Of a DNA stretch of 64,000 bases, positions 1-64,000 are shown piece by piece. The translations under genes were made by a program, and so were the position numbers. The notes under the pieces were generated by a model. The model worked only from the letters and a program-made list of their open reading frames with translations, did no database searches and had not been told where the DNA came from. Numbering within the stretch: position 1 is the first letter of the stretch; every line of letters begins with the position of its first letter. The stretch is from a virus. Location: positions 1 to 64,000 of IMG/VR virus record IMGVR_UViG_3300031669_000007; one strand, given 5' to 3'.

Positions 1-125
1 ATCGACCCCACTAGAAAAAACGAGTATCCTGCAATGGCGAGATCCACACGGTGAGCCGAGAATGCCACAAGCAATGCACCGACGATATTTCCCGTTACTG
101 CCAAAAAATCACATAGTTTCTTCAT
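1..125 (-). CDS. Small membrane protein, cut by left edge
   Basis: The gene runs off the left edge; 41 codons are visible from an ATG at 125. After a short basic start (MKKLCDFLAV) there is a Gly/Ala-rich hydrophobic helix (GNIVGALLVAFS), a charged turn (HRVD) and the beginning of a second helix (IAGYSFFLVG). At least two membrane segments are expected. The ATG overlaps the stop of the gene at 122-310 (ATGA), so the two are probably translated together. I do not recognise the family. Confidence 0.6.
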   Translation of the reverse strand, partial: MKKLCDFLAVTGNIVGALLVAFSAHRVDLAIAGYSFFLVGS

Positions 126-310
126 ACTGCGTGTTTGCCGAATTCAATTGCCAGCCCGATCAGTTCTATCATAAGAATAGAACCAGCAATGAAGCTTATT
201 GCACCGTAGATTGCTGTTCTCATTCCTGCTTCTTTGCGGATTATTCGACCGAAGTCATCGCCAGCAAACATGAACAGAACTGCGGCAAGAATCATAATAG
301 TGATTGTCAT
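122..310 (-). CDS. Small two-helix membrane protein
   Basis: A 62-residue protein with an N-terminal hydrophobic helix (MTITIMILAAVLFMFAG), a short charged stretch (DDFGRIIRKEAG) and a second hydrophobic helix (AISFIAGSILMIELIGLAIEF). It is a likely inner-membrane protein of the early accessory region. It overlaps the next cistron at its stop (ATGA). No family recognised. Confidence 0.6.
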   Translation of the reverse strand: MTITIMILAAVLFMFAGDDFGRIIRKEAGMRTAIYGAISFIAGSILMIELIGLAIEFGKHAV

Positions 311-349
311 TTGACACTTTCTAAGATTTGTTATGCGATTCTACTGATT

Positions 350-517
350 TTATTTCTTGCTTTTCTTCGGTGCGCGAGCAACTGTATTGATGGCCTTTAC
401 TGCTGCTTCCTGCGACGTGTTAGGCACCTCGCTCATCACAAAACGTGCGGCGCGAGTTGTGTTATATTGCAATCCGTAAACGGCTTTGATTGCTGCATTC
501 TCGATATTTTGGTTCAT
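350..517 (-). CDS. Small basic hypothetical protein
   Basis: A 55-residue protein starting MNQNIENAAIKAVYGL and ending in a lysine-rich tail (RAPKKSKK). The start is fixed by a GGAG ribosome-binding site 8 bases upstream of the ATG at 517. The tail suggests nucleic-acid or membrane contact, but no family is recognised. Confidence 0.55.
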   Translation of the reverse strand: MNQNIENAAIKAVYGLQYNTTRAARFVMSEVPNTSQEAAVKAINTVARAPKKSKK

Positions 518-550
518 TTGTGTTGCTCCTTCTTTGCTGGTTAAAAAAAC

Positions 551-724
551 TTATACTATTGTTTTGGATTTTACCTTTCCACAAATCTCGCATTGTAGAA
601 TATATTTTTTGCCTGTTGCCAATTGCCCTTTTTCTCGAGTCGGGGTATCATATAACGTTGCCTGATTGATAACTTTCCATTTGTGATTGTGGCCGATAAA
701 AAGTCTGTGTAGAAACTCAATCAT
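551..724 (-). CDS. Small protein with CxxC knuckle
   Basis: A 57-residue protein (start MIEFLHRLFIGHNHKW) with a C-terminal CEICGK knuckle that could be half a zinc site. The ATG at 724 overlaps the stop of the 721-813 gene (ATGA), supporting translational coupling. No function can be inferred. Confidence 0.5.
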   Translation of the reverse strand: MIEFLHRLFIGHNHKWKVINQATLYDTPTREKGQLATGKKYILQCEICGKVKSKTIV

Positions 725-813
725 TTCTTGTCCTTCATAATTTTTGCCGCATCTGTAATCGCGCTCCCAATAATAACAGATCCAACAACAATTGCAATAG
801 AGAGCAATATCAT
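721..813 (-). CDS. Single-helix membrane peptide
   Basis: A 30-residue peptide, almost all one hydrophobic helix (LLSIAIVVGSVIIGSAI) followed by a basic tail (KIMKDKK). The ATGA overlap with the next gene and its place between two overlapping cistrons make it likely to be real. Confidence 0.45.
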   Translation of the reverse strand: MILLSIAIVVGSVIIGSAITDAAKIMKDKK

Positions 814-814
814 A

Positions 815-1195
815 TTATTTTACTTTCGGGAAGTCTACGGGATTATCCGTATTTGTTTCGTGAAATTTACCTTCTGCTGCTTCGAGGGCATCCCTTGCTG
901 ATTGGATTGCGAAATCAAAATCTTGCTGGACAAGTGCGCCCTGAATCTGATGGCGTCCTCGTCTCATTGCGCTATATGCTTCGTGAAGTGCGGCGACCAG
1001 TTTCTTACGCAACTGCACCTCAGGGTCATGTTCGTCCCAGTCACACATCTCACAATACATGCCAATCTCTTTTCCGAGAACAACTGGGCAATCCTCGTCT
1101 CCGTATTTGCATCCATGATCTGGGCAACAGTGCGAGTCATGCACTGATTTGAACTCTCGTGTTTTCATTGCTATTTTTCGTTCTTGTGGTGTCAT
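815..1195 (-). CDS. Cys/His-rich early-type protein
   Basis: A 126-residue protein. Residues about 20-55 contain HCCPDHGCKYGDEDC followed by YCEMCDWDEHD, enough Cys and His for two zinc ions. The C-terminal half is helical and charged. The start at 1195 overlaps the stop of the upstream membrane gene (ATGA); an internal ATG at 1168 is an alternative but has no better ribosome-binding site. Putative zinc-binding adaptor; family not recognised. Confidence 0.55.
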   Translation of the reverse strand: MTPQERKIAMKTREFKSVHDSHCCPDHGCKYGDEDCPVVLGKEIGMYCEMCDWDEHDPEVQLRKKLVAALHEAYSAMRRGRHQIQGALVQQDFDFAIQSARDALEAAEGKFHETNTDNPVDFPKVK

Positions 1196-1344
1196 GATAA
1201 TGCCACAATGTAGGCCGTAATTAATGCGGCTGCCTGAAAGTATGATCGCTCAAAAGCTATTAGCCATTCACGTGTTGTGAGAAGCACCCATATGAAATTG
1301 CCGATTGTCAATCCCAGCCAAAGCATAAAGAGTTTTTCTTTCAT
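1192..1344 (-). CDS. Small two-helix membrane protein
   Basis: A 50-residue protein (MKEKLFMLWLGLTIGN) with two hydrophobic segments split by TTREWLIAFERS. GGAG lies 6 bases before the ATG at 1344; an in-frame ATG two codons upstream (1350) overlaps that site and is less likely. Its stop overlaps the next start (ATGA). Confidence 0.5.
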   Translation of the reverse strand: MKEKLFMLWLGLTIGNFIWVLLTTREWLIAFERSYFQAAALITAYIVALS

Positions 1345-1365
1345 TTCCATCTCCGTGCCGGTCGA

Positions 1366-1548
1366 TTAGAAATATCCCATGATCGCGCCAAGTGGCGCAA
1401 CGACGATTCCGAAGCAACGAAGAATAAACATTGCTGTGATCGGATCACTTACTGTGTGGACAATGTCAACGACGTTTGAGATCCAACCATATATTGCTGC
1501 TACCCAAATGCCAAGTATTATTAATCCACCAATTCCTGCTGTTTTCAT
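1366..1548 (-). CDS. Small membrane protein
   Basis: A 60-residue protein with a first hydrophobic helix (IGGLIILGIWVAAIYGW) and a second (FILRCFGIVVAPLGAIMG). GGAG precedes the start. One of a run of tiny membrane proteins at 0-3 kb, typical of host-takeover regions of large phages. No family recognised. Confidence 0.55.
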   Translation of the reverse strand: MKTAGIGGLIILGIWVAAIYGWISNVVDIVHTVSDPITAMFILRCFGIVVAPLGAIMGYF

Positions 1549-1719
1549 TTACTGCTCTCCTTTTGTTGATGTTAATGCACGAATAAAATTTTGTTTCGTG
1601 CGGGCTCGCGACGCGAACTTTCCGTCTTTCGCTTGATGAACTCCTGCACCACTGTTCCCATGTTCTTTGGCGAACTTAGCTGCGTGATTGCGAAATTTTA
1701 TTACCTTTGTATTCTTCAT
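1549..1719 (-). CDS. Small basic protein
   Basis: A 56-residue protein rich in Lys, Arg and His (start MKNTKVIKFRNHAAKF) that reads as a possible nucleic-acid binder. The stop TAA lies directly before the ATG of the 1366-1548 gene. An AAAGAA tract precedes the ATG at 1719. Confidence 0.5.
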   Translation of the reverse strand: MKNTKVIKFRNHAAKFAKEHGNSGAGVHQAKDGKFASRARTKQNFIRALTSTKGEQ

Positions 1720-1747
1720 TTCTTTCTCTTGTTAAGATGTTGAGCAC

Positions 1748-1906
1748 TTAGATATCACACTTGAGGTCAAGGTATATAAGAACTCCAAAAAGCGACAACA
1801 GCAACCCAAATATAGGTTCTTTGTCGCCTATCATCACACCTATCCCCAATATTAGTCCGCCGGCAAAACCTTGATCTGCTGATTTGTTCAGCTTAAATTT
1901 TTTCAT
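1748..1906 (-). CDS. Small membrane protein
   Basis: The start is set at the ATG at 1906 because AAGGA lies 6 bases upstream; the longer in-frame extension to 1933 has no such site. The 52-residue product has a basic N-terminus (MKKFKLNK) and two hydrophobic stretches (GGLILGIGVMIG and IFGLLLSLFGVLIYLDL). Confidence 0.5.
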   Translation of the reverse strand: MKKFKLNKSADQGFAGGLILGIGVMIGDKEPIFGLLLSLFGVLIYLDLKCDI

Positions 1907-1907
1907 T

Positions 1908-1985
1908 CTATTCCTTAATGCAAAACTGTTCAAGAACTGTTTCAGAAAAGTCGAGCATATCTGTTTCGCTCATTTGTATTGTCAT
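1908..1985 (-). CDS. Possible micro-ORF, 25 residues
   Basis: An acidic 25-residue reading frame (MTIQMSETDMLDFSE) whose ATG overlaps the stop of the 1982-2077 frame (ATGA) and whose end carries the ribosome-binding site of the 1748-1906 gene. Position and overlaps fit the local pattern, but the length gives little coding evidence. Confidence 0.3.
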   Translation of the reverse strand: MTIQMSETDMLDFSETVLEQFCIKE

Positions 1986-2077
1986 TCTTTTGCATCTTCG
2001 TCAAATCGCATCGCAAAGCCGTGTGCTCTACACCAGTTGCGAAATTTCTCCATTGACATAAATCCCGGACGATTCAT
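1982..2077 (-). CDS. Possible micro-ORF, 31 residues
   Basis: A 31-residue frame (MNRPGFMSMEKFRNWC, then RAHGFAMRFDEDAKE) filling the gap after the 2080-2370 gene. The W-C and F-DED-A spacing faintly resembles the small tail-family proteins elsewhere in the window, without the terminal L-R-W. Its stop overlaps the next ATG. Confidence 0.3.
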   Translation of the reverse strand: MNRPGFMSMEKFRNWCRAHGFAMRFDEDAKE

Positions 2078-2079
2078 TT

Positions 2080-2370
2080 CTACATCGACCAATATGTTTC
2101 ACTTGCGGGCGAGCAGCAATTTGGCGTATCTTCTGCTTCCATATACTTTTGTCCGCTCAACAAGTTTGTCTTCTCTACCATTTTGACTGGATACAGCACA
2201 CGATATTGATCTGCAGGAATTACTTTCCACTGTCCCACGTTTCCGTATTCTTTGTTCAGCCGTGTGCAAGCTCCTTTGGCACCGCGCTCTGTTTCGTAAT
2301 ATGCCGAGCAAAAATGACCTGGCTTCTTGTAAAGCTGTTCTGTTCCAACATTCACAATAACGTAACTCAT
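2080..2370 (-). CDS. Hypothetical protein (MSYVIVN type)
   Basis: The start is the ATG at 2370 (MSYVIVNVGTEQLYKK), six bases after GGAG; an in-frame ATG at 2382 lies upstream of that site. The 96-residue product has a beta-rich start, a helix with R-G-A-K-G-A-C-T-R-L spacing, and a C-terminus with NCCSPASETYW. I recall similar proteins from early regions of unrelated large phages, without a known role. It is the first cistron after the promoter at 2402-2429. Confidence 0.6.
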   Translation of the reverse strand: MSYVIVNVGTEQLYKKPGHFCSAYYETERGAKGACTRLNKEYGNVGQWKVIPADQYRVLYPVKMVEKTNLLSGQKYMEAEDTPNCCSPASETYWSM

Positions 2371-2401
2371 TTCACACTCCATTTATTAACTGTATAGAGC
2401 T

Positions 2402-2429
2402 ATTATACACTGTTTTACCGGATTGTCAA
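2402..2429 (-). promoter_or_regulatory. Sigma70-like early promoter
   Basis: On the minus strand TTGACA, a 16-base spacer and TATAAT, upstream of the 2080-2370 gene. It belongs to a set of near-identical promoters in this window with AT-rich spacers containing CGGT. Confidence 0.8.
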
Positions 2430-2462
2430 GCACTCTTTTGCTGAAGTAAGTGCTTGATTCTA

Positions 2463-2744
2463 TTAGGCAAATATTGCTTGAACGACCCACCCAAACAATA
2501 ATACCACAAGACCGACGCTAAAGGATTGAATCAGCGCATTTGATATTTCTCTTTTCTGCTGATTGTGTGCTGTGAACATCACTGTTGTGAGCATCAGTCC
2601 GTATAAAACATAGAGTTTTGGGACGGCCAAATGAAATGCCGGCAACAAATACCAGCCCCACATTTTTGAAAAGACCCAAGTGTCGAAAAGGGCCATAGCT
2701 GCTCCGACCAGCATAAAAAATAAAAACTTCAAAAACTTTTCCAT
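2463..2744 (-). CDS. Three-helix membrane protein
   Basis: A 93-residue protein starting MEKFLKFLFFMLVG. The start at 2744 is preceded by AAGGA; the in-frame extension to 2786 has no ribosome-binding site. Hydrophobic segments lie near residues 5-25, 35-57 and 70-92, with the basic loop HNQQKREI between the last two. Probable inner-membrane protein of unknown role. Confidence 0.6.
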   Translation of the reverse strand: MEKFLKFLFFMLVGAAMALFDTWVFSKMWGWYLLPAFHLAVPKLYVLYGLMLTTVMFTAHNQQKREISNALIQSFSVGLVVLLFGWVVQAIFA

Positions 2745-2757
2745 TTCATTCTTCCTT

Positions 2758-2955
2758 TTATTTGTAGTATTCAGAATCAGCGACAATCTGATCGACTAAC
2801 TCATTGAAGTCCGGCAACGTCAATAGTGTGTCAACATCTTTACGCTGAACTGCATCAAGACAGATTGGACCTTTGAAAATCTCGCTGGCAGTCTTTACTG
2901 CTTTAGCAATTGAATGAGTCTTTTTTGTTTTTTCAGAAAACGTGTAGGTGATCAT
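2758..2955 (-). CDS. Hypothetical protein, 65 residues
   Basis: A soluble, charged protein (start MITYTFSEKTKKTHS; end VDQIVADSEYYK) predicted to be mostly helical. It lies in the same cistron run as its neighbours. No family recognised. Confidence 0.55.
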   Translation of the reverse strand: MITYTFSEKTKKTHSIAKAVKTASEIFKGPICLDAVQRKDVDTLLTLPDFNELVDQIVADSEYYK

Positions 2956-2963
2956 TTCTTTTC

Positions 2964-3116
2964 CTAATGTAGGTCTATCTGACGAGGTTTAGTTGTTTGA
3001 CGCATGTTAGCGACATGGTCTAAAAACATTGCTCGGCGACTTTGCTTGTGCCATCTCTTTGACCATCTTGACCACTTGCGTTCACGCATCATCTTTGTTT
3101 CAAAATTTCTATACAT
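2964..3116 (-). CDS. Small Arg/Lys/Trp-rich protein
   Basis: A 50-residue, very basic protein (MYRNFETKMMRERKW, then SRWSKRWHKQSRR). The start at 3116 is preferred over the in-frame extension to 3173 because the extension overlaps the upstream gene and adds nothing conserved-looking. Composition suggests RNA or DNA binding; inference only. Confidence 0.45.
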   Translation of the reverse strand: MYRNFETKMMRERKWSRWSKRWHKQSRRAMFLDHVANMRQTTKPRQIDLH

Positions 3117-3145
3117 TTTTTCTTTAGCTCCCGTTGCTTTTCTGC

Positions 3146-3556
3146 TTATGCCAGAATGTAAGGCTTGTTCCACTTACCAGCTTGGATGCTAATGTAGTAA
3201 GCAGTATGGAAGTAATCAGTCATTATATCGCTCTTGTCGAACCAGGTGTCGCCCTTCATTGCTTCAAGCAACTCGGCCAAACATTTTTGTGCTTTGCCTG
3301 TGAATTGAGTGTGCATCCAATACACGTTGAAGTCGATGTGCTCGCCTTTTTCGCGGCGAAGCGGCTCGCTTGTGGTTTCGCGCTCTGCTGCATAATCGTT
3401 GTAATTTTTTGCGAAGTCGATCTTGCCTGACTTGATTGTGAGAACCAACGTTGAGTGATTATCAACGGACAATGAACCTTTGAGTTTGTATTTTCCCAAA
3501 ACTTTTTTCACATTGGGGGCGATCTTTGCTTTCAACTCTTGGGAAATATATGCCAT
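3146..3556 (-). CDS. Phage conserved hypothetical (MAYISQE type)
   Basis: A 136-residue protein beginning MAYISQELKAKIAP, with a central block NHSTLVLTIKSGKIDF and a C-terminus with TDYFHTAYYISI. I recognise this start and the N-H-S-T-x-V-x-x-I block as a family common in large phages of several hosts. I know of no assigned function. First gene after the promoter at 3589-3616. Confidence 0.7.
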   Translation of the reverse strand: MAYISQELKAKIAPNVKKVLGKYKLKGSLSVDNHSTLVLTIKSGKIDFAKNYNDYAAERETTSEPLRREKGEHIDFNVYWMHTQFTGKAQKCLAELLEAMKGDTWFDKSDIMTDYFHTAYYISIQAGKWNKPYILA

Positions 3557-3588
3557 TTGTTGTGCCTCTTTATTAACTGTATGATGCT

Positions 3589-3616
3589 ATTATACAGCAT
3601 TTAACCGAAAAGTCAA
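3589..3616 (-). promoter_or_regulatory. Sigma70-like early promoter
   Basis: TTGACT, 16-base spacer (containing TTTCGGTTAAA) and TATAAT on the minus strand, followed by AGCATCATACAGTTAATAAA. The same 50-base block recurs almost unchanged at 24219-24246 and closely at 5087-5114. Confidence 0.8.
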
Positions 3617-3648
3617 GCGATTTCTCTATTATTTTGGATTCTGTGGAA

Positions 3649-3960
3649 TCAACGACTTAGCTTGTCCCACATTTCTTGCTGCTCGAGTTTTAAAAATGCT
3701 TCTGAGTGCAAGCGTCGATATTCGTCCACTGTGACTAATGTTCCTCTGTCAGAATCTACAAGTTTGATGCGGACTTTTTCGCTTTTGCCCAACCAACCAG
3801 CGATTTTTCTTGCAAAGTAGGAAATTTTCTTGGGTCCAGTTGGGTCAAGAAGCATAAAATGCTGCACTTCTTCCCATCGACGACCCCAGAGCAACTCTCT
3901 TTTTGATGTGCGCCTGTCGAGCCAGTATGCAACTGTTGAGTATTTTGGTGGGATATTCAT
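3649..3960 (-). CDS. Hypothetical protein, paralogue of 5137-5433
   Basis: Start at 3960 (MNIPPKYSTVAYWLD) directly after the stop of the 3963-4199 gene. The 103-residue product is a paralogue of the protein at 5137-5433: both share PP-K-S-x-V-A-Y-W near the start, E-x-A/V-Q-H-x-x-L-L-D-P, V-R-I-x-L and a terminal M-W. No family recognised outside this pair. Confidence 0.6.
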   Translation of the reverse strand: MNIPPKYSTVAYWLDRRTSKRELLWGRRWEEVQHFMLLDPTGPKKISYFARKIAGWLGKSEKVRIKLVDSDRGTLVTVDEYRRLHSEAFLKLEQQEMWDKLSR

Positions 3961-3962
3961 TG

Positions 3963-4199
3963 TTATTGTTTCTTGAGCAACTCCATTGTCTTTTCTGGAG
4001 TATTGTTTATCCAAGTTTCAATACGAATAGTAAGCTTTCTCAACTTACAATCTGCCCAGAGTCCTATCCTATCGTTTAGTTCTGGAAAATATGTAGCTGT
4101 TATTTTCTCAATAATCCAGCAAGGAAAATATAATACAACAACAGTGATCCATACAGCACAACTAGCGATTTTTTCTCGATTCTCAGAAGTCAATCTCAT
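3963..4199 (-). CDS. Small membrane protein
   Basis: A 78-residue protein with one hydrophobic segment (SCAVWITVVVLYFPCWII) after a polar N-terminus and a long polar C-terminal half (LNDRIGLWADCKLRK). Starts on the stop of the 4196-4414 gene (ATGA). Confidence 0.55.
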   Translation of the reverse strand: MRLTSENREKIASCAVWITVVVLYFPCWIIEKITATYFPELNDRIGLWADCKLRKLTIRIETWINNTPEKTMELLKKQ

Positions 4200-4414
4200 A
4201 GTGTCAGACTCTTGACATATTCAACTGCCTCTTCTTTCGTCGGAAACTCAACTACGGGTGCGCCCATCGTGTATGGATTGACAACCAGCCAGCATGAGCC
4301 GTCTTCTTCAGGAACCACTGAACGATACAGCGAACGGCCGTTATCAAAAGTGAGCGTGACATTAACGCCAGGAACGCCTTTGTTTCGGGTTTCGACTTCA
4401 ACTTTGACAGTCAT
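4196..4414 (-). CDS. Hypothetical beta-rich protein
   Basis: A 72-residue protein (MTVKVEVETRNKGVPG) with alternating hydrophobic residues and a final helix F-P-T-K-E-E-A-V-E-Y-V. The final acidic E-E-A-V-x-Y-V helix faintly echoes the C-terminal tails of the small array genes, without their L-R-W end. Overlaps the next gene (ATGA). Confidence 0.5.
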   Translation of the reverse strand: MTVKVEVETRNKGVPGVNVTLTFDNGRSLYRSVVPEEDGSCWLVVNPYTMGAPVVEFPTKEEAVEYVKSLTL

Positions 4415-4445
4415 TGTGTTGACCTTTCTGCGTACTGCAAAGAAT

Positions 4446-4721
4446 TTATTTGCTGGTGTCAGATGTTGCCATTAAGTATTCTGTGGCAAGACGGTACATC
4501 AACACTGGATAGGACTCTCTTACTTCATATGTCCCTGGAAAAATAAGACGCTTGTATGTGGTTGTTTTGTAAGGCAAATCACCGTGGTCGAGATAACCCT
4601 CGCTTTGAAGAAGTGCCTCGAGATATCCAGCAAAGCGCATTTCTTGATATATCGGATGACTTTGTTGATCCCATCCAGTAAGAACATTGGCGATTCTGCG
4701 TCTATTTGTTAGTGTGGTCAT
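4446..4721 (-). CDS. Hypothetical protein, 91 residues
   Basis: Start MTTLTNRRRIANVLTG at 4721. Contains many Tyr/Arg and a helical C-terminus (LMYRLATEYLMATSD). Lies in the operon served by the promoter at 5087-5114. No family recognised. Confidence 0.55.
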   Translation of the reverse strand: MTTLTNRRRIANVLTGWDQQSHPIYQEMRFAGYLEALLQSEGYLDHGDLPYKTTTYKRLIFPGTYEVRESYPVLMYRLATEYLMATSDTSK

Positions 4722-4730
4722 TTTTGCTCC

Positions 4731-5054
4731 TTAGTCTGCGCGGCTGCAAGCGTAAGCACGGAAGCCGTATTTTTGAAACACTTTGGCAAATGCCGATGCG
4801 CCAGCTTCTTTGACGTCCATGCTTTGCGTTGCCGAACCACCTGTGTTCCAAACGCTCAGACATTTTGGTTTGTAATCTTTGCGGAAGCCAGCTGCAATCA
4901 ATTCTTTAGCTGGTTTGCTGTTTGTGCGGTCAACATAAACTTCGACCCAGGCAAATCCGCAATATGCCATTTCGCCATGCTTGGCACGAAACTCTGCTTC
5001 TGCTGCTTTGGCGGCAGTGACTGCTTCTTGGTAAATAGCTTGAACTGCTGACAT
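4731..5054 (-). CDS. Conserved hypothetical phage protein
   Basis: A 107-residue protein. The N-terminal Ala/Glu-rich helix (AVTAAKAAEAEFRAKHGE) is followed by the block CGFAWVEVYVDRTN, then a Gly-rich loop with WNTGGSATQSMD, and an end F-Q-K-Y-G-F-R-A-Y. I recall this pattern in early regions of other large phages, with no known role. First cistron after the promoter at 5087-5114; GGAG precedes the start. Confidence 0.65.
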   Translation of the reverse strand: MSAVQAIYQEAVTAAKAAEAEFRAKHGEMAYCGFAWVEVYVDRTNSKPAKELIAAGFRKDYKPKCLSVWNTGGSATQSMDVKEAGASAFAKVFQKYGFRAYACSRAD

Positions 5055-5086
5055 TTGTTTCTCCTGTTGTTTAACTGTATGATGCT

Positions 5087-5114
5087 ATTATACAGTCTTT
5101 AACCGAAATGTCAA
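5087..5114 (-). promoter_or_regulatory. Sigma70-like early promoter
   Basis: TTGACA, 16-base spacer with TTTCGGTTAAA, TATAAT on the minus strand, then AGCATCATACAGTTAAAC, nearly the same as the block at 3589-3616. Confidence 0.8.
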
Positions 5115-5136
5115 GAAAAGAATTAACCCTTTAGAA

Positions 5137-5433
5137 TCATGTTTTTAGAATACGCCACATTTTAGTTTTCTCAATTACCAGAGCAATATCCTTATACAAT
5201 TCGTTGTATTCTTGCTCTGTAACGAGTCTTGAGTATCCAAATACTTCAAGTTGAATACGGACCGGCTCTGTTCCTCCACTACGAAAAAGTTTAATTGCAT
5301 CGTAGATTAATGATCCGGGAGCGACCGGATCTAATAAAATGTAATGCTGAGCTCTCTCCCACGGAACATAATCAGAAAAACTATCTATGTCTATCCAATA
5401 CGCAACTACGGAATTTTTTGGTGGTGCCTCCAT
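5137..5433 (-). CDS. Hypothetical protein, paralogue of 3649-3960
   Basis: A 98-residue protein starting MEAPPKNSVVAYWID. Shares P-P-K-x-S-x-V-A-Y-W, A-Q-H-Y-I-L-L-D-P and the V-R-I-x-L strand with the 3649-3960 product and ends in a similar K-M-W helix. The pair points to a local duplication followed by insertion of other small genes between the copies. Confidence 0.6.
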   Translation of the reverse strand: MEAPPKNSVVAYWIDIDSFSDYVPWERAQHYILLDPVAPGSLIYDAIKLFRSGGTEPVRIQLEVFGYSRLVTEQEYNELYKDIALVIEKTKMWRILKT

Positions 5434-5435
5434 AG

Positions 5436-6071
5436 TTAAATCAGTGCGTGAATTTGTTTTGCCTTCTCTAAAACAATCTTAGAGTATTCTCCTGAACTTG
5501 CTGTGCCGTTGTAACAAGCTAACGCTCGAGACATATTGTGATGCTTTTGTCGTAAACATTCTCTTAAAATACTTGCTGCAAGAGTTGAATTGGTGTATGG
5601 ATCATATATGTTTTTAGTTGAGATTTCATCTTCTCTCAACAATAGAAAAACTCTACCTACATGTGGCTTTGTCATAATTTGAAAGAACCCAAGTTCTCCC
5701 TGCGAGCCCAATGCATATTGTTCAAAGTTAGATTCGTGTTTAGCAACTGCCAACTCAATCTCAATTGGTATTCCATACTTCCATGAATTTTCCATAATTG
5801 CATCAGCTAATCTATTTGCAACACTGTCGCTGATATTTGGTCTAACACTTTTGATATAATGAACAATCCGTTGTTGTCTTTTGGCCATTGGCGAAAAAGA
5901 TAACGATCTTGATGGTTGGATCTGCGATGCTTCTGCTGGTGGTATTGCTGCTTTGAGCAATACATTTATTGATACTCCAAATATCAATAAAAATGAAACT
6001 ATTACTACCTTAATCATTGGCACGAAACCTATCTTTGGAACGTAAACCAGTCGTCTTGGTATTTTAGTCAT
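5436..6071 (-). CDS. Membrane-anchored lytic transglycosylase (SLT fold)
   Basis: A 211-residue enzyme predicted to cleave peptidoglycan glycan strands. A basic N-terminus is followed by one hydrophobic helix (residues about 20-40), so the catalytic domain is probably periplasmic. The C-terminal half shows SLT-family motifs: A-V-A-K-H-E-S-N-F with the catalytic Glu, then G-E-L-G-F-F-Q-I and A-L-A-C-Y-N-G. It is preceded by an early-type promoter and a GATAAATA element, so it may be made early and late. It differs from the signal-peptide transglycosylase at 25954-26490. Confidence 0.8.
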   Translation of the reverse strand: MTKIPRRLVYVPKIGFVPMIKVVIVSFLLIFGVSINVLLKAAIPPAEASQIQPSRSLSFSPMAKRQQRIVHYIKSVRPNISDSVANRLADAIMENSWKYGIPIEIELAVAKHESNFEQYALGSQGELGFFQIMTKPHVGRVFLLLREDEISTKNIYDPYTNSTLAASILRECLRQKHHNMSRALACYNGTASSGEYSKIVLEKAKQIHALI

Positions 6072-6100
6072 AACACTTCTCCTTTTTAAGATGCGAGTAG

Positions 6101-6108
6101 TATTTATC
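6101..6108 (-). promoter_or_regulatory. Possible late promoter (GATAAATA)
   Basis: Minus-strand GATAAATA 29 bases upstream of the transglycosylase start; resembles the T4 late consensus TATAAATA with one change. Confidence 0.45.
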
Positions 6109-6138
6109 GGTTAATCCGACAGACACAACATCTTTTTC

Positions 6139-6166
6139 ATTATAACACAACGGTAGAGAAAGTCAA
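6139..6166 (-). promoter_or_regulatory. Sigma70-like early promoter
   Basis: TTGACT, 16-base spacer, TATAAT on the minus strand, upstream of the transglycosylase gene at 5436-6071. Confidence 0.75.
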
Positions 6167-6190
6167 GGACTATTTTGTTCGAAGATACTG

Positions 6191-6424
6191 TTAATTATCA
6201 ACAGTTGTAGAGGTTCCTACCCACTTTAATGCGAATAAAGTAGCATCTTCTTCATTGCTGAAAGTATATTGTTGGTGCCCAAAAACTTCAGACATCTGCC
6301 ATACTCCGCACTCAAAGTTGCCTACTTCGTTTTTAGTCCAGGCAGGTCCATATTGTTGTTCGCACCAATTCCATATTTCAAGCTGCTTGGGATAATACCC
6401 TCTATTTAAGGTAACTTTTATCAT
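6191..6424 (-). CDS. Tail-family small protein (LFALKW)
   Basis: A 77-residue member of the window's largest paralogous family. Layout: N-terminal strand M-I-K-V-T-L, a helix with I-W-N-W-C-E, a middle Trp (GPAWTK), then the tail F-S-N-E-E-D-A-T-L-F-A-L-K-W-V-G. The family's common parts are the W-C-E helix and the final E-x-D-A-x-L-F-x-L-K/R-W. Last cistron of the 6.2-9.7 kb array. Function unknown. Confidence 0.75.
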   Translation of the reverse strand: MIKVTLNRGYYPKQLEIWNWCEQQYGPAWTKNEVGNFECGVWQMSEVFGHQQYTFSNEEDATLFALKWVGTSTTVDN

Positions 6425-6425
6425 G

Positions 6426-6686
6426 TTATTGTTCCGGGCAAATTAATAAAAGCATCGTATAGACCTCATCGGGAATTTCAACTGTCCTAATAAGTGTATC
6501 GTTTTCAATTCGTGTAATAATTATCCCATACTTTTCTCTTACTTCATCATAGAACTCTTTAGTAAAGTCGCTATAATTGTATTTGGTTTTCAGAGAAGTA
6601 AGTAGTCTGGCCATACGTTCTGCTCGAACTTGCGCCTCAAGTCTTTCTTGATGATTTCTATATTCTTCATTAAAATAAAATATCAT
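6426..6686 (-). CDS. Tail-family protein, DEVYTMLLL type
   Basis: Start set at 6686 (MIFYFNEEYRNHQE) with GGAAG upstream and an ATGA overlap with the 6683-6892 gene. Long charged helix, then F-Y-D-E-V-R-E-K-Y-G-I and the tail I-P-D-E-V-Y-T-M-L-L-L. It matches the protein at 57677-57940 (L-P-D-E-V-F-T-M-L-L-L-K-Y) far better than its neighbours, so this subfamily spans both arrays. Its end (ICPEQ) lacks the usual K/R-W/Y. Confidence 0.65.
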   Translation of the reverse strand: MIFYFNEEYRNHQERLEAQVRAERMARLLTSLKTKYNYSDFTKEFYDEVREKYGIIITRIENDTLIRTVEIPDEVYTMLLLICPEQ

Positions 6687-6892
6687 ATTTCTCTTCCTGA
6701 CCAAAGCAAAGAAAACATAACTGCATCTTTCTCGTGTCTAAATAAAAAGATTGACATCTTTAATGGTTTCTCCACGTAGGTTGGATTTACTTCCCAGTCG
6801 ATCCCCTCTTCGCCTATATTTTCTTCACACCAGTCACATCGAGGACTGGTCTCGGGGTATATTAACCTGGGAACAATGACTTTATATTTCAT
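6683..6892 (-). CDS. Tail-family small protein (MFSLLW)
   Basis: Start at 6892 (MKYKVIVPRLIYPET); the in-frame extension upstream reads through the preceding gene's end. Contains C-D-W-C-E-E-N-I-G and the tail F-R-H-E-K-D-A-V-M-F-S-L-L-W-S. Arg/Lys of the L-R-W motif is replaced by Leu. Confidence 0.7.
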   Translation of the reverse strand: MKYKVIVPRLIYPETSPRCDWCEENIGEEGIDWEVNPTYVEKPLKMSIFLFRHEKDAVMFSLLWSGREI

Positions 6893-7133
6893 GACCACTT
6901 TAACAAACAGAGAGTTATGTTTTTTTCGGCGCACCCTTTACAATTTGTATTGCGGGATAATCAATATCACCAGCAAAGTCTGCTCGGTAAAAGCCATCTA
7001 AGTTTACATACTTTTCAATATCACATTCTTTTGCCCACTTAAAGAATTCCTCTTTCTCTTTCTCAGTAGTAAAATCCTTGAGTTCAAGTCCAGTTTGTCC
7101 TTCACTTAAAGTAAGCGTGTTAATAATTTTCAT
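6889..7133 (-). pseudogene. Tail-family gene with tail out of frame (A7 run)
   Basis: From ATG at 7133 the frame stops at 6915 with I-V-K-G-A-P-K-K-T, lacking the family tail. Shifting by one base in the run of seven A gives K-N-I-T-L-C-L-L-K-W-S and a TGA at 6889-6891 that overlaps the next ATG, exactly the usual arrangement. The body has F-F-K-W-A-K-E-C-D where relatives have the W-C-E helix. It may be a -1 frameshift on the A7 run, a decayed gene, or a one-base homopolymer error. Confidence 0.65.
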
Positions 7134-7354
7134 GACCACCTCAACATAAAGAGCATAAGATCTTGTTCACTTGTAAAATCAATATATTCAGTTTTCTCAA
7201 TATTAATTGCTCGCCATTCTAATAATAGCTTAGAGATGATATCATTATCTACCATCTTATGCCCGAGACCCTCGTAGTAATCAACAAAGTTGTCCCACCA
7301 ACCATTGAACTCAAGACTTGCTCCACCATCCTCATATACAGAAATTCGTATCAT
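7130..7354 (-). CDS. Tail-family small protein (LFMLRWS)
   Basis: Start ATG at 7354 (MIRISVYEDGG), overlapping the upstream stop. Shares W-W-x-N-F-V-D-Y-Y near residue 22 and the tail F-T-S-E-Q-D-L-M-L-F-M-L-R-W-S with the next two genes; the three are recent tandem copies. The codons for L-R-W-S and stop (TTGAGGTGGTCATGA) also give the ribosome-binding site and start of the downstream gene. Confidence 0.75.
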   Translation of the reverse strand: MIRISVYEDGGASLEFNGWWDNFVDYYEGLGHKMVDNDIISKLLLEWRAINIEKTEYIDFTSEQDLMLFMLRWS

Positions 7355-7572
7355 GCCCACCTCAATAAAAACAGCGTGACCTCTTCTTCAGTGTTGAAAC
7401 CAATATAGGGACTGTTTTCGACGTTGATTATTCCATATTTCCCCAACGTCTCGGTCATGCCCTCATTTGTTACCATGTCAAACCCTTTTCCTCTATGGTA
7501 GTCAACGAAGTTAGTCCACCATCTATTAAACTGCCTAACACCAGTATTGTCACATACAGTCATCTTAATCAT
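7351..7572 (-). CDS. Tail-family small protein (LFLLRWA)
   Basis: Start ATG at 7572 (MIKMTVCDNTGV). Close relative of the flanking genes: R-W-W-T-N-F-V-D-Y-H and tail F-N-T-E-E-E-V-T-L-F-L-L-R-W-A. Ends TTGAGGTGGGCATGA, again joining the tail codons, a Shine-Dalgarno and the next ATG. Confidence 0.75.
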   Translation of the reverse strand: MIKMTVCDNTGVRQFNRWWTNFVDYHRGKGFDMVTNEGMTETLGKYGIINVENSPYIGFNTEEEVTLFLLRWA

Positions 7573-7790
7573 GACCACCTCAACACGAACAGTAAGTAAT
7601 CTTGCTCGGTTTTAAAACTAATGAATTCAGTTTCTTCAATGTTTGTTGCGTTCCAATCCTCTAATGCTTTGTCAAGTCGATCACCATCTAATAGAAAACT
7701 GCTTAGTTCTTCGTAGTGGGCAATAAAATTTAACCACCATCGATGATTGCTACCTATAGAATCGTAAGCAAATACAGATACCTTAATCAT
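7569..7790 (-). CDS. Tail-family small protein (LFVLRWS)
   Basis: A 73-residue protein, third of the W-W-x-N-F triplet (H-R-W-W-L-N-F-I-A-H-Y). Tail F-K-T-E-Q-D-Y-L-L-F-V-L-R-W-S. ATGA overlaps at its 3' end. Confidence 0.75.
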   Translation of the reverse strand: MIKVSVFAYDSIGSNHRWWLNFIAHYEELSSFLLDGDRLDKALEDWNATNIEETEFISFKTEQDYLLFVLRWS

Positions 7791-8050
7791 TTATTCCACC
7801 TCAACAAAAACAGCATAGCATCTTTTTCTTCTTTAAACATCCAAGTCAACGGAGTCACTGTAGACATTGTATTTAGGGATGTGGTTGTTGGATGCTTGTG
7901 GAATTCATAGACCACGTTTCTCTTATACCATACATCTCTCTCATAGCCAAATATTTCTTCGCACCATTCTTCGCAGGGTCGCCACTGTAGATTTATATCG
8001 GGCACGTTGTGATAAATCTCATACCACCCATTAACAAGTTCATGTTTCAT
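7787..8050 (-). CDS. Tail-family small protein (LFLLRWNK)
   Basis: An 87-residue protein with C-E-E-W-C-E-E-I-F-G, a central W-Y-K-R, and tail F-K-E-E-K-D-A-M-L-F-L-L-R-W-N-K. Its start overlaps the preceding gene by 11 bases. Its end reads TTGAGGTGGAATAAATGA. Confidence 0.75.
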   Translation of the reverse strand: MKHELVNGWYEIYHNVPDINLQWRPCEEWCEEIFGYERDVWYKRNVVYEFHKHPTTTSLNTMSTVTPLTWMFKEEKDAMLFLLRWNK

Positions 8051-8273
8051 TGTTATTGGGATTCACGTTTGTCCAGCGTAGTGAAAATATTACTGCATCT
8101 TCTTCTCTCCTAAACAGGTAGATGGAATTTCCCGGAGAAGAATATGTATCTATATCCCAATCATACTGTCGCCGACCAATACTTTTGGCGCACCAATCAA
8201 CTCTTACATTTACATCTATATTATCACGTAGATTTGATCGACGAAGTGTGGGCAATGTTATCTTATGTATCAT
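8040..8273 (-). CDS. Tail-family small protein (IFSLRW)
   Basis: A 77-residue protein: basic start (MIHKITLPTLRRSN), D-W-C-A-K-S-I-G, a Trp near the middle (YDWDI), tail F-R-R-E-E-D-A-V-I-F-S-L-R-W followed by TNVNPNNNET. Confidence 0.75.
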   Translation of the reverse strand: MIHKITLPTLRRSNLRDNIDVNVRVDWCAKSIGRRQYDWDIDTYSSPGNSIYLFRREEDAVIFSLRWTNVNPNNNET

Positions 8274-8485
8274 GAGAACTGTATAATAAACATCAAATAA
8301 TCTGCTTCGGTCGTAAACTCAAAATCAAGAACTAAATCTTTATAAGGTTTTTGAATAACTCTTACGATATAATCTCCTGGGTAGGTCGTATAGACAAAAG
8401 AACAGATTTCGTCTTCTTCGCTATGAGTGATAATAAAGTTGCCATATATTTCTGTTACTGCCTTCTGTATCTTATCTATTTGCAC
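8270..8485 (-). CDS. Tail-family protein, YPGDYIV type
   Basis: A GTG start at 8485 is supported by AGGA upstream. The 71-residue product has Y-P-G-D-Y-I-V-R-V and ends F-T-T-E-A-D-Y-L-M-F-I-I-Q-F-S. The same Y-P-G-D/N-Y-V/I-V block occurs at 59034-59255 and 60408-60611, so this subfamily is shared by two arrays 50 kb apart. Confidence 0.65.
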   Translation of the reverse strand: MQIDKIQKAVTEIYGNFIITHSEEDEICSFVYTTYPGDYIVRVIQKPYKDLVLDFEFTTEADYLMFIIQFS

Positions 8486-8486
8486 C

Positions 8487-8729
8487 TTAAAAATCCTCTA
8501 TCAAAGTATCCGGCCACTTCATCAACATGATTACTATTAACTTTTCATCAACCCACAGACTATCGCCGCGGTTCTTTGGTTCTATCCAAAGATCCCTGTC
8601 TTGAGTCGTAATCCAATCATACACTTCATTAGAGGCACTGATTAGTTGGAACATATATTCTGTTCCTACACGTTGCTTTGGATTCGTGTTGTTTTCTCTA
8701 ACCCAATGTTTTATTATGGCTATGACCAT
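8487..8729 (-). CDS. Tail-family divergent member (MLMKWPD)
   Basis: An 80-residue protein with V-Y-D-W-I-T-T-Q-D-R-D-L-W and tail D-E-K-L-I-V-I-M-L-M-K-W-P-D followed by TLIEDF. The extension past the Trp resembles the Y-P-E-S-I extension at 25517-25777. Confidence 0.6.
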   Translation of the reverse strand: MVIAIIKHWVRENNTNPKQRVGTEYMFQLISASNEVYDWITTQDRDLWIEPKNRGDSLWVDEKLIVIMLMKWPDTLIEDF

Positions 8730-8941
8730 TTCAATAGATACATCATATAATCAGATTCTGATGAAAGCCATACTTCTGGTCGACCACCCCAGTCATGTTT
8801 AATCTGCCAACCACCGTTGCATGATGCTCTAACCCAAGACATCGATTCTACATGATGATGAGTATTACAATCACATTTATATTTCGGATCAAATACGGAT
8901 ATGTTCGTTGTAGTCGCTGATTGTGTAAAGAAAGAAGTCAT
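8720..8941 (-). CDS. Tail-family small protein (MYLLKWS)
   Basis: A 73-residue protein with a His/Cys-rich N-terminal half (KCDCNTHHHVESMSW), a Gly/Trp-rich middle and tail L-S-S-E-S-D-Y-M-M-Y-L-L-K-W-S. AAGGTGG, encoding R-W of the preceding gene, lies seven bases before its ATG. Confidence 0.65.
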   Translation of the reverse strand: MTSFFTQSATTTNISVFDPKYKCDCNTHHHVESMSWVRASCNGGWQIKHDWGGRPEVWLSSESDYMMYLLKWS

Positions 8942-8942
8942 A

Positions 8943-9167
8943 CTATAACCACCTTAACGAAAACAACATTGCATCTTTCTTGCAGTTAAATGAATATAAT
9001 CTTCCAGGTAAGTCCTCGGACCACAGTAAATGACAATCCCCAAATGTTTTATCGCACCAATCAACTATTTCAATAGAGTTTTCTTTGCGTTCGCGAAATC
9101 TAATTTCGAAGCGAAGACTGCCACGACGTGTTTCCGCCCTCATCCTAGCTTTCTCTAGTGTTGACAT
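8943..9167 (-). CDS. Tail-family small protein (LFSLRWL)
   Basis: Start at 9167 (MSTLEKARMRAETRRG), overlapping the upstream TAA (TAATG). Very basic N-terminus, I-V-D-W-C-D-K-T-F-G, then L-L-W-S-E-D and tail F-N-C-K-K-D-A-M-L-F-S-L-R-W-L. Confidence 0.7.
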   Translation of the reverse strand: MSTLEKARMRAETRRGSLRFEIRFRERKENSIEIVDWCDKTFGDCHLLWSEDLPGRLYSFNCKKDAMLFSLRWL

Positions 9168-9427
9168 TAATGTGATCCCCACTTCAATAAGAACATTGAA
9201 GCATCTTCTTCGTTAAAAAATACAAAATATTCCTTCTTGTTTTCTCTTACGATAATGATACCCTGCGTAAATAGCCAATCCTCAAATTTCTTCATACTGC
9301 CATGATGGCGACTGCTCCCGCCTTGGAAGTAGAATCTTTTCTTCTCTTCTATTTCTAATCCCAGAATCACTTGATTGTGATATTTAAGAAGTTTCTGAAA
9401 ATATGGAAATGCGTGAATTTTTATCAT
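9167..9427 (-). CDS. Tail-family small protein (MFLLKWG)
   Basis: Start at 9427 (MIKIHAFPYFQK) with ATGA overlap. Lys/Gln-rich centre, a W near residue 58 (FEDWLFTQGI) and tail F-F-N-E-E-D-A-S-M-F-L-L-K-W-G-S-H. Confidence 0.7.
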   Translation of the reverse strand: MIKIHAFPYFQKLLKYHNQVILGLEIEEKKRFYFQGGSSRHHGSMKKFEDWLFTQGIIIVRENKKEYFVFFNEEDASMFLLKWGSH

Positions 9428-9732
9428 TGACACTTCCACTTCAAAAGAAAGTAAGAGATAAGAGACTCGTGTTTTTTACTAAGTTTTATCTCAAGAATCG
9501 AAAGATTCTTTTTGTTTAACCTATAATCCCAATCAATGCCACGAATACCGGCTATTTCCATTAGGTCATCGCGATACTGAATATATGACATCAAGTCATC
9601 ATCCGAATATAAAACACAAATAGTCTTTGTTCTGGTCGTTAGCCACCATATACGTTGTTTAAGAGAACCATAGTCAACTAAGTATTTCTTAGTTTCGTTG
9701 TAAAAAATTGATATAGTTGATAACTTAGGCAT
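9424..9732 (-). CDS. Tail-family long member (YFLLKW)
   Basis: A 102-residue protein, first gene of the array. It keeps a G-I-D-W-D-Y Trp and the tail K-H-E-S-L-I-S-Y-F-L-L-K-W-K-C-Q. It directly follows the RNase H gene and the promoter at 10440-10467, so the array is likely expressed early as one message. Confidence 0.6.
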   Translation of the reverse strand: MPKLSTISIFYNETKKYLVDYGSLKQRIWWLTTRTKTICVLYSDDDLMSYIQYRDDLMEIAGIRGIDWDYRLNKKNLSILEIKLSKKHESLISYFLLKWKCQ

Positions 9733-9735
9733 TAA

Positions 9736-10410
9736 CTATTCTGCCATTTCCCAAGCATTAGATGTTTTGCACCATTTAAAAGATACTGTCTTTTCTTTTT
9801 CCAACTCACTCTTTTTCTTATCCGTTATGGATTTTACGAATGGCGGAAACCACTGTGCTTCGCAGTTGTTAACACTATCCCAAGTGCCGAATCCATTGTT
9901 TATCCATAAATGGAACTTCATTATTTTTTTCTCTTTTACTGCTGCTCGAGCCAAATAGTCTGCTCGGCAATTATCTATTATTTGTTTGTGTCCTTTTATC
10001 CAGTGCATCTGTGATAACGCGAGCCAACGCATCAATTTTATCACTGCATGTTTGTCGTTTGGACAGAAGAATTTTTGAAATAACGTGAGACGTTTGTATA
10101 TGTTTGCTCGATGATTACTCTTGTTTGCTCGTTCCAAATGAAATCCTGAATACGCAACCCACGAGCAGTCTGTGTAAAAACTTGTTTGCTCTGGATCAGC
10201 ATTATGTTTTTCTGCGTGAAGAACTGCATGATAAAATGCAAGAAGTTCGTAAAATCCGCCAGCCTGTCGTTTTTCCATGCTGTAATCTACGAACCCGTTT
10301 ATCTCTACTGACTTTCCGGTTAGGTGTCGCGCAACAACTCCCCAACCCTGACGGATAGTGTTTCCTATTTTAGATTCGCTTCCATCAATGTAAAAAGTAA
10401 GTTTTGACAT
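9736..10410 (-). CDS. RNase HI-like ribonuclease
   Basis: A 224-residue protein with the four acidic positions of RNase HI: D in Y-I-D-G-S (residue about 9), E in G-F-Y-E-L-L-A (about 55), D in F-Y-T-D-C-S-W (about 80) and a final D in D-N-C-R-A-D-Y-L-A after W-I-K-G-H. It should hydrolyse RNA in RNA-DNA hybrids, for example replication primers. The C-terminal 60 residues, lysine and tryptophan rich, are extra to the fold. Own early-type promoter at 10440-10467. Confidence 0.75.
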   Translation of the reverse strand: MSKLTFYIDGSESKIGNTIRQGWGVVARHLTGKSVEINGFVDYSMEKRQAGGFYELLAFYHAVLHAEKHNADPEQTSFYTDCSWVAYSGFHLERANKSNHRANIYKRLTLFQKFFCPNDKHAVIKLMRWLALSQMHWIKGHKQIIDNCRADYLARAAVKEKKIMKFHLWINNGFGTWDSVNNCEAQWFPPFVKSITDKKKSELEKEKTVSFKWCKTSNAWEMAE

Positions 10411-10439
10411 GATTGAATATCCCTTGACTTAATAACGCT

Positions 10440-10467
10440 ATTATACACTCTTTTGCTGAAATGTCAA
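10440..10467 (-). promoter_or_regulatory. Sigma70-like early promoter
   Basis: TTGACA, 16-base spacer, TATAAT on the minus strand; drives RNase H and, by layout, the 6.2-9.7 kb array. It lies directly behind a terminator. Confidence 0.8.
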
Positions 10468-10476
10468 GCAAAGAAA

Positions 10477-10507
10477 ACCCCAGAATAATCAACTACTTAT
10501 CTGGGGT
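10477..10507 (-). terminator. Intrinsic terminator after 10530-10793
   Basis: An 8-bp stem (ACCCCAGA paired with TCTGGGGT) with a 15-base loop; on the minus strand it is followed by TTTTCTTT. It separates the AAA ATPase operon from the early promoter at 10440. Confidence 0.7.
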
Positions 10508-10529
10508 AAACCTACATCTTAGGAGATGT

Positions 10530-10793
10530 TTAGTGAGATCCTGACCTGTTATCGCGTATAAAGTCTTGCATTCTTTCGAGTTCTTCGACAGTTTCCCAAT
10601 CTAACTTTTTCATATCATTTGAATCAAGAAGTCTAACTGACAAGTCCTCGTTAAACTCTAGCAGTGAACCACATTTGTAGCAAATGGATAAATCGCCTTC
10701 ACGAGGAATTGCTTCTCCGTCTGTCCCAGTTGCTGCGTTTAATGTCGCGCCGCATCCAGGACATTCGTGATCGTCAGTGAGCGTAGTAACCAT
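10530..10793 (-). CDS. Zinc-ribbon protein
   Basis: Start at 10793 (MVTTLTDDHE) just after the stop of the ATPase gene; the in-frame extension to 10904 lies inside that gene. Residues 11-50 carry C-P-G-C-G and C-Y-K-C-G, a standard zinc ribbon. The C-terminal half is acidic and helical (DWETVEELERMQDFIRD). Position suggests a partner of the AAA ATPase upstream. Confidence 0.65.
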   Translation of the reverse strand: MVTTLTDDHECPGCGATLNAATGTDGEAIPREGDLSICYKCGSLLEFNEDLSVRLLDSNDMKKLDWETVEELERMQDFIRDNRSGSH

Positions 10794-10806
10794 CTTATCT
10801 TTTATA

Positions 10807-11925
10807 TTAGAAGGCATAAGCGTTGTATGTCTGTACGATCTTGGTGAAAGTAACTGTTGCGCCATCATCGTTAGCGTAGACGAATGTTCCTGCGGCCGCA
10901 TCAACTTTCTTCAAGTTAAGATAAGTGAAGTGGTATTCATTGTCTTGATCTTCGCGTCCAACCATACTTGCTGCACCATTTTCTGGTGTTTCGTCCCAGC
11001 ATTCATCGATGTTTTCAGCAGTGTCTGTATCAACTTTAGCGATGCTGAATTTTTCAGAAGTGATTGGGTTACCTCTCCATTCAGCAGGAGCAACTTCGTT
11101 GTCGGGCACCTGAACGCCCTTAACTTTCAGCGACACTTTGTAGCGGCCGCCGTCGCCAGCTTGTGGCTTCGCGTTAAGAAGTTTGATTGCTTCTTGCGCT
11201 GTTTCTTTGTAGCGATTCATTTCTTCGCAAAGTGCCTTGAGCAAGTCGAAGTTGAACTGCGAGAACATTGTGCTAATGCGGCAAACATTGTCGATCTGTC
11301 CTTGGTCATCCAGGTTTTCTTTGCAATACTCAATGATGAAATCAACATCAAGCCCAAGAAAGTCAAGCATGTAAAAAATACGACCAGGACGATTACGCAT
11401 ATTTTCGTCAATGCGCCACTTGTCGTTGCAAGTAAGCACGAACAGTTTCTTGGACGGAAATACGCCGTCGAGCAACGTAAGAATTGCTGTTTGCTCGTTG
11501 CTGTCATACACTTTCTCAAATTCATCAAACAAAATCATGCAGGGCTGCTCGATGGATTGGATAAGCGAATTAAAACCGTCGCCGGAGAAGGGAGTGTTGA
11601 TGATGATTGTTGGCATATTTTGCTCTGCTGCTTTAACAGACAGCATTTTGGCAAGAAGAGTTTTGCCAGAACCTTTTTCTCCAGCAAGCATCACGCCAGT
11701 AGAGTTTGGGCGAGTATTGAAAGTGTTGATCATGCGATCAGCATTTTTCAGAGTGTCGCCATAAATCTTTTGTGACATATCAAACGTGTCAACTATTTCA
11801 AAGAAAAAGTTACCAAACGGATCTTGTTTGATAATGTAATTACCGACCGGCAAGACTTTGTGCAAATCAAGCATTTCTTCATTTGCTGCGCGGAAGGTGT
11901 TGCCGTTCTTCATAAACATTGTCAT
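10807..11925 (-). CDS. AAA+ ATPase
   Basis: A 372-residue protein. Walker A is G-E-K-G-S-G-K-T-L-L-A-K (residues about 83-94), Walker B is C-M-I-L-F-D-E-F-E-K (about 130-140), and sensor 1 and arginine-finger candidates follow (L-T-C-N-D, then R-N-R-P-G-R). The C-terminal 110 residues are a separate charged domain. Classic AAA type, possibly a remodeller of protein complexes; a role in late-gene control or replication is speculation. Promoter at 11965-11993. Confidence 0.75.
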   Translation of the reverse strand: MTMFMKNGNTFRAANEEMLDLHKVLPVGNYIIKQDPFGNFFFEIVDTFDMSQKIYGDTLKNADRMINTFNTRPNSTGVMLAGEKGSGKTLLAKMLSVKAAEQNMPTIIINTPFSGDGFNSLIQSIEQPCMILFDEFEKVYDSNEQTAILTLLDGVFPSKKLFVLTCNDKWRIDENMRNRPGRIFYMLDFLGLDVDFIIEYCKENLDDQGQIDNVCRISTMFSQFNFDLLKALCEEMNRYKETAQEAIKLLNAKPQAGDGGRYKVSLKVKGVQVPDNEVAPAEWRGNPITSEKFSIAKVDTDTAENIDECWDETPENGAASMVGREDQDNEYHFTYLNLKKVDAAAGTFVYANDDGATVTFTKIVQTYNAYAF

Positions 11926-11964
11926 CGTGTTGTCTTTCTATTGAGTTAATTAAATTGTGTAACT

Positions 11965-11993
11965 ACTATACTATGGTTCTTGCTATTTTGCAA
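11965..11993 (-). promoter_or_regulatory. Probable promoter of AAA ATPase
   Basis: TTGCAA, 17-base spacer, TATAGT on the minus strand, 40 bases upstream of the ATPase start. Weaker match than the other early promoters. Confidence 0.5.
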
Positions 11994-12005
11994 CTATTTC
12001 GGTTG

Positions 12006-12182
12006 CTATGATGTGCCTTGCCAGCGTAACGTAAAGAGCAAGGCGTCGGCATCTATCTCAAAATTCATGTAATATGCTTTTCTATACCACCGACCCGCAC
12101 AGTGAAAATCACACCATACCTTATATTCATATAGACGTGTCGTCCAATCTCCGGCACCCCAATCTCCTATATCAACTATCAT
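12006..12182 (-). CDS. Isolated tail-family protein, 58 residues
   Basis: A 58-residue frame from ATG at 12182 (MIVDIGDWGAGDW) with V-W-C-D-F-H and tail F-E-I-D-A-D-A-L-L-F-T-L-R-W-Q followed by GTS. The tail leaves no doubt that it is a family member, stranded between the AAA ATPase and a homing-endonuclease scar. Confidence 0.7.
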   Translation of the reverse strand: MIVDIGDWGAGDWTTRLYEYKVWCDFHCAGRWYRKAYYMNFEIDADALLFTLRWQGTS

Positions 12183-12194
12183 ATTATCGCCGTC

Positions 12195-12347
12195 GGATCA
12201 AAGTATGGACTAAACAATTTCAAAAATGCTGCTCTTACAAGAGTTAAAGAAGGAACTCACCCATCTCAAATTTTAGTATCCTGTATTGTTTGTCACAAAG
12301 CAATTAAGGGAGTAGCTAACCTTACGAAATACCATCAGCACAATTAG
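12195..12347 (+). pseudogene. Remnant of GIY-YIG homing endonuclease 3' end
   Basis: In the frame ending TAG at 12345-12347 the plus strand encodes G-S-K-Y-G-L-N-N-F-K-N, then T-R-V-K-E-G-T-H, and ends C-I-V-C-H-K-A-I-K-G-x-x-N-L-T-K-Y-H. This matches the layout of the end of the endonuclease at 29546-30193 (C-P-Y-C-H-K-L-I-x-x-G-N-Y-S-R-W-H). There is no start and no catalytic domain, so it is a scar. It overlaps the last codons of the 12322-12648 gene on the other strand. Confidence 0.6.
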
Positions 12348-12648
12348 TTATTCGTTCTTTTAAATTAGAATAAAAACTGTCCAGTTCACCACCAAACTTC
12401 CCGATCAGATGTGGCATACCAAAAAGAACCGTTGCGTAATCTTCTTTATCCCATGCTTCGATTACTGCTTGATGTAAATCAGTGAGTCTTTTCATGTCGG
12501 CCATTTCTTCAGGCGGAACCGATGCTGGATCTACGATGCAGTAGGCAGTTTGGTTGTTTCCTGCAATCTCAAATGTCTCGAGTTGAAGAACGACATATTT
12601 TTCTTTTATCTCATCAAAATTTTTGCAGTTGCCAAATATTATATGCAT
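12322..12648 (-). CDS. Hypothetical protein, 108 residues
   Basis: Starts MHIIFGNCKNFDEIKE. Central acidic stretch (PASVPPEEMADMKR) and a helical C-terminus. Its last 9 codons overlap the homing-endonuclease remnant on the opposite strand, so its C-terminus may have been altered by that insertion. No family recognised. Confidence 0.55.
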   Translation of the reverse strand: MHIIFGNCKNFDEIKEKYVVLQLETFEIAGNNQTAYCIVDPASVPPEEMADMKRLTDLHQAVIEAWDKEDYATVLFGMPHLIGKFGGELDSFYSNLKERITNCADGIS

Positions 12649-12690
12649 TTATTATCCTTTAGTTAAATATATTTAGTCTACATTGCGTGG

Positions 12691-12698
12691 TATAAATA
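12691..12698 (+). promoter_or_regulatory. Late promoter TATAAATA, 4 bases before ATG
   Basis: Exact TATAAATA on the plus strand; the endonuclease ATG follows after only 4 bases, so a transcript started at the usual distance would begin at or inside the start codon. Confidence 0.6.
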
Positions 12699-12702
12699 CT
12701 TT

Positions 12703-13455
12703 ATGAAAAAACTTACATTAGATGAATTTCTATATCGATCAGAAAAGCAACATAAAAACAAATATGACTACTCTTTAGTAAATTATCAAAATGTAGATGC
12801 CGAAGTTCAAATTAAATGCATCAAACATAATTTTATTTTTTCTCAAACTCCATATTATCATATGCGTGGTTTTTGTAGATGCCCATCGTGTAAGATTGAA
12901 AAACAAAAAGAAACATTCTTAAAAAATTTCGGTGTTGATAACCCAATGAAAGACACCAACAAACAAAAGCAAGCAATCAAAACTAAAAAACAAAAATATA
13001 ATGATGACTGGAATAACACCAAAAAATTAAGATCTACTTTATTGGAACGATATGGAGTAGACTGGAATTCTAAAATACCTGAGGTGTTTGAAAAACAACA
13101 AAGTAGGCAGCGAACTAATAAATCTTATTCTTTCCCATCTGGCAATACATATAATGTTCAAGGATATGAGTCAATGGCAATCGACCTCTTACTAAAAGAG
13201 GGTTATGCAGAAGAAGATATTCTCTTAAAAAATCGACCATCAATAACTTATCAAACATATGATTCTAAATTAAGTCTATACCACCCAGATATTATCTTAT
13301 CAAAAGAAAAAAGAATAATAGAAGTTAAATCTACATATACGGTTACTATTGATAAAAACTTGCAACAAAAACAAAATGCCTGCAAAAATCAAGGTTGGTT
13401 ATTTGAAGTCTGGGTATTTGATAAGAAAGCAAATTTAGTTAGAAAATTTTCATAA
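12703..13455 (+). CDS. Homing endonuclease, PD-(D/E)XK (Vsr-like) type
   Basis: A 250-residue free-standing endonuclease on the plus strand among minus-strand genes. The N-terminal 65 residues form a zinc-bearing recognition module (H-K-N-K-Y-D-Y-S-L-V-N-Y; I-K-C-I-K-H; C-R-C-P-S-C). The middle holds two F-G/Y-G-V-D repeats. The C-terminus has Y-H-P-D-I-I-L and I-I-E-V-K-S, the catalytic core of PD-(D/E)XK enzymes. It is AT-rich compared with its neighbours and overlaps the 3' end of the HD hydrolase gene by 67 bases. Confidence 0.75.
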   Translation: MKKLTLDEFLYRSEKQHKNKYDYSLVNYQNVDAEVQIKCIKHNFIFSQTPYYHMRGFCRCPSCKIEKQKETFLKNFGVDNPMKDTNKQKQAIKTKKQKYNDDWNNTKKLRSTLLERYGVDWNSKIPEVFEKQQSRQRTNKSYSFPSGNTYNVQGYESMAIDLLLKEGYAEEDILLKNRPSITYQTYDSKLSLYHPDIILSKEKRIIEVKSTYTVTIDKNLQQKQNACKNQGWLFEVWVFDKKANLVRKFS

Positions 13456-13982
13456 GCCTCTGTTGAAGTAAGAATTTCTGGATAATCTTGCAAGTCTCTA
13501 AGAGAGACGGGATAATTTTCTTTTTCCGGCCAGTGTTGACCACGACTATGCATAAAGTGATATGCTTCAATAAACTGCGCTTTCTTATCATAATAATGAC
13601 AAATTTTTTGTTCTTCTTCTGTTGGTTGTCTACCTAAAAATTTCTCATTGACAATAAATAATAGTCGATCTTCAACCTCCTTAACTGCTTTTCTAATAGA
13701 TACAATGTGTTTAACCGGTGACGGTATATCGCCAATATATGTTTCTGCCGCATCATGCAATAAACCTATCATTGCCAATCCATTGTTTTTATATTCGTGA
13801 AACATTAAATCAGCAACAAAAATACAATGTTGAGCAACTGTTGGCGGAACTGCTGTTACCGTCTGTCCGCAGAAGCGCGACATTCGCGATAATCCCCACG
13901 CAATATCTTCAATATTTATAGTGTTTGGGTCAGGGTTTGATAAATCAACGAGTTGCCCAGTAACTGTTTCTAATTTACGCAT
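13389..13982 (-). CDS. HD-domain hydrolase (YfbR-like nucleotidase)
   Basis: A 197-residue protein with the HD-domain metal ligands: Q-H-C-I-F-V-A-D (His, residue about 46), L-L-H-D-A-A-E (His-Asp, about 72) and a later D-K-K-A-Q. Family members dephosphorylate deoxynucleoside monophosphates, which fits a phage with its own ribonucleotide reductase. The last 22 codons lie over the converging endonuclease gene, so the extreme C-terminus may be acquired. Confidence 0.75.
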   Translation of the reverse strand: MRKLETVTGQLVDLSNPDPNTINIEDIAWGLSRMSRFCGQTVTAVPPTVAQHCIFVADLMFHEYKNNGLAMIGLLHDAAETYIGDIPSPVKHIVSIRKAVKEVEDRLLFIVNEKFLGRQPTEEEQKICHYYDKKAQFIEAYHFMHSRGQHWPEKENYPVSLRDLQDYPEILTSTEAYENFLTKFAFLSNTQTSNNQP

Positions 13983-14256
13983 TGTCTTCTTCTTTGTGTA
14001 GTGAGACTACGTTTGATTCGCTAATTTCTTTATATCGGATAGACTTAACATAATCAATCTTAATCTCTAACCACCCATCACTTGTTTGAAAGTTAATAAA
14101 GTGATCGGTAGTCAGAATATTCCAAACCTTGAGCTCCAATACTTCGTTATCAATTAATATAATCTCTACGTCGCCGTATTCTTTTGGTTCATCATCAACT
14201 TCTGTTAGTTCATCGACAACTTCTGTCTGTTTTACTTTATTACTAAATGGCCACAT
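13975..14256 (-). CDS. Hypothetical protein, 93 residues
   Basis: Start at 14256 (MWPFSNKVKQTEVVDE) with AGGAAG upstream. Acidic N-terminal third, then a beta-rich domain (VEIILIDNEVLELKVW; DGWLEIKIDYVKSIRY). Overlaps the HD gene start by 8 bases. Function unknown. Confidence 0.6.
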   Translation of the reverse strand: MWPFSNKVKQTEVVDELTEVDDEPKEYGDVEIILIDNEVLELKVWNILTTDHFINFQTSDGWLEIKIDYVKSIRYKEISESNVVSLHKEEDNA

Positions 14257-14257
14257 G

Positions 14258-14518
14258 TTATTCTTCCTCTTCTTCGTCGTTATTAGTTTCTTTCCTGACA
14301 GGAGCAAATGCTGCCCATAGTATGTATCCAAGAGTTATAACAAGAGCAGAACCAATCAATACAGCAAGAATTATTGGATGTAGAAAAATAAGAATTAAAA
14401 CAGAAATAAGCAACAGGGTGCCGATAATACTTTTCACGCTATTTCTTAGATCTTTTCTTGCCAGTGCTCTATCCTTTTCTGTCGGTAGAATGCCATTGAT
14501 ATACTTCTTAACTTTCAT
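14258..14518 (-). CDS. Two-helix membrane protein
   Basis: Start at 14518 (MKVKKYINGILPTEKD) with AAAGGA upstream and an ATGA overlap with the preceding gene. Two adjacent hydrophobic segments (IIGTLLLISVLILIF and LAVLIGSALVITLGYILW) and a poly-Glu end. Probable inner-membrane protein. Confidence 0.6.
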   Translation of the reverse strand: MKVKKYINGILPTEKDRALARKDLRNSVKSIIGTLLLISVLILIFLHPIILAVLIGSALVITLGYILWAAFAPVRKETNNDEEEEE

Positions 14519-14838
14519 ACTTGTTCCTTTGGTAAATAAGTTAGCACTTCCCATACTCGTTCTTTATCTCTCTCGAGTTCTCGCTCTGTCATTTCTCTTC
14601 GATAAGTATTTTCTGTCCAACACTCACATAAAGAATGCTTGTCTTCCATAAATGTAATATCAGGGAAAAATTCAGGACAGAGACAACCATACCCAATTAT
14701 CTCTGTAACTTTTCCTTTTACAAAAGGATCTTTATTCCACGGATGAGCGTTAATTGGTTGTTGAAACTGACAATTGCAACAACAACTACCGTGAGCTGAG
14801 AATCCATTTATATCATTCTTGTCACACGGGTTATTCAT
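14515..14838 (-). CDS. Cys-rich hypothetical protein
   Basis: A 107-residue protein with an N-terminal Cys cluster (GSCCCNCQF), then G-C-L-C-P-E-F-F and L-C-E-C-W-T: four pairs able to bind two metals. The C-terminal third is a charged helix. No family recognised. Confidence 0.55.
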   Translation of the reverse strand: MNNPCDKNDINGFSAHGSCCCNCQFQQPINAHPWNKDPFVKGKVTEIIGYGCLCPEFFPDITFMEDKHSLCECWTENTYRREMTERELERDKERVWEVLTYLPKEQV

Positions 14839-15602
14839 TATAAAAGTCTATTTGAAGAATATATCTTTTTCATCATTCCTTTGGTCCATCCTTGAGAAAT
14901 ATATTCATCTAACTTTTCTATTTCAATTCGACGAGAAATTTGTGCCCAAGGTAAAGTTGCCCAACAGGTCCCAAACTGTGAATTCTTTTTTCCTTGTGCA
15001 TGACCAATTTTTTTGAATGTATTTTTCTGTTTTTCTCTAGCTTTTGGTGTTTTTGAATTTATTCGTGCCGTGCAGTTTGGATCAAAGAAGGCAGTTTTAT
15101 TTTGTCTTTGAAGATTTGTGGCAGCTTTCCCTCCAAGTTTCCCCCATTTACTCTGTGTCTCTGAACTAAATCTACCCAATTTTCTTTCTCTTAGCATTGT
15201 TACAAATGTCATGTCTCCAGGTTTGTTTGTGACACTGCCGCCGTTTAATCCATTATTGTTGATATAATCAAATCCGCCATCTAATCCATTTTCAGGTTTT
15301 TCATTTGCCCACACCTTTTTGCCGGTTATTGTATCTTTTGCTTTGACAATATCCCATTGTTCTGAACACATTAAAGCAAACTTAGTGAGTTCTTCTTTCT
15401 CTGTATATAAGCAATACCAAATAGTTTCAACTTGATCTTCTCCGTGGATTCGTAGGTGGTTCCCCCAATAATTTCCAGATCCGTTATATTCATATAGTAG
15501 ATAATTTTCTGATCCAGATGTCTTACCCAAATACAATAAGCCGGTAACCGCATGTCGCTTAATATAAAGGTATGTAGGATTAAATATTTTTTCTATTAAC
15601 AC
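14838..15602 (-). CDS. GIY-YIG-type homing endonuclease
   Basis: A 254-residue protein from a GTG at 15602 that overlaps the exonuclease 3' end by 23 bases. The N-terminus has a degenerate GIY-YIG signature (T-Y-L-Y-I-K-R-H-x-V-T-G-L-L-Y-L-G-K-T), then G-S-G-N-Y-W-G-N-H, E-T-I-W-Y-C-L and the asparagine block E-K-P-E-N-G-L-D-G-G. The C-terminal half is a basic DNA-binding region with S-K-W-G-K-L-G-G-K-A repeats. Shares its first 110 residues with the proteins at 29546-30193 and 37518-38108. Confidence 0.75.
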   Translation of the reverse strand: MLIEKIFNPTYLYIKRHAVTGLLYLGKTSGSENYLLYEYNGSGNYWGNHLRIHGEDQVETIWYCLYTEKEELTKFALMCSEQWDIVKAKDTITGKKVWANEKPENGLDGGFDYINNNGLNGGSVTNKPGDMTFVTMLRERKLGRFSSETQSKWGKLGGKAATNLQRQNKTAFFDPNCTARINSKTPKAREKQKNTFKKIGHAQGKKNSQFGTCWATLPWAQISRRIEIEKLDEYISQGWTKGMMKKIYSSNRLL

Positions 15603-16137
15603 CCAACATCCCTAATTCTTTGAAGACTTGCTGAACTCCTCTTGCTTGATGATAGGCATCTGCTAATGCATTATGAGCATCTAAATTATTTTTGGGTCTT
15701 GGGTCTCCTATTAAAGAAAACAATGTTCTGCTGTCTCGGATTTGCCAATAATTCCAAGGGATTGGCTTACCTAACATGCGATATAAGTTTTCTAAAATTA
15801 CAATATCAAATGTCGTCCCGTGAGCATAAATGTCATTGACGCCAACAATATACTTGTTGAGTTGAGTTGTAAAATCTTCAAGCGATATGCGATTCTCTAC
15901 TGAGAATGCTTCTTCTTGCGATTCTTTAGATTGCTTTCCCCACCACTCAACTGTGTCGTGATTTATTGTCCTACCAAGTGCTGTTTGTTCGTCCATATCA
16001 AGTCTCAGATAAATTGCAGACGAATCGTCTGGATCCTTTTCTGAAAACTTATCAAACTTTACTGCACCAAAAGTTAATACTACTGATGTTGGGCTCGTAT
16101 CCAACGTTTCTAAGTCGAGCATTAGGTCTTGAGCCAT
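15580..16137 (-). CDS. dexA: DEDD 3'-5' exonuclease (DexA-like)
   Basis: A 185-residue DnaQ-fold nuclease. ExoI is D-L-M-L-D-L-E-T-L-D (residues 4-13), ExoII is H-G-T-T-F-D-I-V-I-L (about 107-116) and ExoIII is D-A-H-N-A-L-A-D-A (about 155-163), all four acids and the His present. The H-D-T-V-E-W-W block is typical of phage members. It matches T4 exonuclease A in size and motifs. The start overlaps the ClpS stop. Confidence 0.75.
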   Translation of the reverse strand: MAQDLMLDLETLDTSPTSVVLTFGAVKFDKFSEKDPDDSSAIYLRLDMDEQTALGRTINHDTVEWWGKQSKESQEEAFSVENRISLEDFTTQLNKYIVGVNDIYAHGTTFDIVILENLYRMLGKPIPWNYWQIRDSRTLFSLIGDPRPKNNLDAHNALADAYHQARGVQQVFKELGMLGVNRKNI

Positions 16138-16448
16138 TAAATTGCCTGCTCCAAACGAACCAGCAACGGAAATCCGTTGTTTCGTGCAAGAACACTCACG
16201 TCCATGCCTTTTTGTTCTGCGAGCTCGTAAGGTAAAACAGCAACCACCGCTGATCCATCTTCATGAACCTTAGCGCATAGTTCTGCTGCTGATTCTTCTG
16301 AGTGATCAAAAATTTCAACTAAACTCGTGATAACGAATTCCATTGTTGTTATCTCATCATTCATATAAATTACATTATAGAGCGAAGGTGGAGCCAAGTC
16401 AGTTTTAGGCTTAATCTTCTCTCTTGTTGATGTGTCTGTCATTGCCAT
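16137..16448 (-). CDS. clpS: ClpS-like adaptor
   Basis: A 103-residue protein matching ClpS, the adaptor that hands N-degron substrates to ClpAP. The core reads Y-N-V-I-Y-M-N-D-E-I-T-T-M-E-F-V, with N-D and T-T/M positions of the substrate pocket, then A-x-L-C-A-K-V-H-E-D-G and A-V-L-P-Y-E-L-A-E-Q-K. The phage copy may redirect host proteolysis; that role is inferred. Directly downstream of Hsp20 and the hairpin at 16466-16483. Confidence 0.85.
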   Translation of the reverse strand: MAMTDTSTREKIKPKTDLAPPSLYNVIYMNDEITTMEFVITSLVEIFDHSEESAAELCAKVHEDGSAVVAVLPYELAEQKGMDVSVLARNNGFPLLVRLEQAI

Positions 16449-16465
16449 GCTATTTCCTTTAGTGT

Positions 16466-16483
16466 GGGCGGGTTTCCCCGCCC
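16466..16483 (-). other. GNRA-capped hairpin between hsp20 and clpS
   Basis: On the minus strand GGGCGGG-GAAA-CCCGCCC, a perfect 7-bp GC stem with a GAAA tetraloop in the 40-base gap between the two genes. No U-run follows (ACACTAAAGG), so it is not a classic terminator; mRNA stabilisation or processing is possible. Confidence 0.65.
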
Positions 16484-16489
16484 GTTAGT

Positions 16490-16960
16490 TTACTCTGCTT
16501 TTTTCAACTGTTTCAGTTTTCTAATTTCAATCTTTCGAGGTTTATGTTCCTCTGGGACTTCAACTTCAAGGTCGATGATAAGCATTCCGTCTTCGCATTT
16601 TGCTCCTCTTACGACTACATGTTCTGCAAGATTAAATGTGCGCTCAAATGAACGAGCACTTATTCCCTGAAATACATAGTCTTGTTTTTCGCGCTCTTGT
16701 TGTTTGCCTTTAACCGTTAGAACATTTCTTTCTAATGTAATGTCGAGTTCGGAATCTTTAAATCCCGCAACTGCTATATGAATAGCATAGCACATATCGT
16801 TCAATTTTACAATATCATACGGTGGATAATTAACCGAAACCGATGCAGCGGATGCACGGTCTAAGTCGGCGAACATTCGGTCGAATCCGATTGAAGAGCG
16901 ATGTAAGTTTGCAACAAGTGAGGGTAGATCGAGGGTTGTGAGACGTGTAGATTGATTCAT
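16490..16960 (-). CDS. Hsp20 / small heat-shock protein
   Basis: A 156-residue protein of the IbpA type. N-terminal helical region (IGFDRMFADLDRA), alpha-crystallin domain with Y-D-I-V-K-L-N-D, I-A-V-A-G-F-K-D-S-E-L-D-I-T, L-T-V-K-G-K-Q and the A-R-S-F-E-R-T-F-N-L block, and a C-terminal P-R-K-I-E-I. Holds unfolded proteins; in phages it may aid capsid assembly. Late promoter at 17028-17035. Confidence 0.9.
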   Translation of the reverse strand: MNQSTRLTTLDLPSLVANLHRSSIGFDRMFADLDRASAASVSVNYPPYDIVKLNDMCYAIHIAVAGFKDSELDITLERNVLTVKGKQQEREKQDYVFQGISARSFERTFNLAEHVVVRGAKCEDGMLIIDLEVEVPEEHKPRKIEIRKLKQLKKAE

Positions 16961-17027
16961 TGTTTTTCTCCTTTATTAAGCAAGATCAATATATGTAAGA
17001 CCCGGCTAATCCAGCATCTTACATTAT

Positions 17028-17035
17028 TATTTATA
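17028..17035 (-). promoter_or_regulatory. Late promoter TATAAATA (hsp20-clpS)
   Basis: Exact minus-strand TATAAATA 67 bases upstream of the Hsp20 start. Suggests late transcription of hsp20 and clpS. Confidence 0.7.
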
Positions 17036-17084
17036 CGCGGTTATGGGAGAAAAGTAAAGATAACCGGTTAGAAATTTAACCGAT

Positions 17085-17339
17085 TTAATACATCTTCTTT
17101 GGCATTGATTCAGCGGCCAATTTTTTATTCCAACGATTTTTCCCTGCTGCCATCTTTTCCTTACGGCGTGTGGTTGGTTTAACGTATGCTTCTCTACTGC
17201 GTAGGTCAAGCAAAAGACCAGAGTCTCTTACTTTGTTTTTCCATTTTCTGAGTGCTTGGTCGAATTTTCCGTCACGAACATGAACGGTGTTTCCTTCACA
17301 AATTACTGCATCGGTTGTGTTATTTCGGTAGTTTGCCAT
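17085..17339 (-). CDS. rpsU: Ribosomal protein bS21 homologue
   Basis: An 84-residue basic protein with the bS21 pattern: N-T-V-H-V-R-D-G-K-F-D-Q-A-L-R-K-W-K-N-K-V-x-x-S-G, then R-x-R-E-A-Y-V-K-P-T-T-R-R-K-E-K and N-R-W-N-K-K. bS21 sits on the 30S subunit near the Shine-Dalgarno duplex; phage copies may bias initiation toward phage messages. An extra 13-residue N-terminus precedes the core. Late promoter at 17364-17371. Confidence 0.85.
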   Translation of the reverse strand: MANYRNNTTDAVICEGNTVHVRDGKFDQALRKWKNKVRDSGLLLDLRSREAYVKPTTRRKEKMAAGKNRWNKKLAAESMPKKMY

Positions 17340-17363
17340 TGGTTCCTTATTAAGTGTTAGTAT

Positions 17364-17371
17364 TATTTATA
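17364..17371 (-). promoter_or_regulatory. Late promoter TATAAATA (rpsU)
   Basis: Exact minus-strand TATAAATA 24 bases upstream of the bS21 start, with a short leader GGAACCA before the ATG. Confidence 0.7.
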
Positions 17372-17393
17372 TATCTAAAATGCAGTGAAAATA

Positions 17394-19226
17394 TTATTTT
17401 GGTTGATCAAGATACCTTGCAACTTGCTCCTGTTCAGTGTGGTTTAAATCATCGATGTCGTATTCGCCTGTGCTAATCTTTTCAACAAGCAAGCGAATAT
17501 ATTCTTTGTCATATGCGTAAGCTGAAGTGACATCTTTATCAATCTCGATCCACCTTGTGCCTACCCACTTGAACAGCTTGCTTGGCATATAATCAACTCT
17601 TAGAAATAAATCTCCGTTACCTGGATTGGGCGGGAAAATTACACCAAAGCTTGCGTTTCCTCCTTTTGGCATATCTGCTGTTACTACAAATACATTTTCT
17701 TCTGCCTTATCGACATCGCTATTGCTCTCCATTTGAGTATGTTCTTTAACTTTATCAATTGAATTAGATTCTTCGATTTGCTCAAGCAACGAACTTTTTT
17801 CGTGTAGTTCTGTTTGAAGTGCCGAATATAAGTCTTTTATTGTTACTTCTTTATTATATATTTCCTGAGTCAACGATAATTCTTTATCAGTTAGATTTTT
17901 CTTAGCAATGACGATCTCATTATTTTTTTCTTCTATTATTTTTTGTAAGTCTGTTAGGTCTAACAGAGCAGAATTAATTTGAGTATCCTTGCTATCTATT
18001 TCAGCTTGCAATGCTGTTAGCATCTCTTCATACAAAGAACTTTGTTCTTCGCTTGCCTTCTTTGCCTTTTCTTCTAACTCAGATTTCTCATCAAGTAACG
18101 AGTCGTAGCTATCTATTAGCGTTTTAAGCTGTCCCCTTAATGTGCTATCAGCAGTTACTAAATCAGAACACTCTTCCTCAAGTGAGAATATAACAGGAAC
18201 CAAGTTGTTAAAATCGTCTGTTACTTTTTTCAATGACGCAGTAAGCTCTGTTATTTCCTCCTCAATCTGCGAAGTTTCTGCTTGTCGCTGCTGTAACTCA
18301 TCGTTTCTCTTTCTTTCCTCATCAAGCAATGCTGCTAGTCTATCGCTCTCTGATGTATCAACAACAATTTTCTCTGCGACTATTTCTTTAGGAGGTAAGT
18401 CAACTATTTGTTTTGATGCTATTCTTTTTCGTTCTTCTTTAATCCAATCCATCGAAGTTGTTGCCGCAAGCAATAGCATAATTGCAAGCGGATCAAACAC
18501 AACAACGATAATAATAATTACAAGTCTGACTGCTGCTTCAAGAGTATTTTGGTCGGGGTTTGCTCCATAAATAACTGCTGCAATATACTGTATTGGCCCA
18601 ACATCTGCAATCGCAGTTCTTAATTTGCTCGCAATTGGTGCTTTCTCTGATTGCAATTTAACGATATCATTTTGCGCCCTATCTATGTCGTCGGATAACC
18701 TTGCTCTATCTTTTGATTGACTGCGACGAATGTATAAAGCTCTCTCTGCTGCGCTCTGAGTATATGTTCGCCCATCTCTAAGTTTTATATCTCTGCTTGT
18801 GCCCTGAGATATTTCGTTATTTACTACATCATCTAATTGTTTTATAAGATTTCTATCGCTTGCAATGTTATCTCTGTCGTTCTGAATTTTCTCATCAAAC
18901 ACAGAAACCTGAGCTGCAATATCGCCTGACGGAACAGCCTGGTCTAAGTGAGCCTTGCTCAAGAAACCAAACGACCCCATACTGGTAATTCCCATCAATA
19001 TGATAACGGCCGGAACCAAGTAAAGTTTTAGTCTTAGCGGTGACTTATCCCAGTTATAATGCAACCATGCCGTCGTAACAATCTTCGAGAATTCTAACGT
19101 GGCTCCCATTATTATGATAGGAAGTGGCATAGCTGCAAAGATTGCGACCAGTCCCAATACGCTATAATAAGCACTTACAGCAGACAAAGATAGTGCGGCA
19201 AACAAAGTAATCAGTGATACAAACAT
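17394..19226 (-). CDS. Large membrane coiled-coil protein
   Basis: A 610-residue protein. Three hydrophobic segments occur in the first 90 residues, a fourth pair near 225-260 (RLVIIIIVVVFDPLAIMLLLA), a coiled coil between TM groups (about 100-200), and a long coiled coil from about 290 to 500 rich in E, K, L and S. The C-terminal 100 residues form a small domain (G-D-L-F-L-R-V-D-Y; K-W-V-G-T-R-W-I-E-I) that looks like a virion or adhesin cap. I recall similar proteins in marine T4-like phages without a known role. Confidence 0.65.
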   Translation of the reverse strand: MFVSLITLFAALSLSAVSAYYSVLGLVAIFAAMPLPIIIMGATLEFSKIVTTAWLHYNWDKSPLRLKLYLVPAVIILMGITSMGSFGFLSKAHLDQAVPSGDIAAQVSVFDEKIQNDRDNIASDRNLIKQLDDVVNNEISQGTSRDIKLRDGRTYTQSAAERALYIRRSQSKDRARLSDDIDRAQNDIVKLQSEKAPIASKLRTAIADVGPIQYIAAVIYGANPDQNTLEAAVRLVIIIIVVVFDPLAIMLLLAATTSMDWIKEERKRIASKQIVDLPPKEIVAEKIVVDTSESDRLAALLDEERKRNDELQQRQAETSQIEEEITELTASLKKVTDDFNNLVPVIFSLEEECSDLVTADSTLRGQLKTLIDSYDSLLDEKSELEEKAKKASEEQSSLYEEMLTALQAEIDSKDTQINSALLDLTDLQKIIEEKNNEIVIAKKNLTDKELSLTQEIYNKEVTIKDLYSALQTELHEKSSLLEQIEESNSIDKVKEHTQMESNSDVDKAEENVFVVTADMPKGGNASFGVIFPPNPGNGDLFLRVDYMPSKLFKWVGTRWIEIDKDVTSAYAYDKEYIRLLVEKISTGEYDIDDLNHTEQEQVARYLDQPK

Positions 19227-19288
19227 TAATTTTCCTTTTGTGGTAGAGATATCAAGTGTATCTAATATTTACCAAATATTAAAAATAG

Positions 19289-19316
19289 TATATACGACTT
19301 TAATACAGGAAATCAA
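19289..19316 (-). promoter_or_regulatory. Probable early promoter
   Basis: TTGATT, 16-base spacer, TATATA on the minus strand, about 60 bases upstream of the 17394-19226 gene. Same 16-base spacing as the other early promoters but a poorer match. Confidence 0.5.
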
Positions 19317-19329
19317 GAAAACCGAACGA

Positions 19330-19572
19330 TTAAAGAACTGTTGCGTCCTTACCGATACCGCTAACATAGTTAGGGTCTTTTGTGAATGGGTGCGGTTCTG
19401 TTGGAGAAACCGTTCCGGGTGACGTGTATTGGTTGTATGGACGATAACTGTTTGTTCCAACACTCTGTCTATCTGGTGCTGCTTCGACACCCAACTTACG
19501 GTCTCGGCGTTGCGCCTTAGTTAGAGGGTTAAATAACAGGTTATTTCCGAAATTTTGGTATGAGTTGGACAT
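19330..19572 (-). CDS. Probable small virion protein
   Basis: An 80-residue Asn/Pro/Tyr-rich protein (MSNSYQNFGNNLLFNP; YRPYNQYTSPGTVSP) with little predicted secondary structure. A perfect late promoter lies 5 bases before its ATG, so it is late and probably leaderless. Composition suggests a structural or neck peptide; inference. Confidence 0.55.
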   Translation of the reverse strand: MSNSYQNFGNNLLFNPLTKAQRRDRKLGVEAAPDRQSVGTNSYRPYNQYTSPGTVSPTEPHPFTKDPNYVSGIGKDATVL

Positions 19573-19577
19573 ACAAG

Positions 19578-19585
19578 TATTTATA
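19578..19585 (-). promoter_or_regulatory. Late promoter TATAAATA, 5 bases before ATG
   Basis: Exact TATAAATA on the minus strand followed by CTTGT and the ATG of the 19330-19572 gene. It overlaps the 3' end of the 19581-19799 gene. Confidence 0.65.
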
Positions 19586-19799
19586 CAGAATTTCGATTTC
19601 CTTTCAGAATACGCATTATTGCCTCTTCTTCGGTAAGTGAGTCTGATTCTCTAACAATCATCGTGGTTGGGAGTTTAACTCTTTCACTTATTATTTGTAG
19701 AGTTATATATCTGGGTTCTACTGCTATTATTTGGCAGACGTTGTCAGCCCAATAAATCCAAGACCCTATACTCAATTGTGTTTCTTTATCAATTATCAC
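19581..19799 (-). CDS. TEEEA-family protein 6 (SH3/KOW-like)
   Basis: A 72-residue protein from a GTG at 19799. Begins with a small beta-barrel-like region (I-G-S-W-I-Y-W-A-D-N-V-C-Q-I-I) and ends L-T-E-E-E-A-I-M-R-I-L-K-G. Last of six tandem copies sharing 'G-D-x-V/I-x-x-x-N-x-V/C-x-V-I' near the start and 'T/S-E-E-E-A/T-x-M/F-x-L-L-K' at the end. Confidence 0.65.
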   Translation of the reverse strand: MIIDKETQLSIGSWIYWADNVCQIIAVEPRYITLQIISERVKLPTTMIVRESDSLTEEEAIMRILKGNRNSV

Positions 19800-19995
19800 T
19801 CTTTGTATGACCTTTGAGAATGAGCATAGCTGCTTCTTCTTCTGTAATTACTGTCATTTCTGATGATCGATAGGTGCTTAGTCTGAAGTCGTAATTAAAT
19901 CCTGCTCCACGTATTATAAGAATATCCTCAACGTTGATAACCTTACAAACATAGTTGGACCACATAACCCAGTCTCCGACCCTAATAGAAGTCAT
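19789..19995 (-). CDS. TEEEA-family protein 5
   Basis: A 68-residue copy: V-G-D-W-V-M-W-S-N-Y-V-C-K-V-I-N near the start, end I-T-E-E-E-A-A-M-L-I-L-K-G. Closest to the 19581-19799 protein; the genes overlap by 11 bases. Confidence 0.65.
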   Translation of the reverse strand: MTSIRVGDWVMWSNYVCKVINVEDILIIRGAGFNYDFRLSTYRSSEMTVITEEEAAMLILKGHTKSDN

Positions 19996-20216
19996 CTATT
20001 TGCACAGCTCTTTAAGAGAAAAATAGTAACTTCTTCCTCAGTTAGCACTTCTACATCTTTAATTCTACTTTGCGGTATTCTAACAACAACTGATTCATAA
20101 GGACGAAGAAGCATCTCAAGTCTGGTTTTATCTACGGCAACAACTGTTCCAAGATAATTATCATATCCAAGAATATTGCCGATCTTAATTTTTTTTCCGT
20201 TTTTATCAGTTGGCAT
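19992..20216 (-). CDS. TEEEA-family protein 4
   Basis: A 74-residue copy starting MPTDKNGKKIKIGNIL; D-N-Y-L-G-T-V-V-A-V-D resembles a KOW-type turn. End L-T-E-E-E-V-T-I-F-L-L-K. This F-L-L-K end comes close to the F-L-L-K/R-W tail of the larger family. Confidence 0.65.
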   Translation of the reverse strand: MPTDKNGKKIKIGNILGYDNYLGTVVAVDKTRLEMLLRPYESVVVRIPQSRIKDVEVLTEEEVTIFLLKSCANR

Positions 20217-20451
20217 TTTTTAATAAATACATTGTTGTTTCTTCTTCAGAAAGCATTATTAGTTCTTTCTCTGGGTGGTGTGACCACTGTAATCCGACAG
20301 GGAACAAATATTCTTCTTTAAAAGGACGAGTCAGAACGATTGTGGTTCCTTCATACTCATCTAATCCCTGAACAACAAAACATCGTCCCGCAGTGTTTAA
20401 TACTAAACGACCAATAAGTATTTGATTACCATTTATATCGTACGCTATCAT
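20206..20451 (-). CDS. TEEEA-family protein 3
   Basis: An 81-residue copy starting MIAYDINGNQILIGRL. Beta-rich core (RCFVVQGLDEYEGTTIVL) and end L-S-E-E-E-T-T-M-Y-L-L-K-N. Its end overlaps the next start. Confidence 0.65.
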   Translation of the reverse strand: MIAYDINGNQILIGRLVLNTAGRCFVVQGLDEYEGTTIVLTRPFKEEYLFPVGLQWSHHPEKELIMLSEEETTMYLLKNAN

Positions 20452-20698
20452 TTTTTAACAGTTCAAAGACTGCCTCTTCTTCGGTCATTGCAATGATATC
20501 AACTGCATTTTGCCAACATTGCAGGGTTCCACCTTTTAATTTAAGTAGCACAGCATCTGTTCTTATTTTGTATACAGAAGTCTTCAGTGATCTAATTTCA
20601 ACAACATCAAAGACACCATAATCATACATTATGCCACCGCCGAGAACTGAGAAGGCGCAATCGCCAACTTCTATGTTGCGGCCGTTTTTATCCTTCAT
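20426..20698 (-). CDS. TEEEA-family protein 2
   Basis: A 90-residue copy starting MKDKNGRNIEVGDCAF, with F-D-V-V-E-I-R-S-L-K and end M-T-E-E-E-A-V-F-E-L-L-K-N. Overlaps the next gene by 26 bases, the largest overlap of the set. Confidence 0.65.
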   Translation of the reverse strand: MKDKNGRNIEVGDCAFSVLGGGIMYDYGVFDVVEIRSLKTSVYKIRTDAVLLKLKGGTLQCWQNAVDIIAMTEEEAVFELLKNDSVRYKW

Positions 20699-20936
20699 TT
20701 GCTTGCCTCTTCAAGATCCACATGATCATGTCTTCTTCTGGCAAGAGAACAAGAGAGTTGCAAGGTTGATTTTTCTTTTTAGTAGTAGGCGACGGTTCTC
20801 TTAGAAAGATAATTGCATCTCTTCCTTTGAATCTGAATCCCATAATCTTATAAATGTTGTTGAATGAAACAACATGGTCGCCGACTTTAAGAGGGCGACC
20901 AATTATATCTAAATACTCTTTTGGTGATTTATCCAT
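20688..20936 (-). CDS. TEEEA-family protein 1
   Basis: An 82-residue copy, first of the tandem: V-G-D-H-V-V-S-F-N-N-I-Y-K-I-M-G-F near residue 18 and end L-P-E-E-D-M-I-M-W-I-L-K-R. The 'E-E-D-M-I-M-W-I-L-K' end bridges this family and the E-E-D-A-M-L-F-x-L-R-W family. Confidence 0.65.
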   Translation of the reverse strand: MDKSPKEYLDIIGRPLKVGDHVVSFNNIYKIMGFRFKGRDAIIFLREPSPTTKKKNQPCNSLVLLPEEDMIMWILKRQANEG

Positions 20937-21127
20937 TAGTTGAGGCGTTGTTCGGGTGCCTCGATGTAGAAACTGCGACCAACCGCTGCGTTGATTGCGT
21001 CGTCGAAATCAGTCGGCGTGAAAATGTATTGCAGGTCTTTCAAGAGCAATAACAACTCATCTTCAGAAACATTTTGATCGAGCAAATCTGCAAGTATTTC
21101 GCTGTGTTTTTCATTTTGGTCTTCCAT
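20936..21127 (-). CDS. Small acidic helical protein
   Basis: A 63-residue acidic protein (MEDQNEKHSEILADLL; V-S-E-D-E-L-L-L-L-L-K-D-L). First cistron after the promoter at 21170-21197, so it heads the TEEEA operon. No family recognised. Confidence 0.55.
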   Translation of the reverse strand: MEDQNEKHSEILADLLDQNVSEDELLLLLKDLQYIFTPTDFDDAINAAVGRSFYIEAPEQRLN

Positions 21128-21169
21128 GTTAGTCTCCTAAGTTGATCGATTTCTTTATTTACAAGTTAT

Positions 21170-21197
21170 ATTATACACTCTTTTACCGAAAAGTCAA
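21170..21197 (-). promoter_or_regulatory. Sigma70-like early promoter
   Basis: TTGACT, 16-base spacer with TTTCGGTAAAA, TATAAT on the minus strand; heads the operon 21127 to 19581. Confidence 0.8.
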
Positions 21198-21200
21198 GGA

Positions 21201-21506
21201 TTATTTTTGTTTAAGTTTGACCCATGCTTCTGGCTCTGGCTCATAGATTGTTACTTTTGTGTTTTCTTTTTTTCTTTGTTTTTCTCTTTCAATCCGAGCC
21301 AGTGTATCATACATACCAATGGTTGCTTCATCGAGAGTGTTATAAGAACAGTAGTTTAGTTGAGAATCTCGGTCCGCCCATTGATTCGTATCTCTTTGAG
21401 AAAGCCCATACCACGTTAGTTTTTTACGAATTTGAGGAATATATTTTCCTCGAACTTTGATGATACGCTTCTTTTTAAAGAAAGACTTGATTGCTACTAA
21501 AACCAT
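21201..21506 (-). CDS. Hypothetical basic protein
   Basis: Start at 21506 (MVLVAIKSFFKKKRII) with AAAGGAG upstream; a longer reading frame upstream overlaps the 21526-22077 gene in another frame and is a shadow. 101 residues with a basic start, a Trp/Gln-rich middle (YGLSQRDTNQWADRD) and a Lys/Glu-rich end. Confidence 0.55.
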   Translation of the reverse strand: MVLVAIKSFFKKKRIIKVRGKYIPQIRKKLTWYGLSQRDTNQWADRDSQLNYCSYNTLDEATIGMYDTLARIEREKQRKKENTKVTIYEPEPEAWVKLKQK

Positions 21507-21525
21507 AATTAGCTCCTTTCGTAAA

Positions 21526-22077
21526 TTATCGTGCCAATGAGCAAGATTTAAGCAAAGCGATGAGTTCATGCTCTGCTGTTCCTGGTAAATAACGTGCAGT
21601 AATGACGTTATCGTTAATAAAGAAGAAACATTCGCGCGCCTCATATGTCGATTGCGGCATAAATGCTCTTGCATCAAGCAAGTCGGATGCTTTACGAAAA
21701 TCAACTGCTTCGTAGATTTCTTGAGGCAACACGCAACCGCAGGCAGTAATAATTCCGCCAAGAGACTTGCTATCTTCGTTGAATTTTGCAAATGGCAGCG
21801 GAAATGAAAGTGACCGAGACAGTTCCTCGAGTTTGTAATATGTGTCTTCGATGTCTGCATTTGCTCCGCCGTTCAGCACGATTAGCGTTTTGTGATTTGT
21901 TGACCAGTCGCGTAGACGCTTAGATGCAGCAAGTTTCTGATCATCTCGAAGAGAAATGTTTAGTGCTATTGCGTGATACTTGTTAAACATTTCGTGCAAC
22001 ACGTGAAACGACTGAACGCCCTGCTGGATGCTCGACAGGTAAAAATTGACGAATGTATAAAATCGTAAATCGCTCAT
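21526..22077 (-). CDS. Putative peptidyl-tRNA hydrolase 2-like protein
   Basis: A 183-residue protein. I-Q-Q-G-V-Q-S-F-H-V-L-H-E (residues about 17-29) resembles the Q-x-x-H helix of Pth2 enzymes; W-S-T-N-H-K-T-L-I-V-L-N-G-G is a following strand; F-P-L-P-F-A-K-F-N-E-D-S-K-S-L-G-G-I-I-T-A-C-G matches the later strand-loop. Similar proteins are common in large phages. The fold call is tentative, and hydrolase activity is not shown. Confidence 0.55.
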   Translation of the reverse strand: MSDLRFYTFVNFYLSSIQQGVQSFHVLHEMFNKYHAIALNISLRDDQKLAASKRLRDWSTNHKTLIVLNGGANADIEDTYYKLEELSRSLSFPLPFAKFNEDSKSLGGIITACGCVLPQEIYEAVDFRKASDLLDARAFMPQSTYEARECFFFINDNVITARYLPGTAEHELIALLKSCSLAR

Positions 22078-22217
22078 TGTTTTCCCCTCGGTAGCATTGA
22101 AACTAACAATACCAGCATCGACGCGTTAATTGCTAAATTAACCCAGCTGTGTGTCAAAAATGATATAACCGCCGCAAGTGCATTTACGCTTATGGCAACG
22201 ATAAAAAGTTTCCTCAT
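22074..22217 (-). CDS. Small two-helix membrane protein
   Basis: A 47-residue protein (MRKLFIVAISVNALAA) with two hydrophobic helices joined by THSWVN and a basic end (LPRGKQ). Stop and start overlap with the next gene (ATGA). Confidence 0.5.
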   Translation of the reverse strand: MRKLFIVAISVNALAAVISFLTHSWVNLAINASMLVLLVSMLPRGKQ

Positions 22218-22218
22218 G

Positions 22219-22485
22219 TTATTCTTCATCCTTTATTTGTTTAAGCAGTTCTCGGTTATTGCGCTTACGATCAATGCGACGATCAATTACTTTTTCTTTT
22301 GCGATGCCGTGCCTGTTGTTGCCGTGTCGCATAGGACCACGATAGAATTCATCAGACGCGCGATTGAAATCTGCATAGTGGCTATCAGAGCACATCCCCA
22401 CATAAGAGAGTGGGCCGAGCTTCTCTTGCTCTGCTCGCATAAGGCGCTTTAGACTACACTGTTTCTTGCTCACTGAATTTGACAT
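22219..22485 (-). CDS. Small basic hypothetical protein
   Basis: An 88-residue protein (MSNSVSKKQCSLKRLM) with a very basic C-terminal half (VIDRRIDRKRNNRELLKQ). Possible nucleic-acid binder; family unknown. Confidence 0.55.
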   Translation of the reverse strand: MSNSVSKKQCSLKRLMRAEQEKLGPLSYVGMCSDSHYADFNRASDEFYRGPMRHGNNRHGIAKEKVIDRRIDRKRNNRELLKQIKDEE

Positions 22486-22486
22486 A

Positions 22487-22807
22487 TTACTTCACCTTGT
22501 TAGAAAGAACGGCCATCATCAAGTGCTTCTCGACGTCGTCCTTAAAGTTAGGAAAGATTGTAAAAAGTTGAAATGCATCAACTTCGTTGTATTCTTTTTC
22601 GCCGCGAACTGTTGAGTTCTGTTTCTTTCTCTGAACTGCTGCAAGAGTGTGTTGCGAATCATGTTTCTTAAAGGAAAGCTTTTTATCGCGCCTTCCCCAG
22701 CCAGCATAATAAGCATTCCCCATTTTGAATGCAGTCCAAATTTTATCGTGTTTGGTGCCGTTCTCCATGAGAGTGCTCCAACCAATATAAAGAAATTCTG
22801 GTTCCAT
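22487..22807 (-). CDS. WGR-like domain protein
   Basis: A 106-residue protein. F-L-Y-I-G-W-S-T-L at the start, then I-W-T-A-F-K-M-G-N-A-Y-Y-A-G-W-G-R-R-D-K-K-L-S-F-K, which matches the Trp-Gly-Arg signature of WGR domains, nucleic-acid-binding modules also seen with PARPs. A stand-alone copy in phage early regions is familiar to me; its role is unknown. Confidence 0.55.
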   Translation of the reverse strand: MEPEFLYIGWSTLMENGTKHDKIWTAFKMGNAYYAGWGRRDKKLSFKKHDSQHTLAAVQRKKQNSTVRGEKEYNEVDAFQLFTIFPNFKDDVEKHLMMAVLSNKVK

Positions 22808-22819
22808 CTTATCTTCTCC

Positions 22820-22987
22820 TTAAATCAACCACTGCAACGTAACGAAGATCGTTATCCCTGCAGACATTAAATAGTTGTTTGCCTCTGAAATATCCTGCCT
22901 ATATGTTACTTTGGCTATATTAATAAATCCAAAAGCAATGGCTATAAACAAACTAATCATCTTCCCTACTAAAATTAAATCGTGCAT
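22820..22987 (-). CDS. Small membrane protein
   Basis: A 55-residue protein (MHDLILVGKMISLFIA) with two hydrophobic segments around TYRQDISEANN. AGGAG precedes the ATG at 22987. Confidence 0.5.
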   Translation of the reverse strand: MHDLILVGKMISLFIAIAFGFINIAKVTYRQDISEANNYLMSAGITIFVTLQWLI

Positions 22988-22999
22988 CTGATTCTCCTG

Positions 23000-23278
23000 T
23001 TATTGCCAGCGTAAACTGAACATCAGCATATCTTGCTCGTTCTCAAAGTAGTAAATTATGTCGCCCAACTCTGCACCATCAAATGTGCGGTCAACAATAA
23101 CTTTGTCTGTTTTCCAGTCATATCTGGTAGCAGGGGAATATTCTTCTGACGAGTGCTTCCCCGAACAGCATTCGTATTGCCATACCCTACGCGGGTCACG
23201 GTTAACGTGATCAGGGTGACGAGCAAGACAGATAAACCAGTCATATCGTAGAGTAGGACCAACGCGTCTTGCGATCAT
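23000..23278 (-). CDS. Tail-family small protein (MFSLRWQ)
   Basis: A 92-residue member away from the big arrays: basic start (MIARRVGPTLRYDW), a His/Cys/Arg-rich middle and tail F-E-N-E-Q-D-M-L-M-F-S-L-R-W-Q. Overlaps the upstream stop (ATGA). Confidence 0.7.
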   Translation of the reverse strand: MIARRVGPTLRYDWFICLARHPDHVNRDPRRVWQYECCSGKHSSEEYSPATRYDWKTDKVIVDRTFDGAELGDIIYYFENEQDMLMFSLRWQ

Positions 23279-23454
23279 TTCAGCAACTCATACAAGTATG
23301 CAGTTAATTCTTCATCAGCACCTTCGCGCTCACACCAATCTGCATACCACACAGGATCAAGTTCATCTGCCAACTCGCATTGTTCATACATTGGCATGAT
23401 AGAAAGGCGCTTTTTTACGTTGTAACAAAGCCGCTTAAACATTTCGTGTTCCAT
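23275..23454 (-). CDS. Small acidic protein, W-C-E type
   Basis: A 59-residue frame from ATG at 23454 (MEHEMFKRLCYNVKK). It has W-Y-A-D-W-C-E-R-E-G followed by D-E-E-L-T-A-Y-L-Y-E-L-L-K at the end. This resembles the W-C-E helix and tail of the neighbouring family, with L-L-K in place of L-R-W. ATGA overlap downstream. Confidence 0.55.
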   Translation of the reverse strand: MEHEMFKRLCYNVKKRLSIMPMYEQCELADELDPVWYADWCEREGADEELTAYLYELLK

Positions 23455-23490
23455 CTTACTGTTCCTTTGTGCCGGTCATTAGGGTTCTTT

Positions 23491-23868
23491 TCACTTCAAT
23501 CCCAACAGCTCGCGTTCTTCTGGGTCAAGTTTTGCAAGAGCAGCCTGACGCTTTTCATAACGACGCTGTGCTTCCAATCGATCATCGATTTTGCGGTTCA
23601 CTGCTCGCTCAAGCTCTTCGAGAGACCAATCACTTTGACCAGCAAGGCCGAATTCATCGTAGACATAATATTCTGTTTCTGCGTCGCGGTCGTAAAACGT
23701 GTATTTTCCATAGTCGACGTCGACTTTAGTCAACTCAAAACCTTCGTTCACTGCGGCTGCGACTGTTTCACGGAAACGCCGAGGGTATGTTTCCCGACGA
23801 GCCTGCATCAATGCTGCACGTTCTGCTTCTTCACGTGCGCGACGGTCTGCTGCTTTTTCTCGTGCCAT
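23491..23868 (-). CDS. Charged helical hypothetical protein
   Basis: Start at 23868 (MAREKAADRRAREEAE) following the stop of the 23870-24187 gene. The 125-residue product is Arg/Glu rich with a central V-D-V-D-Y-G-K-Y-T-F-Y-D-R-D-A strand region and a C-terminal helix (LEAQRRYEKRQAALAK). Confidence 0.55.
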   Translation of the reverse strand: MAREKAADRRAREEAERAALMQARRETYPRRFRETVAAAVNEGFELTKVDVDYGKYTFYDRDAETEYYVYDEFGLAGQSDWSLEELERAVNRKIDDRLEAQRRYEKRQAALAKLDPEERELLGLK

Positions 23869-23869
23869 T

Positions 23870-24187
23870 TTATACTCCTGCTTTCTTAGATTCAGCGGCG
23901 ATTGCCAGTTGTTTCCAGTAGATGCCAATTTTCATATTGCCATCTTTCATCTTTTTGCGCCAGTATGCAACTTGCTTTGCCGTCAAAAATCCACGATTCA
24001 AATAAAATGTTGCCATCGATGTCCCTACTCGGGCGTGGCACGGGCGAAATCCTTCGCCATTACGATATTTCGTATCTTCTGTTCTTTGTTCGTCTGCTGT
24101 TTGATTTTTGTAGAGCACCACAAGAGCGTGAGCAACTGCTTTGTCATTTATTTCAAGCAATTTTACAATGGCTTCTTTGGATAACAT
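23870..24187 (-). CDS. Conserved phage hypothetical (MLSKEAIVKLL)
   Basis: A 105-residue protein: helical N-terminus, then Y-K-N-Q-T-A-D-E-Q, F-R-P-C-H-A-R-V-G-T-S-M-A, and a conserved-looking end F-L-T-A-K-Q-V-A-Y-W-R-K. I recall this pattern from other phage early regions. No known role. First cistron after the promoter at 24219-24246. Confidence 0.6.
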   Translation of the reverse strand: MLSKEAIVKLLEINDKAVAHALVVLYKNQTADEQRTEDTKYRNGEGFRPCHARVGTSMATFYLNRGFLTAKQVAYWRKKMKDGNMKIGIYWKQLAIAAESKKAGV

Positions 24188-24218
24188 TTTGCGCTCTCTT
24201 TATTAACTGTATGATGCT

Positions 24219-24246
24219 ATTATACAGCATTTAACCGAAAAGTCAA
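24219..24246 (-). promoter_or_regulatory. Sigma70-like early promoter
   Basis: TTGACT, 16-base spacer, TATAAT on the minus strand. The block from -35 through the leader is almost identical to 3589-3616, 20 kb away, a dispersed repeat. Confidence 0.8.
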
Positions 24247-24280
24247 GCGATTTTTACCATCTATGGAATCAACAGTTTAG

Positions 24281-24589
24281 CTATTCGTCTTCGTTGTTTT
24301 TAGCCAGTTCTCGCAACATTTTTAGTTTATCTGATACCGAAATCTTATAAACTATTGGATGCAGGCGAAATTCTATTTTGTCGGTGAATTTAATCCAAAA
24401 ATCTACTGCACGGTGACATATCAAACAATTCTTTTTTGTGAGCATCTCTTTTAAAAAATCAAAGATACCAAATGGTACAAGAGGAAGAGCACTAAGAATT
24501 AAGAATATGAGATATATAAGAACGATCAAATAACCCAACAGCATTCTCGCTGTTGTCTCTGCGTCAATGTTAAATGGATTCACATCCAT
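24281..24589 (-). CDS. Membrane protein, 102 residues
   Basis: One strong hydrophobic segment (LLGYLIVLIYLIFLILSALP) after a polar start, then a Lys/Cys region (KKNCLICHRAVDFW) and a charged end. Probable inner-membrane protein with a cytoplasmic C-terminal half. Confidence 0.55.
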   Translation of the reverse strand: MDVNPFNIDAETTARMLLGYLIVLIYLIFLILSALPLVPFGIFDFLKEMLTKKNCLICHRAVDFWIKFTDKIEFRLHPIVYKISVSDKLKMLRELAKNNEDE

Positions 24590-24789
24590 TTTAATTTAAA
24601 CACCACTGCTTCTTCGTCAGAATAAAACCTAAATTTAACACGGTCAGGTTGTTGTCCGTCTGCCCACCCAACCATCCACGATACGCCATTGTATTCCATT
24701 TTGCCAAATACATTTTCGCACCATTCATAGATTTTAATCATATGCTCGTATTCTTCGTTTGTCCCACGCTCAACAATAAATTCTGTCAT
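24580..24789 (-). CDS. Tail-family small protein (VFKLKWM)
   Basis: Start at 24789 (MTEFIVERGTNEEYEH), in an ATGA overlap, with GGGGAGG upstream encoded by the preceding W-G-G-I codons. I-Y-E-W-C-E-N-V-F-G, then V-S-W-M-V-G-W and tail F-Y-S-D-E-E-A-V-V-F-K-L-K-W-M. Confidence 0.75.
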   Translation of the reverse strand: MTEFIVERGTNEEYEHMIKIYEWCENVFGKMEYNGVSWMVGWADGQQPDRVKFRFYSDEEAVVFKLKWM

Positions 24790-25043
24790 AATTTTATACC
24801 TCCCCAACGCAATGCAAATAATGTTGCATCGTGTCCATTGACAAAGCAGTAATACAAAATATTATTCTCATCTTCGTCTTCGTCTATTTTCCACTCATCA
24901 TATGACGTGGCTTCTGTTGTCCATAACTCATGTCTCTCGCCAATGTTTTCTTCGCACCATATAATTCGGACATGGGTGCGATCGGCAAAACGAACGCTTG
25001 GCACACCTACCCTAAAGATCATTTCTTTTTCCGATTTTGCCAT
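24786..25043 (-). CDS. Tail-family small protein (LFALRWGG)
   Basis: Start at 25043 (MAKSEKEMIFRVGVPS) in a TAATG overlap. I-I-W-C-E-E-N-I-G, W-T-T-E-A, an acidic middle (DEDEDENN) and tail V-N-G-H-D-A-T-L-F-A-L-R-W-G-G. Closest to the next gene. Confidence 0.75.
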   Translation of the reverse strand: MAKSEKEMIFRVGVPSVRFADRTHVRIIWCEENIGERHELWTTEATSYDEWKIDEDEDENNILYYCFVNGHDATLFALRWGGIKL

Positions 25044-25279
25044 TATACAGTTACGTTGGCCCACCGCAATGCAAATAACATTGCATCTTGTTCATTGAGA
25101 AACATGAAAAGAGTTTTCCGATCGTTTCCTTCTCCAAGAGGTAACTTAATTGTCCACGATTTATATATTTCGCCGACGTGTTCTTCGCACCATTCAACTC
25201 TTATCATCGAGTTATTTGAAAAAATAAATTTTGGCACACTTACCGCAAACTTTAGATCTTGCATGTCTTGTCGGTCCAT
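25043..25279 (-). CDS. Tail-family small protein (LFALRWAN)
   Basis: A 78-residue protein with AAAGG before the ATG at 25279. R-V-E-W-C-E-E-H-V-G, S-W-T-I-K-L and tail F-L-N-E-Q-D-A-M-L-F-A-L-R-W-A-N. With 24786-25043 it forms a tandem pair of close copies. Confidence 0.75.
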   Translation of the reverse strand: MDRQDMQDLKFAVSVPKFIFSNNSMIRVEWCEEHVGEIYKSWTIKLPLGEGNDRKTLFMFLNEQDAMLFALRWANVTV

Positions 25280-25515
25280 ATAATGCCTTTTCCCTCAACT
25301 AACAACTCAAACACGTCGTTGACCTGAACAAGCTGTGGCCTGCCAGGCGAGGAGTAGCATTCTGGTGTTTCTTTTGGCTGCTTCACCCAATAGGCGTCGA
25401 TATATTCGTTTGCTTCGGCAATGCTGCGATGATACGAAAACCCGTCAGGCCGTTGACCCCAGCCACGTTCGTATTCAGTCCATTCAACTTCTGTTACTGC
25501 TGATATTTTTGCCAT
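25252..25515 (-). CDS. Hypothetical protein, 87 residues
   Basis: MAKISAVTEVEWTEYE start; Trp, Tyr and Pro rich (R-G-W-G-Q-R-P-D-G-F). It overlaps the following tail-family gene by 28 bases. No family recognised. Confidence 0.55.
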   Translation of the reverse strand: MAKISAVTEVEWTEYERGWGQRPDGFSYHRSIAEANEYIDAYWVKQPKETPECYSSPGRPQLVQVNDVFELLVEGKGIIWTDKTCKI

Positions 25516-25516
25516 A

Positions 25517-25777
25517 TTATTCCTTTGCCCACTCTCTTGGGTTAGTATAAATTTTCTTAATTGACTCTGGGTATTTTAGTAGCAACATTGACTCAATGCC
25601 GTCTATGCGAACAAAATATACGCCGTCGTGCTGCGCGTAGTAGTCATCCTCGCCGAGAAGACTCAATATCCAGTCACATATTTCTGTGCGATTTTTCATC
25701 TCATATTGACTCTTAATTCTTAGGCCAATGAAGCCGCAACTAAGAAGTTTCTTGGGAGTATTTCTAATTTTTAACAC
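25517..25777 (-). CDS. Tail-family divergent member (LLLKYPES)
   Basis: An 86-residue protein from a GTG at 25777. I-C-D-W-I-L-S-L-L-G takes the place of the W-C-E helix; the end is D-G-I-E-S-M-L-L-L-K-Y-P-E-S followed by a 13-residue extension. The L-L-L-K-Y form matches the 56-58 kb subfamily, and the P-E-S extension echoes 8487-8729. Confidence 0.6.
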   Translation of the reverse strand: MLKIRNTPKKLLSCGFIGLRIKSQYEMKNRTEICDWILSLLGEDDYYAQHDGVYFVRIDGIESMLLLKYPESIKKIYTNPREWAKE

Positions 25778-25944
25778 TATTCGCCTTTTTTGATTTGTTC
25801 AAGACGAGCCAAAACTTCTTCAAGTATGTCAACCTTTGCTTCACATTTTGCATACCACTCCTGCTCCTGATATGAACCAGGATGAGCATAATCATCAATA
25901 CGAGATTTTACATACTCAATTGCTTTATCTATTTTTTTTGCCAC
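25777..25944 (-). CDS. Small helical protein, 55 residues
   Basis: A GTG at 25944 opens a 55-residue charged helical protein (KKIDKAIEYVKSRIDD; KCEAKVDILEEVLARLEQ). Its stop and the next GTG overlap. Likely coiled coil. Confidence 0.5.
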   Translation of the reverse strand: MAKKIDKAIEYVKSRIDDYAHPGSYQEQEWYAKCEAKVDILEEVLARLEQIKKGE

Positions 25945-25953
25945 AATGACCTC

Positions 25954-26490
25954 TTACTTTGCTAAACGTTTTTGCAACCAGTACGGAACACCGTTGTTTC
26001 GACCACAGCCAAGTTTCTTGCCGAGTTTTACCAACTTGCCTTTTGGCCAATGTGCATAAACTCGTTTTTGAAGCAAGAATTTGTCGTAGTATGCTTCGCC
26101 GCTATAACGCAACTTATGATTAAGGTAATTTCGAGGGCCGATATTGTATGATTCAACTGCGCCGCGAACTGAGTGTGTCAGTTTGTAATATTCGCGAAGT
26201 TTTGCAATTCCCTGAGCAATGTTTGTGTGAATGTTGAAGGATCCGTTTTGGACTTGCATTAGTCCATTGGACGATTCTCTTGCAGTATGGTTCCTAGCGA
26301 GTGGGTTCATTGAAGACTCGTTACGCATAATTGCGAAAACATCTGATGCTCTTGGGAAATCACTGTAAGCAAGGCGCGTCACAGTTTTTGTTATCTCTCT
26401 GTTTGGAGTGATCTCGCCGCAGGCATATACTGATGCTGTCATTGCTGTCATCGTGAGGGCAAGTGCTAAGAATATCTGACTTCGGTTCAT
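25954..26490 (-). CDS. Secreted lytic transglycosylase (SLT fold)
   Basis: A 178-residue enzyme. Residues 1-24 are a signal peptide (basic MNRSQ, hydrophobic core, V-Y-A-C near the end). Catalytic motif F-A-I-M-R-N-E-S-S-M-N-P carries the Glu; S-S-N-G-L-M-Q-V and A-V-E-S-Y-N-I-G-P are the matching SLT motifs. Acts on peptidoglycan in the periplasm. Preceded by AGGAG and the early promoter at 26519-26546, which is unusual for a lysis enzyme. Confidence 0.8.
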   Translation of the reverse strand: MNRSQIFLALALTMTAMTASVYACGEITPNREITKTVTRLAYSDFPRASDVFAIMRNESSMNPLARNHTARESSNGLMQVQNGSFNIHTNIAQGIAKLREYYKLTHSVRGAVESYNIGPRNYLNHKLRYSGEAYYDKFLLQKRVYAHWPKGKLVKLGKKLGCGRNNGVPYWLQKRLAK

Positions 26491-26518
26491 TATTTCTCCT
26501 TAATTAGGCAACAGTTCT

Positions 26519-26546
26519 ATTATACGCTTTCGGTAAGAAAAGTCAA
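26519..26546 (-). promoter_or_regulatory. Sigma70-like early promoter
   Basis: TTGACT, 16-base spacer, TATAAT on the minus strand, 28 bases upstream of the transglycosylase ATG. Confidence 0.75.
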
Positions 26547-26607
26547 GGTTTTTGTGATTTTAATCACTTTTAGAATCAATGATTTAAAATTTAATCCTGT
26601 GTTTTCA

Positions 26608-26615
26608 ACTAAATA
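26608..26615 (+). promoter_or_regulatory. Late-type element ACTAAATA, 4 bases before ATG
   Basis: Plus-strand ACTAAATA followed by CTGA and the ATG at 26620. Differs from TATAAATA at two positions but has the same close spacing to the start as several others. Confidence 0.4.
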
Positions 26616-26619
26616 CTGA

Positions 26620-27075
26620 ATGCAACTATCAGAAATTAAACCCCAATTCGTAATTGTGATGGGCGGTGCAGGAAGCGGTAAGAACCACTTTATTGCTAAC
26701 AATCCACCCTACTCTGGATACGAACTTATTGACGTCGACGCTATTAAAGGCGAAGTAGGTCTGGATGCAGCTATTTCTCAAATTAAGCCCTTAATAATAT
26801 CATCGTTTGAAGTACAAGAAAACGTAGTTCATCCGACAACAGGTACTAATCTCAAGGCTCAACAAAATAAGATTGCCTTAGCGCATGACTATGGATACGT
26901 TGTTACGCTTATTTTAGTCGATGTTCCCATTGAGCAAGCAATTGATCAAGTCAGACAGCGTGTAAGAGCAGGTGGTCACGATGTATCTCTTGAGAAGATT
27001 GTATCGTCAAATAAGATAGCAAAAGAAAACTTTAATTCTCTTTCCCAGCTTGTAGATAAAGCTCAGGTTGTTTAG
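26620..27075 (+). CDS. P-loop kinase-like protein (zeta/PNK type)
   Basis: A 151-residue plus-strand protein. Walker A is G-G-A-G-S-G-K-N-H-F (residues about 14-23), followed by L-I-D-V-D-A-I-K as a likely Walker-B-like or substrate Asp, and R-Q-R-V-R-A-G-G-H as a lid with Arg. Layout fits small phosphotransferases such as zeta toxins or polynucleotide kinases. The N-terminus MQLSEIKP is a weak match to the capsid-targeting-like leader seen at 34-50 kb. Confidence 0.6.
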   Translation: MQLSEIKPQFVIVMGGAGSGKNHFIANNPPYSGYELIDVDAIKGEVGLDAAISQIKPLIISSFEVQENVVHPTTGTNLKAQQNKIALAHDYGYVVTLILVDVPIEQAIDQVRQRVRAGGHDVSLEKIVSSNKIAKENFNSLSQLVDKAQVV

Positions 27076-27305
27076 TGTACGACGTGCCCTAGTCGAGCAT
27101 GTACTTCTTCTATATCAGTTACTCCGTATAGCTTAAAAATCTCAATTAGCTTTTCTGGAATCTCATCATATACTTCGGGCATTAGAATGGATTTAAGATT
27201 TCCGTCAGCATCAAGTATTATTGCATAATCATCTAACCCAATTTCTTCTAGATCAACTTCGTCTTCTGTATCAACCTCATTCAACTTCTTGTAATCTTCT
27301 TTCAT
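27072..27305 (-). CDS. Acidic hypothetical protein
   Basis: A 77-residue acidic protein (MKEDYKKLNEVDTEDE, then VDLEEIGLDDYAIILD). Converges with the kinase-like gene, overlapping its end by 4 bases. No family recognised. Confidence 0.5.
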   Translation of the reverse strand: MKEDYKKLNEVDTEDEVDLEEIGLDDYAIILDADGNLKSILMPEVYDEIPEKLIEIFKLYGVTDIEEVHARLGHVVH

Positions 27306-27942
27306 GACTGCCCTCTGCTAGTGCTTCATAATACTTAACAACATATAATAATAGTTGATTTACTACCTTATGTTCTCTTCCAAAAGCTGCCTCATAACAT
27401 TTAAACATTGCAGTCTTAGATATGTGTTTAATTGTTATCTTTTTTGGATACTCTTTAATTAGAATATCTACTGCGATTGAATAACCGAAAGCTTCTACTT
27501 CATCTGAGTTGCCCAAGTATTCCTGTTCTAATCTTTTGCTTTCTTCTGTCGATAAGCTTACAAAAATAGTGTGGCCAATATCAAAACCACGCAATCTATA
27601 TTGTGTCTGATGTACAATTTCATGCCCGGAACATTCTATTAGATCAAGACATAACTTTGGCCAATCTATATCCTTCATTAGAATTTTTTTCTGAGTATTG
27701 CTGTATGTGACATATATCACAATAGGCGGGATATTTGATTCGTCATCTTCTGGATCATATGTGCCACTAATCACAATGTGGTTTTTTAATATAGATTTAT
27801 CTCTTGCTGTTCTAACACGAATGTCAGTAGTTGCAATAAGACTGCGTATTAATCTTGTAAATTCTGGTACTGTAAATTTTTTAGTTGAGATGGATTCTCC
27901 GTACTTAATCATCTCTTGATAATGATCTCTAATCTCTGACAT
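27277..27942 (-). CDS. Putative zinc metallopeptidase (HExxH)
   Basis: A 221-residue protein with C-S-G-H-E-I-V-H-Q-T-Q, the HExxH zincin motif (residues about 109-119), and an acidic E in N-S-D-E-V-E-A-F-G-Y about 35 residues later that could be the third ligand. No signal peptide, so a cytoplasmic or virion enzyme. Lies next to the PAAR and virion-like genes. Peptidase activity is inferred from the motif only. Confidence 0.55.
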   Translation of the reverse strand: MSEIRDHYQEMIKYGESISTKKFTVPEFTRLIRSLIATTDIRVRTARDKSILKNHIVISGTYDPEDDESNIPPIVIYVTYSNTQKKILMKDIDWPKLCLDLIECSGHEIVHQTQYRLRGFDIGHTIFVSLSTEESKRLEQEYLGNSDEVEAFGYSIAVDILIKEYPKKITIKHISKTAMFKCYEAAFGREHKVVNQLLLYVVKYYEALAEGSHERRLQEVE

Positions 27943-27946
27943 GGTG

Positions 27947-28237
27947 TCAGCCCACGAAAACGTTCGGTGATCCTGCTGCTGCTATATCACCACATGATAT
28001 AGCATCCCCTATGCGATGTATGAATTTTCCTTCTGCTTGAACTGTAGATGAAGCTCCGACTGCTTTAGCTTCTTGCACGTCTTGTCCGTCATTGCATACA
28101 TGTGTTGTGTAGTGATCTCCTACTCTAAGAACTGAGATACCATTAATAATAACAGTGGATGATCCTTCTATAGGAGTTAGTGGACCGTGACAGTGTCCTG
28201 CGCTTAGATCTACACCTTTTCTAACTGGAGCGGGCAT
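27947..28237 (-). CDS. PAAR-domain spike-tip protein
   Basis: A 96-residue protein with the PAAR-fold pattern: D-L-S-A-G-H-C-H-G-P, V-I-I-N-G-I-S-V-L-R-V-G-D, H-V-C-N-D-G, and I-H-R-I-G-D-A-I-S-C-G. His and Cys in these positions bind the metal at the needle tip. In T4 the equivalent (gp5.4) caps the central spike. Overlaps the 28237-28752 start. Confidence 0.8.
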   Translation of the reverse strand: MPAPVRKGVDLSAGHCHGPLTPIEGSSTVIINGISVLRVGDHYTTHVCNDGQDVQEAKAVGASSTVQAEGKFIHRIGDAISCGDIAAAGSPNVFVG

Positions 28238-28752
28238 TAAAATTTCCCCTTTTTAACACTTGCAACTAATGATGCATTTGCTGATACATAATCCGTTAAT
28301 ACAGTTATATCAAATTTCTGTGTTGAATTGTCCGAAAATAACACATCGACCTGTACTGTTTTGCTTGAAACACTTGGTGCTATGTATTTATACAAAGAGT
28401 TAAAAGTTTCTGGTAATTTGCCGAAAGAGGTGGTCTCTTTATATGCATTGTTAACGTCAAGATAATCAAGTATTCGACTAAACACGTCTTGGAATTGCCC
28501 AGAAATGACAAAGGAATTAGATGGTATATGAATATCAGATAAATGAGTTGCGATAGTTATGCCAGAGTCTACCAATACAGCACTAACAATCTCGGGCTGC
28601 GTGGGAGTAATTCCGATTCCTATACCACCAGAACCTAATCCAGATTCTTCAATCGTATATGTCACAGTTAGCGAAAACGGCGTAAACTCGGTGTAGATAG
28701 GAGTTATTTTGGGCGTTATTACTAACTTTGATGTAGACGATACTGCTGACAT
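28237..28752 (-). CDS. Probable baseplate or tail protein
   Basis: A 171-residue Ser/Thr/Ile-rich, beta-strand-rich protein (S-L-T-V-T-Y-T-I-E-E-S-G-L-G-S-G) with no charged helices, directly upstream of the PAAR gene (TAATG overlap). Virion role inferred from composition and neighbour. Confidence 0.5.
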   Translation of the reverse strand: MSAVSSTSKLVITPKITPIYTEFTPFSLTVTYTIEESGLGSGGIGIGITPTQPEIVSAVLVDSGITIATHLSDIHIPSNSFVISGQFQDVFSRILDYLDVNNAYKETTSFGKLPETFNSLYKYIAPSVSSKTVQVDVLFSDNSTQKFDITVLTDYVSANASLVASVKKGKF

Positions 28753-29051
28753 TATGCTTTCGCTAATGTAATGCCTGTAGTCTTTTGAATATAGTGATCA
28801 GACATTTCACGCATAGTTAAACCGTGCAGCATAATATGCTGGAAATGTATTGGCATTGCCAACTCTGATTCACTTGTAAAGATTGTAGGCACTAATACGA
28901 TACCCTGTTGAGTAGGCATCACTGTCATTGGTTTCTTAATCATAAATCCAGTTTCTGTTTCTTCGTCGAACTTAGCAACAACCTCATCTCCGTTTGAAAT
29001 TTTCATTGAGATGATGTCTCCTGATTTGTATTTCTTTTTATTTAATAACAT
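28752..29051 (-). CDS. LSm-like small protein
   Basis: A 99-residue protein. Y-K-S-G-D-I-I-S-M-K-I-S-N-G-D-E-V-V-A-K-F looks like the first strands of an Sm/Hfq barrel, followed by K-K-P-M-T-V-M-P-T-Q-Q-G and Y-I-Q-K-T-T-G-I. Proteins of this form are common in T4-like marine phages. RNA binding is inferred from the fold resemblance. Confidence 0.6.
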   Translation of the reverse strand: MLLNKKKYKSGDIISMKISNGDEVVAKFDEETETGFMIKKPMTVMPTQQGIVLVPTIFTSESELAMPIHFQHIMLHGLTMREMSDHYIQKTTGITLAKA

Positions 29052-29344
29052 GTTTTTTCCTTTTTAATTGGTTGCCATGTTTGGCAGTATAGATTACTAT
29101 ATTTCTGACGACCCCTAAATTTTCGTCTAATGATCCTAAAATGAAACGAACATCTTTCTGAACGAGTATCAAATGTCATCGGATCGACGTAATTTTTAAC
29201 ATTCTTCTTTATAAAAGGAAGTATGACAGTAAGATGCCAGCCGTTGTGATAGTCTTTTCCTTCAATCTGTTTCCCGAAGCAAATTATGACATCAGCTGGT
29301 GTTCTGCATCCTTCATGGCGATCTTCATATTTAAAGAGTTTCAT
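29042..29344 (-). CDS. Hypothetical basic protein
   Basis: A 100-residue protein (MKLFKYEDRHEGCRT) ending in a basic, Tyr-rich stretch (RRKFRGRQKYSNLYCQTW). Overlaps both neighbours. No family recognised. Confidence 0.5.
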   Translation of the reverse strand: MKLFKYEDRHEGCRTPADVIICFGKQIEGKDYHNGWHLTVILPFIKKNVKNYVDPMTFDTRSERCSFHFRIIRRKFRGRQKYSNLYCQTWQPIKKEKTCY

Positions 29345-29535
29345 TCTGTTCCTGACGAAGTAGGTTTAAACCACCCGTTACCTTTAAGAATAAAGTTTGT
29401 TCCTGATTGATCAAATGTTTTACGCATTGTGCTGCCGCAGTCTGTGCAACTTGCAGGCAAATCACTTTCAGTAACTTTTCTAATCTTTGTTTCTATGTTT
29501 TCACATTTAGTGCATTTGTATGTATATAACGGCAT
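29341..29535 (-). CDS. FmdB-type zinc-ribbon protein
   Basis: A 64-residue protein with the FmdB family start M-P-L-Y-T-Y-K-C-T-K-C and a second pair S-C-T-D-C-G-S. Four Cys bind zinc. The C-terminus is unstructured and Gly/Ser rich. Role unknown; sometimes linked to transcription. Confidence 0.75.
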   Translation of the reverse strand: MPLYTYKCTKCENIETKIRKVTESDLPASCTDCGSTMRKTFDQSGTNFILKGNGWFKPTSSGTE

Positions 29536-29545
29536 TATATTCCCT

Positions 29546-30193
29546 TTAGTTTTTTAATTTACAGTTTTCGCCGTGCCATCGAGAATAATTTCCCTGAGCA
29601 ATTAATTTGTGGCAATAAGGACACTCTATTTTTAATCTAGCTATCCTAAATCTTGGATTCTTTTCGCCTATTTTGCCGAACATTGGATTCTTATCTCCAA
29701 GATGCGATATTGATTTTTTAATTTTTGTTTCTTCGGAATCTTTAATAATTCCGGTTACTCCTTTATTCCATGCTACTACTCCTGGCTTACCTTTATTGTG
29801 TGCTGGTTGACCTTGTCTTGCTTCAGATATTTTAGCTCGGGTTATGTCTGAGTGTCTGCTTCCTGGTGTTGCTCCATCTAACCCGTTTTCTGGTTTTTCA
29901 TTTGCCCATATCTTTTTGCCAGTTAAACTATCTTTGGCATTTACTATATCCCATTGATCTGAACACATTAACGCAAATTTAACTAATTCGTCTTTCTCGG
30001 TGAATAAACAGTACCAAATAGTTTCAACTTTGCTGCCGTGTTTCTTTAAGTGCCTTTTCCAATATCGGCCAGATCCTCTATATGAAATCACTCTGCCATG
30101 ACTACCCGTTGTTTTACAAAAATATTTTAAGCCTGTTACAGAATGCTGTTTAATACACAAATAAGTTGTTCTGAATTCCGCCTCATTATTCAT
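29546..30193 (-). CDS. GIY-YIG-type homing endonuclease
   Basis: A 215-residue paralogue of the 14838-15602 endonuclease: T-Y-L-C-I-K-Q-H-S-V-T-G-L-K-Y-F, R-G-S-G-R-Y-W, E-T-I-W-Y-C-L-F and E-K-P-E-N-G-L-D-G. The usual 'Y-I-G' Gly is changed here (K-Y-F-C-K-T). The C-terminus holds H-S-D-I-T-R-A-K-I-S-E-A-R-Q-G (NUMOD-like) and a zinc knuckle (C-P-Y-C-H) not present in its paralogues. Inserted next to nrdB, a frequent target of such genes. Confidence 0.7.
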   Translation of the reverse strand: MNNEAEFRTTYLCIKQHSVTGLKYFCKTTGSHGRVISYRGSGRYWKRHLKKHGSKVETIWYCLFTEKDELVKFALMCSDQWDIVNAKDSLTGKKIWANEKPENGLDGATPGSRHSDITRAKISEARQGQPAHNKGKPGVVAWNKGVTGIIKDSEETKIKKSISHLGDKNPMFGKIGEKNPRFRIARLKIECPYCHKLIAQGNYSRWHGENCKLKN

Positions 30194-30215
30194 ACTATTC
30201 CTTGAACTATAATAG

Positions 30216-30223
30216 TATTTATT
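30216..30223 (-). promoter_or_regulatory. Late-type promoter AATAAATA
   Basis: Minus-strand AATAAATA 22 bases before the endonuclease ATG, with AAGGA between them. Gives the inserted gene its own late promoter and ribosome-binding site. Confidence 0.5.
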
Positions 30224-30243
30224 CTATTGTTAGAGACGATAAA

Positions 30244-31341
30244 TTAAAAGTCGGTGTCAAACATAATATCGTCGTCATCCTTAGTTACTACTCCGACCTT
30301 GTACTGGTTATTATCCTGTTCTTGTGGTGCTGCCTGTGTCTTACTAATATTAATCCAGTCTTCCATGTGAGGCATTGGATTATGACGAGGAAACTTGTAC
30401 TCGCTTTCCAGATCTAAAAATTTATGAACTGGTGCTGCGTTATACATTACCCACGACTTAACTGTGGCTGCATTTGCTCCAACTAATTCTCTGCCTTCAC
30501 TAAACAAATAGTCAGTCCACACCATCTCTGATTCAACTATGTCATTAAATAGTTTTTCAATACGCGGCTTTAATCTTAAATATGCTTCTTTACCTCGCTC
30601 AGTTTGCAGTTCTACTCTCAATACTTCCTTATCGAGCTCAACGTGTACTTCAAGCTCGTCCTGTGCAATCTTTTGAACTGCTTTTCCAATACTTTGGAAC
30701 CAGCCCGTGCTGCAAATAGTAAATGTGATTGCAAAGCTTGCCATAAATTGCACTCTCTCTAATAAGAACAATGCAATGATTGCCATAAAGAGTGAATCAT
30801 ACGATTGTTCTGCTGTCATCTCTCCTAATGCATAACGATGTGAAACTTTGAATACATCATCAAATACTTCTTTGATAGTAGTTAAGCGAACTAAGCTTTC
30901 TCTTACTGCAAGGATATCTGTTAATACTAACTCTGGATTATCAAAGCTCATACGAACAATTTCACTGTAGGTTGCTGAGTGAATAACCTCGTTATCTGAA
31001 ATTCTTTGCCATGCTGCCCACAATGAACTATCAGTAATGAATGGAGCTAGTACAGGAGCAATGTTTCTTGATGCAACACTGTCTGCTTCCCATTGCCACG
31101 CGAGTGTTCGTATCATCATATCATACACTGACTTAGGACAGTTCTTAAAATCTAAGTTGCACTGACTATAGTCAAACTCATCCTCTGACCAGTCTAAGCT
31201 TTTCATTGTTTTATAGATTGCCCAAATTTTAGGATAGTGTTTATTTACTGTGTCAAACACACCAGGATCTTCACCAAAAAATAGCGGTGACTTATCGTGA
31301 TATTGTTTTACTGTTTTATTTACGTTAAATACTTTTGTCAT
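30244..31341 (-). CDS. nrdB: Ribonucleotide reductase small subunit, class I
   Basis: A 365-residue protein that holds the diiron-tyrosyl radical cofactor. Ligands are visible as W-E-A-D-S (Asp 86), E-V-I-H-S-A-T-Y (Glu 117, His 120 and radical Tyr 124) and the later E-x-x-H of E-L-E-V-H-V-E-L. The acidic end D-D-D-D-I-M-F-D-T-D-F binds the large subunit. With NrdA it makes dNDPs for phage DNA synthesis. Confidence 0.95.
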   Translation of the reverse strand: MTKVFNVNKTVKQYHDKSPLFFGEDPGVFDTVNKHYPKIWAIYKTMKSLDWSEDEFDYSQCNLDFKNCPKSVYDMMIRTLAWQWEADSVASRNIAPVLAPFITDSSLWAAWQRISDNEVIHSATYSEIVRMSFDNPELVLTDILAVRESLVRLTTIKEVFDDVFKVSHRYALGEMTAEQSYDSLFMAIIALFLLERVQFMASFAITFTICSTGWFQSIGKAVQKIAQDELEVHVELDKEVLRVELQTERGKEAYLRLKPRIEKLFNDIVESEMVWTDYLFSEGRELVGANAATVKSWVMYNAAPVHKFLDLESEYKFPRHNPMPHMEDWINISKTQAAPQEQDNNQYKVGVVTKDDDDIMFDTDF

Positions 31342-31365
31342 TTGTCTTCTTTCTTCGTTGTGTTG

Positions 31366-33672
31366 TTATAAACTGCACGACTCACAGTAGTCGTCGCCAT
31401 TATTTGAATCAGATACTGTGTCGCTTGTAATAGCGTTACTACTTTCAATTGCATTTTCATTTGATCCAAGCTCAACGCCCTTGCTTGTTAAACTATTTAC
31501 ATAATAGCGTGATTTCATTCCATACTTTATCATATCTATGTAGTCTTGTATCATTTCCGTACTAGATACTTTCTGGTCACCTTGTATTTTTACAAAGAAG
31601 TCAGCACTAATTCCTTGATCGCACCATTTTTGCATAATAGCATAAACTTTAATCATGTCGCTAGTTTTTATATCCCATGCGAATTGATATTTGTTCTTTA
31701 ACTTTGTTGCGTCAGGAGCACACCAATGGTTGATTAGTGTATCGTTTGTTTTCATTAAATAGAACTCACGGATTGGGTACGGCCCGTTTGTGGTGCCAGA
31801 TGAAATAGTTGAGGATTCTCCTGGCATGTGTGCAACTAACACTGAATTACGAATACCACCGTTCTTAATAATGTCTTTACGCAATAAGTCCCAGTCACGC
31901 TTGTTCTCTACTGTAACTAACTCATCGACACGTTTTTCGTATGTATCAAGCGGTAACCATCCCTGTGGCCATTTTGTTTTGTGCATCCAAGGAGCATTCC
32001 CTAGCTCTTTGCCTAATCTTAGGCTTGCGTTGATTAAGTGCCACATATGAGTCTCTGATAACTCATGAATAAAATCCCTACCGCCTTGCTCTGAGTATAA
32101 GAAACCTTTCTTCGCCATTAGATGTGCAAGACCTAATATACCAACACCTGCGCTCAGTCTTGCTTTTGCTGTGTGTTCCAAGTTAGGGAACACATAGTCG
32201 CTTTTGAAGATACATTTGTCAATCATCTTCAGTGCATAGTAGGCTGCATCGGCGTATTGATCATCTGACTCAATATTACTGACGATAATGCCCGCAATAC
32301 TGCAAAGACCAATTTCTCCGTCGCCTTCTTCGTATTCTTCTTTATACAATTCTGCTACGCTCTCGTATCCTTTAGTTACAAGGTCAATCTCTTGGCACAA
32401 ATTGCTTGAATAGATTTTTTCTAAGAAAGGAGTATGCTGGTTCATCATATCAGTAATATGTAGATATTGAACACCAGTTTCGTAGCTCTGTGTTAAGGCA
32501 CCAAGCAACAACTCACGAGCATTTACTTTGATGGTTGCTTTTCCCGATTCGACATATTCGTTATATAGTCTCTCAAACTCGGATGTATCACTACTGTACT
32601 GTGCTTCGTATAAGTCGGGAGCATCGGCAATAGAGAAGAGGTAAATGTCTTCTTTCTTTGCTACTTTGCGGGCAAAAAACTTGTTTGAACCAAAGCTGTA
32701 ATGACATCCACCAATCTTTTTATTTGCTGGTGTCATTGGGTGACGTAATTTCTGAATTACTTCTACTTCTGGATCATAAGCCGTGTAATGAACAGTGCTT
32801 GCTCCGCCACGCCCATTTTGTAGATTAGCTTGAATAGCACCAACCATTGATCTATAATATGGAAGCTTTCCTTGATGCTGGATCATTCCGCTTCTAATTG
32901 AATCACCCAACGAACGTGTCTTAATATGTGTTCCGATACCTGCACTCATACATGTCATCATATATGAAATGTGATCACCTGCTGCTAAACTTGGAGCAGA
33001 ATCTTTCGTAGTGTAAAGACAGCAAGATGCGTAGCCGTTTAATTTTGTTCCAAGGTTTACGAAGTTTGGTGTTGGGCAGTTAATGCGATTATAACTAAAG
33101 TGATCATACCATGCCTTCACATGAACTAAACGTTCCGCTGGATTTTCGTCTTCGGCAAGAGCCATTGCCATACGCATATAAACAAACTGCGGAGATTCAT
33201 ATTCTTTACCTGTCAGCTTGTTGCGTAAAGAATATTTGTATCTGATTTGATTTAGTTGATAATGTGGATATTTAAGATCTCGCTTATGGTCAATTATCTT
33301 CTCCACTGCACTGTATTCCTCGTCTGAGTAATCTAATGTTACCATTAAACCATCAGTGGCCAATGATCTATGTAGATCATTTACGGTAGGGCGACCGTCA
33401 GGGTAAGTTATGCGCTCAATCAATGACGCATATAGTCTACCGGCCATTCTATTGTATTCCCAAGTTTTCTTACTCAGACACACTTTAATTAATGTTTCTT
33501 GTAGCTGTTGACTTGTGCATTCCTCTGGACATTGGTTAACTGTATCAATTACTATGGTTGACCAATCTACATGTGGTCCGAGAGTTTTTGCTGCCCACAC
33601 TCCCCACCCATTTAATTTACTAGGAATGAATTCTTCCGTAGTACCGTTACGTTTCAAAATAGTTTTTATCAT
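31366..33672 (-). CDS. nrdA: Ribonucleotide reductase large subunit, class I
   Basis: A 768-residue protein with a shortened ATP-cone region, then the catalytic barrel: Y-A-S-C-C-L-Y-T and G-L-C-S-I-A-G supply the redox cysteines, N-L-C-Q-E-I the thiyl-radical Cys with its Asn/Glu neighbours, and S-G-T-T-N-G-P-Y-P-I-R the radical-transfer end. The C-terminal pair C-E-S-C reduces the active site. Adjacent nrdB is downstream. AAAAAAGG lies before the ATG. Length matches T4 NrdA. Confidence 0.95.
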   Translation of the reverse strand: MIKTILKRNGTTEEFIPSKLNGWGVWAAKTLGPHVDWSTIVIDTVNQCPEECTSQQLQETLIKVCLSKKTWEYNRMAGRLYASLIERITYPDGRPTVNDLHRSLATDGLMVTLDYSDEEYSAVEKIIDHKRDLKYPHYQLNQIRYKYSLRNKLTGKEYESPQFVYMRMAMALAEDENPAERLVHVKAWYDHFSYNRINCPTPNFVNLGTKLNGYASCCLYTTKDSAPSLAAGDHISYMMTCMSAGIGTHIKTRSLGDSIRSGMIQHQGKLPYYRSMVGAIQANLQNGRGGASTVHYTAYDPEVEVIQKLRHPMTPANKKIGGCHYSFGSNKFFARKVAKKEDIYLFSIADAPDLYEAQYSSDTSEFERLYNEYVESGKATIKVNARELLLGALTQSYETGVQYLHITDMMNQHTPFLEKIYSSNLCQEIDLVTKGYESVAELYKEEYEEGDGEIGLCSIAGIIVSNIESDDQYADAAYYALKMIDKCIFKSDYVFPNLEHTAKARLSAGVGILGLAHLMAKKGFLYSEQGGRDFIHELSETHMWHLINASLRLGKELGNAPWMHKTKWPQGWLPLDTYEKRVDELVTVENKRDWDLLRKDIIKNGGIRNSVLVAHMPGESSTISSGTTNGPYPIREFYLMKTNDTLINHWCAPDATKLKNKYQFAWDIKTSDMIKVYAIMQKWCDQGISADFFVKIQGDQKVSSTEMIQDYIDMIKYGMKSRYYVNSLTSKGVELGSNENAIESSNAITSDTVSDSNNGDDYCESCSL

Positions 33673-33756
33673 ATTGCCTTTTTTATTGTATTGTATTTAC
33701 GAGTGACGCTGAGTAACCAAACTATTTACTGTTCGATTTGTGTTTTCTTGTTTATC

Positions 33757-34287
33757 TTATATAAATGATATGCTGTTGTAGGTAAGTATTGCAGGATTTC
33801 CTGAAGATGATGTGTATGTCATGCTCAGTGAGTTTGCCGTAATAGTTGTGTTTGGTATCAACGTAATACCCAGATTATTTGTTTCAACGTAATCATCTTC
33901 GTATGCTACTGCAGAACCATCGGACAACATTGCTATTTTCATTGATCCTGTTCTCTCATCTAAATCACGAGTAATTGAGTAACTCATTATAACTGAACTG
34001 AAATTACTGTCAATTACTGTGGATAGAGTCGGTACAGAAACATTTGCAGATAACGGTGTATATAACATGGCTGCCCCGTTTCCGGAAATGCCTGCTAAAT
34101 CTAAGTCAGTTAGTATTCTAGTACTCTGTCCAGGAAGAGGAGAACCTTCAGATAACGTTCCATTGCCAATATATAATTCTCTAGTATCAACTGCCCAACC
34201 AAGTTCTGCGCTTGTTAGTGTGCTTGAAGATAAATCTGATCGTAATCCTCTTCGAAGTTGTATGCGACTGATTTGTAAAATTGCCAT
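33757..34287 (-). CDS. Tail-fibre-like structural protein
   Basis: A 176-residue protein. The start I-Q-L-R-R-G-L-R-S-D and A-E-L-G-W-A-V-D-T-R-E-L-Y-I-G-N-G form the repeat-like unit common at the N-terminus of phage fibre and structural proteins ('LRRG ... GELxxxxDTxxLxIGxG'). The rest is beta-rich and Ser/Thr rich. Virion surface role inferred. Confidence 0.65.
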   Translation of the reverse strand: MAILQISRIQLRRGLRSDLSSSTLTSAELGWAVDTRELYIGNGTLSEGSPLPGQSTRILTDLDLAGISGNGAAMLYTPLSANVSVPTLSTVIDSNFSSVIMSYSITRDLDERTGSMKIAMLSDGSAVAYEDDYVETNNLGITLIPNTTITANSLSMTYTSSSGNPAILTYNSISFI

Positions 34288-34302
34288 TGTTTTATGTCCT
34301 AA

Positions 34303-34872
34303 TTACTCAATAATTGCTGTATAATCTTCTTTAATGTATGATGAACCTGTCTTAAACATTGGCCAGTCAGAAAAATCGCCAGTATTTTCTATCATAATAC
34401 GCCAATCCGTAGATCCACCACTACTGTAAAAATTATTTAATGTATCAATATCAAATGGTTCATTCTGCCCAGCTTTGATATTATGCCATTGTTTCTTAAA
34501 TCTTGATAATCCCTTAACTACTTCTTGCATATCAGGAGAATGTATCTTACCCAAAAATAATGGGTTTTTCGCCAATCTTGATTTATAAAACCAGAGCATT
34601 TTAGAAAATATCTTTTGTCCTCTATATTCTTCTTTAACCCAAATATCATCGACTATGTTCTTATCATTCAATGAAGTATATGCTATTAGTTGATTCCTGT
34701 ACCATAAAGAATAATAGTCATTATATTGTCTAACTTGATATTGTTCAATATCTGCGATATATTTCCCGTGTGTTAGCCACAACTCAGAGTGTTCTTCCCC
34801 AAACTTTTTTGCAAGGTTAGAATAATCTGGACCTCGCCAAGGCATTTCGCTTATAAATTCTATGGATCTCAT
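34303..34872 (-). CDS. GNAT-like acetyltransferase with capsid-targeting-like leader
   Basis: A 189-residue protein. The N-terminus M-R-S-I-E-F-I-S-E-M resembles the T4 internal-protein leader, with a cleavage-type I-S-E. The body has W-V-K-E-E-Y-R-G-Q-K-I-F-S-K-M-L, matching GNAT motif A (acetyl-CoA binding). Start 34872 is chosen because CATAAATA ends 4 bases upstream; an adjacent in-frame ATG at 34875 is possible. Likely packaged and delivered enzyme; inference. Confidence 0.55.
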   Translation of the reverse strand: MRSIEFISEMPWRGPDYSNLAKKFGEEHSELWLTHGKYIADIEQYQVRQYNDYYSLWYRNQLIAYTSLNDKNIVDDIWVKEEYRGQKIFSKMLWFYKSRLAKNPLFLGKIHSPDMQEVVKGLSRFKKQWHNIKAGQNEPFDIDTLNNFYSSGGSTDWRIMIENTGDFSDWPMFKTGSSYIKEDYTAIIE

Positions 34873-34876
34873 CATG

Positions 34877-34884
34877 TATTTATG
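34877..34884 (-). promoter_or_regulatory. Late-type promoter CATAAATA abutting start
   Basis: Minus-strand CATAAATA followed by CATG-ATG. A transcript started at the usual distance would begin in the start codons. Confidence 0.5.
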
Positions 34885-35595
34885 CTAAGAGAGGCGATAG
34901 AACTTCTCAACCCTCGCCAACCATTTTTCTACATAAATATCCCACTCATCGCCTTCGACCACCCACTGTTGATACTCACATGCTCGACTACACATTAAGA
35001 TAACGCCAGTGCGTATATTTGTTTTATGTACTTCGTTGTGTGCCATTGCATAGGCAACAAGCTGAGTCTTATAATCCTCAACCCACTCGTCCTTTTTAGG
35101 CTTATTGGTCTGTTTATAGTCGAGAATTGACTCTTTTCCGTTCCAAATACCAGCCAAATCTGTTGACCCTGCATAGAGTCCTGGATAGTAAACGGGGACT
35201 TCCGTTCCCCATATCTCGTCCATATGAACTAGGCCCTTTTCTATAATTTGTTGTGCCATTGGATGAGCAATCTGTTGAACAGTGTTTGTTCCTGGGGCTT
35301 TGGATTCACCCAAGCAATATTGTTCGAGCATCTTATGCATCGTCGTTCCAACTCCGGCTGCTTCTGTTGTGATAGTTTGGGCTGCTTGATGTCCTACTCT
35401 TTTACGCCAATTTTGTAGGGCTGCTTTAGATTCCTCAGACTTGGTCTTATCTAAGATAGTTGTGACCGAGGGGAGTTTGCTACCGTCAGGAGTATCATAT
35501 AATCGTTTGCCATCTACTATGGCTCTGGACATTGCTTGATACGTGAATTTTTCTACAATCGGTATTTGTTTTTGTGGGTTAGTTATAAGTGTCAT
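34885..35595 (-). CDS. PD-(D/E)XK nuclease (RecB/Cas4-like)
   Basis: A 236-residue nuclease. G-T-T-M-H-K-M-L-E gives the N-terminal His; Y-A-G-S-T-D-L-A-G-I-W gives the first Asp; S-I-L-D-Y-K-Q-T gives the D-x-K pair; Y-K-T-Q-L-V-A-Y-A gives the Q-x-x-x-Y motif. Likely acts on phage DNA during recombination or packaging. The Cys cluster of Cas4 is absent. A TTGCTT-16-TATACA promoter lies upstream. Confidence 0.75.
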   Translation of the reverse strand: MTLITNPQKQIPIVEKFTYQAMSRAIVDGKRLYDTPDGSKLPSVTTILDKTKSEESKAALQNWRKRVGHQAAQTITTEAAGVGTTMHKMLEQYCLGESKAPGTNTVQQIAHPMAQQIIEKGLVHMDEIWGTEVPVYYPGLYAGSTDLAGIWNGKESILDYKQTNKPKKDEWVEDYKTQLVAYAMAHNEVHKTNIRTGVILMCSRACEYQQWVVEGDEWDIYVEKWLARVEKFYRLS

Positions 35596-35603
35596 GCATT
35601 AAT

Positions 35604-35631
35604 TGTATAACAACATACCATCAAAAAGCAA
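35604..35631 (-). promoter_or_regulatory. Possible promoter of the nuclease gene
   Basis: TTGCTT, 16-base spacer, TATACA on the minus strand just before the nuclease ATG. Weaker than the other early promoters. Confidence 0.4.
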
Positions 35632-35633
35632 GT

Positions 35634-36056
35634 TTATTGGCGATTTTTTGCTGCGCTTTTTGCCATATTCGAAACTGTTTCTTCCGAATCTTGTTCCGGC
35701 GACGTGTGTTCTTCACCGCTATCTTCGCCGTCGCCAGTATGCTCTTCATCGGAATCTTCATCCGAATCAGATGCAAGCTCGATTGTATCTTTATTGAAGG
35801 TTTTGATTAGGTCTTTTACTGCGTCATTGTTTTCGAATGCGTCAACAAGTGCATTATAATCGAATGTAGTATCGCCAGCGTTCTGAACCAATTGAATCAA
35901 GCTATCGGTGCGTAGTTTTGCAGATAGTTCTTTATCTTCAGAACGCTTCTTTAAGAACATAAGAACAGGCATAAGATTTGAAGATAGTGTATCTTCGCCG
36001 CCACCTAATTGATCTTCTGCTGATGCATCTTCAAATACTATTTCTCTTATTTTCAT
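35634..36056 (-). CDS. Acidic protein with capsid-targeting-like leader
   Basis: A 140-residue protein starting M-K-I-R-E-I-V-F-E-D-A, which fits the T4 internal-protein leader with an F-E or V-F-E cleavage position. The C-terminal 45 residues are extremely acidic (repeats of D-S-D-E-D-S-D-E-E). Acidic tail and leader fit a head-core or packaged protein. Starts at the stop of the 36056-36787 gene. Confidence 0.55.
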   Translation of the reverse strand: MKIREIVFEDASAEDQLGGGEDTLSSNLMPVLMFLKKRSEDKELSAKLRTDSLIQLVQNAGDTTFDYNALVDAFENNDAVKDLIKTFNKDTIELASDSDEDSDEEHTGDGEDSGEEHTSPEQDSEETVSNMAKSAAKNRQ

Positions 36057-36787
36057 TAACGACGCTCTCTACCAAGTGATTCCGGACCACCTGCGGCTGC
36101 ATCATCTGCGCCAAATTCATCTGGAGGAGCTTCACCGCCAAACTCATCTGCGCCGCCCATTTCGTCTGGAAGTCCTGCACCAGGCATACCTTCTGCTCCT
36201 GCTACGCCCGACATATCCATTGGTTCTTCTTGAGCTTCGCCGGTTAATGCGCGAGCTGCGCCGTCTACGCCATCGCGTGATTGGTTAAGTTGTTGTGATA
36301 ATGTTCCTAATACTTGTCCTACTGAGTTTTTGAATTGATCTGCTTGTGCTGCGCCAATCTGATCACGGATAGTGTCAATAAGTGCAGGAAGCTGTTCGTT
36401 CTGTAGTTTGCCTACTTTTTCGATCATGTCTTGAACTGTGTCAACCATGTCTTTTGCTGCAAGAATAGCTTCTGACTTTCCTAGCTCGCCTTCTTTTAAT
36501 TTACGCTTTGTTCTTTCTTTTGATTCTACTAATTTAGTTGCATCAATGAAGCGGGATAATCCTTCAAAGACAATAAGCATTTCTAAATACTGCGGGTCTT
36601 GTTCAGCTGTATGGATTAGGCTGCTTTTACGGATAGCATTGACTGCCTCCATAATCTTATCACGCATTGCTTCTGCTTTTGCTAGTGTTAGAGCTTCATA
36701 ATTGATTTTGAATCCAAAACGTGACTCGGTCACTTTGTTTAGTTTCTTCATTGATGGCTTGTTTTTTGTCATATCTGTCAGTTTCAT
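36056..36787 (-). CDS. Putative prohead core/structural protein
   Basis: A 243-residue protein: basic start (MKLTDMTKNKPSMKKLN), a helical body with long amphipathic helices (about 30-170) and a Gly/Asp/Glu/Pro-rich C-terminal 60 residues (M-P-G-A-G-L-P-D-E-M-G-G). Candidate V-T-E-S and L-K-E-G sites could be prohead-protease sites. Behind an exact late promoter at 36819-36826. Head role is inferred. Confidence 0.5.
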   Translation of the reverse strand: MKLTDMTKNKPSMKKLNKVTESRFGFKINYEALTLAKAEAMRDKIMEAVNAIRKSSLIHTAEQDPQYLEMLIVFEGLSRFIDATKLVESKERTKRKLKEGELGKSEAILAAKDMVDTVQDMIEKVGKLQNEQLPALIDTIRDQIGAAQADQFKNSVGQVLGTLSQQLNQSRDGVDGAARALTGEAQEEPMDMSGVAGAEGMPGAGLPDEMGGADEFGGEAPPDEFGADDAAAGGPESLGRERR

Positions 36788-36818
36788 GTTTGTGGTTTCC
36801 TATTAAAAACGCTTAATG

Positions 36819-36826
36819 TATTTATA
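36819..36826 (-). promoter_or_regulatory. Late promoter TATAAATA
   Basis: Exact minus-strand TATAAATA 31 bases upstream of the 36056-36787 gene, with AGGAAA near the ATG. Confidence 0.7.
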
Positions 36827-36840
36827 CTCAATTAAATAAT

Positions 36841-37347
36841 TTAAGAAAGTTTTCTAATTAATCGCTTCACCGCTGCAACATTGTTCTCTAAATCTTGTTT
36901 AATTAATCTAAGTTTACCTTTTGTTTCTTCATAGCGGCTTGAGTATAAGTCTATCTTAAATTGATCCTTGGCCGCATGAGCAGCATCTAATCTAACCCTG
37001 AATATAGACTTATCCAAGTCAAGTTTCCCTACATATAAATCTATTCTATATAATTCTTTTGCGGCATCTACTCTGCCCAAGTGCATTAAAGAACAATAGA
37101 AAATAGCACTTCTCTTATCAGTGAACTCTAACTCTTCTACACGCCAACATATATCTGACACCTTCTCTACTTTATATGTTGCAACGAGATAGTCTCCATT
37201 CTGAAGTAGCATACAGATGGGTAACTTGCTCTTTTTTTGAAGTTCTAGCAGTTCGTTTCTTGTCCACTCAGTTACGCGATGTAAGCCGTATGCCTCAATG
37301 ACGTCTAATTTTTTATCGGATTTTTTTAAGATAGATTGTTTTGCCAT
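36841..37347 (-). CDS. Conserved T4-like phage hypothetical
   Basis: Start at 37347 (MAKQSILKKSDKKLDV). The 168-residue product contains I-E-A-Y-G-L-H-R-V-T-E-W-T-R-N-E-L-L-E and R-S-A-I-F-Y-C-S-L-M-H-L-G, a pattern I associate with a protein family widespread in marine T4-like phages. The C-terminal half is helical with Tyr/Lys repeats. Function unknown. Confidence 0.65.
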   Translation of the reverse strand: MAKQSILKKSDKKLDVIEAYGLHRVTEWTRNELLELQKKSKLPICMLLQNGDYLVATYKVEKVSDICWRVEELEFTDKRSAIFYCSLMHLGRVDAAKELYRIDLYVGKLDLDKSIFRVRLDAAHAAKDQFKIDLYSSRYEETKGKLRLIKQDLENNVAAVKRLIRKLS

Positions 37348-37522
37348 CGTTTTTAGTTCTCTTAAGGACATCTTTCTTAACTAGGCTACTGGCAATTAGC
37401 TGTTCTCTTGGATTTAGACTCTTCTTAAATACTCCGCCTGTCTCATTAAATTTCGACAATACTTCCCATTCCTCATTATTAAGTGGTATAGAAATATTGT
37501 TTAATAACTCGACGATTTTAAT
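37313..37522 (-). CDS. Hypothetical protein, start codon lost or ATT
   Basis: The frame ending TAA at 37313 encodes I-K-I-V-E-L-L-N-N-I-S, E-E-W-E-V-L-S-K-F, R-E-Q-L-I-A-S-S-L-V-K-K-D-V-L and D-G-K-T-I-Y-L-K, an ordered helix-turn-helix-like sequence. It has no ATG, GTG or TTG at the expected place. An ATT at 37522 lies 7 bases after GGGAG and overlaps the stop of the homing endonuclease upstream. That insertion probably replaced the original start. 69 residues; may still be translated from ATT. Confidence 0.55.
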   Translation of the reverse strand: MKIVELLNNISIPLNNEEWEVLSKFNETGGVFKKSLNPREQLIASSLVKKDVLKRTKNDGKTIYLKKIR

Positions 37523-38108
37523 TTTGTATCTCCCTGTTCTTTTTACGTTTAAGCCCTGTCCTAATTTTAACCCAGGCTTCTTTGCGTTCAGCCGACCATT
37601 TCTTGTCTGTCATTGCCTTAGCTATTTTCTTGCTTGTTTCTTTTAATTTAGGGCTCGTTTCTTTAGTAAGTCCGGTATTCCAGGACGTTGATACACCAAG
37701 CTCTTTTTTAAGTTTATTGTTCTTCTTTCTTGATTCATTCAGATTACGGGTATGTTCAGCAGTGCGTGGTTTATGATAAGCATGTTTACTGCATATTCTA
37801 CCCTTCTCGCCACCACCGTTTAATCCATTTTCAGGTCTTAAATTAGCCCAATTTTTTGATTCAACTATCTTTTCTTGTTCTGAAAAAATCTCAGCAAATT
37901 TTTTGCATTCTTCTTTATCATAAAATAAACAGAACCAAACTGTTTCAACATATTCTTTACCGTGTTTCATATTATGATTTTGCCAATATTTTCCAGATCC
38001 AAAATATGTAAGCATTTCTTCATAATTAGCAACCGTTTTGCCAAAATACAACTTGCCGGTTATGCGGTGTCTCTTTATATAAAGATATGTTGGTTTAAAC
38101 TCTCTCAT
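37518..38108 (-). CDS. GIY-YIG-type homing endonuclease
   Basis: A 196-residue paralogue of the genes at 14838 and 29546. Start at 38108 (MREFKPTYLYIKRH) overlaps the upstream stop (ATGA). Keeps T-Y-L-Y-I-K-R-H-R-I-T-G-K-L-Y-F-G-K-T, E-T-V-W-F-C-L-F and R-P-E-N-G-L-N-G-G. C-terminus is a basic NUMOD-like region (T-R-N-L-N-E-S-R-K-K-N). It has fitted itself into an operon using overlaps at both ends. Confidence 0.75.
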   Translation of the reverse strand: MREFKPTYLYIKRHRITGKLYFGKTVANYEEMLTYFGSGKYWQNHNMKHGKEYVETVWFCLFYDKEECKKFAEIFSEQEKIVESKNWANLRPENGLNGGGEKGRICSKHAYHKPRTAEHTRNLNESRKKNNKLKKELGVSTSWNTGLTKETSPKLKETSKKIAKAMTDKKWSAERKEAWVKIRTGLKRKKNREIQN

Positions 38109-38539
38109 GACTGTAGCCAAGGCTCGATAAAAATATTCTTAATGGCACCGTATGGGTGAAAGATGGGTAATATAAAACGTGCCGTCTCATCTAATCCAGT
38201 GATGACTGGCACTTGCTCAAAATCGGCATTTAGTGCAGACATTGGCTTGCCAGGCAAGTCATATACGCCCTCTGCTTCAATGGCCCAAGACCACTGCCAT
38301 ATAGTCTGGACTCCCGAGTAGAATTCTCCGAAATTATAAAAATCTACGTTGTCTTCGAATTTCTGCGGTAATTTGATATTCAAGGGTTGTGTTTTTAATC
38401 CAATACATTGTAGCACTGTTTCCCAGTTGCGCTGCTGGTTTCTTGCGATATCTTCTGTGTCAGAGCTTCGTGTTACTCCGGTAGCAGTTATATCTACTAA
38501 GGAATAGCCTATAAAGAATTGTGGATTCGCCGCGCTCAT
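38105..38539 (-). CDS. Probable virion protein, 144 residues
   Basis: Starts MSAANPQFFIGYSLVD. The block R-N-Q-Q-R-N-W-E-T-V-L-Q-C-I-G-L-K-T-Q-P is one I associate with a structural protein of marine T4-like phages. Trp/Phe rich centre (QTIWQWSWAIE). A GCTAAATA late-type element ends 4 bases before the ATG. Baseplate or tail role inferred. Confidence 0.6.
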   Translation of the reverse strand: MSAANPQFFIGYSLVDITATGVTRSSDTEDIARNQQRNWETVLQCIGLKTQPLNIKLPQKFEDNVDFYNFGEFYSGVQTIWQWSWAIEAEGVYDLPGKPMSALNADFEQVPVITGLDETARFILPIFHPYGAIKNIFIEPWLQS

Positions 38540-38543
38540 ACAG

Positions 38544-38551
38544 TATTTAGC
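38544..38551 (-). promoter_or_regulatory. Late-type promoter GCTAAATA, 4 bases before ATG
   Basis: Minus-strand GCTAAATA followed by CTGT and ATG of the 38105-38539 gene. Directly behind a terminator, so a promoter is expected here. Confidence 0.5.
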
Positions 38552-38571
38552 TTATGAAGTTATAGTCACAA

Positions 38572-38601
38572 AAAAGCCAGGTCTGACCTGGCCTGGCTTT
38601 T
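38572..38601 (-). terminator. Intrinsic terminator, works both ways
   Basis: AAAAGCCAGG pairs with CCTGGCTTTT over 10 bp around a 10-base loop. A-run on one side and T-run on the other make it usable on both strands. Ends the unit containing 38625-39047. Confidence 0.8.
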
Positions 38602-38624
38602 AATGTGTGGATTCTAATTAACTA

Positions 38625-39047
38625 TTAAGCTAACTTGAAACCTTCTGTGCTTGAAACTGTGAAACCTACTGGCACAATGTTAGCAACGTTTGCAGTTGTA
38701 GATAACACCGGCGAATTCAATGCTGTTGCAAGAGTTGTGTCAGTGAAGCCTGTTGCTTCAACTAACAAGCTGATTACTGAACCGTCAACTTGATACATAG
38801 TTGTTGTTGATTCAACACCAACTCTGCGTAGTGTTGATTCAACAACTCCGCCCACTCCCATTTCAACTGTCAAATCTACGTTTGAAGTAAGTTTGAAAGC
38901 TGTTGGGCTTTTTGTAAGACCAGGTGCAATGATAATTCCAACTGAATTATCACCTGTCATACCGATATCGAAGTTAACAACACCGTCTGCATCTCCGTGT
39001 ACTCTTGTTGCGCCTAATGGTTGATTATTGTTGATTGGTAATGCCAT
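38625..39047 (-). CDS. Probable structural (capsid or tail) protein
   Basis: A 140-residue protein, Val/Thr/Gly rich and Cys-free, starting MALPINNNQPLGATRV. It stands alone between an exact late promoter and a strong terminator and has AGGAG before the ATG, the layout of a highly expressed structural protein. Head decoration or tail-associated role possible; not recognised. Confidence 0.6.
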   Translation of the reverse strand: MALPINNNQPLGATRVHGDADGVVNFDIGMTGDNSVGIIIAPGLTKSPTAFKLTSNVDLTVEMGVGGVVESTLRRVGVESTTTMYQVDGSVISLLVEATGFTDTTLATALNSPVLSTTANVANIVPVGFTVSSTEGFKLA

Positions 39048-39093
39048 AATATTTCTCCTAAAGTAAGTGGGATCTATACGATCCGCATATACT

Positions 39094-39101
39094 TATTTAT
39101 A
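39094..39101 (-). promoter_or_regulatory. Late promoter TATAAATA
   Basis: Exact minus-strand TATAAATA 46 bases upstream of the 38625-39047 gene. Confidence 0.75.
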
Positions 39102-39152
39102 CGAGTGGAGAAAAATCGTCGAATTTCGATCTGAAGATTTATCCAACTGCAT

Positions 39153-40412
39153 CTACTTTTTAATGACCTTACCGTCCTGTACGTATAGGAATCGTCTGAT
39201 CCATTCTGCGGTTGATTCTAGTATTTCTCTCTCATCCCTAGTGTAGAAGTGATCTGATGACATCATATGTACAATGACGTCGTCTATATCTTTAATCATT
39301 GGCACATCTTCCTCATCGTTCATATATATTATGGCTGCTTCTTTAAGCTTATCTACACCTGGGTTAATTGCATCTAATATCAGTTCATACTCTCTTTTTG
39401 CGTCGTCGTTATAATATAAATAACCAGGTGCATTTTCATAATCTACGTCACCGTTTTCGTCGACGAACCCTTCTTCCTGAAGCCAAGTATAATAATACTC
39501 GTCGTTCACTTCCCAGTCCGTCAGTCTATCGTCTGCTGACTCTGATGCATATTCACTGATCTGGTCAATGATCCTATTTAATACATTATCATATGCAAAT
39601 ATAATCATCTTAGAAAAATTAGGGTCAAACTGACGTAAGTTATTAATTAAATTACCAAAGCGTTTAGTTAATATATCAATTGGATCAACTGGCTCATCCT
39701 CTTCGTTCATAAACTGACCTGATGCAGCATGAACCTGATATTTTTCACCGTCGTATGCTGGCTGCTTAGGCAGAAGAATAAACATTGGTCCCTGGCGATT
39801 ATATCTGTCAAACATGTTATTATTCGTCGCTGCCGTGCACCAGGTTGTGCCCTGACCATAGTAGCAGGCTGCATCAGTATCTTCTGGCTGTACAATTCTG
39901 ACCGCTGCGTTACTATATATCTCTTTTGATTTGCCCTTAGGTATTGCTGTCTGAGCAGCGGTCTTTAGCTTATCTACTAATTCTGGTGTATGGGTAATCG
40001 TATATAGATCCTTAAAATTAATTCTATTTATGTCTCTGAGTTCGACCGGCAATATCTTTCTAAGTTTCATTTGTGCGAAGGTTTTGAGCCAGTCTGCGCC
40101 CTTTGATAATATGTCCTCTAGTGCCACGCCGCCGTTAGCATAAATTTTAGCCAGCCATGGTGTGTATTCTTTGTGTGTGGTAGGGTCTGCATTCTTCAAG
40201 AATTCAAGTATAAGATTTGAAATATGAGAAATAGTCTGCTGGTCGAGTTCTATTCCCTTCATGTCTGGTGATAGTAATAAAGATATCTGCCTATCTAAGG
40301 CAGGAGCAGGCATATTCCTTTCGTCTTTAAGCATGGCATTGACCAGTTTGCGCCCAAAGACCTGTATTGTCTTAGCTTGATTATATTCTACTAGAAATTC
40401 ATTGGCTCTCAT
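39153..40412 (-). CDS. Large packaged-type protein (WCTA motif)
   Basis: Start at 40412 (M-R-A-N-E-F-L-V-E-Y-N-Q); the leader has L-V-E before Y, like a prohead-protease site. The 419-residue product has a central block C-Y-Y-G-Q-G-T-T-W-C-T-A-A and R-Q-G-P-M-F-I-L-L-P-K (residues about 190-215), and a very acidic C-terminal third. I recognise the G-T-x-W-C-T-A block as recurrent in proteins of marine T4-like phages, with no known activity. Confidence 0.6.
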   Translation of the reverse strand: MRANEFLVEYNQAKTIQVFGRKLVNAMLKDERNMPAPALDRQISLLLSPDMKGIELDQQTISHISNLILEFLKNADPTTHKEYTPWLAKIYANGGVALEDILSKGADWLKTFAQMKLRKILPVELRDINRINFKDLYTITHTPELVDKLKTAAQTAIPKGKSKEIYSNAAVRIVQPEDTDAACYYGQGTTWCTAATNNNMFDRYNRQGPMFILLPKQPAYDGEKYQVHAASGQFMNEEDEPVDPIDILTKRFGNLINNLRQFDPNFSKMIIFAYDNVLNRIIDQISEYASESADDRLTDWEVNDEYYYTWLQEEGFVDENGDVDYENAPGYLYYNDDAKREYELILDAINPGVDKLKEAAIIYMNDEEDVPMIKDIDDVIVHMMSSDHFYTRDEREILESTAEWIRRFLYVQDGKVIKK

Positions 40413-40413
40413 C

Positions 40414-41064
40414 TTATGCAACCCATGGGTCGACGATCACCGGGAAGTCTGATCCTCTAGACATTACGTTGTCGTTATGTAAATCCCAATACCAGTTCTT
40501 CTTGTCGGATATATTGAATAAATCAAGTATAGTAGACAATAATAAAGCGGTCTTCTCACGTCCAAGATTCTTGGTTAATTGATTAAACCATTTTTCTCCA
40601 TCGTGCTCTGCCTCTGTGCCCAGTTCGTGAAACACATTTGATGCATTTAGTCTATGAGCTGACCAAGAAATATTTACGCCTGCTCTTGCGACTGCTAACC
40701 CAATGACATCATTTTCATTGAGTTTCTCCTGACGAATCTGTAGATATGGGTTACCATTGAACATAAAGCTCTCAAACCCATAGAACTTAGGTAGAAAAGG
40801 ATTGTTTTGTCTATCCATGCAATACTTGGCCCAGAAGAAGAACATTTTTTGCCCTTTAGTAAATTGCGGTTTTCCCGACGTCGTTAGACCTTTCCCAAAC
40901 TGAGTTCCAAATATCTTTAAGACTTGACCCGTGCTTGGTTCTAAGAATGCCATCTGATCGACTCCCTGACCCAACTTCTTATATCCTTTTGCCCTAAGAA
41001 TCTTAGTAATGTCTACGTGATTATCGCTATATTCATCTATTTGTTCTATTTCGATTATTTTCAT
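40414..41064 (-). CDS. Protein-kinase-fold protein with leader
   Basis: A 216-residue protein. Leader M-K-I-I-E-I-E-Q-I-D-E. Kinase-like features: L-G-Q-G-V-D-Q-M-A-F (glycine loop), V-L-K-I-F (Lys), W-D-L-H-N-D-N-V-M (catalytic loop with D-x-H-x-x-N) and V-I-V-D-P-W at the metal-binding Asp. It is shorter than typical kinases and ends just after the last motif. Likely a phosphotransferase delivered with the DNA; substrate unknown. Confidence 0.6.
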   Translation of the reverse strand: MKIIEIEQIDEYSDNHVDITKILRAKGYKKLGQGVDQMAFLEPSTGQVLKIFGTQFGKGLTTSGKPQFTKGQKMFFFWAKYCMDRQNNPFLPKFYGFESFMFNGNPYLQIRQEKLNENDVIGLAVARAGVNISWSAHRLNASNVFHELGTEAEHDGEKWFNQLTKNLGREKTALLLSTILDLFNISDKKNWYWDLHNDNVMSRGSDFPVIVDPWVA

Positions 41065-41660
41065 CTTATTCTCTTTGTAGCAACTAGTTCCATATTTTTA
41101 GCATCTAATAGTTCGGGACTGTATTCTCCACCGTAATCCCAGGTATCTGTGTCTTTTGAATGAGTATATTCTGGATCGCGCATATCTACATTGACTGGCT
41201 TCCCGTTTAACCATCCGTGTATCTCAACATTTTTATGATACTTCTGTAGTTGTTTCCACACTGCGTGGCCACCAGGCGATTGGCTTGATGCAACTAATGT
41301 CTTCCCTAATTTAGTAATTAAAAAGGCATAGAAATTATGAGCCTTGAGTGTATTATTTTTATTAATAGCGTATAGACTTATATTCGTTAATATATTATTA
41401 TCTTCGTTTGCCCCAACTACTAAATCAACTTTTCCGTCTGGCGACACAGCATAATATCCATGCCAATCCCCGCCCTGAGGATCTTTCTCAAAATATACTT
41501 TGTGACCGTCTGGCATCTTAGCAATCTGAACACCGCCAATCTTTAGAAGTTGCTTTTCGTTAGATGGATCTTCCGGGTGCCATTTCCCCTTACGTTTAGT
41601 AATATAATCAAGCTCTTCAACCTCGTCAATTGTAGTCTGAATTACTTCATTGATTTTCAT
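41061..41660 (-). CDS. Packaged-type protein with leader MKINEV
   Basis: Start at 41660, overlapping the preceding stop (ATGA); leader M-K-I-N-E-V-I-Q-T-T-I-D-E. The 199-residue body is beta-rich (H-K-V-Y-F-E-K-D-P-Q-G-G-D-W) and ends in a segment L-G-K-T-L-V-A-S-S-Q-S-P-G-G-H-A-V-W-K-Q-L, a block I recall from hypothetical proteins of marine phages. Activity unknown. Confidence 0.55.
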   Translation of the reverse strand: MKINEVIQTTIDEVEELDYITKRKGKWHPEDPSNEKQLLKIGGVQIAKMPDGHKVYFEKDPQGGDWHGYYAVSPDGKVDLVVGANEDNNILTNISLYAINKNNTLKAHNFYAFLITKLGKTLVASSQSPGGHAVWKQLQKYHKNVEIHGWLNGKPVNVDMRDPEYTHSKDTDTWDYGGEYSPELLDAKNMELVATKRIR

Positions 41661-43153
41661 AAATCTAATTCCCAATAGTTTCCGCTGTCATTATGATCAA
41701 CGGACTTAAATCCTGCTTTCTTAAACATATCTTTTGAACCCACATTAGTCCATTCCGTGTATGCCTTAACCGTGTAATAACCATGTGCTTTTGATTGCTC
41801 AACTATGTATTTAAGCAATTCTGAGCCAAACCCTTGTCCCGTAGGTGTTGCGTCTATGCGATTAATATATGCAATTCCAGAACTATTATCTAAATCTAAC
41901 GTGGCTGATCCGCGTTTTGCTTGTGTTTCGCCTATTCTATCAATCCAGTTCTTAGCTGAGTTTGTTATGTGTGCATTTAAGAATACTCTCAGATTCCAGT
42001 CGCCTTTCTCTTCTATGTCTAATCGTTCTGTTTCTGACGATTCTTTTATTGATATCGACTTAATTTTACGAACTATTTCCCAGGTGTTTAACCCCTCCGA
42101 TATTGTTAATTTAGATTTAAATTCAAATTCAGGAAAATACTTACTGATAGATTTGGCAAATCTATCATATAATTTATTTCGACTTGGTAAATCTATCTTA
42201 CTTGAAAAGTAAATAGCTCCTATAGATTTATTTTCTCTGTCAAAATCAACGAGAATCAATGATAATATTTCTTTAATAGTTGCAAAAATTCTAAATGCAT
42301 CCCCTGTATTTTCTATATCCTGACTCAAATCCGACTTTTCTTCTCCTTTAATCAATGAAAATAAAACATTGATTACATTCTCATTCCCTCTAAATTCTTT
42401 TGCATATTTGACGGTAACAAGATAAGCTAATCCCGAATCAGTCTTAAATTTATAAGATTTTTTCGGCATTAAAGAATCTGAGTTATTGCTGTATTCGGGG
42501 GAATACTTAAACGGATACGGAGCATCGGCTAACTCGGTTAGCATTTTATTATCTTCTAATACAGTAGATGACTCTGTAATCTTAAATTCTGATTTATACC
42601 ACAAGTAGATGTCTGCAGAAGAACAACGCTTGTCGAACTCTCTGCGTAAGATATAATAAATTTGCTGTTTATCTGCTCTCGATAAATCATCCCAGTTACC
42701 AATGTCGCGACGCAATTGCCTTAATAAGGAATTAGACGATAGCTTTAGATAATCTTCTAATCTCCAAAAGAATGTAACATCGTCGTTGTGAGATGATTTT
42801 GACTTAGTCTTAGATGCCAATACACCCAAGTATCTATTAATTTGGAATAACGGAATGCTCACGCCGATATGAGTTTTAATATCCTTCTTAAATGTGTCTT
42901 GGTTATTTAATACAGCAAGCAAATTGCCCAGGTCAGAGCCTGAATAATGCAGTTGATCATAGGTATTATATTTTAGTGTATCTCTTGCGTAATCTGCTGT
43001 ATAATTTGGTTTGTAATGTCTTATTACTTCTAACATCATAAACATCAAAAAGACTATCTGTGCTATTTCGTCAGCAGACATGCCTTTAATGTCCTTTACT
43101 CCATAAAACATGCGAGCTTCGACGAGAGAATCAATGAAAGGTAGTAGTGACAT
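41657..43153 (-). CDS. Large protein with C-terminal GNAT domain
   Basis: A 498-residue protein. N-terminus L-L-P-F-I-D-S-L-V-E-A-R fits a leader with cleavage after L-V-E. A 350-residue helical region of unknown type is followed, from about residue 390, by a GNAT domain: R-I-D-A-T-P-T-G-Q-G-F-G-S-E-L-L-K-Y (acetyl-CoA loop) and M-F-K-K-A-G-F-K. Likely acetylates a host protein after delivery; inference. Confidence 0.6.
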   Translation of the reverse strand: MSLLPFIDSLVEARMFYGVKDIKGMSADEIAQIVFLMFMMLEVIRHYKPNYTADYARDTLKYNTYDQLHYSGSDLGNLLAVLNNQDTFKKDIKTHIGVSIPLFQINRYLGVLASKTKSKSSHNDDVTFFWRLEDYLKLSSNSLLRQLRRDIGNWDDLSRADKQQIYYILRREFDKRCSSADIYLWYKSEFKITESSTVLEDNKMLTELADAPYPFKYSPEYSNNSDSLMPKKSYKFKTDSGLAYLVTVKYAKEFRGNENVINVLFSLIKGEEKSDLSQDIENTGDAFRIFATIKEILSLILVDFDRENKSIGAIYFSSKIDLPSRNKLYDRFAKSISKYFPEFEFKSKLTISEGLNTWEIVRKIKSISIKESSETERLDIEEKGDWNLRVFLNAHITNSAKNWIDRIGETQAKRGSATLDLDNSSGIAYINRIDATPTGQGFGSELLKYIVEQSKAHGYYTVKAYTEWTNVGSKDMFKKAGFKSVDHNDSGNYWELDL

Positions 43154-43161
43154 CTATATCC

Positions 43162-43716
43162 TTATGGCATGTTGGGCCAAGTTAAGTTATTCTTGGTAAT
43201 ATTTTGTTTTGCTTCTAGTATCTGCAAATTCGCGAGACAGTGTAATCCTTGTACGAGCGGCGAGTTAAGTGGCACAATGTGATCTACGTGATAAGACACA
43301 CCTGTTAATTCAGTCAATGCTTTTGCTTGAGAATATAATGCCAAAATCTGATCTTTCTCGGCGATCGCCCATTGAGGTGTCGCCTGTAGCTTAGTTGCTC
43401 TTCTATTTGCGTTTTTTGCGTTGATCTTATCTGGATTGTTCTTTCTCCATTTTCTATTTGATTCTCTATGAAATTCTGGATTATTGCGCCTGAACTTATT
43501 CACTGATTCTTTGCTTCCTTCCGGATCTGCTATATATCTTTTATGAGCCGACTTCGTTTTATACAATGCAACCTTGTCTAAGTTGGCAGATTTCCATGCA
43601 TCGTTTTCAGTATTAATACAGATTTTGCATCTTGTCGTTAAGCCGCACTTATAGCCTTTATTTTTATAGAAAGAATCAAGCGATTTACTTTCGTTACATT
43701 TTGTGCATGTTTTCAT
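43162..43716 (-). CDS. HNH homing endonuclease
   Basis: A 184-residue protein. Zinc site at the start (C-T-K-C-N-E-S-K and C-K-I-C), a basic middle with N-P-D-K-I-N-A-K-N-A-N-R-R-A, and an HNH core Y-H-V-D-H-I-V-P-L-N-S-P-L-V-Q-G-L-H-C-L-A-N-L-Q. Paralogue of the endonuclease at 55294-55758. It sits within the packaged-protein block behind GATAAATA. Confidence 0.85.
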   Translation of the reverse strand: MKTCTKCNESKSLDSFYKNKGYKCGLTTRCKICINTENDAWKSANLDKVALYKTKSAHKRYIADPEGSKESVNKFRRNNPEFHRESNRKWRKNNPDKINAKNANRRATKLQATPQWAIAEKDQILALYSQAKALTELTGVSYHVDHIVPLNSPLVQGLHCLANLQILEAKQNITKNNLTWPNMP

Positions 43717-43722
43717 AATAAG

Positions 43723-43730
43723 TATTTATC
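43723..43730 (-). promoter_or_regulatory. Late-type promoter GATAAATA, 6 bases before ATG
   Basis: Minus-strand GATAAATA then CTTATT and the ATG of the HNH endonuclease. Confidence 0.45.
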
Positions 43731-43772
43731 TTAGTGATGGCTCCAGTCTGGAGCAACATACGGTGTCTCTGG

Positions 43773-44549
43773 TCATGTAATAGGAGTGCCGCCAACGCGA
43801 AGTGTTTCTAATAGATCAGATCTAACTATAATACACGGTCCGCCTATCCACAATTCTTTATCTCGCATTCCACCGCCAGCAAATTCTTCTAAGTCATATA
43901 ATTGAAACCCGGTATTTTGTGGAGCCATTGCTTCTTCAATTTCTGGTAAAAAATCCTTAGGCTCAATTGGTTTAATTTTATTATCTTTAATTAAGTAGTT
44001 CAGTTCTCTCGCGAAGAAATCAGATTGAACTTCTTTAACCATTGAATTATAGTCCTGAGATAATCTCAGGTCTTCAAGAAATTCATTTAGGTCTGGAAAA
44101 TCAAGACCACTATAGACAAACGGTAGATCAATTCGTGTTTCCCATATATCAATGGCAGGACACACGGCAACCTTAACTCCTCTTGCTGGAAATACGGCAT
44201 AGGTTGCAGCCGACCACGGTGCTCCATGAGCATAATCAGATGCTCTGTCAAATTCAGTTGAACAAATTATGCTTCTACTTCTTTTTGGCCATCCATTGAA
44301 ATAAGGAGAATTATCCATTAATTCTGTGTAATAGTTAGATGTATTTTGTGATTGTCTAACGCCTGTGCTTGGATAAATCTTTAATATCTCCTGATTATGA
44401 TTGTTAAATCCGCGCCAGATAGGTTCTCTAATTAGTTCATCTACTACGGGGCAGAATTGCCTTAGTAATGTCTCTACCTTGTCGGTGTTGATTACTTCTT
44501 TTTCGTAAGGTTTAACCTCTGCTTCAGATATTATCTCATTGATTTTCAA
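43773..44549 (-). CDS. ADP-ribosyltransferase-like protein with leader
   Basis: A 258-residue protein from a TTG at 44549 that overlaps the preceding TGA (TTGA). Leader M-K-I-N-E-I-I-S-E-A, an exact I-S-E/A prohead-protease-type site. The body has I-W-R-G-F (Arg), S-R-S-I-I-C-S-T (Ser-Thr block) and D-K-E-L-W-I-G-G (Glu), the R-S-E order of ADP-ribosyltransferases. T4 Alt is a packaged ADP-ribosyltransferase with the same kind of leader. Activity is inferred. Confidence 0.6.
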   Translation of the reverse strand: MKINEIISEAEVKPYEKEVINTDKVETLLRQFCPVVDELIREPIWRGFNNHNQEILKIYPSTGVRQSQNTSNYYTELMDNSPYFNGWPKRSRSIICSTEFDRASDYAHGAPWSAATYAVFPARGVKVAVCPAIDIWETRIDLPFVYSGLDFPDLNEFLEDLRLSQDYNSMVKEVQSDFFARELNYLIKDNKIKPIEPKDFLPEIEEAMAPQNTGFQLYDLEEFAGGGMRDKELWIGGPCIIVRSDLLETLRVGGTPIT

Positions 44550-45307
44550 AATGGGTCATCCTCTATTGAATCATTGTCATCGTCGGCAGTGTCGTTTGTA
44601 TATCCTACCGTGCTACCCGAGAAAGGATTATATCCGGCTGCAATAGAACTGCCATTGTCTTGAAGAGGATCAGTTAATACTAATTGTATGCCAGTTGGTC
44701 CAAGCCGAATCATTATATTCCCTGCGTGTACATCAGTGCTAAACGCTGAATTAGAGTTATATACTTCTTGAATTAACTGTATAGCTTGAATTAATTTTTC
44801 ATCACTGAAAATCTCGTACATATTAATGCTTGACTCAATTCCTTTTTCAATGTCACTTGAAATATTCCACAGTAATAATTCTCCTAGACGATGGTAGGCC
44901 AGAGCTTTCTCAGTGTAAATCTTTTCGGCTATTATCTCAACTAAGTTTTCTATCTCAGAGTTTGCTTCACTAATTGTCATTAGTTTTTCCATATTATAAG
45001 CTGGTTTAACTAATCCATCGCTATATCTTTTAAAGACAACTTCATAGACTCTTGGGAAATATGGGTTGCTTTTCATAAAAGGAGAACATGCTTTGATATA
45101 TTGATAATATGCATCGTTCTTTAGATTAGATGGCATTCTTATTTTCTTACGATACATGTGAGTATCAAGAGGATCTGGTGTCCCACGAGCATACGCCCCA
45201 CCATTTGTAGTGTCGATTTTTTGTCTTTGCCCCATCTTTTCAATGTTGTATGGTTTGCTTATCGGACGCTCGACATGTATTGGTTCTATTATCTCATTGA
45301 TTTTCAT
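44546..45307 (-). CDS. Second kinase-fold protein with leader
   Basis: A 253-residue protein with leader M-K-I-N-E-I-I-E-P. Kinase-like elements: P-R-V-Y-E-V-V-F-K-R (strand and Lys), L-G-E-L-L-L-W-N helix, S-T-D-V-H-A-G-N-I-M-I-R (D-x-H-x-x-N catalytic loop) and L-V-L-T-D-P-L (metal Asp). The glycine loop is not clear. Acidic end (TADDDNDSIEDD). A paralogue in fold, not in sequence, of 40414-41064. Confidence 0.55.
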   Translation of the reverse strand: MKINEIIEPIHVERPISKPYNIEKMGQRQKIDTTNGGAYARGTPDPLDTHMYRKKIRMPSNLKNDAYYQYIKACSPFMKSNPYFPRVYEVVFKRYSDGLVKPAYNMEKLMTISEANSEIENLVEIIAEKIYTEKALAYHRLGELLLWNISSDIEKGIESSINMYEIFSDEKLIQAIQLIQEVYNSNSAFSTDVHAGNIMIRLGPTGIQLVLTDPLQDNGSSIAAGYNPFSGSTVGYTNDTADDDNDSIEDDPF

Positions 45308-46432
45308 TTATGTATTCCTTGCGAAATTAGCCTGGCTAAATTGGGTGCGATTAACCAATTTAATTGGTCCTCCCTCGTCGCTAGATACATAGCCCTCACC
45401 GCCACGTGCGCCTGCAATGTGTGCGATAACTGTTCCTTCATGTGAATCTAATTGATGAAGTATATCTAATTTTAGTCCGGTAATTAAATCGAATATATTA
45501 AATACTGCCTGTAATCCTGCTGCGTTTTGTTCTGAATAGGCAATTACCTTACCGACCATTGCCTTAGATATCTTTGGGTTAGATTGAACCCAAGAACCGA
45601 ACTTAGCATATAGATTGGTTAAATCTCTTGTCTTAACCTGTGCATTGACGTATGTGTATAATAGATCAGGCAATGCTGCCATCTTTTGTTCACGCAATAC
45701 ATCTTCGTCAAGGAACGCATCTACCACTTTGGCATTCTTCTTAACGTATTGTGTGATCTGTTTGGCTTTTACTTTGTCTGCTTGAAGAGTAGCTTCGTTC
45801 TTAATCTCCGGGCCTAAGATGCATAATGGGCCATTGAGGTTTAGTCCTGCTGTATTCTTTAATGGAACACCGTCTGCACCCACGTCTGAATAAAAGGTGT
45901 GAACAGCCATCCCAGCTTTTGATTGAGCTATGTGATGTCCGAGTTCAGAGTTCTTATCTACTTCATACGTTACCGTATTAGGCGTAAAGATGAATCGCTT
46001 AGTTGTTTCTTTTAGTTCGCCAGGGAACCACATAATATCGCCAAACACAAAACCACGATAATTAGAAGGCACCGAAGCCTGAACGATAGGCCAGATTGCG
46101 ACGATTTTAGCGAGATAATCTTCATCTCCACCTTTGCTGCGCTTTTGCTTAACAAATTCTTTAGCTGATTTATATAGTCCATTGTATCCTTTCGCGCCAA
46201 ATCCCGCTTTGTCAGTGAAGATGAATTCTCCATCTTCATTACGACCGAATACACAACTTGGTTTTCCATCCCATTTGATTGACAAAATATCTTTACTCTT
46301 GCTTAGACTTAATAAGTTATTAACTGCTCTGAGAGCACCAGCAGATTTTTCCCAAAAAACTAAGTCCTCGGCGTGCTGAATGCGAGCACCCTCATTGAGA
46401 ACTGATTCTACTATTATTTCATTGATTTTCAT
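45308..46432 (-). CDS. Ligase-like nucleotidyltransferase with leader
   Basis: A 374-residue protein with leader M-K-I-N-E-I-I-V-E-S. L-S-I-K-W-D-G-K-P-S (residues about 50-59) matches motif I (K-x-D-G) of the covalent nucleotidyltransferases; G-F-V-F-G-D-I-M-W is like motif III, E-G-T-V-I-A like motif IV and P-I-K-L-V like motif V. Similar proteins occur in many marine T4-like phages. DNA or RNA ligation is not shown; capping-type or decayed activity is possible. Confidence 0.6.
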   Translation of the reverse strand: MKINEIIVESVLNEGARIQHAEDLVFWEKSAGALRAVNNLLSLSKSKDILSIKWDGKPSCVFGRNEDGEFIFTDKAGFGAKGYNGLYKSAKEFVKQKRSKGGDEDYLAKIVAIWPIVQASVPSNYRGFVFGDIMWFPGELKETTKRFIFTPNTVTYEVDKNSELGHHIAQSKAGMAVHTFYSDVGADGVPLKNTAGLNLNGPLCILGPEIKNEATLQADKVKAKQITQYVKKNAKVVDAFLDEDVLREQKMAALPDLLYTYVNAQVKTRDLTNLYAKFGSWVQSNPKISKAMVGKVIAYSEQNAAGLQAVFNIFDLITGLKLDILHQLDSHEGTVIAHIAGARGGEGYVSSDEGGPIKLVNRTQFSQANFARNT

Positions 46433-47174
46433 TTTTTAATCGTTCCTTTAGTAATGGCAACAATGTTTTTCTAAATTCATTCTCATTCATATGCCCTTTA
46501 ACAGTATTCACTATTCTAAGACAAAAGACTAAATTTTCTGCGGCGGCGGTTTTCTCAGTAGGCCAGTTATAAAAGAATGCTTCATTGACCGAAATCTTAT
46601 GATCGATTGTCCTCTTCAGCGGGTCATTTGGGTTGACTTTTTCTAATAAATTGTCATTGAATGCAATGTCGGTATAATAGCATGTGTTAGGTATTAGGTT
46701 AATTTTCTTAATTTTGTCAACCTGTTTTTTAGTCATTGACTCTACTTCTTTTCTATAATTATTAAATTCCTCATTGATTTTTAATTTTTTATAAGGTATT
46801 AAGTTTTGTTTCTTGAACCCTTCTCCGGGTCGTTGGCCATTATTAATAACGCCATATCGATTAAGCATTGATGCCTGCATTTTACTTTGTCTCTTATCAT
46901 TGGTGTTTTTACCGCTAATCCCTTCATAAACACCGCCCTTCTTCAAAATTTCTGTGATCAAATTTCGCAATTTCCCACCAAAAACTTTAGTGCTTTCTTT
47001 CTCAATAACATATTTACAACATTCAGAAACCGAATATGTCTCTAAGTAATACTTAGCTATATAATCATTGAGAACATCCTTTAATCGTAATACTTCCTTC
47101 TGATAATCAGAACAATTTCTAAAATGAGCCGTATTTCCCTTAGGTATCTCTAATCCACAAACACATTCACACAT
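46419..47174 (-). CDS. HNH-type homing endonuclease
   Basis: A 251-residue protein. N-terminal C-E-C-V-C-G zinc motif with a later H-F-R-N-C, a basic middle with R-Y-G-V-I-N-N-G, and an HNH-like core R-T-I-D-H-K-I-S-V...A-A-E-N-L-V-F-C-L-R-I-V-N-T-V-K-G. Family differs from the other two HNH genes. Overlaps the start of the leader-bearing gene downstream by 14 bases. Confidence 0.65.
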   Translation of the reverse strand: MCECVCGLEIPKGNTAHFRNCSDYQKEVLRLKDVLNDYIAKYYLETYSVSECCKYVIEKESTKVFGGKLRNLITEILKKGGVYEGISGKNTNDKRQSKMQASMLNRYGVINNGQRPGEGFKKQNLIPYKKLKINEEFNNYRKEVESMTKKQVDKIKKINLIPNTCYYTDIAFNDNLLEKVNPNDPLKRTIDHKISVNEAFFYNWPTEKTAAAENLVFCLRIVNTVKGHMNENEFRKTLLPLLKERLKNENQ

Positions 47175-47442
47175 AATAGTTCTCCTTACTATTATTTATG
47201 CTGGATAGCGTCTTATCTAATAGAAGTTCGTTAATCTTCATAACTTCCATCCTTTCTGAGATAGGTACAGTTAATAATATTTGTTCAACTTTCTCATAAT
47301 ACTGATATGCGTCCATAATTCTTGGAATGGCAATACCAACACCGAGAGATATAATACCGGCAGCGGCCAATTTAGCAACTTTTGCTTTAATACTTTCTTC
47401 AAGTATTTGTGATTCTGTTAATATAAATTCGCTTGATTTCAT
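47167..47442 (-). CDS. Small leader-bearing membrane-type protein
   Basis: Start at 47442 (M-K-S-S-E-F-I-L-T-E-S-Q), an ATGA overlap; L-T-E/S is a good prohead-protease-type site. The 91-residue product has one hydrophobic helix (KLAAAGIISLGVGIAIP), so it could insert into the membrane after delivery. Its 3' end overlaps the HNH gene start. Confidence 0.5.
   Translation of the reverse strand: MKSSEFILTESQILEESIKAKVAKLAAAGIISLGVGIAIPRIMDAYQYYEKVEQILLTVPISERMEVMKINELLLDKTLSSINNSKENYYV
47193..47200 (-). promoter_or_regulatory. Late-type promoter CATAAATA
   Basis: Minus-strand CATAAATA 18 bases before the HNH gene at 46419-47174, with AAGGAG in between. Confidence 0.5.
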
Positions 47443-48197
47443 AATGTCCATCCCTCATTCTGATAATAGTGTTTAGCCAAAACAAGCCAATTTGAATTAA
47501 CCACTATTGCTTTGTCTGCTATTAGCATTATTTCGTGTGATGATCTAATGCCACCTATTAAATCTTTATTAAACTGATAATCACCGTCGATCATAAAATC
47601 ATTGACATAATTATAATTATCGAATACTTGTTTCATCTTTTCTTTTAAAGAAAAAGAACTAGCGTGTTCATCTCCGTCGCCAGCTGCATCAGTGAAGTGT
47701 TCCATACTTTCATACATATCGACATAATTTCTGGACCAGCAGAAGCTAAAATTACCCATTGGTATTACCACGACGGTATCACCGTATCCAGATGCCTTAG
47801 CTTCCTTACCAAAACAAAATAACGATTGGCGTCTAATTCTGATGTTTGTTCTTTCTTCAAACCAATCATCTATTGCTGCGCTAACATTCTTGGGTGTGTC
47901 TTTTGGGTTACGGTCTTTTCTGATGTTCACAGTGTTAAACGGATGCTCTTCTGGTATATCCATTGCCTGATGGTCAGGAATACCCACACCTCTGAATAAC
48001 GGGTAATTAAACAAAGCATTCTCGATGCCGCCGACCTGAGTCAGGTATGGTTGTGATGTTCTCGTCAGAAGAGCCGCTAACTCTGACAGCGACGATTTTA
48101 TTTTATTTACTTCATTTGCATCTGACCATTCGATATCATTCTCTATTTTTGCTGTGTCAGAATCAAGGTCTTCTAAGATTATGTCTTTAATTTTCAT
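47439..48197 (-). CDS. ADP-ribosyltransferase-like protein with leader
   Basis: A 252-residue protein with leader M-K-I-K-D-I-I-L-E-D. Core motifs: Y-P-L-F-R-G-V (Arg), R-R-Q-S-L-F-C-F-G (Ser block), V-V-V-I-P-M-G and S-S-H-E-I-M-L (Glu). Clear paralogue of the next gene (48194-48862): D-D-W-F-E-E-R and D-Y-Q-F-N-K-D are shared. ADP-ribosyl transfer is inferred from the R-S-E order. Confidence 0.55.
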   Translation of the reverse strand: MKIKDIILEDLDSDTAKIENDIEWSDANEVNKIKSSLSELAALLTRTSQPYLTQVGGIENALFNYPLFRGVGIPDHQAMDIPEEHPFNTVNIRKDRNPKDTPKNVSAAIDDWFEERTNIRIRRQSLFCFGKEAKASGYGDTVVVIPMGNFSFCWSRNYVDMYESMEHFTDAAGDGDEHASSFSLKEKMKQVFDNYNYVNDFMIDGDYQFNKDLIGGIRSSHEIMLIADKAIVVNSNWLVLAKHYYQNEGWTL

Positions 48198-48862
48198 TCT
48201 GGCTCCACCAATTTCTTTAAGAATTTCTGTCGTATTACTAATGCCTTTTTACAGGAGAGCATTATTTCTGTCCCGGAAAATATCGCACCTCGAATATTGG
48301 TATCAAATCGATAATCTCCTGAATCCATAAATTCGTTTATTCTAGCTTTGTAAAACTGTTCTGCCTCATGCACAGACATGCCAGCACCTCCGTTGGGCGG
48401 CTTGTAGTTAAATTTGCCTAATGCAACAAATAAGTCTCTATACTGGGCAGAATATGCATAGTGGTATTCTCCCATTGGTATTACAATTAATGCACCGGTT
48501 GCCATTCCTGAATAAGAAATAGCGATATCAAATCGACCAGTGCAATGCAACGATGTCTGTCTAAATCTGACACCTACACGCTCTTGAAACCAGTCGTCAA
48601 TGAGAATCTGAACTCCTTCAGGGGTATCTGTCGGAATCCGATTTTGATTTACTATAACAGTTTTGGCGTGAGAACCAGGCGGAAATTCTATTTTCTCTAT
48701 TCCTCGATACATTGGATAGTCGATTATTGCAGCGTCGAATCCACCTATCTCTTGAAGATATGGTTGACATTGTTCTTCTGCGAACATTCTTATGCCAGCA
48801 AACTCTTTAAGAAGCTCTTTTTTAGTGTCACTGTCTTCAGTAATTATCTCTTGTATTTTCAC
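48194..48862 (-). CDS. ADP-ribosyltransferase-like protein with leader
   Basis: A 222-residue paralogue of 47439-48197: leader M-K-I-Q-E-I-I-T-E-D; Y-P-M-Y-R-G-I, R-Q-T-S-L-H-C-T-G, L-I-V-I-P-M-G and G-T-E-I-M-L. The I-T-E/D site matches the T4 cleavage pattern. ATGA overlap on both sides. Possible target: host RNA polymerase or ribosome, by analogy with T4 Alt; speculative. Confidence 0.55.
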   Translation of the reverse strand: MKIQEIITEDSDTKKELLKEFAGIRMFAEEQCQPYLQEIGGFDAAIIDYPMYRGIEKIEFPPGSHAKTVIVNQNRIPTDTPEGVQILIDDWFQERVGVRFRQTSLHCTGRFDIAISYSGMATGALIVIPMGEYHYAYSAQYRDLFVALGKFNYKPPNGGAGMSVHEAEQFYKARINEFMDSGDYRFDTNIRGAIFSGTEIMLSCKKALVIRQKFLKKLVEPE

Positions 48863-49620
48863 TTTGGGTTCACCATCTGAGATAACGATCTATACCAGGA
48901 TGGAGAACCTACTTGAATAGATTCTGGCAAGTTAATTAATCCCTTTTTGGCATCTTCTCTTGCCTGTGCTAGTTTTGCATCTCTAGCTGGGTCAGATGCC
49001 AATGCTTTCATTATTGTTTTAATGCTGGCCAGGTCTGCTGCTGTTGCCTTAGGATTAAGCAGTATCTTAGCCACAGAATCTTTGTCGTCTGCTACCACCA
49101 CGCCTGTCTCTCTGTTAACTAGCTTGCCCTCAAATGGGCTGAACTTTAAGCCTAATGATTTGGCAATGCTTGAATATAATATGAATAGCTGACCGCCCTT
49201 AAAGTCTGGATCATCGTATTGTCCTGACGGACCATGCTGATGGAACGGTGCGACTTTAGCTGCATTCGGAATGACCATAATATCTAGCTGAACAAACGTG
49301 CCATCTGGCACTGGCATACGAACGTGGACATTACGTCCCGACAATGCGACCTGAAACCCCTCTTTCTCAATGTATTGCTTTAATGCTAATTTAGTATATT
49401 TCTCGTCTGGTGTATTAAATAACTGTGCTAATTTACCGGCATCAACAAATACATCCATGTCACCTGACTCAACCTTATATCCAGCCGATCCGATATCTGG
49501 AATAATATTAATTCCAAATGGCATTATCTTCTGAATATCTTTAATTATTCCTGGGACATATTCTCTTTTAATTGGAGATACGTCAGGAAATACATTTCCG
49601 CCTTCATTTAATTGATGCAT
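48859..49620 (-). CDS. Pol-beta-type nucleotidyltransferase-like protein
   Basis: Start at 49620 (M-H-Q-L-N-E-G-G) with AAAAGGA upstream; L-N-E/G is a prohead-protease-type site. The 253-residue body has I-G-S-A-G-Y-K-V-E-S-G-D-M-D-V-F-V (residues about 45-62), the G-S-x(n)-D-x-D pattern of pol-beta nucleotidyltransferases, and V-Q-L-D-I-M-V-I as the third Asp strand. Nucleotide transfer onto RNA or protein is possible. Confidence 0.6.
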   Translation of the reverse strand: MHQLNEGGNVFPDVSPIKREYVPGIIKDIQKIMPFGINIIPDIGSAGYKVESGDMDVFVDAGKLAQLFNTPDEKYTKLALKQYIEKEGFQVALSGRNVHVRMPVPDGTFVQLDIMVIPNAAKVAPFHQHGPSGQYDDPDFKGGQLFILYSSIAKSLGLKFSPFEGKLVNRETGVVVADDKDSVAKILLNPKATAADLASIKTIMKALASDPARDAKLAQAREDAKKGLINLPESIQVGSPSWYRSLSQMVNPK

Positions 49621-49621
49621 A

Positions 49622-50605
49622 TTAATTCCTTTTAGCTTTACCGCCATATGTTGGAGCTAACACCTGGTTCAACGTTGGCTTGTCCTTAGGCAGTGGATCA
49701 TTGACTGTTTTGTGCCATTCTTTGCCGGTTCTCGGCGTATCTAAGCTATTTTTCTTCTTTTTATTTTTTGCTTCTTCTAACTTCTCTTTCTTTAAGCGTC
49801 TGACAGCCATCTCCTTAACTGTGTATTCATTGATCAGCTTTTTAGCTTTGTTAATTGATTCGGTCATTTCTAGTTCCTCGTTATTTGTGCTGCGATTACC
49901 GACTATGCGGTTATACAGATCTGGCCGTACTCCGACTTTATCAGTGTGCTGTTTTGTTGCCTTAGCATAATAGTTGCCGGCCAAGTTCTTAGATATTTCA
50001 TTGACTTGTGATTCTTCGGTTGGCTGCGGTTCTTGCTTAGGCCGTCTATTAGCTCTAGCTTGCATTCTTCTTTGATAGCTAGGAGCCATTTTGTAAGGAG
50101 TTTGTGGAGATGGTGGAGCAGGAATAAACGTTCCTGTCTGATTGTCGGCCATTTTCTCTAATGCCTGAACTTGTGTAGGATCGACAATTTTTTGATTTAA
50201 TTCATTGACCCAACCTGCATTAGTTTTATAATATTTTCCCTTACTTCTAGGGTCAATGATCATAAACTTTTCCCCTGGCCTTAGAGCAGGCTCCTTCTGA
50301 GGCGTCTGAGACGTCTGACCTTGAGTAGGCATATTTGATGCTCTATTTGGGTTTGGTTTTACTTGCATCTGAGCTTGGCTTCTGGCTTGCGTAACTTCTT
50401 GGCGTTTTTGTTGAAAGTTTTTTTCTGCTTGATGACTTAAACTATGCTCTAAGTCGTGGGCGCCTAACCCCCTTGCCAGACCAGAATAGGCATTAGCGTT
50501 TCTATCAATGTGGCTACTAGCTGCGGCAGCGGCGTTAGCTGCACCCTTCTTAATAGCGTCCCATATTCCTTCGTCTAACTCACTGCTAAATTCATTGATC
50601 TTCAT
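49622..50605 (-). CDS. Basic, disordered internal head protein candidate
   Basis: A 327-residue protein. Leader M-K-I-N-E-F-S-S-E-L-D-E-G. Long Gln/Pro/Asn/Arg-rich, low-complexity body; further L/I/V-x-E sites (V-N-E-I, M-T-E-S, I-N-E-Y) could be cut during maturation. Lysine-rich end (KKEKLEEAKNKKKKN). This resembles the composition of T4 internal proteins that bind packaged DNA. Confidence 0.55.
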   Translation of the reverse strand: MKINEFSSELDEGIWDAIKKGAANAAAAASSHIDRNANAYSGLARGLGAHDLEHSLSHQAEKNFQQKRQEVTQARSQAQMQVKPNPNRASNMPTQGQTSQTPQKEPALRPGEKFMIIDPRSKGKYYKTNAGWVNELNQKIVDPTQVQALEKMADNQTGTFIPAPPSPQTPYKMAPSYQRRMQARANRRPKQEPQPTEESQVNEISKNLAGNYYAKATKQHTDKVGVRPDLYNRIVGNRSTNNEELEMTESINKAKKLINEYTVKEMAVRRLKKEKLEEAKNKKKKNSLDTPRTGKEWHKTVNDPLPKDKPTLNQVLAPTYGGKAKRN

Positions 50606-50846
50606 TCTTGTTCACTCTCCTGACTCCCCGGGCGAACTTTGATGTGTCTTGTGCTCTGATGCTATTAAGTAATCTACGCTCTAAGTCAGCGGCTGTTTCG
50701 GGGTCATAGTTCTCCCGTATCAAATTGATTAAATTAATTGCACCCTGAATAATGTGCGTGGCGCGGCTTTCTAGTAGTTTTTCTCTATCTCGATGGACTA
50801 ATAGACTATCGAGCTCATCTAAGATGCTTTTTGTTTGTTTTTTCAC
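50592..50846 (-). CDS. Small helical protein, GTG start
   Basis: An 84-residue protein from GTG at 50846, preceded by GGGGAGAGG. Helical: K-S-I-L-D-E-L-D-S-L, H-I-I-Q-G-A-I-N-L-I-N-L, T-A-A-D-L-E-R-R-L-L-N-S-I. I recall similar proteins of marine T4-like phages in the same place before structural or internal proteins. First cistron of the leader block after AATAAATA at 50875-50882. Confidence 0.55.
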   Translation of the reverse strand: MKKQTKSILDELDSLLVHRDREKLLESRATHIIQGAINLINLIRENYDPETAADLERRLLNSIRAQDTSKFARGVRRVNKNEDQ

Positions 50847-50874
50847 AAGAAATGCCTCTCCCCTGGGGTTATTG

Positions 50875-50882
50875 TATTTATT
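50875..50882 (-). promoter_or_regulatory. Late-type promoter AATAAATA for packaged block
   Basis: Minus-strand AATAAATA 28 bases upstream of the GTG at 50846. By layout it may start the message for the 47-50.8 kb leader-bearing genes. Confidence 0.5.
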
Positions 50883-50897
50883 CGGAATTGTGAATGG

Positions 50898-51134
50898 TTA
50901 CTTTTTAATCGACGAAGCAATGACCTTAAGGTCATTGAATTCTTCTTCAGAATACTCTTTTCCGTATAGATACCAACGCTGCCAGATCGGAAAGCATAAT
51001 TCTTTGGCATATATAACTGCAGGACCATCTTCCCTATGAAAGATATTATTAAGCATATAGAATTTACTACCATTTGAATCAATGATAATCTTAGTCTTTA
51101 AGACATTGATAAGTTGATCGTCTGTCAGTTCCAT
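50898..51134 (-). CDS. MORN-like small protein
   Basis: A 78-residue protein with F-H-R-E-D-G-P-A-V-I and R-W-Y-L-Y-G-K-E-Y-S-E-E-E-F, one unit of the 'HREDGPAx...WYLxGK' repeat common in phage and bacterial MORN-like proteins. Sits between the helicase and the late block. Role unknown. Confidence 0.6.
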   Translation of the reverse strand: MELTDDQLINVLKTKIIIDSNGSKFYMLNNIFHREDGPAVIYAKELCFPIWQRWYLYGKEYSEEEFNDLKVIASSIKK

Positions 51135-51135
51135 A

Positions 51136-52569
51136 TTATTTCTTAGCTCCTAATCCTGATATCATTGATTTAAGTCTGGCGGCATTAATTTCTCCTGCTC
51201 CCTTACCTGTAATCTCTGCCTCAGTCTGACTTACTGCGGTTGTGGTTGTTGATTTTGGCTTAATCTTACTCAGGATACTATTTGCTACTGATGGTGGTAT
51301 TCCCGAATCTTCCTCGCCAGTTCCGGCATCTACAATACGCAAGCTGTCTACATTAAAGTCTAATTCCACCTTGGTGCCGATACCAGAGCTTGAACGAGTT
51401 TTCAACAGTTGAAGTTGATACTTGCCGCGCTCTCGCATTGCGCGGGACGTAAAGATACCAAACACGTTATCTGCTGTGTTGATCTTGCTAATACCGCCTG
51501 AAATGTGACTGTGGTCAAATTCAACTTCATCTACTGCTGATCTATTTAACTGTGATGCTGTAATGAATAAAATATTTAATTCCCTAGCCAAGTTACGCAA
51601 TTCTTCTGAAACATACTTATCCTTGACGAATAAGTCGTTCGGGCTAACCTTGGCTGATACTGGCATCAGCAGATCCAAATAATCCACCATTAAGAAATCT
51701 ACCTTCTTTCCAGTCTGAATCTGAAACTCTCTAATATAAGCACGAATATCGTTTACGTTAGATTGCGCTGGCATATATTTAATTTGAAATGCTCCAGACT
51801 TCTTAGCTGCCATTCGAACCTTAAGTTCTACGTCGTCTAGGTTCTTAAATAGCTCACGTGTGCTTACGTTTGCAATCATTGAATCGATACGCATTGAACA
51901 TAGGCCCTCGCTTAATTCTAATGTTAAATAGATACCATTTAATCCCGCCGTAATCCAGTTTACGGATATATTTTGCATGAATAATGATTTACCTGAGCCA
52001 GATCCTCCCGCAAAGATGTTTAGCTCGCCTCTATTCATACCGCCAAATAATGCTTTATCCAATGCTGGCCAACCTGTGCTAAATTGCCCGTTGCCTGACT
52101 TAATTGCCATAAGCCGCGCTCTTGGGTCTGCAAAGTAATCAGTTCCAATATCCTTAACAAGTCCAATTTGAACTGCATCTTTAATTAACTTCTCAATTGG
52201 TGCGCGATTGCCTTTCTCTAAGTAGTCTGCTGCCTTTAATATGGCGCGTTCTAATGCTTTACTCTGACTAAATCCCTCAAACTCTTCTAAGAACCAATCA
52301 GTGTGTTCTTCTGTCAGATCCTTTGTCGGTTTAAGCGTTGTGCCAACCGACGCGTTAATTTGCTCGATTGTTGGCATTGCTTTATATTTCTCTGTGTGCT
52401 CTTTAATGAATGTTGCCGCTGGCTGCAATGAACGAGCAAAGTTCTTTGAATCAAATATATTCTGCACCCTGACATATGATTCGGGGTGGTCTAACATTAT
52501 TTCTAAGAATAGTTTCTGTAGGTCGTCGGTATATTCTTTTGCTTGTGTTTTTTCTTCTTTATTATACAT
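51136..52569 (-). CDS. DnaB-type replicative helicase (T4 gp41-like)
   Basis: A 477-residue protein. N-terminal helical domain, then RecA-like core: Walker A F-A-G-G-S-G-S-G-K-S-L-F-M, Walker B F-L-M-V-D-Y-L-D-L-L, and downstream S-Q-L-N-R-S-A and G-K-Y-Q-L-Q-L-L-K-T-R-S (motifs H3/H4 region). It unwinds the fork 5'-3' and is coupled to the primase whose gene overlaps its start by 8 bases. C-terminal 50 residues are polar and variable. Confidence 0.9.
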   Translation of the reverse strand: MYNKEEKTQAKEYTDDLQKLFLEIMLDHPESYVRVQNIFDSKNFARSLQPAATFIKEHTEKYKAMPTIEQINASVGTTLKPTKDLTEEHTDWFLEEFEGFSQSKALERAILKAADYLEKGNRAPIEKLIKDAVQIGLVKDIGTDYFADPRARLMAIKSGNGQFSTGWPALDKALFGGMNRGELNIFAGGSGSGKSLFMQNISVNWITAGLNGIYLTLELSEGLCSMRIDSMIANVSTRELFKNLDDVELKVRMAAKKSGAFQIKYMPAQSNVNDIRAYIREFQIQTGKKVDFLMVDYLDLLMPVSAKVSPNDLFVKDKYVSEELRNLARELNILFITASQLNRSAVDEVEFDHSHISGGISKINTADNVFGIFTSRAMRERGKYQLQLLKTRSSSGIGTKVELDFNVDSLRIVDAGTGEEDSGIPPSVANSILSKIKPKSTTTTAVSQTEAEITGKGAGEINAARLKSMISGLGAKK

Positions 52570-53641
52570 ACTTCTTCCTCAATAATTTTATCTTTAGTGG
52601 ATTAGATTCTATAGAATCTAATATAGTTTTAAGCACGAATAATTTTCCATATTTTTGAACTGCTTGGTTAATATCTACGCACGTCTCTGCCCATATTGGG
52701 AAACTAACTGACCAGGAATTGGCCAGTGCCACATCTATAAGATTTCCGCCAGTCTTGTTCCAATCCGGAACCACAATAATTTCTCTATCTAATCCTTCTA
52801 TAATATCAATTTGAGTTTTGGTTATGTCTGATTTAAGAACAGCGACCGCATCAATACTTATCGCATCAAATACACCCTCGCAAACAATTACAACCTTCCA
52901 GTCTTTTTTCTGTTTATCAATATTAAATACATAACCAGTGTCGATATGCTGAATATACTTAGGCGTAATGTCATCATTTAATGCTCTGGCGGTAAATCCT
53001 ATTATTTCATTTTTCCAAGTAAATGGTATAATCACCCGTTTATTCATTTTATTTTTCGTATCTGTTGACCAATAGAAATCATATTTTTGCATGTCTATCT
53101 TACGGTCATATACATATTCAACCGAATCTATTAATCCTCGAGGAAGTGGTTTAAAGTGTTCAGGCGTGGGTTGATGCTCGTCTATTCCTTCATTTGCTAA
53201 GATAAAGAAATCCATCATACCCATGAAAGATAGTGCCTCGTCTGGTAAAGGTTCTTTCTTAAAGTCTACCTTTACTTCTTCTTTCTTGTGTTCAATCTTT
53301 ACCAAGCCGAGAAGTTCTTGTCTTTGCTGTTCACGCTTTGCTTCAATGTTTAGCCGCTGTATCTCTGCTTCGTCTACGTTGAGCCATCTTAGCAACTTAC
53401 GGAATTTGTAGTATAGCGGATAGCCTGGAGTATAACTGGCTCTGAAGTTGCAGTTGAAGCAAGAATACGACACTGTTCCATCAGCATTTGCAATCATTCC
53501 TCCACGACCACGCGTATCTGCACTTTCGCCATTGTGCGGGCAGCAGACGGCATTACCTGAGATCCATCCCTTAGCATCGCGCCTTGTCTTCCTGCCGCTT
53601 GTCCATGCGCTTACTGCCGTCGATTGTATAGGGTTAGTCAT
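52562..53641 (-). CDS. DNA primase, zinc ribbon plus Toprim (T4 gp61-like)
   Basis: A 359-residue protein. N-terminal zinc ribbon with C-C-P-H-N-G-E and S-Y-S-C-F-N-C-N-F; core primase region with I-P-F-T-W-K-N-E-I-I-G-F-T-A-R-A-L; Toprim motifs V-I-V-C-E-G-V-F-D-A-I (Glu) and I-V-V-P-D-W-N-K-T-G (Asp). It makes primers for lagging-strand synthesis with the adjacent helicase. First gene of the minus-strand unit. Confidence 0.9.
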   Translation of the reverse strand: MTNPIQSTAVSAWTSGRKTRRDAKGWISGNAVCCPHNGESADTRGRGGMIANADGTVSYSCFNCNFRASYTPGYPLYYKFRKLLRWLNVDEAEIQRLNIEAKREQQRQELLGLVKIEHKKEEVKVDFKKEPLPDEALSFMGMMDFFILANEGIDEHQPTPEHFKPLPRGLIDSVEYVYDRKIDMQKYDFYWSTDTKNKMNKRVIIPFTWKNEIIGFTARALNDDITPKYIQHIDTGYVFNIDKQKKDWKVVIVCEGVFDAISIDAVAVLKSDITKTQIDIIEGLDREIIVVPDWNKTGGNLIDVALANSWSVSFPIWAETCVDINQAVQKYGKLFVLKTILDSIESNPLKIKLLRKKYV

Positions 53642-53706
53642 AATATATTATATAGAATCGTGCTTACAAGAAGCAAGTAATTCGAAGTATTCAGCACTAA
53701 AACCGG

Positions 53707-53735
53707 TTGACATTCTAACCGAAAGAGTGTATAAT
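53707..53735 (+). promoter_or_regulatory. Perfect sigma70 promoter
   Basis: TTGACA, 17-base spacer (with TAACCGAAAGAG), TATAAT on the plus strand. The ATG at 53742 lies 6 bases after the -10 box, which would make the message leaderless. The spacer element is the inverse-complement-like relative of the CGGTTAAA element in the minus-strand set. Confidence 0.85.
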
Positions 53736-53741
53736 AGTCTT

Positions 53742-54002
53742 ATGATACATGTCAAAACACTAGTCGAGGATTTCCCGCATCTCGTGCATAAAGCACGGAA
53801 AATCTGGTGCATCGAAACCTTTGGGAAACCATTTGGCGGTAAGCCTGCACCCGGAAAGAATTCTGAAACTAAGTGGGTAGACTGTCGCTGGTCACAGTAT
53901 AATACATATTTTCGGTTTAAGTATGAAGAAGATGCAATGATATTCATACTTAGGTGGGGCGGAGAAGTTAAGAATAAAGTTAAATGGAAAGTAAAAGAAT
54001 GA
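53742..54002 (+). CDS. Tail-family small protein on plus strand (IFILRWGG)
   Basis: An 86-residue protein (MIHVKTLVEDFPHLVH) with K-I-W-C-I-E-T-F-G, W-V-D-C-R-W, and tail F-K-Y-E-E-D-A-M-I-F-I-L-R-W-G-G followed by a basic extension. The only family member on the plus strand, under its own strong promoter. The reading frame is open further upstream but the promoter lies inside that extension, so 53742 is the start. Confidence 0.7.
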   Translation: MIHVKTLVEDFPHLVHKARKIWCIETFGKPFGGKPAPGKNSETKWVDCRWSQYNTYFRFKYEEDAMIFILRWGGEVKNKVKWKVKE

Positions 54003-54412
54003 AAAACACATGGGATAACTTGCCAAACGGAAAAGCCATTGATCGAGTCTTAGTCGATGTCTTTAAGAATCCACAAATTTGGGAAGAAATGTATAACGAA
54101 ATGTATAATATTCCTGTAGTGTCAGACCAAAGAAATAGTAATTGTTGGAATGCAGTGTGGATCAGATCCAGAGAAAAGTTAAAAACTATGGATCGTTATG
54201 ATCTGTGGTTAGACATTTCAGAAAGAATAGTCACACCGGAAAATGAAATGTCATGGGAAGGTGCAAAGATTTGTGCTAGAAGCACGATTTTAGGGTTGCT
54301 TAGTAACGACGAGTGCGGAAATCTTCTAGACAGTGATCCTGAACATATCAAGTTACTAACGATTCTTGGTGACGATTCAATAATGATGATATGCCCGGCT
54401 GTATGTCGTTAA
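53999..54412 (+). CDS. Hypothetical protein, 137 residues
   Basis: Start at 53999 (MKNTWDNLPNGKAIDR), overlapping the tail-family stop (ATGA); an in-frame ATG at 53984 is an alternative. Cys/Trp containing (R-N-S-N-C-W-N-A-V-W-I) with a helical middle. Pattern of small phage proteins built around W-N-A-V-W-I-R; no family recognised. Confidence 0.55.
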   Translation: MKNTWDNLPNGKAIDRVLVDVFKNPQIWEEMYNEMYNIPVVSDQRNSNCWNAVWIRSREKLKTMDRYDLWLDISERIVTPENEMSWEGAKICARSTILGLLSNDECGNLLDSDPEHIKLLTILGDDSIMMICPAVCR

Positions 54413-54424
54413 ATCCTAATCGAG

Positions 54425-55204
54425 TTAAACACGGTATAAAATCTGAGTCACATGTGACGGATTAACGTTTCCGCTTGTTGGCGCAACAACAAACCTAACC
54501 GCAGTATAAACACCATCAAAATTGCAATATGATGTGGCCGTTTGTGCTGTATAATTTAAGATAGATGTGTTTCCTGACAACGGCATGACATTTGCAGTTG
54601 ATGTCAATTCAACGACTCCCCAACTTACCTGTGGGCTCCCCGCTCCAACCAAAGCCAATGAATCAAGCGTTCCCTCTACAGTAATATTTCCGGTAAAGCC
54701 AACTGTATCAAAATTGATCTGCGCTGTGTGATGTGCCGACTGTTGTAGTGAATTAATATCTGCACTAATTGCAGCAGATGTAATCGTAGTATTGTTATTG
54801 CTTGGCAAATCTACAACTATGCTAGGCAATAGCGTTGGATATGGACCATCTCGTAGTAGTATTTCTCCACGAGATTCATAGTTTTCGTCGGTGTAGACCA
54901 CCTCTGTTATTCCTGTTACTGGGTCAGATACCGTTAATGCATAGTTATAGTAGGGTTGTGATAAGTCAATGAGATCAAAAGCAGTTAATCGAACAGAGAT
55001 AATTCCTTTGACTGCATCAACGATTGTAATTCCGCCGTTTGTGTTACTATTCTTAGTTACTACAACTGCACTCTCAGAATCTGATATCATATTAAATGTA
55101 ATGACCCAACCAGTGATATTAACTGCTTTCTGATCTGAGTTTTTCCATACAAACTGTATGATGTTGTCAACGCCTTTATAAATCTTTACTTGTCTTTGAT
55201 ACAT
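54425..55204 (-). CDS. Probable tail or baseplate protein (BppU-like N-terminus)
   Basis: The start is set at ATG 55204 (MYQRQVKIYKG) because GAGGTGG lies 6 bases upstream; an in-frame ATG at 55282 is possible. N-terminal domain V-K-I-Y-K-G-V-D-N-I-I-Q-F-V and I-T-G-W-V-I-T-F-N-M, G-G-I-T-I-V-D-A, I-I-S-V-R-L-T-A resembles the beta-sandwich at the start of BppU-type baseplate proteins. The rest is a Ser/Thr/Asn-rich beta region. Virion role inferred. Confidence 0.55.
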   Translation of the reverse strand: MYQRQVKIYKGVDNIIQFVWKNSDQKAVNITGWVITFNMISDSESAVVVTKNSNTNGGITIVDAVKGIISVRLTAFDLIDLSQPYYNYALTVSDPVTGITEVVYTDENYESRGEILLRDGPYPTLLPSIVVDLPSNNNTTITSAAISADINSLQQSAHHTAQINFDTVGFTGNITVEGTLDSLALVGAGSPQVSWGVVELTSTANVMPLSGNTSILNYTAQTATSYCNFDGVYTAVRFVVAPTSGNVNPSHVTQILYRV

Positions 55205-55293
55205 GGTTTTCCACCTCGCGGTAATAGTTGGGTCAAGGTTGCATTGAACCGTGACGGAGTTTGGATAAAAATAAGTGTTCATTCTTTGCAAAA

Positions 55294-55758
55294 TTACCTC
55301 TTTTCAGAATCTGGCATATCGAGCCAAGTTCTATTTCCTTTTGATATATTTATCTTACCCTCTAATATCTGTAAATTGGATAGACAATGGAAACCCTGAA
55401 CAATTTTTGAGTTAAGTGGAACGATATGATCTACATGATAATCTATATTGGTAATTATAGATTTTGTGTGTGCAACAATATATAATTCGGTTATACATAA
55501 TTTCTCTAACCAATTATCTGACCATGCAGGTGTGGCCTTTATTTTCTTGGCTCTTCGTTTAGCATTTATCTCTTTGACTTTTTCTGGGTTAGCAGTGCGC
55601 CATTTCTTATTGTATTCTGCATTCTTTTCTGGATTGGCATCTCTCCATTTTTTGATCTGTTCTGTTCCAGATTCTCTAAACTTTTTTTGATATTGCCTAA
55701 CTTTATCCGCATTTTCTTTACGCCATATCAGGCGGTGATTTTCTTTTTTAGTGTCCAT
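55294..55758 (-). CDS. HNH homing endonuclease
   Basis: Start at 55758 (MDTKKENHRLIWRKEN). A 154-residue protein with tandem basic repeats (W-R-D-A-N-P-E-K-N-A-E-Y-N-K-K-W-R-T-A-N-P-E-K) and HNH core Y-H-V-D-H-I-V-P-L-N-S-K-I-V-Q-G-F-H-C-L-S-N-L-Q. Close in layout to 43162-43716 but without the N-terminal zinc site. CATAAATA ends 3 bases before the ATG. Confidence 0.85.
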   Translation of the reverse strand: MDTKKENHRLIWRKENADKVRQYQKKFRESGTEQIKKWRDANPEKNAEYNKKWRTANPEKVKEINAKRRAKKIKATPAWSDNWLEKLCITELYIVAHTKSIITNIDYHVDHIVPLNSKIVQGFHCLSNLQILEGKINISKGNRTWLDMPDSEKR

Positions 55759-55761
55759 TAT

Positions 55762-55769
55762 GTATTTAT
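55762..55769 (-). promoter_or_regulatory. Late-type promoter CATAAATA, 3 bases before ATG
   Basis: Minus-strand CATAAATA followed by CAT and the ATG of the HNH gene at 55294-55758. Confidence 0.5.
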
Positions 55770-55801
55770 GCAAGTTTTTCTTCCGCACCTGATTCCGAAT
55801 T

Positions 55802-55809
55802 GCTAAATA
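55802..55809 (+). promoter_or_regulatory. Late-type element GCTAAATA, 5 bases before ATG
   Basis: Plus-strand GCTAAATA followed by TTCGT and the ATG at 55815. Confidence 0.45.
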
Positions 55810-55814
55810 TTCGT

Positions 55815-56192
55815 ATGGAAGAAAACGATATTAAACGTATTATGGCAGACAAGCCTTACCTGTCACTATTGACGTATGGCGGCAATGATTATTTGGGTAT
55901 TATTCAGAACATCGACGACACCATTACCACAATCTATGATTTTGGTTCTCTCAAAACAGAAGATCAGAAGATTGTATTCTTAGAGTTGGCTGAGATATGG
56001 TGGATGGAGAGTAATCGACTTGTCCCAATCAATGTATTCTTGCGCGTAGAATGGGCAATCTTCCGTCCTACACTAAAGACACTAAACTCTAAGGATGTTG
56101 ATGTTAAGCTAGGTCCTCATCTAAGTCTTAAAGAGATGGCTGCTAAGAAATCAAAACGTAGATCAATTACTCTTGTTCGTCGTATGCAGTAA
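55815..56192 (+). CDS. Conserved T4-like hypothetical protein
   Basis: A 125-residue plus-strand protein (MEENDIKRIMADKPYL). L-T-Y-G-G-N-D-Y-L-G-I-I-Q-N and E-I-W-W-M-E-S-N-R-L-V-P-I-N-V-F-L are blocks I recall from marine T4-like phages. Basic end (KKSKRRSITLVRRMQ). Late-type element immediately before the start. Role unknown. Confidence 0.6.
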   Translation: MEENDIKRIMADKPYLSLLTYGGNDYLGIIQNIDDTITTIYDFGSLKTEDQKIVFLELAEIWWMESNRLVPINVFLRVEWAIFRPTLKTLNSKDVDVKLGPHLSLKEMAAKKSKRRSITLVRRMQ

Positions 56193-56424
56193 ACGGCGAT
56201 CCATACTTAATAACTGCCAATGGATAGGTTTCATCAGTAAACTCTAATGAGTCGAGAGACTTATTAAACTTCCCTTTCCCCAAGTTTGCTTTACAATTCC
56301 ATTCGTTTTCTAACCAGCTTAGCCAGTCAGGTATATCACCGTCGTATTGAGCACGGTGTTGATCATTTATGATTTTCTTCCAATTATACGGATATGGATT
56401 AGGACCGCTAAACGATATTTTCAT
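56167..56424 (-). CDS. Tail-family protein, LAVIKYGSP type
   Basis: An 85-residue protein starting MKISFSGPNPYPYNW. W-L-S-W-L-E-N-E-W-N-C-K-A-N-L-G is the helix, and the end is F-T-D-E-T-Y-P-L-A-V-I-K-Y-G-S-P. Close tandem copy of the next gene. Confidence 0.7.
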   Translation of the reverse strand: MKISFSGPNPYPYNWKKIINDQHRAQYDGDIPDWLSWLENEWNCKANLGKGKFNKSLDSLEFTDETYPLAVIKYGSPFTAYDEQE

Positions 56425-56660
56425 AATGCAGGTGGTCCATACTTAAGAACTGCTAAGAGATAGTTATCATCCTCAAAGATTAGTGCAGCTATGCATTTAT
56501 CATCACCAAATTTCCCCATCTCTACTTTACATTTCCATTCGTTTTCTAACCAGTTTATCCACTCAACTAAATTACCGTAATACATTATGCTGTGTTGATC
56601 TGAGATAACCATAGCCCAGTTAGTTGTCTTTTCATAATTATCTTTAAACGATATTTTCAT
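56421..56660 (-). CDS. Tail-family protein, LAVLKYGPP type
   Basis: Start at 56660 (MKISFKDNYEKTTNW), overlapping the previous gene by 17 bases. W-I-N-W-L-E-N-E-W-K-C-K-V-E-M-G and end F-E-D-D-N-Y-L-L-A-V-L-K-Y-G-P-P. About half the residues match 56167-56424. Confidence 0.7.
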   Translation of the reverse strand: MKISFKDNYEKTTNWAMVISDQHSIMYYGNLVEWINWLENEWKCKVEMGKFGDDKCIAALIFEDDNYLLAVLKYGPPAL

Positions 56661-56916
56661 TGTTTGCATACCTCAATAATAAAAGTGTGTAATGTTCATC
56701 ATCTACTTCTATCCTCGTAATTTTTTCATCTCTGATAGTGATTACAATTCCTAGCGTATTATATGCCCACTCTATAAATATTCTCTCGCCTACAGATGAC
56801 TCAAGGTCTTCTTTTGGTAGAGAATTTCCAATGGATTCCATAAAGTCATCCCATACACCAGCTATAGGCGGCCTGTCAGGAACATTGTCTAATGTATCAA
56901 TAGAAAAGAGTATCAT
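56644..56916 (-). CDS. Tail-family protein, LLLLRYAN type
   Basis: A 90-residue protein: F-I-E-W-A-Y-N-T-L-G-I-V-I-T-I helix-strand and tail V-D-D-E-H-Y-T-L-L-L-L-R-Y-A-N. The final Trp of L-R-W is Tyr throughout this 56-58 kb subgroup. Confidence 0.7.
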   Translation of the reverse strand: MILFSIDTLDNVPDRPPIAGVWDDFMESIGNSLPKEDLESSVGERIFIEWAYNTLGIVITIRDEKITRIEVDDEHYTLLLLRYANNENIV

Positions 56917-57191
56917 GCGGCATACTGTAATAAAAACATTGTTAATTCTTCATCATCTACTGTTACGGCATAGATAGCGTTTTCTTCTTTATCTTTGCCA
57001 ATCTTTCTTCTTTTATAGATGACCTTGCTTGATGGTATTCTTTCAGTCAATGACTGAACATATTCTTCTGTTGTTACGTCTGTTCCATCGTCGAATACTT
57101 CTCTAAAATACCTGGCCGCTGCTCTCTTAAAGGACTCGGCGTTGTGGTCGAGATATTTTCCATCTACAGCTTCAAAACTAATTGTTATCAT
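56913..57191 (-). CDS. Tail-family protein, MFLLQYAA type
   Basis: A 92-residue protein (MITISFEAVDGKYLDH) with a helical middle and tail V-D-D-E-E-L-T-M-F-L-L-Q-Y-A-A. ATGA overlap on both sides. Confidence 0.65.
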   Translation of the reverse strand: MITISFEAVDGKYLDHNAESFKRAAARYFREVFDDGTDVTTEEYVQSLTERIPSSKVIYKRRKIGKDKEENAIYAVTVDDEELTMFLLQYAA

Positions 57192-57472
57192 GGCGGAAAC
57201 CTTATTAAGAGCATAGTATAGGCAGAGTCCTCTACATCTATTCCGGCAATATGCCCAGGAAAAAGTCCGCCCGGATCGTTAAGAACTGTTATCTGCCAGG
57301 TATCTTTAAGCCAGGCACGAAACTCTTCGTATTCATTGGCATGACCAATTCCCTTCCACGGGGATTCTTCTCTAAGTGCTCGAAGTATCTTAGCCCAATG
57401 AATAGGCGAAGTGCCTCTAATTGGAAAATATCCGGCATAATCAACGATGCGATCAGTGAAAGATACTATCAT
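57188..57472 (-). CDS. Tail-family protein, MLLIRFPP type
   Basis: Start at 57472 (MIVSFTDRIVDYAGYF) by ATGA overlap; the long upstream extension is a shadow of the 57469-57684 gene. F-R-A-W-L-K-D-T-W-Q-I helix, end V-E-D-S-A-Y-T-M-L-L-I-R-F-P-P. Confidence 0.65.
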   Translation of the reverse strand: MIVSFTDRIVDYAGYFPIRGTSPIHWAKILRALREESPWKGIGHANEYEEFRAWLKDTWQITVLNDPGGLFPGHIAGIDVEDSAYTMLLIRFPP

Positions 57473-57684
57473 TCTCCGAACCTCAACATAAAAAACATTG
57501 CGTCCTTCTCCTCTTTGAAAGCATAAATGTGATACTTTAAGAAAACTACCGTCCAATCTTCGTTTTTCTTCCCCATACAAGTATTAAGCCAAGCTAAACG
57601 ATTACAGTAGTCTTGATAGGTATGCTTCTTATTAGCTCTAATAATATAGGGAAACCTGGCGTTATAGGGTAATTTTTCAATCAT
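57469..57684 (-). CDS. Tail-family protein, MFFMLRFGE type
   Basis: A 71-residue protein: C-N-R-L-A-W-L-N-T-C-M-G-K-K-N-E-D-W and tail F-K-E-E-K-D-A-M-F-F-M-L-R-F-G-E. Its end TTGAGGTTCGGAGAATGA provides GGAG to the next gene. Confidence 0.7.
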   Translation of the reverse strand: MIEKLPYNARFPYIIRANKKHTYQDYCNRLAWLNTCMGKKNEDWTVVFLKYHIYAFKEEKDAMFFMLRFGE

Positions 57685-57940
57685 ATCCGTATTTTAAGAG
57701 TAGCATGGTAAAAACTTCGTCGGGCAAATCAATATATTCAAGGTGTCTAACCATTGTATATTTTTCGGAAAACATAGCATCTATGCCGTGTTCTCCTCTG
57801 ACATAATTGTAGAAATCATCATCAAAGAAGCCAAACCCGGCATCATTTCTTAAATTAATCAAGATCTCTGACATCTTCCGACGAAGAGCATACTCTTTTT
57901 CACCGGGTGCAGGAAGGTGGTTATTGTATATTATTCTCAT
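57677..57940 (-). CDS. Tail-family protein, DEVFTMLLLKY type
   Basis: An 87-residue protein: M-R-I-I-Y-N-N-H start, long charged helix, F-Y-N-Y-V-R-G-E-H-G-I and L-P-D-E-V-F-T-M-L-L-L-K-Y. Its nearest relative in the window is 6426-6686, 51 kb away. Confidence 0.65.
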   Translation of the reverse strand: MRIIYNNHLPAPGEKEYALRRKMSEILINLRNDAGFGFFDDDFYNYVRGEHGIDAMFSEKYTMVRHLEYIDLPDEVFTMLLLKYGYD

Positions 57941-58172
57941 TCAAATATTTAAGTAACAAAAATGTATATTCTTCATCATTGACCTCTAATCCTATAATGT
58001 TCGAATTGATATCATCATTTTTAAATGTTAAATTGATTGTCCATTTTTTGTTAAGCATTGATATAAAGCCCTCTTTATCAATTTGATCGCTTTTACTGGT
58101 CACTTTATACTCTTCCGCAAGTCCGCGCAATACAGCAAAACAGGGGTGACGGTTAGTTGGTTTTATTTTCAT
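57921..58172 (-). CDS. Tail-family protein, FLLLKYLN type
   Basis: An 83-residue protein: helical N-terminus, W-T-I-N-L-T-F strand and tail V-N-D-E-E-Y-T-F-L-L-L-K-Y-L-N. Starts inside the last codons of the DnaE-like gene (20-base overlap). Confidence 0.65.
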   Translation of the reverse strand: MKIKPTNRHPCFAVLRGLAEEYKVTSKSDQIDKEGFISMLNKKWTINLTFKNDDINSNIIGLEVNDEEYTFLLLKYLNENNIQ

Positions 58173-58785
58173 TCTTAAATTCCCACAACGAGTTTTTCTC
58201 TTGTTCTGCTATTAAATTCATATGGACCACAACAAGGTGAGCATATCCAACAGCATGTGCTTTCTTGAAGGTGTATCCATCGTCTGTTTTATCCCATATT
58301 GTTTTTGCAATCTCTGCCCAACTCTTTCCTTGCAAGTGTTTCTTTCCTGGACGGATCAATGCTAGGAACATAGCCATGCGTGGTATTGAATTGATTGGTT
58401 CCGGCAGCTTGCTTATCGTTTCGTGATAATTGCCAATGTGTATTAACTGCTCGCAAAAGTCTTTCTCAAGCAATCGTGTCCACGGCGGATCAGTAAGCAT
58501 CAGTTTCAACAAGTGTGCCTCTGATTGAACTTTTTCATATACTGATACATTGAGTAGGTCTACTTTAAAATACCCGCGTTCTTCCGCTGCCTTATAGTCA
58601 ATTGTTGCCAAGTTATTTACATCGTGCGGTATGTCTGTAAAATATACACCGGTCGCATGTTTACTAAGAGCTGCATCTGTTCTTATCATGCTCGCGTTGA
58701 TATGCTTGAGATGAGCCAAAGCAGCATCTCTGCTGCCAAAGTCTATGTCGATGTCACCTTTAAATTTTTTAATTTCTTCGCTCAT
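58153..58785 (-). CDS. Miniature DnaE-like (C-family polymerase) protein
   Basis: A 210-residue protein whose segments line up in order with bacterial Pol III alpha: G-D-I-D-I-D-F-x-x-R (the P-D-x-D-x-D-F metal Asp pair), H-A-T-G-V-Y-F, Y-K-A-A-E-E-R-G-Y-F-K-V-D-L-L-N (third Asp, K-x-D-F-L-G-L), A-M-F-L-A-L-I-R-P-G-K, and F-K-K-A-H-A-V-G-Y-A (F-N-K-S-H-A-A-A-Y). It keeps the palm acids but has lost most of the fingers, PHP, beta-binding and tau-binding parts; about one sixth of DnaE length. Whether it polymerises DNA is unknown. Confidence 0.7.
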   Translation of the reverse strand: MSEEIKKFKGDIDIDFGSRDAALAHLKHINASMIRTDAALSKHATGVYFTDIPHDVNNLATIDYKAAEERGYFKVDLLNVSVYEKVQSEAHLLKLMLTDPPWTRLLEKDFCEQLIHIGNYHETISKLPEPINSIPRMAMFLALIRPGKKHLQGKSWAEIAKTIWDKTDDGYTFKKAHAVGYAHLVVVHMNLIAEQEKNSLWEFKNENKTN

Positions 58786-59037
58786 GCTGTAATAAACTCC
58801 AACGGACGTGGTTCTATTCTTATTTCTACGGGAAACCTCGGTAAACTCTCGTCTAACTCTTCGTCACAGTATATACCGTCAGCTACAATGTTATCACCTA
58901 AGAAATAAACAAACTTCTCTATCGACGGCCGCGATGCTCCTGAGTCAAATATAATAAAGTATATACGGGTCAGGATTCTTCATCGCTGCTAAAATCTGCT
59001 TTGAAAATCTTGCCGTTACGTTGGTTACTCCATTCAT
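58782..59037 (-). pseudogene. Gene with +1 frame break at ATT-TGA-C
   Basis: From ATG at 59037 (ATGA overlap with the upstream gene) 30 codons run to TGA at 58945-58947. The next frame is open from before that stop to TGA at 58782-58784, which overlaps the DnaE-like ATG, but has no start codon. A +1 shift at ATT-TGA-C gives an 84-residue protein (...Y-I-L-Y-Y-I / D-S-G-A-S-R-P-S). The site resembles the CTT-TGA-C of the prfB frameshift, without the upstream Shine-Dalgarno. A decayed gene or a one-base error is equally possible. Confidence 0.55.
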
Positions 59038-59255
59038 TGCTGATACCTTAGAATAAACATTGTTTCGTCTTCTGGCTTATCAAATACTAACTTTGCTTTA
59101 AATGCCATTCTATGAAAATCGTAGTATTCTTGTACGACATAATTCCCAGGATAATTTTTTTGCATTTGTTCTGCCACATATAGTATTGTATCCTCTTTGC
59201 CAGGATTGAATGTTTTCTCTGAGTAGATCTTATCTAAATATCTGTTATAGTTCAT
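59034..59255 (-). CDS. Tail-family protein, YPGNYVV type (MFILRYQQ)
   Basis: A 73-residue protein (MNYNRYLDKIYSEKTF): Y-P-G-N-Y-V-V-Q-E-Y and end K-P-E-D-E-T-M-F-I-L-R-Y-Q-Q. Same subfamily as 8270-8485 and 60408-60611. Confidence 0.7.
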   Translation of the reverse strand: MNYNRYLDKIYSEKTFNPGKEDTILYVAEQMQKNYPGNYVVQEYYDFHRMAFKAKLVFDKPEDETMFILRYQQ

Positions 59256-59274
59256 GCTTTATTCTCAATGACGA

Positions 59275-59484
59275 TTATCTTCCCCACCGCAGTGAGAACA
59301 ACGTCGCATCTATATCGTTAAAAAATCTAATGCCTGATCTTCCTGTCCCATCGTTTGCTTCCCCTATAGTCCAACGCTGTTCATCTGGAAGCGGAGGATT
59401 AGGCATGTTTTCCTCTAACCACAAGCCTATATCTATCTCGGACTTACCCTTTGTTGCCGAGAAGTAAAATTCTAAATCAACCAT
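59275..59484 (-). CDS. Tail-family small protein (LFSLRWGR)
   Basis: Start at 59484 (MVDLEFYFSATKGKSE), TAATG overlap. G-L-W-L-E-E-N-M, R-W-T-I-G-E and tail F-N-D-I-D-A-T-L-F-S-L-R-W-G-R. Confidence 0.75.
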   Translation of the reverse strand: MVDLEFYFSATKGKSEIDIGLWLEENMPNPPLPDEQRWTIGEANDGTGRSGIRFFNDIDATLFSLRWGR

Positions 59485-59717
59485 TATGCCCACTTCAATG
59501 CGAACAATATCGCATCCTTCTCGTTGTCGAAGCACCACACTACTTCTCCTTCTTTGACACCTGCGTATGTAATCATACTGCTATCGTCATCATCAAGACA
59601 AGTATTTTCTTCGCACCACTTTGCCATCTCTTCCATTTTTGCATTTCGAGACTTTCCCCAAATTGAGTCTAATATAGTTGATACTCTGTGGTCACCAAAC
59701 AACGAATCTTTCTTCAT
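59484..59717 (-). CDS. Tail-family small protein (LFALKWA)
   Basis: A 77-residue protein: M-A-K-W-C-E-E-N-T-C, E-V-V-W and tail F-D-N-E-K-D-A-I-L-F-A-L-K-W-A. GGAG before its ATG is encoded by the W-S codons that end the preceding gene. Confidence 0.75.
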   Translation of the reverse strand: MKKDSLFGDHRVSTILDSIWGKSRNAKMEEMAKWCEENTCLDDDDSSMITYAGVKEGEVVWCFDNEKDAILFALKWA

Positions 59718-59718
59718 G

Positions 59719-59940
59719 CTAACTCCACTTCAATAAAAACAAGGTAAACTGTTCTTCATCCATATATGCAGTCCACAGGGTTGATCCTTTGTATATTTCT
59801 ACGGTTAGACCAAATTTTCTATCGAGTAATCTCTTAATTTCTTCTATGCTTATTAACGCAGTAGAAAACTTGTTTGCGTTCATCTCAGATCTAAAGCAAT
59901 CATAAAACTTTGGATAATCCTGGAAATCAAACTGTATCAT
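59719..59940 (-). CDS. Tail-family small protein (LFLLKWS)
   Basis: Start at 59940 (MIQFDFQDYPKFYD). L-D-R-K-F-G-L-T-V helix-strand, L-W-T-A-Y and tail M-D-E-E-Q-F-T-L-F-L-L-K-W-S. AAGGTGG upstream encodes L-R-W of the preceding gene. Confidence 0.75.
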   Translation of the reverse strand: MIQFDFQDYPKFYDCFRSEMNANKFSTALISIEEIKRLLDRKFGLTVEIYKGSTLWTAYMDEEQFTLFLLKWS

Positions 59941-60167
59941 TTCCACCTTAATAAGAAAAGCATCAAGTCTTGTTCATTAACAAAATAATATGTATCACCA
60001 TTTACTATATACCAATCTGACTCTTTAAGATTGTCTTTCAACCAATCATATCTATTTTCGAAAAGATCGCTGTTCGTTTTTCCATATCTATTTTCGAAAA
60101 GATCGCTGTTCGTTTTTCCATGCAGCCTTGTCTTAAAGGGCCAAATCTTTTTATTCAATTCTCTCAT
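59937..60167 (-). CDS. Tail-family small protein with internal 12-residue repeat
   Basis: Start at 60167 (MRELNKKIWPFKTRL). Contains the exact tandem G-K-T-N-S-D-L-F-E-N-R-Y twice, then Y-D-W-L-K-D-N-L-K-E-S-D-W and tail V-N-E-Q-D-L-M-L-F-L-L-R-W-K. The repeat is a recent 36-bp in-frame duplication. Confidence 0.75.
   Translation of the reverse strand: MRELNKKIWPFKTRLHGKTNSDLFENRYGKTNSDLFENRYDWLKDNLKESDWYIVNGDTYYFVNEQDLMLFLLRWK
60047..60118. repeat. Tandem 36-bp direct repeat, two exact copies
   Basis: Two identical 36-base units (60047-60082 and 60083-60118) inside a tail-family gene. The length is a multiple of three and keeps the frame. Confidence 0.9.
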
Positions 60168-60406
60168 AGCCAACGCAATGTAAACATTGTAGCATGAATT
60201 GGGTCACGAAAGTAGAAGATCATGCCGTCTCTATACCACATTTTTTCACCGAAAGTCTCCGTGCAATAGGGTTCATATTTGAATCCCTCTGACATAAATG
60301 CTCTTGTTGTCATCTCAACTCGAACCCAAAAGATTTCTTTCCACAATAGATGCAACGGCATACTTGTTATTGTTGTTAATTTATCGAACCAAGTCTCTTT
60401 TCTCAT
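60164..60406 (-). CDS. Tail-family small protein (MFTLRWL)
   Basis: An 80-residue protein: basic N-terminus (MRKETWFDKLTTITS), Y-C-T-E-T-F-G-E-K-M-W-Y and tail F-R-D-P-I-H-A-T-M-F-T-L-R-W-L. Confidence 0.7.
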   Translation of the reverse strand: MRKETWFDKLTTITSMPLHLLWKEIFWVRVEMTTRAFMSEGFKYEPYCTETFGEKMWYRDGMIFYFRDPIHATMFTLRWL

Positions 60407-60407
60407 G

Positions 60408-60611
60408 TCAGCTACACTGTAAGATAAACAATGTTAGATCTTCTTCTGTATTAAATATTATCGAAAATACCAAGTCTTCTGCGACTTCAACCACATAGTT
60501 TCCTGGATATTGAGATTTGATGTAACTTTCAACTTTTTCTTGTAGTCTTGTATCTATGGGTTCTCCTCGAAATCGAGTAGAAACGTCTTTATATAAATTA
60601 TCTAATATCAT
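60408..60611 (-). CDS. Tail-family protein, YPGNYVV type (LFILQCS)
   Basis: Start at 60611 (MILDNLYKDVSTRFRG) because it overlaps the TGA that ends the preceding gene once its frame is restored. Y-P-G-N-Y-V-V-E-V and end F-N-T-E-E-D-L-T-L-F-I-L-Q-C-S, with Cys in place of the final Trp. Confidence 0.7.
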   Translation of the reverse strand: MILDNLYKDVSTRFRGEPIDTRLQEKVESYIKSQYPGNYVVEVAEDLVFSIIFNTEEDLTLFILQCS

Positions 60612-60807
60612 TGCCATCTCAACCTAAAAGCAATGCGTCGGGTTCGTATTTGAACCAAAAAAGAACAGAGGTTTGGAACGTGATTGGGTTTGTGACTCCT
60701 GCAGTTTTAAACCAATTATCCTCGCCTACTCCGTGATTTAACCACTCAACTATTTTTTCTCTGTTTTCCGTAACGCAGTCGGATGACAGTTGAACCTTAT
60801 ATTCCAT
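60608..60807 (-). pseudogene. Tail-family gene with tail out of frame (T4 run)
   Basis: From ATG at 60807 (MEYKVQLSSDCVTENR) the frame has I-V-E-W-L-N-H-G-V-G, N-W-F-K and reaches Y-E-P-D-A-L-L-L-G then stops at 60619. A -1 shift in CTTTTA gives D-A-L-L-F-R-L-R-W-Q and a TGA at 60608-60610 that overlaps the next ATG. One missing T explains everything. Decay, a sequencing error or -1 slippage cannot be told apart here. Confidence 0.7.
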
Positions 60808-61018
60808 TGTTACCCATCCACCGTAACGCGAAAATAGTTGCGTCCTCTGACTGACTAAACCAGAACCGTGTTCGACCAACTGAGTATGATCCATCGCTCT
60901 CATATTCCTCGCACCATCTCTGCATTTTACCAAACTCTTCGGGCATCAAGTGTTCAGCTATAGTCACTCTATACCAAGATCCTATCTGTTCCATATTTAA
61001 TGCGCCAGAATAGTTCAT
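60797..61018 (-). CDS. Tail-family small protein (IFALRWMG)
   Basis: A 73-residue protein (MNYSGALNMEQIGSWY): M-Q-R-W-C-E-E-Y-E, R-F-W-F-S-Q and tail S-E-D-A-T-I-F-A-L-R-W-M-G. Overlaps neighbours at both ends. Confidence 0.75.
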   Translation of the reverse strand: MNYSGALNMEQIGSWYRVTIAEHLMPEEFGKMQRWCEEYESDGSYSVGRTRFWFSQSEDATIFALRWMGNNGI

Positions 61019-61245
61019 CTGCTGTGCCTTAATAAGAATAAAGTAGCATCTTCGTCATTTTGAAAATATACGCTAGAATAGCTAGATGTGTATTCAAGAT
61101 TGCCTTGATATTTTATATTGAACCAAGAAATCACAAATGAATATACCTCGGCGTTAGAAAAATCTTTACCCGCAACAATATCACATTCTCGACTGAATTC
61201 ATTTATAATTTTGTTAAGATCAAAGTTAGTAATTTTTGTCCCCAT
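61015..61245 (-). CDS. Tail-family small protein (LFLLRHSR)
   Basis: Start at 61245 (MGTKITNFDLNKIINE), just after the stop of the 61247-61414 gene; the longer upstream frame is a shadow of that gene. Tail F-Q-N-D-E-D-A-T-L-F-L-L-R-H-S-R, with His for the final Trp. Confidence 0.7.
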   Translation of the reverse strand: MGTKITNFDLNKIINEFSRECDIVAGKDFSNAEVYSFVISWFNIKYQGNLEYTSSYSSVYFQNDEDATLFLLRHSR

Positions 61246-61246
61246 C

Positions 61247-61414
61247 TTATGACCACCGTAATAAAAATAAAGTCGCGCCTTGTTCACTCTCAAAATACCA
61301 ATCTTTACCACAAGCAATAAATGTATCTCTCCCGAAGTTTTTTATTGCCCATTGATATGCTGTATGCCAGGATGTATTATCCCACAATGACAAACCAGAA
61401 ACAACGTGTATCAT
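61247..61414 (-). CDS. Shortest tail-family protein, 55 residues (LFLLRWS)
   Basis: A 55-residue protein from ATG at 61414 (MIHVVSGLSLWDNTSW): A-Y-Q-W-A-I-K-N-F-G-R-D, D-W-Y and tail F-E-S-E-Q-G-A-T-L-F-L-L-R-W-S. It begins M-I-H-V like the plus-strand copy at 53742. Confidence 0.7.
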   Translation of the reverse strand: MIHVVSGLSLWDNTSWHTAYQWAIKNFGRDTFIACGKDWYFESEQGATLFLLRWS

Positions 61415-61415
61415 A

Positions 61416-61658
61416 CTAACTCCATTTCAGTAAGAACATAACAAGATCTGAGTCAGTTGCAAATTCCAACGATACTGTTTCTATCCAGGATGTACCGATT
61501 CCTTCATGCAGCACTCTATTTACCTTTACACTGTTTTCTTTTTCCATATATTTAATGTGGTCGTCTGGCACAAGGTGATAATACTGATGTCCGCCCTCAT
61601 TTCTATAAGCGTTTCGAAACGGAGTAGATATCTTTTCGATGGGGATTACTATGCTCAT
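61416..61658 (-). CDS. Tail-family small protein (MFLLKWS)
   Basis: An 80-residue protein (MSIVIPIEKISTPFRN), first of the array: H-I-K-Y-M-E-K-E-N, S-W-I-E-T-V and tail F-A-T-D-S-D-L-V-M-F-L-L-K-W-S. Its ATG overlaps the zinc-finger gene stop. Confidence 0.7.
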   Translation of the reverse strand: MSIVIPIEKISTPFRNAYRNEGGHQYYHLVPDDHIKYMEKENSVKVNRVLHEGIGTSWIETVSLEFATDSDLVMFLLKWS

Positions 61659-62353
61659 ACTTTGGCCTCTATCAACACAGATTTAATAAACTCGGTGTCG
61701 GCAACATAGTCTTTGAATTTGCGATTCCAAAAGTCTGGGTCAATAAATCTGAAGATCAATGTGACTTGTTCTTCGTTTAGTCCAGATAAGAATGCTATGC
61801 CGCTATCGCAGTTATATAGAATCCACGGAGAGATACGACCATTGACTATCATATTGCATATCTTATTGGGTGCGCCTTCTCGGAAGATATTGTTAAACTG
61901 TTTGTCTGTATCGTCTGCCCAGTTCTGCATCTCAGTGAATGAACGCTCTAATGCATCATTGGGATGTTCTTTACGCAGATAGTCGTGTAAGTATTCGTCG
62001 TAGAACGATTCCTTCGTCCATTGATCTAACTTTTTGTTTTCTTTAATGATCCACGCAATAAACATAGGCACATTGATTGCGCGTATTTGCACCAAGTATT
62101 GACCAAACTTAACAAATGCAGAATAGTATGGCGAATCTACAAAGTCGGCATAGGTTTTGGTCTTTGCTGATCCCTGTGTCATCTCATAGAATTTGAGATA
62201 TGCTTGCATACCAAGTCTTACTCCTGATTCGTTCTCTTGCTGATATCTGCGTTTCTTTTCACACATATGAACAGACAGCGTAGAGAGTTTTCTAAAACTC
62301 TTCTCGCAGTATTTACAAGTATATTTTTCTACTGTTGCTTCAATATTTGCCAT
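61655..62353 (-). CDS. C2H2-type zinc-finger phage protein
   Basis: A 232-residue protein. Residues 12-33 carry C-K-Y-C-E-K-S-F-R-K...S-V-H-M-C, a C2H2/C2HC finger. The rest (G-M-Q-A-Y-L-K-F-Y-E-M-T-Q-G; A-F-V-K-F-G; R-I-S-P-W-I-L-Y-N-C) matches a family I recall as conserved in marine T4-like phages. Function unknown; DNA or RNA binding likely. Confidence 0.7.
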   Translation of the reverse strand: MANIEATVEKYTCKYCEKSFRKLSTLSVHMCEKKRRYQQENESGVRLGMQAYLKFYEMTQGSAKTKTYADFVDSPYYSAFVKFGQYLVQIRAINVPMFIAWIIKENKKLDQWTKESFYDEYLHDYLRKEHPNDALERSFTEMQNWADDTDKQFNNIFREGAPNKICNMIVNGRISPWILYNCDSGIAFLSGLNEEQVTLIFRFIDPDFWNRKFKDYVADTEFIKSVLIEAKV

Positions 62354-62583
62354 ACTTTATTCATTTCCATGTAGTCTACAACACAAACAAACCTATCTTC
62401 TGAAAGTTGTTTGACCGGCAACAGCCCATAAAAAATATATTCCCCGTTATCAACAATACTAGCTTTCTTCCCCAGACTTATTCCATTACTTCTTACTGTG
62501 AACGCAGAGAATATTGCTTGCTTGTCAACATAAGAACACACTGGCAAACTCTCTACATCAAGATCCACTTTAGTAGTTGTCAT
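62329..62583 (-). CDS. Hypothetical protein, 84 residues
   Basis: Start MTTTKVDLDVESLPVC. A beta-rich protein ending in a helix (DYMEMNKVWQILKQQ). Overlaps the zinc-finger gene by 25 bases. The end V-W-Q-I-L-K faintly echoes the array tails. Confidence 0.5.
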   Translation of the reverse strand: MTTTKVDLDVESLPVCSYVDKQAIFSAFTVRSNGISLGKKASIVDNGEYIFYGLLPVKQLSEDRFVCVVDYMEMNKVWQILKQQ

Positions 62584-62648
62584 TTGATACTAGTCTTTTC
62601 TAGTTGTTTCCACATAGCTGAGTATCTTCCGAAGAAGATCAACAAAAA

Positions 62649-62762
62649 ATGTTAGATGTTCGAGCAACTCGAAAAGGTGCTGCTGGAGATGCAGCAAGAA
62701 AAGAGTTAGAACAAAAAAGAATTCTTGAAGAAATTAGATCAAGAAATCGATCAAGAAATTGA
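62649..62762 (+). CDS. Possible plus-strand micro-ORF, 37 residues
   Basis: A 37-residue charged helical frame (MLDVRATRKGAAGDAA; ILEEIRSRNRSRN) in the only sizeable gap of this region. No convincing ribosome-binding site. May be a fragment of a longer lost gene. Confidence 0.3.
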   Translation: MLDVRATRKGAAGDAARKELEQKRILEEIRSRNRSRN

Positions 62763-63008
62763 TGATTCATCTTCTCTCATGAGAATCCAGATACCAAGAA
62801 TTGCACGAATTATAAATACAACTAATGCAGCAAGTGGACTAAAAATAATAGCAACTACTGCATAAAAAATACAGTTAAGTAAAAATTTAGTTGATGATTT
62901 TAAAGGGAAAATGCTTGGTTGTTCTTTAATGATTTCGAATACTTCTGCTATTATAAAGAAAAGAATTAAAGCAACAAAAACGGAAAGAACTGAATAAAGT
63001 GCTGACAT
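62751..63008 (-). CDS. Two-helix membrane protein
   Basis: An 85-residue protein: N-terminal hydrophobic helix (LYSVLSVFVALILFFIIAEVF) and a C-terminal pair (NCIFYAVVAIIFSPLAALVVFIIRAILGIW quoted in part only as F-Y-A-V-V-A-I-I-F and A-L-V-V-F-I-I). Exact late promoter upstream and AAGGAG before the ATG. Confidence 0.6.
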   Translation of the reverse strand: MSALYSVLSVFVALILFFIIAEVFEIIKEQPSIFPLKSSTKFLLNCIFYAVVAIIFSPLAALVVFIIRAILGIWILMREDESSIS

Positions 63009-63035
63009 TAGTGACTCCTTAAAATTATGTAATAG

Positions 63036-63043
63036 TATTTATA
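63036..63043 (-). promoter_or_regulatory. Late promoter TATAAATA
   Basis: Exact minus-strand TATAAATA 27 bases before the membrane-protein start at 63008. Confidence 0.65.
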
Positions 63044-63221
63044 CAAGTGTATCTGACCATTTTTTTAAATATTCAAGTTTCTCCGTTCTTCTCTGCTCTA
63101 TCTCCGGGTACTTAAGAATACAAAACTCTTTTATCTGTTTGAGCATATCTGCCAGTGCTTCGTCTGTCTCTGCCAATGCAACAATTTCTTCAACCTCTGA
63201 TGTTGTAAATATTTTCCCCAT
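63039..63221 (-). CDS. Small helical protein (LAETDEAL)
   Basis: A 60-residue protein: E-I-V-A-L-A-E-T-D-E-A-L-A-D-M-L and C-I-L-K-Y-P-E. Paralogue of the next gene (shared L-A-E-T-D-x-A, L-L/M-K, V/I-L-K). ATG follows the upstream stop directly. Confidence 0.6.
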   Translation of the reverse strand: MGKIFTTSEVEEIVALAETDEALADMLKQIKEFCILKYPEIEQRRTEKLEYLKKWSDTLV

Positions 63222-63419
63222 TTAACCTGGTCCTGGATAGTCTGTTCCTTTAATTGCTGGTTGTCGATATCTCGGTGAACCTTTGAGAACATAATATACC
63301 TCGGCCTTATCCAAGAGTTCTTTCATTGCGGGATCAGTTTCTGCAAGTTGCATGATTCCCTTCATGGTGTTTATTCTCTTTTGTTCTTTTTTTACCCAAC
63401 CATCAATCCATGTTGCCAT
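63222..63419 (-). CDS. Small helical protein, paralogue of 63039-63221
   Basis: A 65-residue protein: M-Q-L-A-E-T-D-P-A-M-K-E-L-L-D-K-A and Y-V-L-K-G-S-P-R-Y. Tandem duplicate of the gene downstream with a basic N-terminal extension. Overlaps the clamp-loader-like gene by one base. Confidence 0.6.
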   Translation of the reverse strand: MATWIDGWVKKEQKRINTMKGIMQLAETDPAMKELLDKAEVYYVLKGSPRYRQPAIKGTDYPGPG

Positions 63420-63892
63420 TATCCAAGTTCTTTCTTAATCTGTTCTTTAGTCATTCCTAAATCTACGGCCAACTTTTTAATATCTGCCGCTGTGTTTAGA
63501 TTTGCCATTAGAGTAATGTCCTCTGCCTTCATTGTTGGATACATCTTTACTAAAAACTTTTCTGCCTTGTTGTTTGCTGCTGCCTTCTTAGGCGCTGCTA
63601 ACCACTGATGATTTTGATTGCCCATACCAGGAGAAATCGTTGATGCTGCGAGCCAGTTCAGTTTATCGTGTGCTTTTTTGATATCAAAAAAGTTTTTGTT
63701 CAATCGCAAGTTAGTCGACTGTAGATAATATTGCTGTAGTTCAGGAATACCGCTCACGCTTGAACCATATCGTATCATCAAGAAAGTGCTGAACTTTTTC
63801 TTTTCCTCATCTGTGAGACTATCGTAGAACTCGCGGTCTTTTGAATCAAGAGCCCGCATCTCTGATGCTACGCTAAGTCTATCAATTGCCAT
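63419..63892 (-). CDS. Putative clamp-loader small subunit (gp62-like)
   Basis: A 157-residue protein: S-V-A-S-E-M-R-A-L-D-S-K-D-R-E-F-Y-D-S-L-T, F-S-T-F-L-M-I-R-Y-G, Y-Y-L-Q-S-T-N-x-R-L-N-K-N-F-F, T-I-S-P-G-M-G and a C-terminal helix-turn-helix-like end. I recall this sequence type as the clamp-loader accessory protein of marine T4-like phages; no resemblance to T4 gp62 is obvious by eye. If right, the large subunit and clamp genes should lie beyond the right edge. Confidence 0.5.
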   Translation of the reverse strand: MAIDRLSVASEMRALDSKDREFYDSLTDEEKKKFSTFLMIRYGSSVSGIPELQQYYLQSTNLRLNKNFFDIKKAHDKLNWLAASTISPGMGNQNHQWLAAPKKAAANNKAEKFLVKMYPTMKAEDITLMANLNTAADIKKLAVDLGMTKEQIKKELG

Positions 63893-63995
63893 CTTTTATC
63901 ACATCCAAAAGTGTTCCGTTTTTTCTAAATCTGTCGATGAATATGTGGTCTCTTGAGTAATATGTCTTCAGCCATATAGTTTCGTCTTCGCTCAT
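63882..63995 (-). CDS. Small or partial gene at right edge
   Basis: A frame with stop at 63882 encoding S-E-D-E-T-I-W-L-K-T-Y-Y-S-R-D-H and D-R-F-R-K-N-G-T-L-L. An ATG at 63995 gives 37 residues; the gene may start further right outside the window. Overlaps the clamp-loader-like ATG by 11 bases. Confidence 0.45.
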   Translation of the reverse strand: MSEDETIWLKTYYSRDHIFIDRFRKNGTLLDVIKDGN

Positions 63996-64000
63996 ATATG

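Follow-up and report, generated by a model that had tools for sequence, protein, structure and literature searches.

A divergent family of ADP-ribosyltransferase-like proteins with leader-like starts in giant T4-type phages

Residue conservation and structure prediction suggest that three proteins encoded in a 64,000-nucleotide stretch of a large bacterial virus (positions 1 to 64,000 of IMG/VR record IMGVR_UViG_3300031669_000007; hereafter the window) represent an unrecognised, divergent family of the ADP-ribosyltransferase (ART) superfamily in giant T4-type phages. The family is probably packaged and injected, and its members would carry out NAD+-dependent ADP-ribosylation of host macromolecules, with different paralogues serving different targets.

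Gene layout and neighbouring genes

An ORF check of the record, a 92.6-kb fragment with 189 ORFs, recovered all three genes on the minus strand, named here by their lower coordinate (Table 1). The initial annotation had described an Arg followed by Gly, an S-x-x-C block and a late Glu in R-S-E order in each protein, and all of these were found. The three ORFs each begin with a start codon that shares 4 bases with the end of the preceding gene, an arrangement that looks like translational coupling along the run. The tandem neighbours 47439 and 48194 are 31 % identical.

Table 1. Features in and around the run of ART-like genes
Coordinates	Strand	Feature	Details
41657..43153	-	Protein with C-terminal GNAT acetyltransferase domain	PF00583, E 2.2e-5, 25.1 bits versus cut-off 20.7
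43773..44549	-	ART-like protein, subfamily B	258 aa; TTG start; W45-R46-G; S93-I-I-C96, then STS-like S97-T98; E232-L-W; further family-conserved residues R65, R90, P121, D134
44523..44549	-	Capsid-targeting-like leader MKINEIISE, ending I-x-E	Start of 43773
44546..45307	-	Kinase-like protein, same run	Starts MKINEII; weak phrog_15752 match, E 8.4e-7
47439..48197	-	ART-like protein, subfamily A	252 aa; ATG start; F68-R69-G; S125-L-F-C128, then Phe at the canonical STS position; E222-I-M
48171..48197	-	Capsid-targeting-like leader MKIKDIILE, ending I-x-E	Start of 47439
48194..48862	-	ART-like protein, subfamily A	222 aa; GTG start; Y52-R53-G; S104-L-H-C107, then T108-G109; E199-I-M
48836..48862	-	Capsid-targeting-like leader MKIQEIITE, ending I-x-E	Start of 48194
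48859..49647	-	Probable nucleotidyltransferase-like protein, same run	Nucleotidyltransferase motif read by eye

The profile matched by the kinase-like neighbour, phrog_15752, is annotated as 'protein kinase; inhibitor of host transcription'. The nucleotidyltransferase-like protein had no Pfam hit and was 26 % identical across 129 columns (pairwise E 3e-5) to a protein beside the array of family genes in phage Atu_ph07. The N-terminal part of the GNAT-domain protein matched a gene beside that array (BLASTP pairwise E 3e-10).

Family collection and database matches

Neither 47439 nor 43773, used as a single-protein query, recovered a relative from viral_contigs; a search by alignment with proteins of Atu_ph07, SCTP-2 and LR756508 returned 47 loci. 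Of 157 ORFs with HMM hits, 11 were discarded for a length below 190 aa and 20 for redundancy at 90 %. This gave 126 non-redundant members from 46 loci, falling into subfamilies A (47439 and 48194) and B (43773). Loci L059-L062 and L063-L066 were left out of the analysis. Two alignments, A4 (73 B rows) and A5 (40 A rows), were hand-picked for structure prediction; they omit the members from L003-L006 and several long, fused or fragmentary ones, include two restored near-duplicates and one truncated ORF, and contain 4 B and 5 A modules of Atu_ph07 that entered via L019. A search of bacterial genomes that used just close B relatives as queries yielded 47 pattern stretches, no relative among them.

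No Pfam model scored above its cut-off for the three window proteins, nor did any Pfam ART model for the 73 B members; for the 40 A members, there was no ART among the 11 families listed. A single B member matched DRAT (E 0.0025, 19.9 bits versus a cut-off of 25), which is too weak for this identity to be adopted. NCBIfam gave nothing relevant for the 10 proteins searched, and profiles A4 and A5, run against PDB sequences, returned mostly designed or helical proteins plus two weak unrelated matches. Clear matches came from phage families: 43773 matches phrog_12810 (E 2.3e-25), and 47439 and 48194 match phrog_11975 (E 7.7e-29 and 1.3e-24, respectively). All 73 aligned B members match phrog_12810, 33 of them phrog_11975 as well. 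These two phage families therefore appear to be this ART-like family; both are listed as of unknown function, with no ART annotation.

Conservation of the putative active site

A strict pattern, i.e. [WFY]RG, SxxC and E[ILV][MW] at set spacings, matched only the three proteins among the 189 ORFs of the record and nothing in 500 shuffles, and a loose R..S/T..E pattern matched 7 of the 189 (the three and four others) versus 1.95 in shuffles. Since the strict pattern was devised after the three proteins had been seen, conservation across the family is the stronger evidence. The position of R46 is Arg in 72 of the 73 aligned B members and Lys in one, and that of R53 is Arg in 36 of the 40 aligned A members, His in three and Ser in one. 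The late Glu is also near-invariant, with Glu in 72/73 B members (E232; Lys in one) and in 40/40 A members (E199). The single B member with a replaced Glu is possibly a misaligned truncated ORF.

The numerous and divergent members, together with the replacements of the Arg (1/73 B, 4/40 A) and of the Glu (1/73 B), would also fit non-catalytic internal head or decoy proteins that merely retained an ART fold. We regard this as very improbable: besides the Arg and the Glu, four more positions (Arg, Pro or Asp) are near-invariant in members only 16-43 % identical to the first sequence, a pattern more typical of an active site than of a scaffold.

The Ser block pointed out in the initial annotation is present in all three proteins, but the upstream Ser that it flagged is poorly kept in subfamily A (17/40; 60/73 in B). 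The canonical STS site corresponds instead to the residue after the Cys, i.e. the first Ser of STS, which is Ser (40) or Thr (25) in 65 of 73 B members and Thr (21) or Ser (10) in 31 of 40 A members; one family member (L004:397-1212) has a canonical F-A-S-T-S. Two residues before the late Glu, B members mostly have Asp or Asn and A members Gly, Asn or Lys, with Glu in 4/73 and 4/40, respectively, and the three window proteins have D, S and G. Thus, the canonical E/Q-x-E (ARTT) motif is not conserved among the 73 B and 40 A aligned members.

Predicted fold

Confident AlphaFold models of 43773 (B; md16df757970f, pLDDT 90.8) and 48194 (A; m7e2ccef5abd7, pLDDT 93.1) support a predicted split beta-sheet ART core in both subfamilies. 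The conserved Arg lies on predicted strand 44-47 in the B model and 52-54 in the A model, the STS-like Ser/Thr site on strand 94-97 and 104-108, respectively, and the late Glu at strand 232-235 in the B model and just before strand 200-203 in the A model.

ART enzymes were the best structural neighbours of both models, among chains preselected by Foldseek; families absent from the aligner listing are not thereby excluded. For the B model, 16 entries were listed at Z>=2 (17 chains counted), led by 2AUA (BC2332; Z 6.8, 128 aligned residues, 3.7 Å); the other 15 were PARP1 (9), tankyrase 2, PARP4, DarT (7omv, Z 3.1), OspC3 (2) and CopC, the last two also being ART-fold enzymes. For the A model, seven of 12 rows were ART-superfamily proteins with 97-134 aligned residues, i.e. 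2AUA (Z 5.8), the rifampin-modifying Arr (4.4 and 4.0), PARP1 (2.7), OspC3 (2.4) and pertussis S1 (2.1 and 2.0). According to PMC3000352, the SCOP codes for ADP-ribosylating proteins include the BC2332-like family of 2AUA, and a link between 2AUA and ADP-ribosylating catalytic domains also emerged from a template analysis (PMC3024214).

The Z values of the ART neighbours, 2 to 7, are in a range that the tool calls middling, and PARP1 alone accounts for nine of the 16 B rows. Foldseek against the PDB gave no match at E<=0.001 for either model, with mostly unrelated proteins in the top rows, and in BFVD the B model had 28 matches at E<=0.001, none named ART among the matches listed, with PARP and ART-PolyVal names only at E 0.7-2.6. 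The low Z values and the lack of a significant Foldseek E-value would suit another alpha/beta fold in which RG, S and E motifs occur by chance. Such a reading is highly improbable given that all 16 listed B rows belong to the ART superfamily, judged by entry title, SCOP assignment (2AUA) or known fold (OspC3 and CopC), and that the five unrelated A rows align over at most 59 residues. Structure prediction, a check proposed in the initial annotation, thus returned ART-like models for both subfamilies and not the folds devoid of an ART core that the annotation had named as refuting its reading.

Fold similarity does not discriminate between ART substrates. DarT modifies nucleic acid, and its place among the B neighbours, that of Arr among the A neighbours and the missing arginine-type E/Q-x-E would be consistent with packaged ART-fold enzymes that act on something other than host protein, i.e. 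that modify nucleic acid or, as counter-defence, break down or convert either NAD+ or a nucleotide signal. A nicotin(am)ate phosphoribosyltransferase-family gene in 8 of 18 records, the window's included, would fit such an NAD+-centred conflict; however, the gene family also occurs in 6 of 14 control genomes and is therefore no specific marker. Within-lineage diversification with near-invariant catalytic residues is easier to reconcile with many protein targets than with a single small molecule, and we consider the non-protein alternative unlikely.

Leaders and packaging

The starts of all three proteins look like T4 capsid-targeting leaders, judged by their sequence form ending in L/I-x-E. 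In T4, gp21 cleaves after L/I-x-E (PMC9026906). Across 51 loci, some of which look like one virus assembled twice (identical hit coordinates or scores), the leader pattern was found at the called start of 67/126 members versus 45/424 ORFs encoded elsewhere in these loci, those of the window not counted, and in 1.85/126 shuffled members. It was absent at the called start in 59/126 and within 40 residues of the start in 45/126. Some leader-negative members have a visibly variant start.

The initial annotation had placed the three proteins in a packaged set, an idea supported by the leaders, by a gp21-type protease in relatives and by the position of the Atu_ph07 array. A prohead protease of this type (S77) was detected in 9 of 18 records and in all 7 of those over 160 kb. 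The Atu_ph07 array comprises eleven proteins, AUZ94865-AUZ94875, which are CDS 53-63 in record order, inside a virion-protein cluster (CDS 31-76) in which 29 proteins were seen by mass spectrometry according to PMC6102473, out of 131 virion proteins in total; record order agrees with the numbers of that paper for the major capsid protein, the portal and the prohead core protein.

Alternatively, the enzymes may be made in the infected cell and never packaged, the MK-x-x-E-I-I-x-E start being a family signature with another role. T4 ModA and ModB act without being packaged, and the pattern marks the called start of only part of the members. In addition, a looser pattern marks 8 ORFs in the 34.3-50.6 kb region but also 7 elsewhere in the record, and searches of the window's record, a 92.6-kb fragment, gave nothing over the cut-off, gp23 being matched below threshold and S77 not at all. 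Nevertheless, unrelated neighbours within the same run share the leader-like start, the motif cleaved by gp21 closes that start, and virion-protein genes surround the Atu_ph07 array, which makes unpackaged enzymes distinctly unlikely.

Expansion in giant phages

Three giant phages contain 20, 14 and 13 modules of this one family (merged from two counts), often in rows, versus 'at least 10' ARTs in Bacillus phage G, the phage example of many ARTs in a survey of 21,191 viral proteomes (PMC9503650). That survey, which credits the eukaryotic Bodo saltans virus with 12 ARTs, does not use the words Agrobacterium, Salicola, Atu_ph07 or SCTP in its main text, and the string 'ADP-ribos' is absent from the main text of a Sinorhizobium jumbo phage paper (PMC11242549). 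The sister of a tip came from the same genome for 33 of the 52 B tips and 23 of the 33 A tips, versus 1.1 and 1.6 with shuffled labels, respectively; the copies of L021, L029 and L031 and the B copies of L016 are not monophyletic.

Proposed role of the family

From the genes, their conserved residues, the predicted ART-like fold, the leader-like starts and the tandem expansions, we infer catalysis, packaging of the three proteins, injection and host targets. Each protein would carry at its N terminus a leader of some nine residues that targets it to the capsid and ends in L/I-x-E, be incorporated into the prohead core, be trimmed by a gp21-type protease and enter the host with the injected DNA. 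In the new host, the Arg on beta1, the Ser/Thr on the STS-like strand and the C-terminal Glu would bind NAD+, and ADP-ribose would be transferred to host macromolecules, with repeated duplication within phage lineages spreading the paralogues over different targets.

Many of the repeatedly duplicated paralogues carry capsid-targeting-like leaders, and their rows suggest an injected host-takeover toolkit. A more tentative and slightly doubtful extension is that an arsenal of up to about twenty ART paralogues, often in tandem, is co-injected with the kinase-, acetyltransferase- and nucleotidyltransferase-like neighbours as a broad barrage of covalent modification in the first minutes of infection, each paralogue acting on a different host or defence protein. 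If active, the family would give a function to phrog_12810 and phrog_11975, provide a rich enzyme set for mapping which host proteins phages disable first, and offer a possible reason why the 46 genes of the Atu_ph07 virion cluster gave the appearance of 'unique structural proteins' in PMC6102473.

Comparison with known systems

The best structural neighbours of both models, BC2332 (2AUA) and PARP, DarT, Arr or OspC3, are similar at Z 2-7 only. PARP-type enzymes use His-Tyr-Glu, whereas the family has Arg in the first position, His occurring in just 3/40 A members.

With T4 ModA and ModB the family shares a similar size (200 and 207 aa), [WY]-R-G and an arrangement as two adjacent genes, but the Mod proteins start without the leader form, and ModA has E-Q-E-V where the family has no conserved E/Q. 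Among 29 T4 proteins compared by hhalign, ModB ranked first against both profiles and ModA second against A, neither significantly; ModA against the B profile (0.6 %) was level with unrelated proteins. Probabilities for Alt, ModA and ModB against the A and B profiles were at most 4.7 %; by sequence, and with E/Q-x-E not conserved, the family does not belong to the Alt/VIP2 or Mod families (R-S-E clade).

A packaged ADP-ribosyltransferase is known from T4, i.e. Alt, which targets host RNA polymerase. The initial annotation had called the analogy with Alt strong; it extends to the predicted ART-like fold and the leader-like starts but not to sequence, where Alt showed no detectable similarity to the family profiles (hhalign probability 0.1). 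Alt has 682 aa versus 222-258 aa here, and the family often occurs as tandem paralogues and has no conserved E-x-E. Shared features are an ART core (predicted here), the order of the Y-R, S/T and E landmarks, an N-terminal start that is likewise short and comparable in its hydrophobic and acidic make-up, and phages with a gp21-type protease (here, in relatives). The three proteins may therefore work like T4 Alt, with RNA polymerase as a candidate target by analogy only.

Predicted fold and conserved residues

The three ORFs flagged by the initial annotation as ADP-ribosyltransferase (ART)-like, here named 43773, 47439 and 48194, are all genuine genes in a co-directional, overlapping run on the minus strand. 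Pfam gave no model above cut-off for any of them, only two weak unrelated matches for 47439, and the PHROGs families to which they belong, i.e. phrog_12810 for 43773 (E 2.3e-25) and phrog_11975 for 47439 and 48194 (E 7.7e-29 and 1.3e-24, respectively), are annotated as unknown function. Profile comparison relates subfamily B (43773 and its relatives) to subfamily A (47439, 48194 and theirs) with 98.9% probability (E 2.7e-17).

The proposed ART-like fold held up in structure prediction. Based on hand-picked alignments of 73 B and 40 A sequences, AlphaFold models were obtained for 43773 (pLDDT 90.8, pTM 0.88) and 48194 (pLDDT 93.1, pTM 0.87), in both of which the R, STS-like and E positions lie on or at the edge of the first, middle and late strand, respectively. 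Foldseek found no match in the PDB at E<=0.001 for either model, the top rows being mainly unrelated proteins, and a second structural aligner was run on the 357 and 313 chains preselected as Foldseek's highest-ranked. The best neighbour of the B model was 2AUA (Z 6.8, 128 residues, 3.7 A), followed, among the 16 entries listed, by tankyrase 2, PARP4, nine PARP1 entries, DarT, two OspC3 entries and CopC. For the A model, ARTs made up seven of 12 rows, i.e. 2AUA (Z 5.8 over 134 residues), Arr (Z 4.4 and 4.0), PARP1, OspC3 and two pertussis S1 entries, the remaining five aligning over <=59 residues. OspC3 and CopC are ART-fold enzymes. By its title, 2AUA is of unknown function; template analysis has linked it to ADP-ribosylating domains (PMC3024214), and the SCOP BC2332-like family appears among the codes for ADP-ribosylating proteins (PMC3000352). 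Though every single Z is middling, chance would hardly account for the composition of these neighbour lists, mostly ARTs for both models.

The R-G and S-x-x-C landmarks occur once per ORF, as does the late E motif in 47439 and 48194; 43773 has two copies of the latter, the later one being conserved. Among the 73 B sequences (numbered by 43773), R46 is found in 72, G47 in 67, R65 in 73, S67 in 68, R90 in 72, P121 in 68, D134 in 72, E232 in 72 and W234 in 72; among the 40 A sequences (numbered by 48194), the counts are 36 for R53 (otherwise three His and one Ser), 37 for R75, 40 for R101, 40 for P129, 36 for D143 and 40 for E199. R65/R75, R90/R101 and D134/D143, absent from the initial list, are family hallmarks. 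The Ser on that list is found in most B sequences (60/73), but in fewer than half of the A sequences (17/40). The residue following Cys is Ser/Thr in 65/73 B and 31/40 A sequences, and in our reading it aligns with the first Ser of the canonical STS, as in the ORF at L004:397-1212 (F-A-S-T-S; L numbers denote loci). At this position, after Cys, 47439 has Phe, and the protein may be weak or inactive. Predicted fold and residues together make membership of the ART superfamily very likely, and catalytic ADP-ribosylation, the putative activity, is probable.

Family size and diversification

Searching 50,697 phage records by tblastn revealed relatives in two named phages, Agrobacterium phage Atu_ph07 (two deposits) and Salicola phage SCTP-2, as well as in two uncultured giant phages, and an alignment search of IMG/VR yielded 47 loci. 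Family HMMs matched 157 ORFs; length and redundancy filters reduced these to 126 from 46 loci, with 81 in subfamily B and 45 in A. Two or more family matches of at least 150 aa were present in 36/51 loci, and 27/51 had two or more members in a row head to tail, both counts including some apparent duplicate assemblies. Atu_ph07 carries eleven family genes in a head-to-tail array at 39.5-50.6 kb, and one of these genes contains two modules. After our own merging of overlapping HMM rows (E<=0.001; best E per merged module 2.5e-6 or lower), 13 modules were counted in Atu_ph07, 14 in SCTP-2, 20 in LR756508 and 11 in one 343-kb record. The window's source record (92,630 bases in total) holds no further member at E<=0.001. 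Two Atu_ph07 members are fused to other domains (Table).

In midpoint-rooted FastTree phylogenies, read by topology alone, 33/52 B and 23/33 A tips from multi-copy sources fell into same-genome sister groups, vs means of 1.1 and 1.6 with shuffled labels. A monophyletic set of its own was formed by each of the five A and the four B copies used from Atu_ph07, the window's two A members, six B of L051 and five A of L049, and not by the copies of L021, L029 and L031 or the B copies of L016.

Probable packaging and injection

The proteins start with MKINEIISE (43773), MKIKDIILE (47439) and MKIQEIITE (48194). T4 gp21 is described as cleaving after L/I-x-E, and the ten N-terminal residues of IPIII as sufficient for head incorporation (PMC9026906). 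The leader pattern was found at the called start of 67/126 members and within 40 residues of it in 81/126, compared with 45/424 and 56/424 control ORFs from the same loci outside the window, and a mean of 1.85/126 after shuffling. A looser pattern occurs in 15/189 ORFs of the window's record, i.e. eight at 34.3-50.6 kb (the three ART-like genes and five neighbours) and seven elsewhere.

An S77 prohead protease was present in 9/18 records, including 7/7 of those over 160 kb. The Atu_ph07 array corresponds to CDS 53-63 in record order; because this order reproduces the published numbers of the major capsid protein (215), prohead core protein (204) and portal (198), the array lies within the CDS 31-76 cluster, for which 29 MS-identified proteins are reported (PMC6102473). 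The initial assignment to a packaged set gains from the leaders, from S77 in relatives and from the place of the Atu_ph07 array in this virion cluster, the last being a cluster-level statement; the window's own 92.6-kb record, a fragment, has no S77 match. Packaging and injection are probable.

Neighbouring genes

Atu_ph07 has similar counterparts of two of the neighbour genes in the window. The kinase-like protein weakly matches Stenotrophomonas jumbo phages CM1 and RAS14 (E 1e-8, 26.6% identity). Beyond the window, the same record encodes NAMPT and a cytidylyltransferase-Nudix protein, presumably NadM-type, likely forming an NAD+ salvage pair; a nicotin(am)ate phosphoribosyltransferase-family gene was found in 8/18 records and also in 6/14 control genomes.

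Table. Coordinates of family members, neighbouring genes and other observations (L003, Atu_ph07; L055/L056, the window's record beyond the window)
Feature	Position	Strand	Remarks
43773	window 43773-44549	-	258 aa
47439	window 47439-48197	-	252 aa
48194	window 48194-48862	-	222 aa
Fused family member	L003:18799-21135		Zeta-toxin-type P-loop domain (PF06414, E 1.5e-14)
Fused family member	L003:10027-11115		GNAT domain, weak match below cut-off (E 0.005)
Three A members	L053:4256-5290, 7625-8395, 9862-10806	-	beta1 Arg replaced by His, as in PARP-type enzymes
Kinase-like protein	window 44546-45307	-	starts with MKINEII; weakly matches phrog_15752 (protein kinase; inhibitor of host transcription), E 8.4e-7
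DUF6267 protein	window 45308-46432	-	E 9.3e-37; start MKINEII; K-W-D-G motif resembling nucleotidyl-lysine ligases (by eye)
Endonuclease VII, weak match	window 46419-47174	-	phrog_1035, E 9.1e-6; same gene run
Nucleotidyltransferase-like protein	window 48859-49647	-	adjoins window ARTs; motif by eye
Nucleotidyltransferase-like protein	L003:8446-9279		adjoins Atu_ph07 array; motif by eye
NAMPT and cytidylyltransferase-like protein with Nudix domain	record 77557-78954 and 80001-81056 (L055/L056)		
GNAT-type acetyltransferase-like	window 34303-34875	-	below Pfam cut-off
GNAT-type acetyltransferase-like	window 41657-43153	-	above Pfam cut-off
Three adjoining small ORFs	record 85006-85825 (L056)		resemble one another at their starts, around P-x-G-x-I-I-V-L; likely paralogues
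Runs of small look-alike ORFs	window 6915-7790 and 19581-20936	-	about 68-90 aa (by eye); perhaps duplications

Comparison with known phage ARTs

According to one overview, jumbo phages from each of its three groups encode several ARTs, at least some of which probably modify RNA polymerase (PMC7824862). A survey of viral NAD+ systems reports that over 40% of jumbo phages have ARTs, with 'at least 10' in phage G, and argues that many of these are packaged; its main text mentions no Agrobacterium, Salicola, Atu_ph07 or SCTP, and its supplements may name the family (PMC9503650). No title in literature searches on jumbo/huge-phage ARTs, tandem arrays, capsid targeting or virion proteomes named it.

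The initial annotation had drawn a strong analogy with T4 Alt. Among 29 T4 proteins, ModB ranked first against both family profiles (2.0% and 4.7% probability) and ModA second against the A profile (4.3%), with 0.6% against B, level with unrelated proteins; Alt scored 0.1 against both. While Alt has E-M-E-V and ModA E-Q-E-V, the E/Q two residues ahead of Glu is not conserved in the window's family, and membership of the Alt or Mod families was rejected on these grounds (profile scores <=4.7%, unconserved E/Q). What is left of the analogy is a possible likeness in working, i.e. the family may act like Alt without being part of the Alt family.
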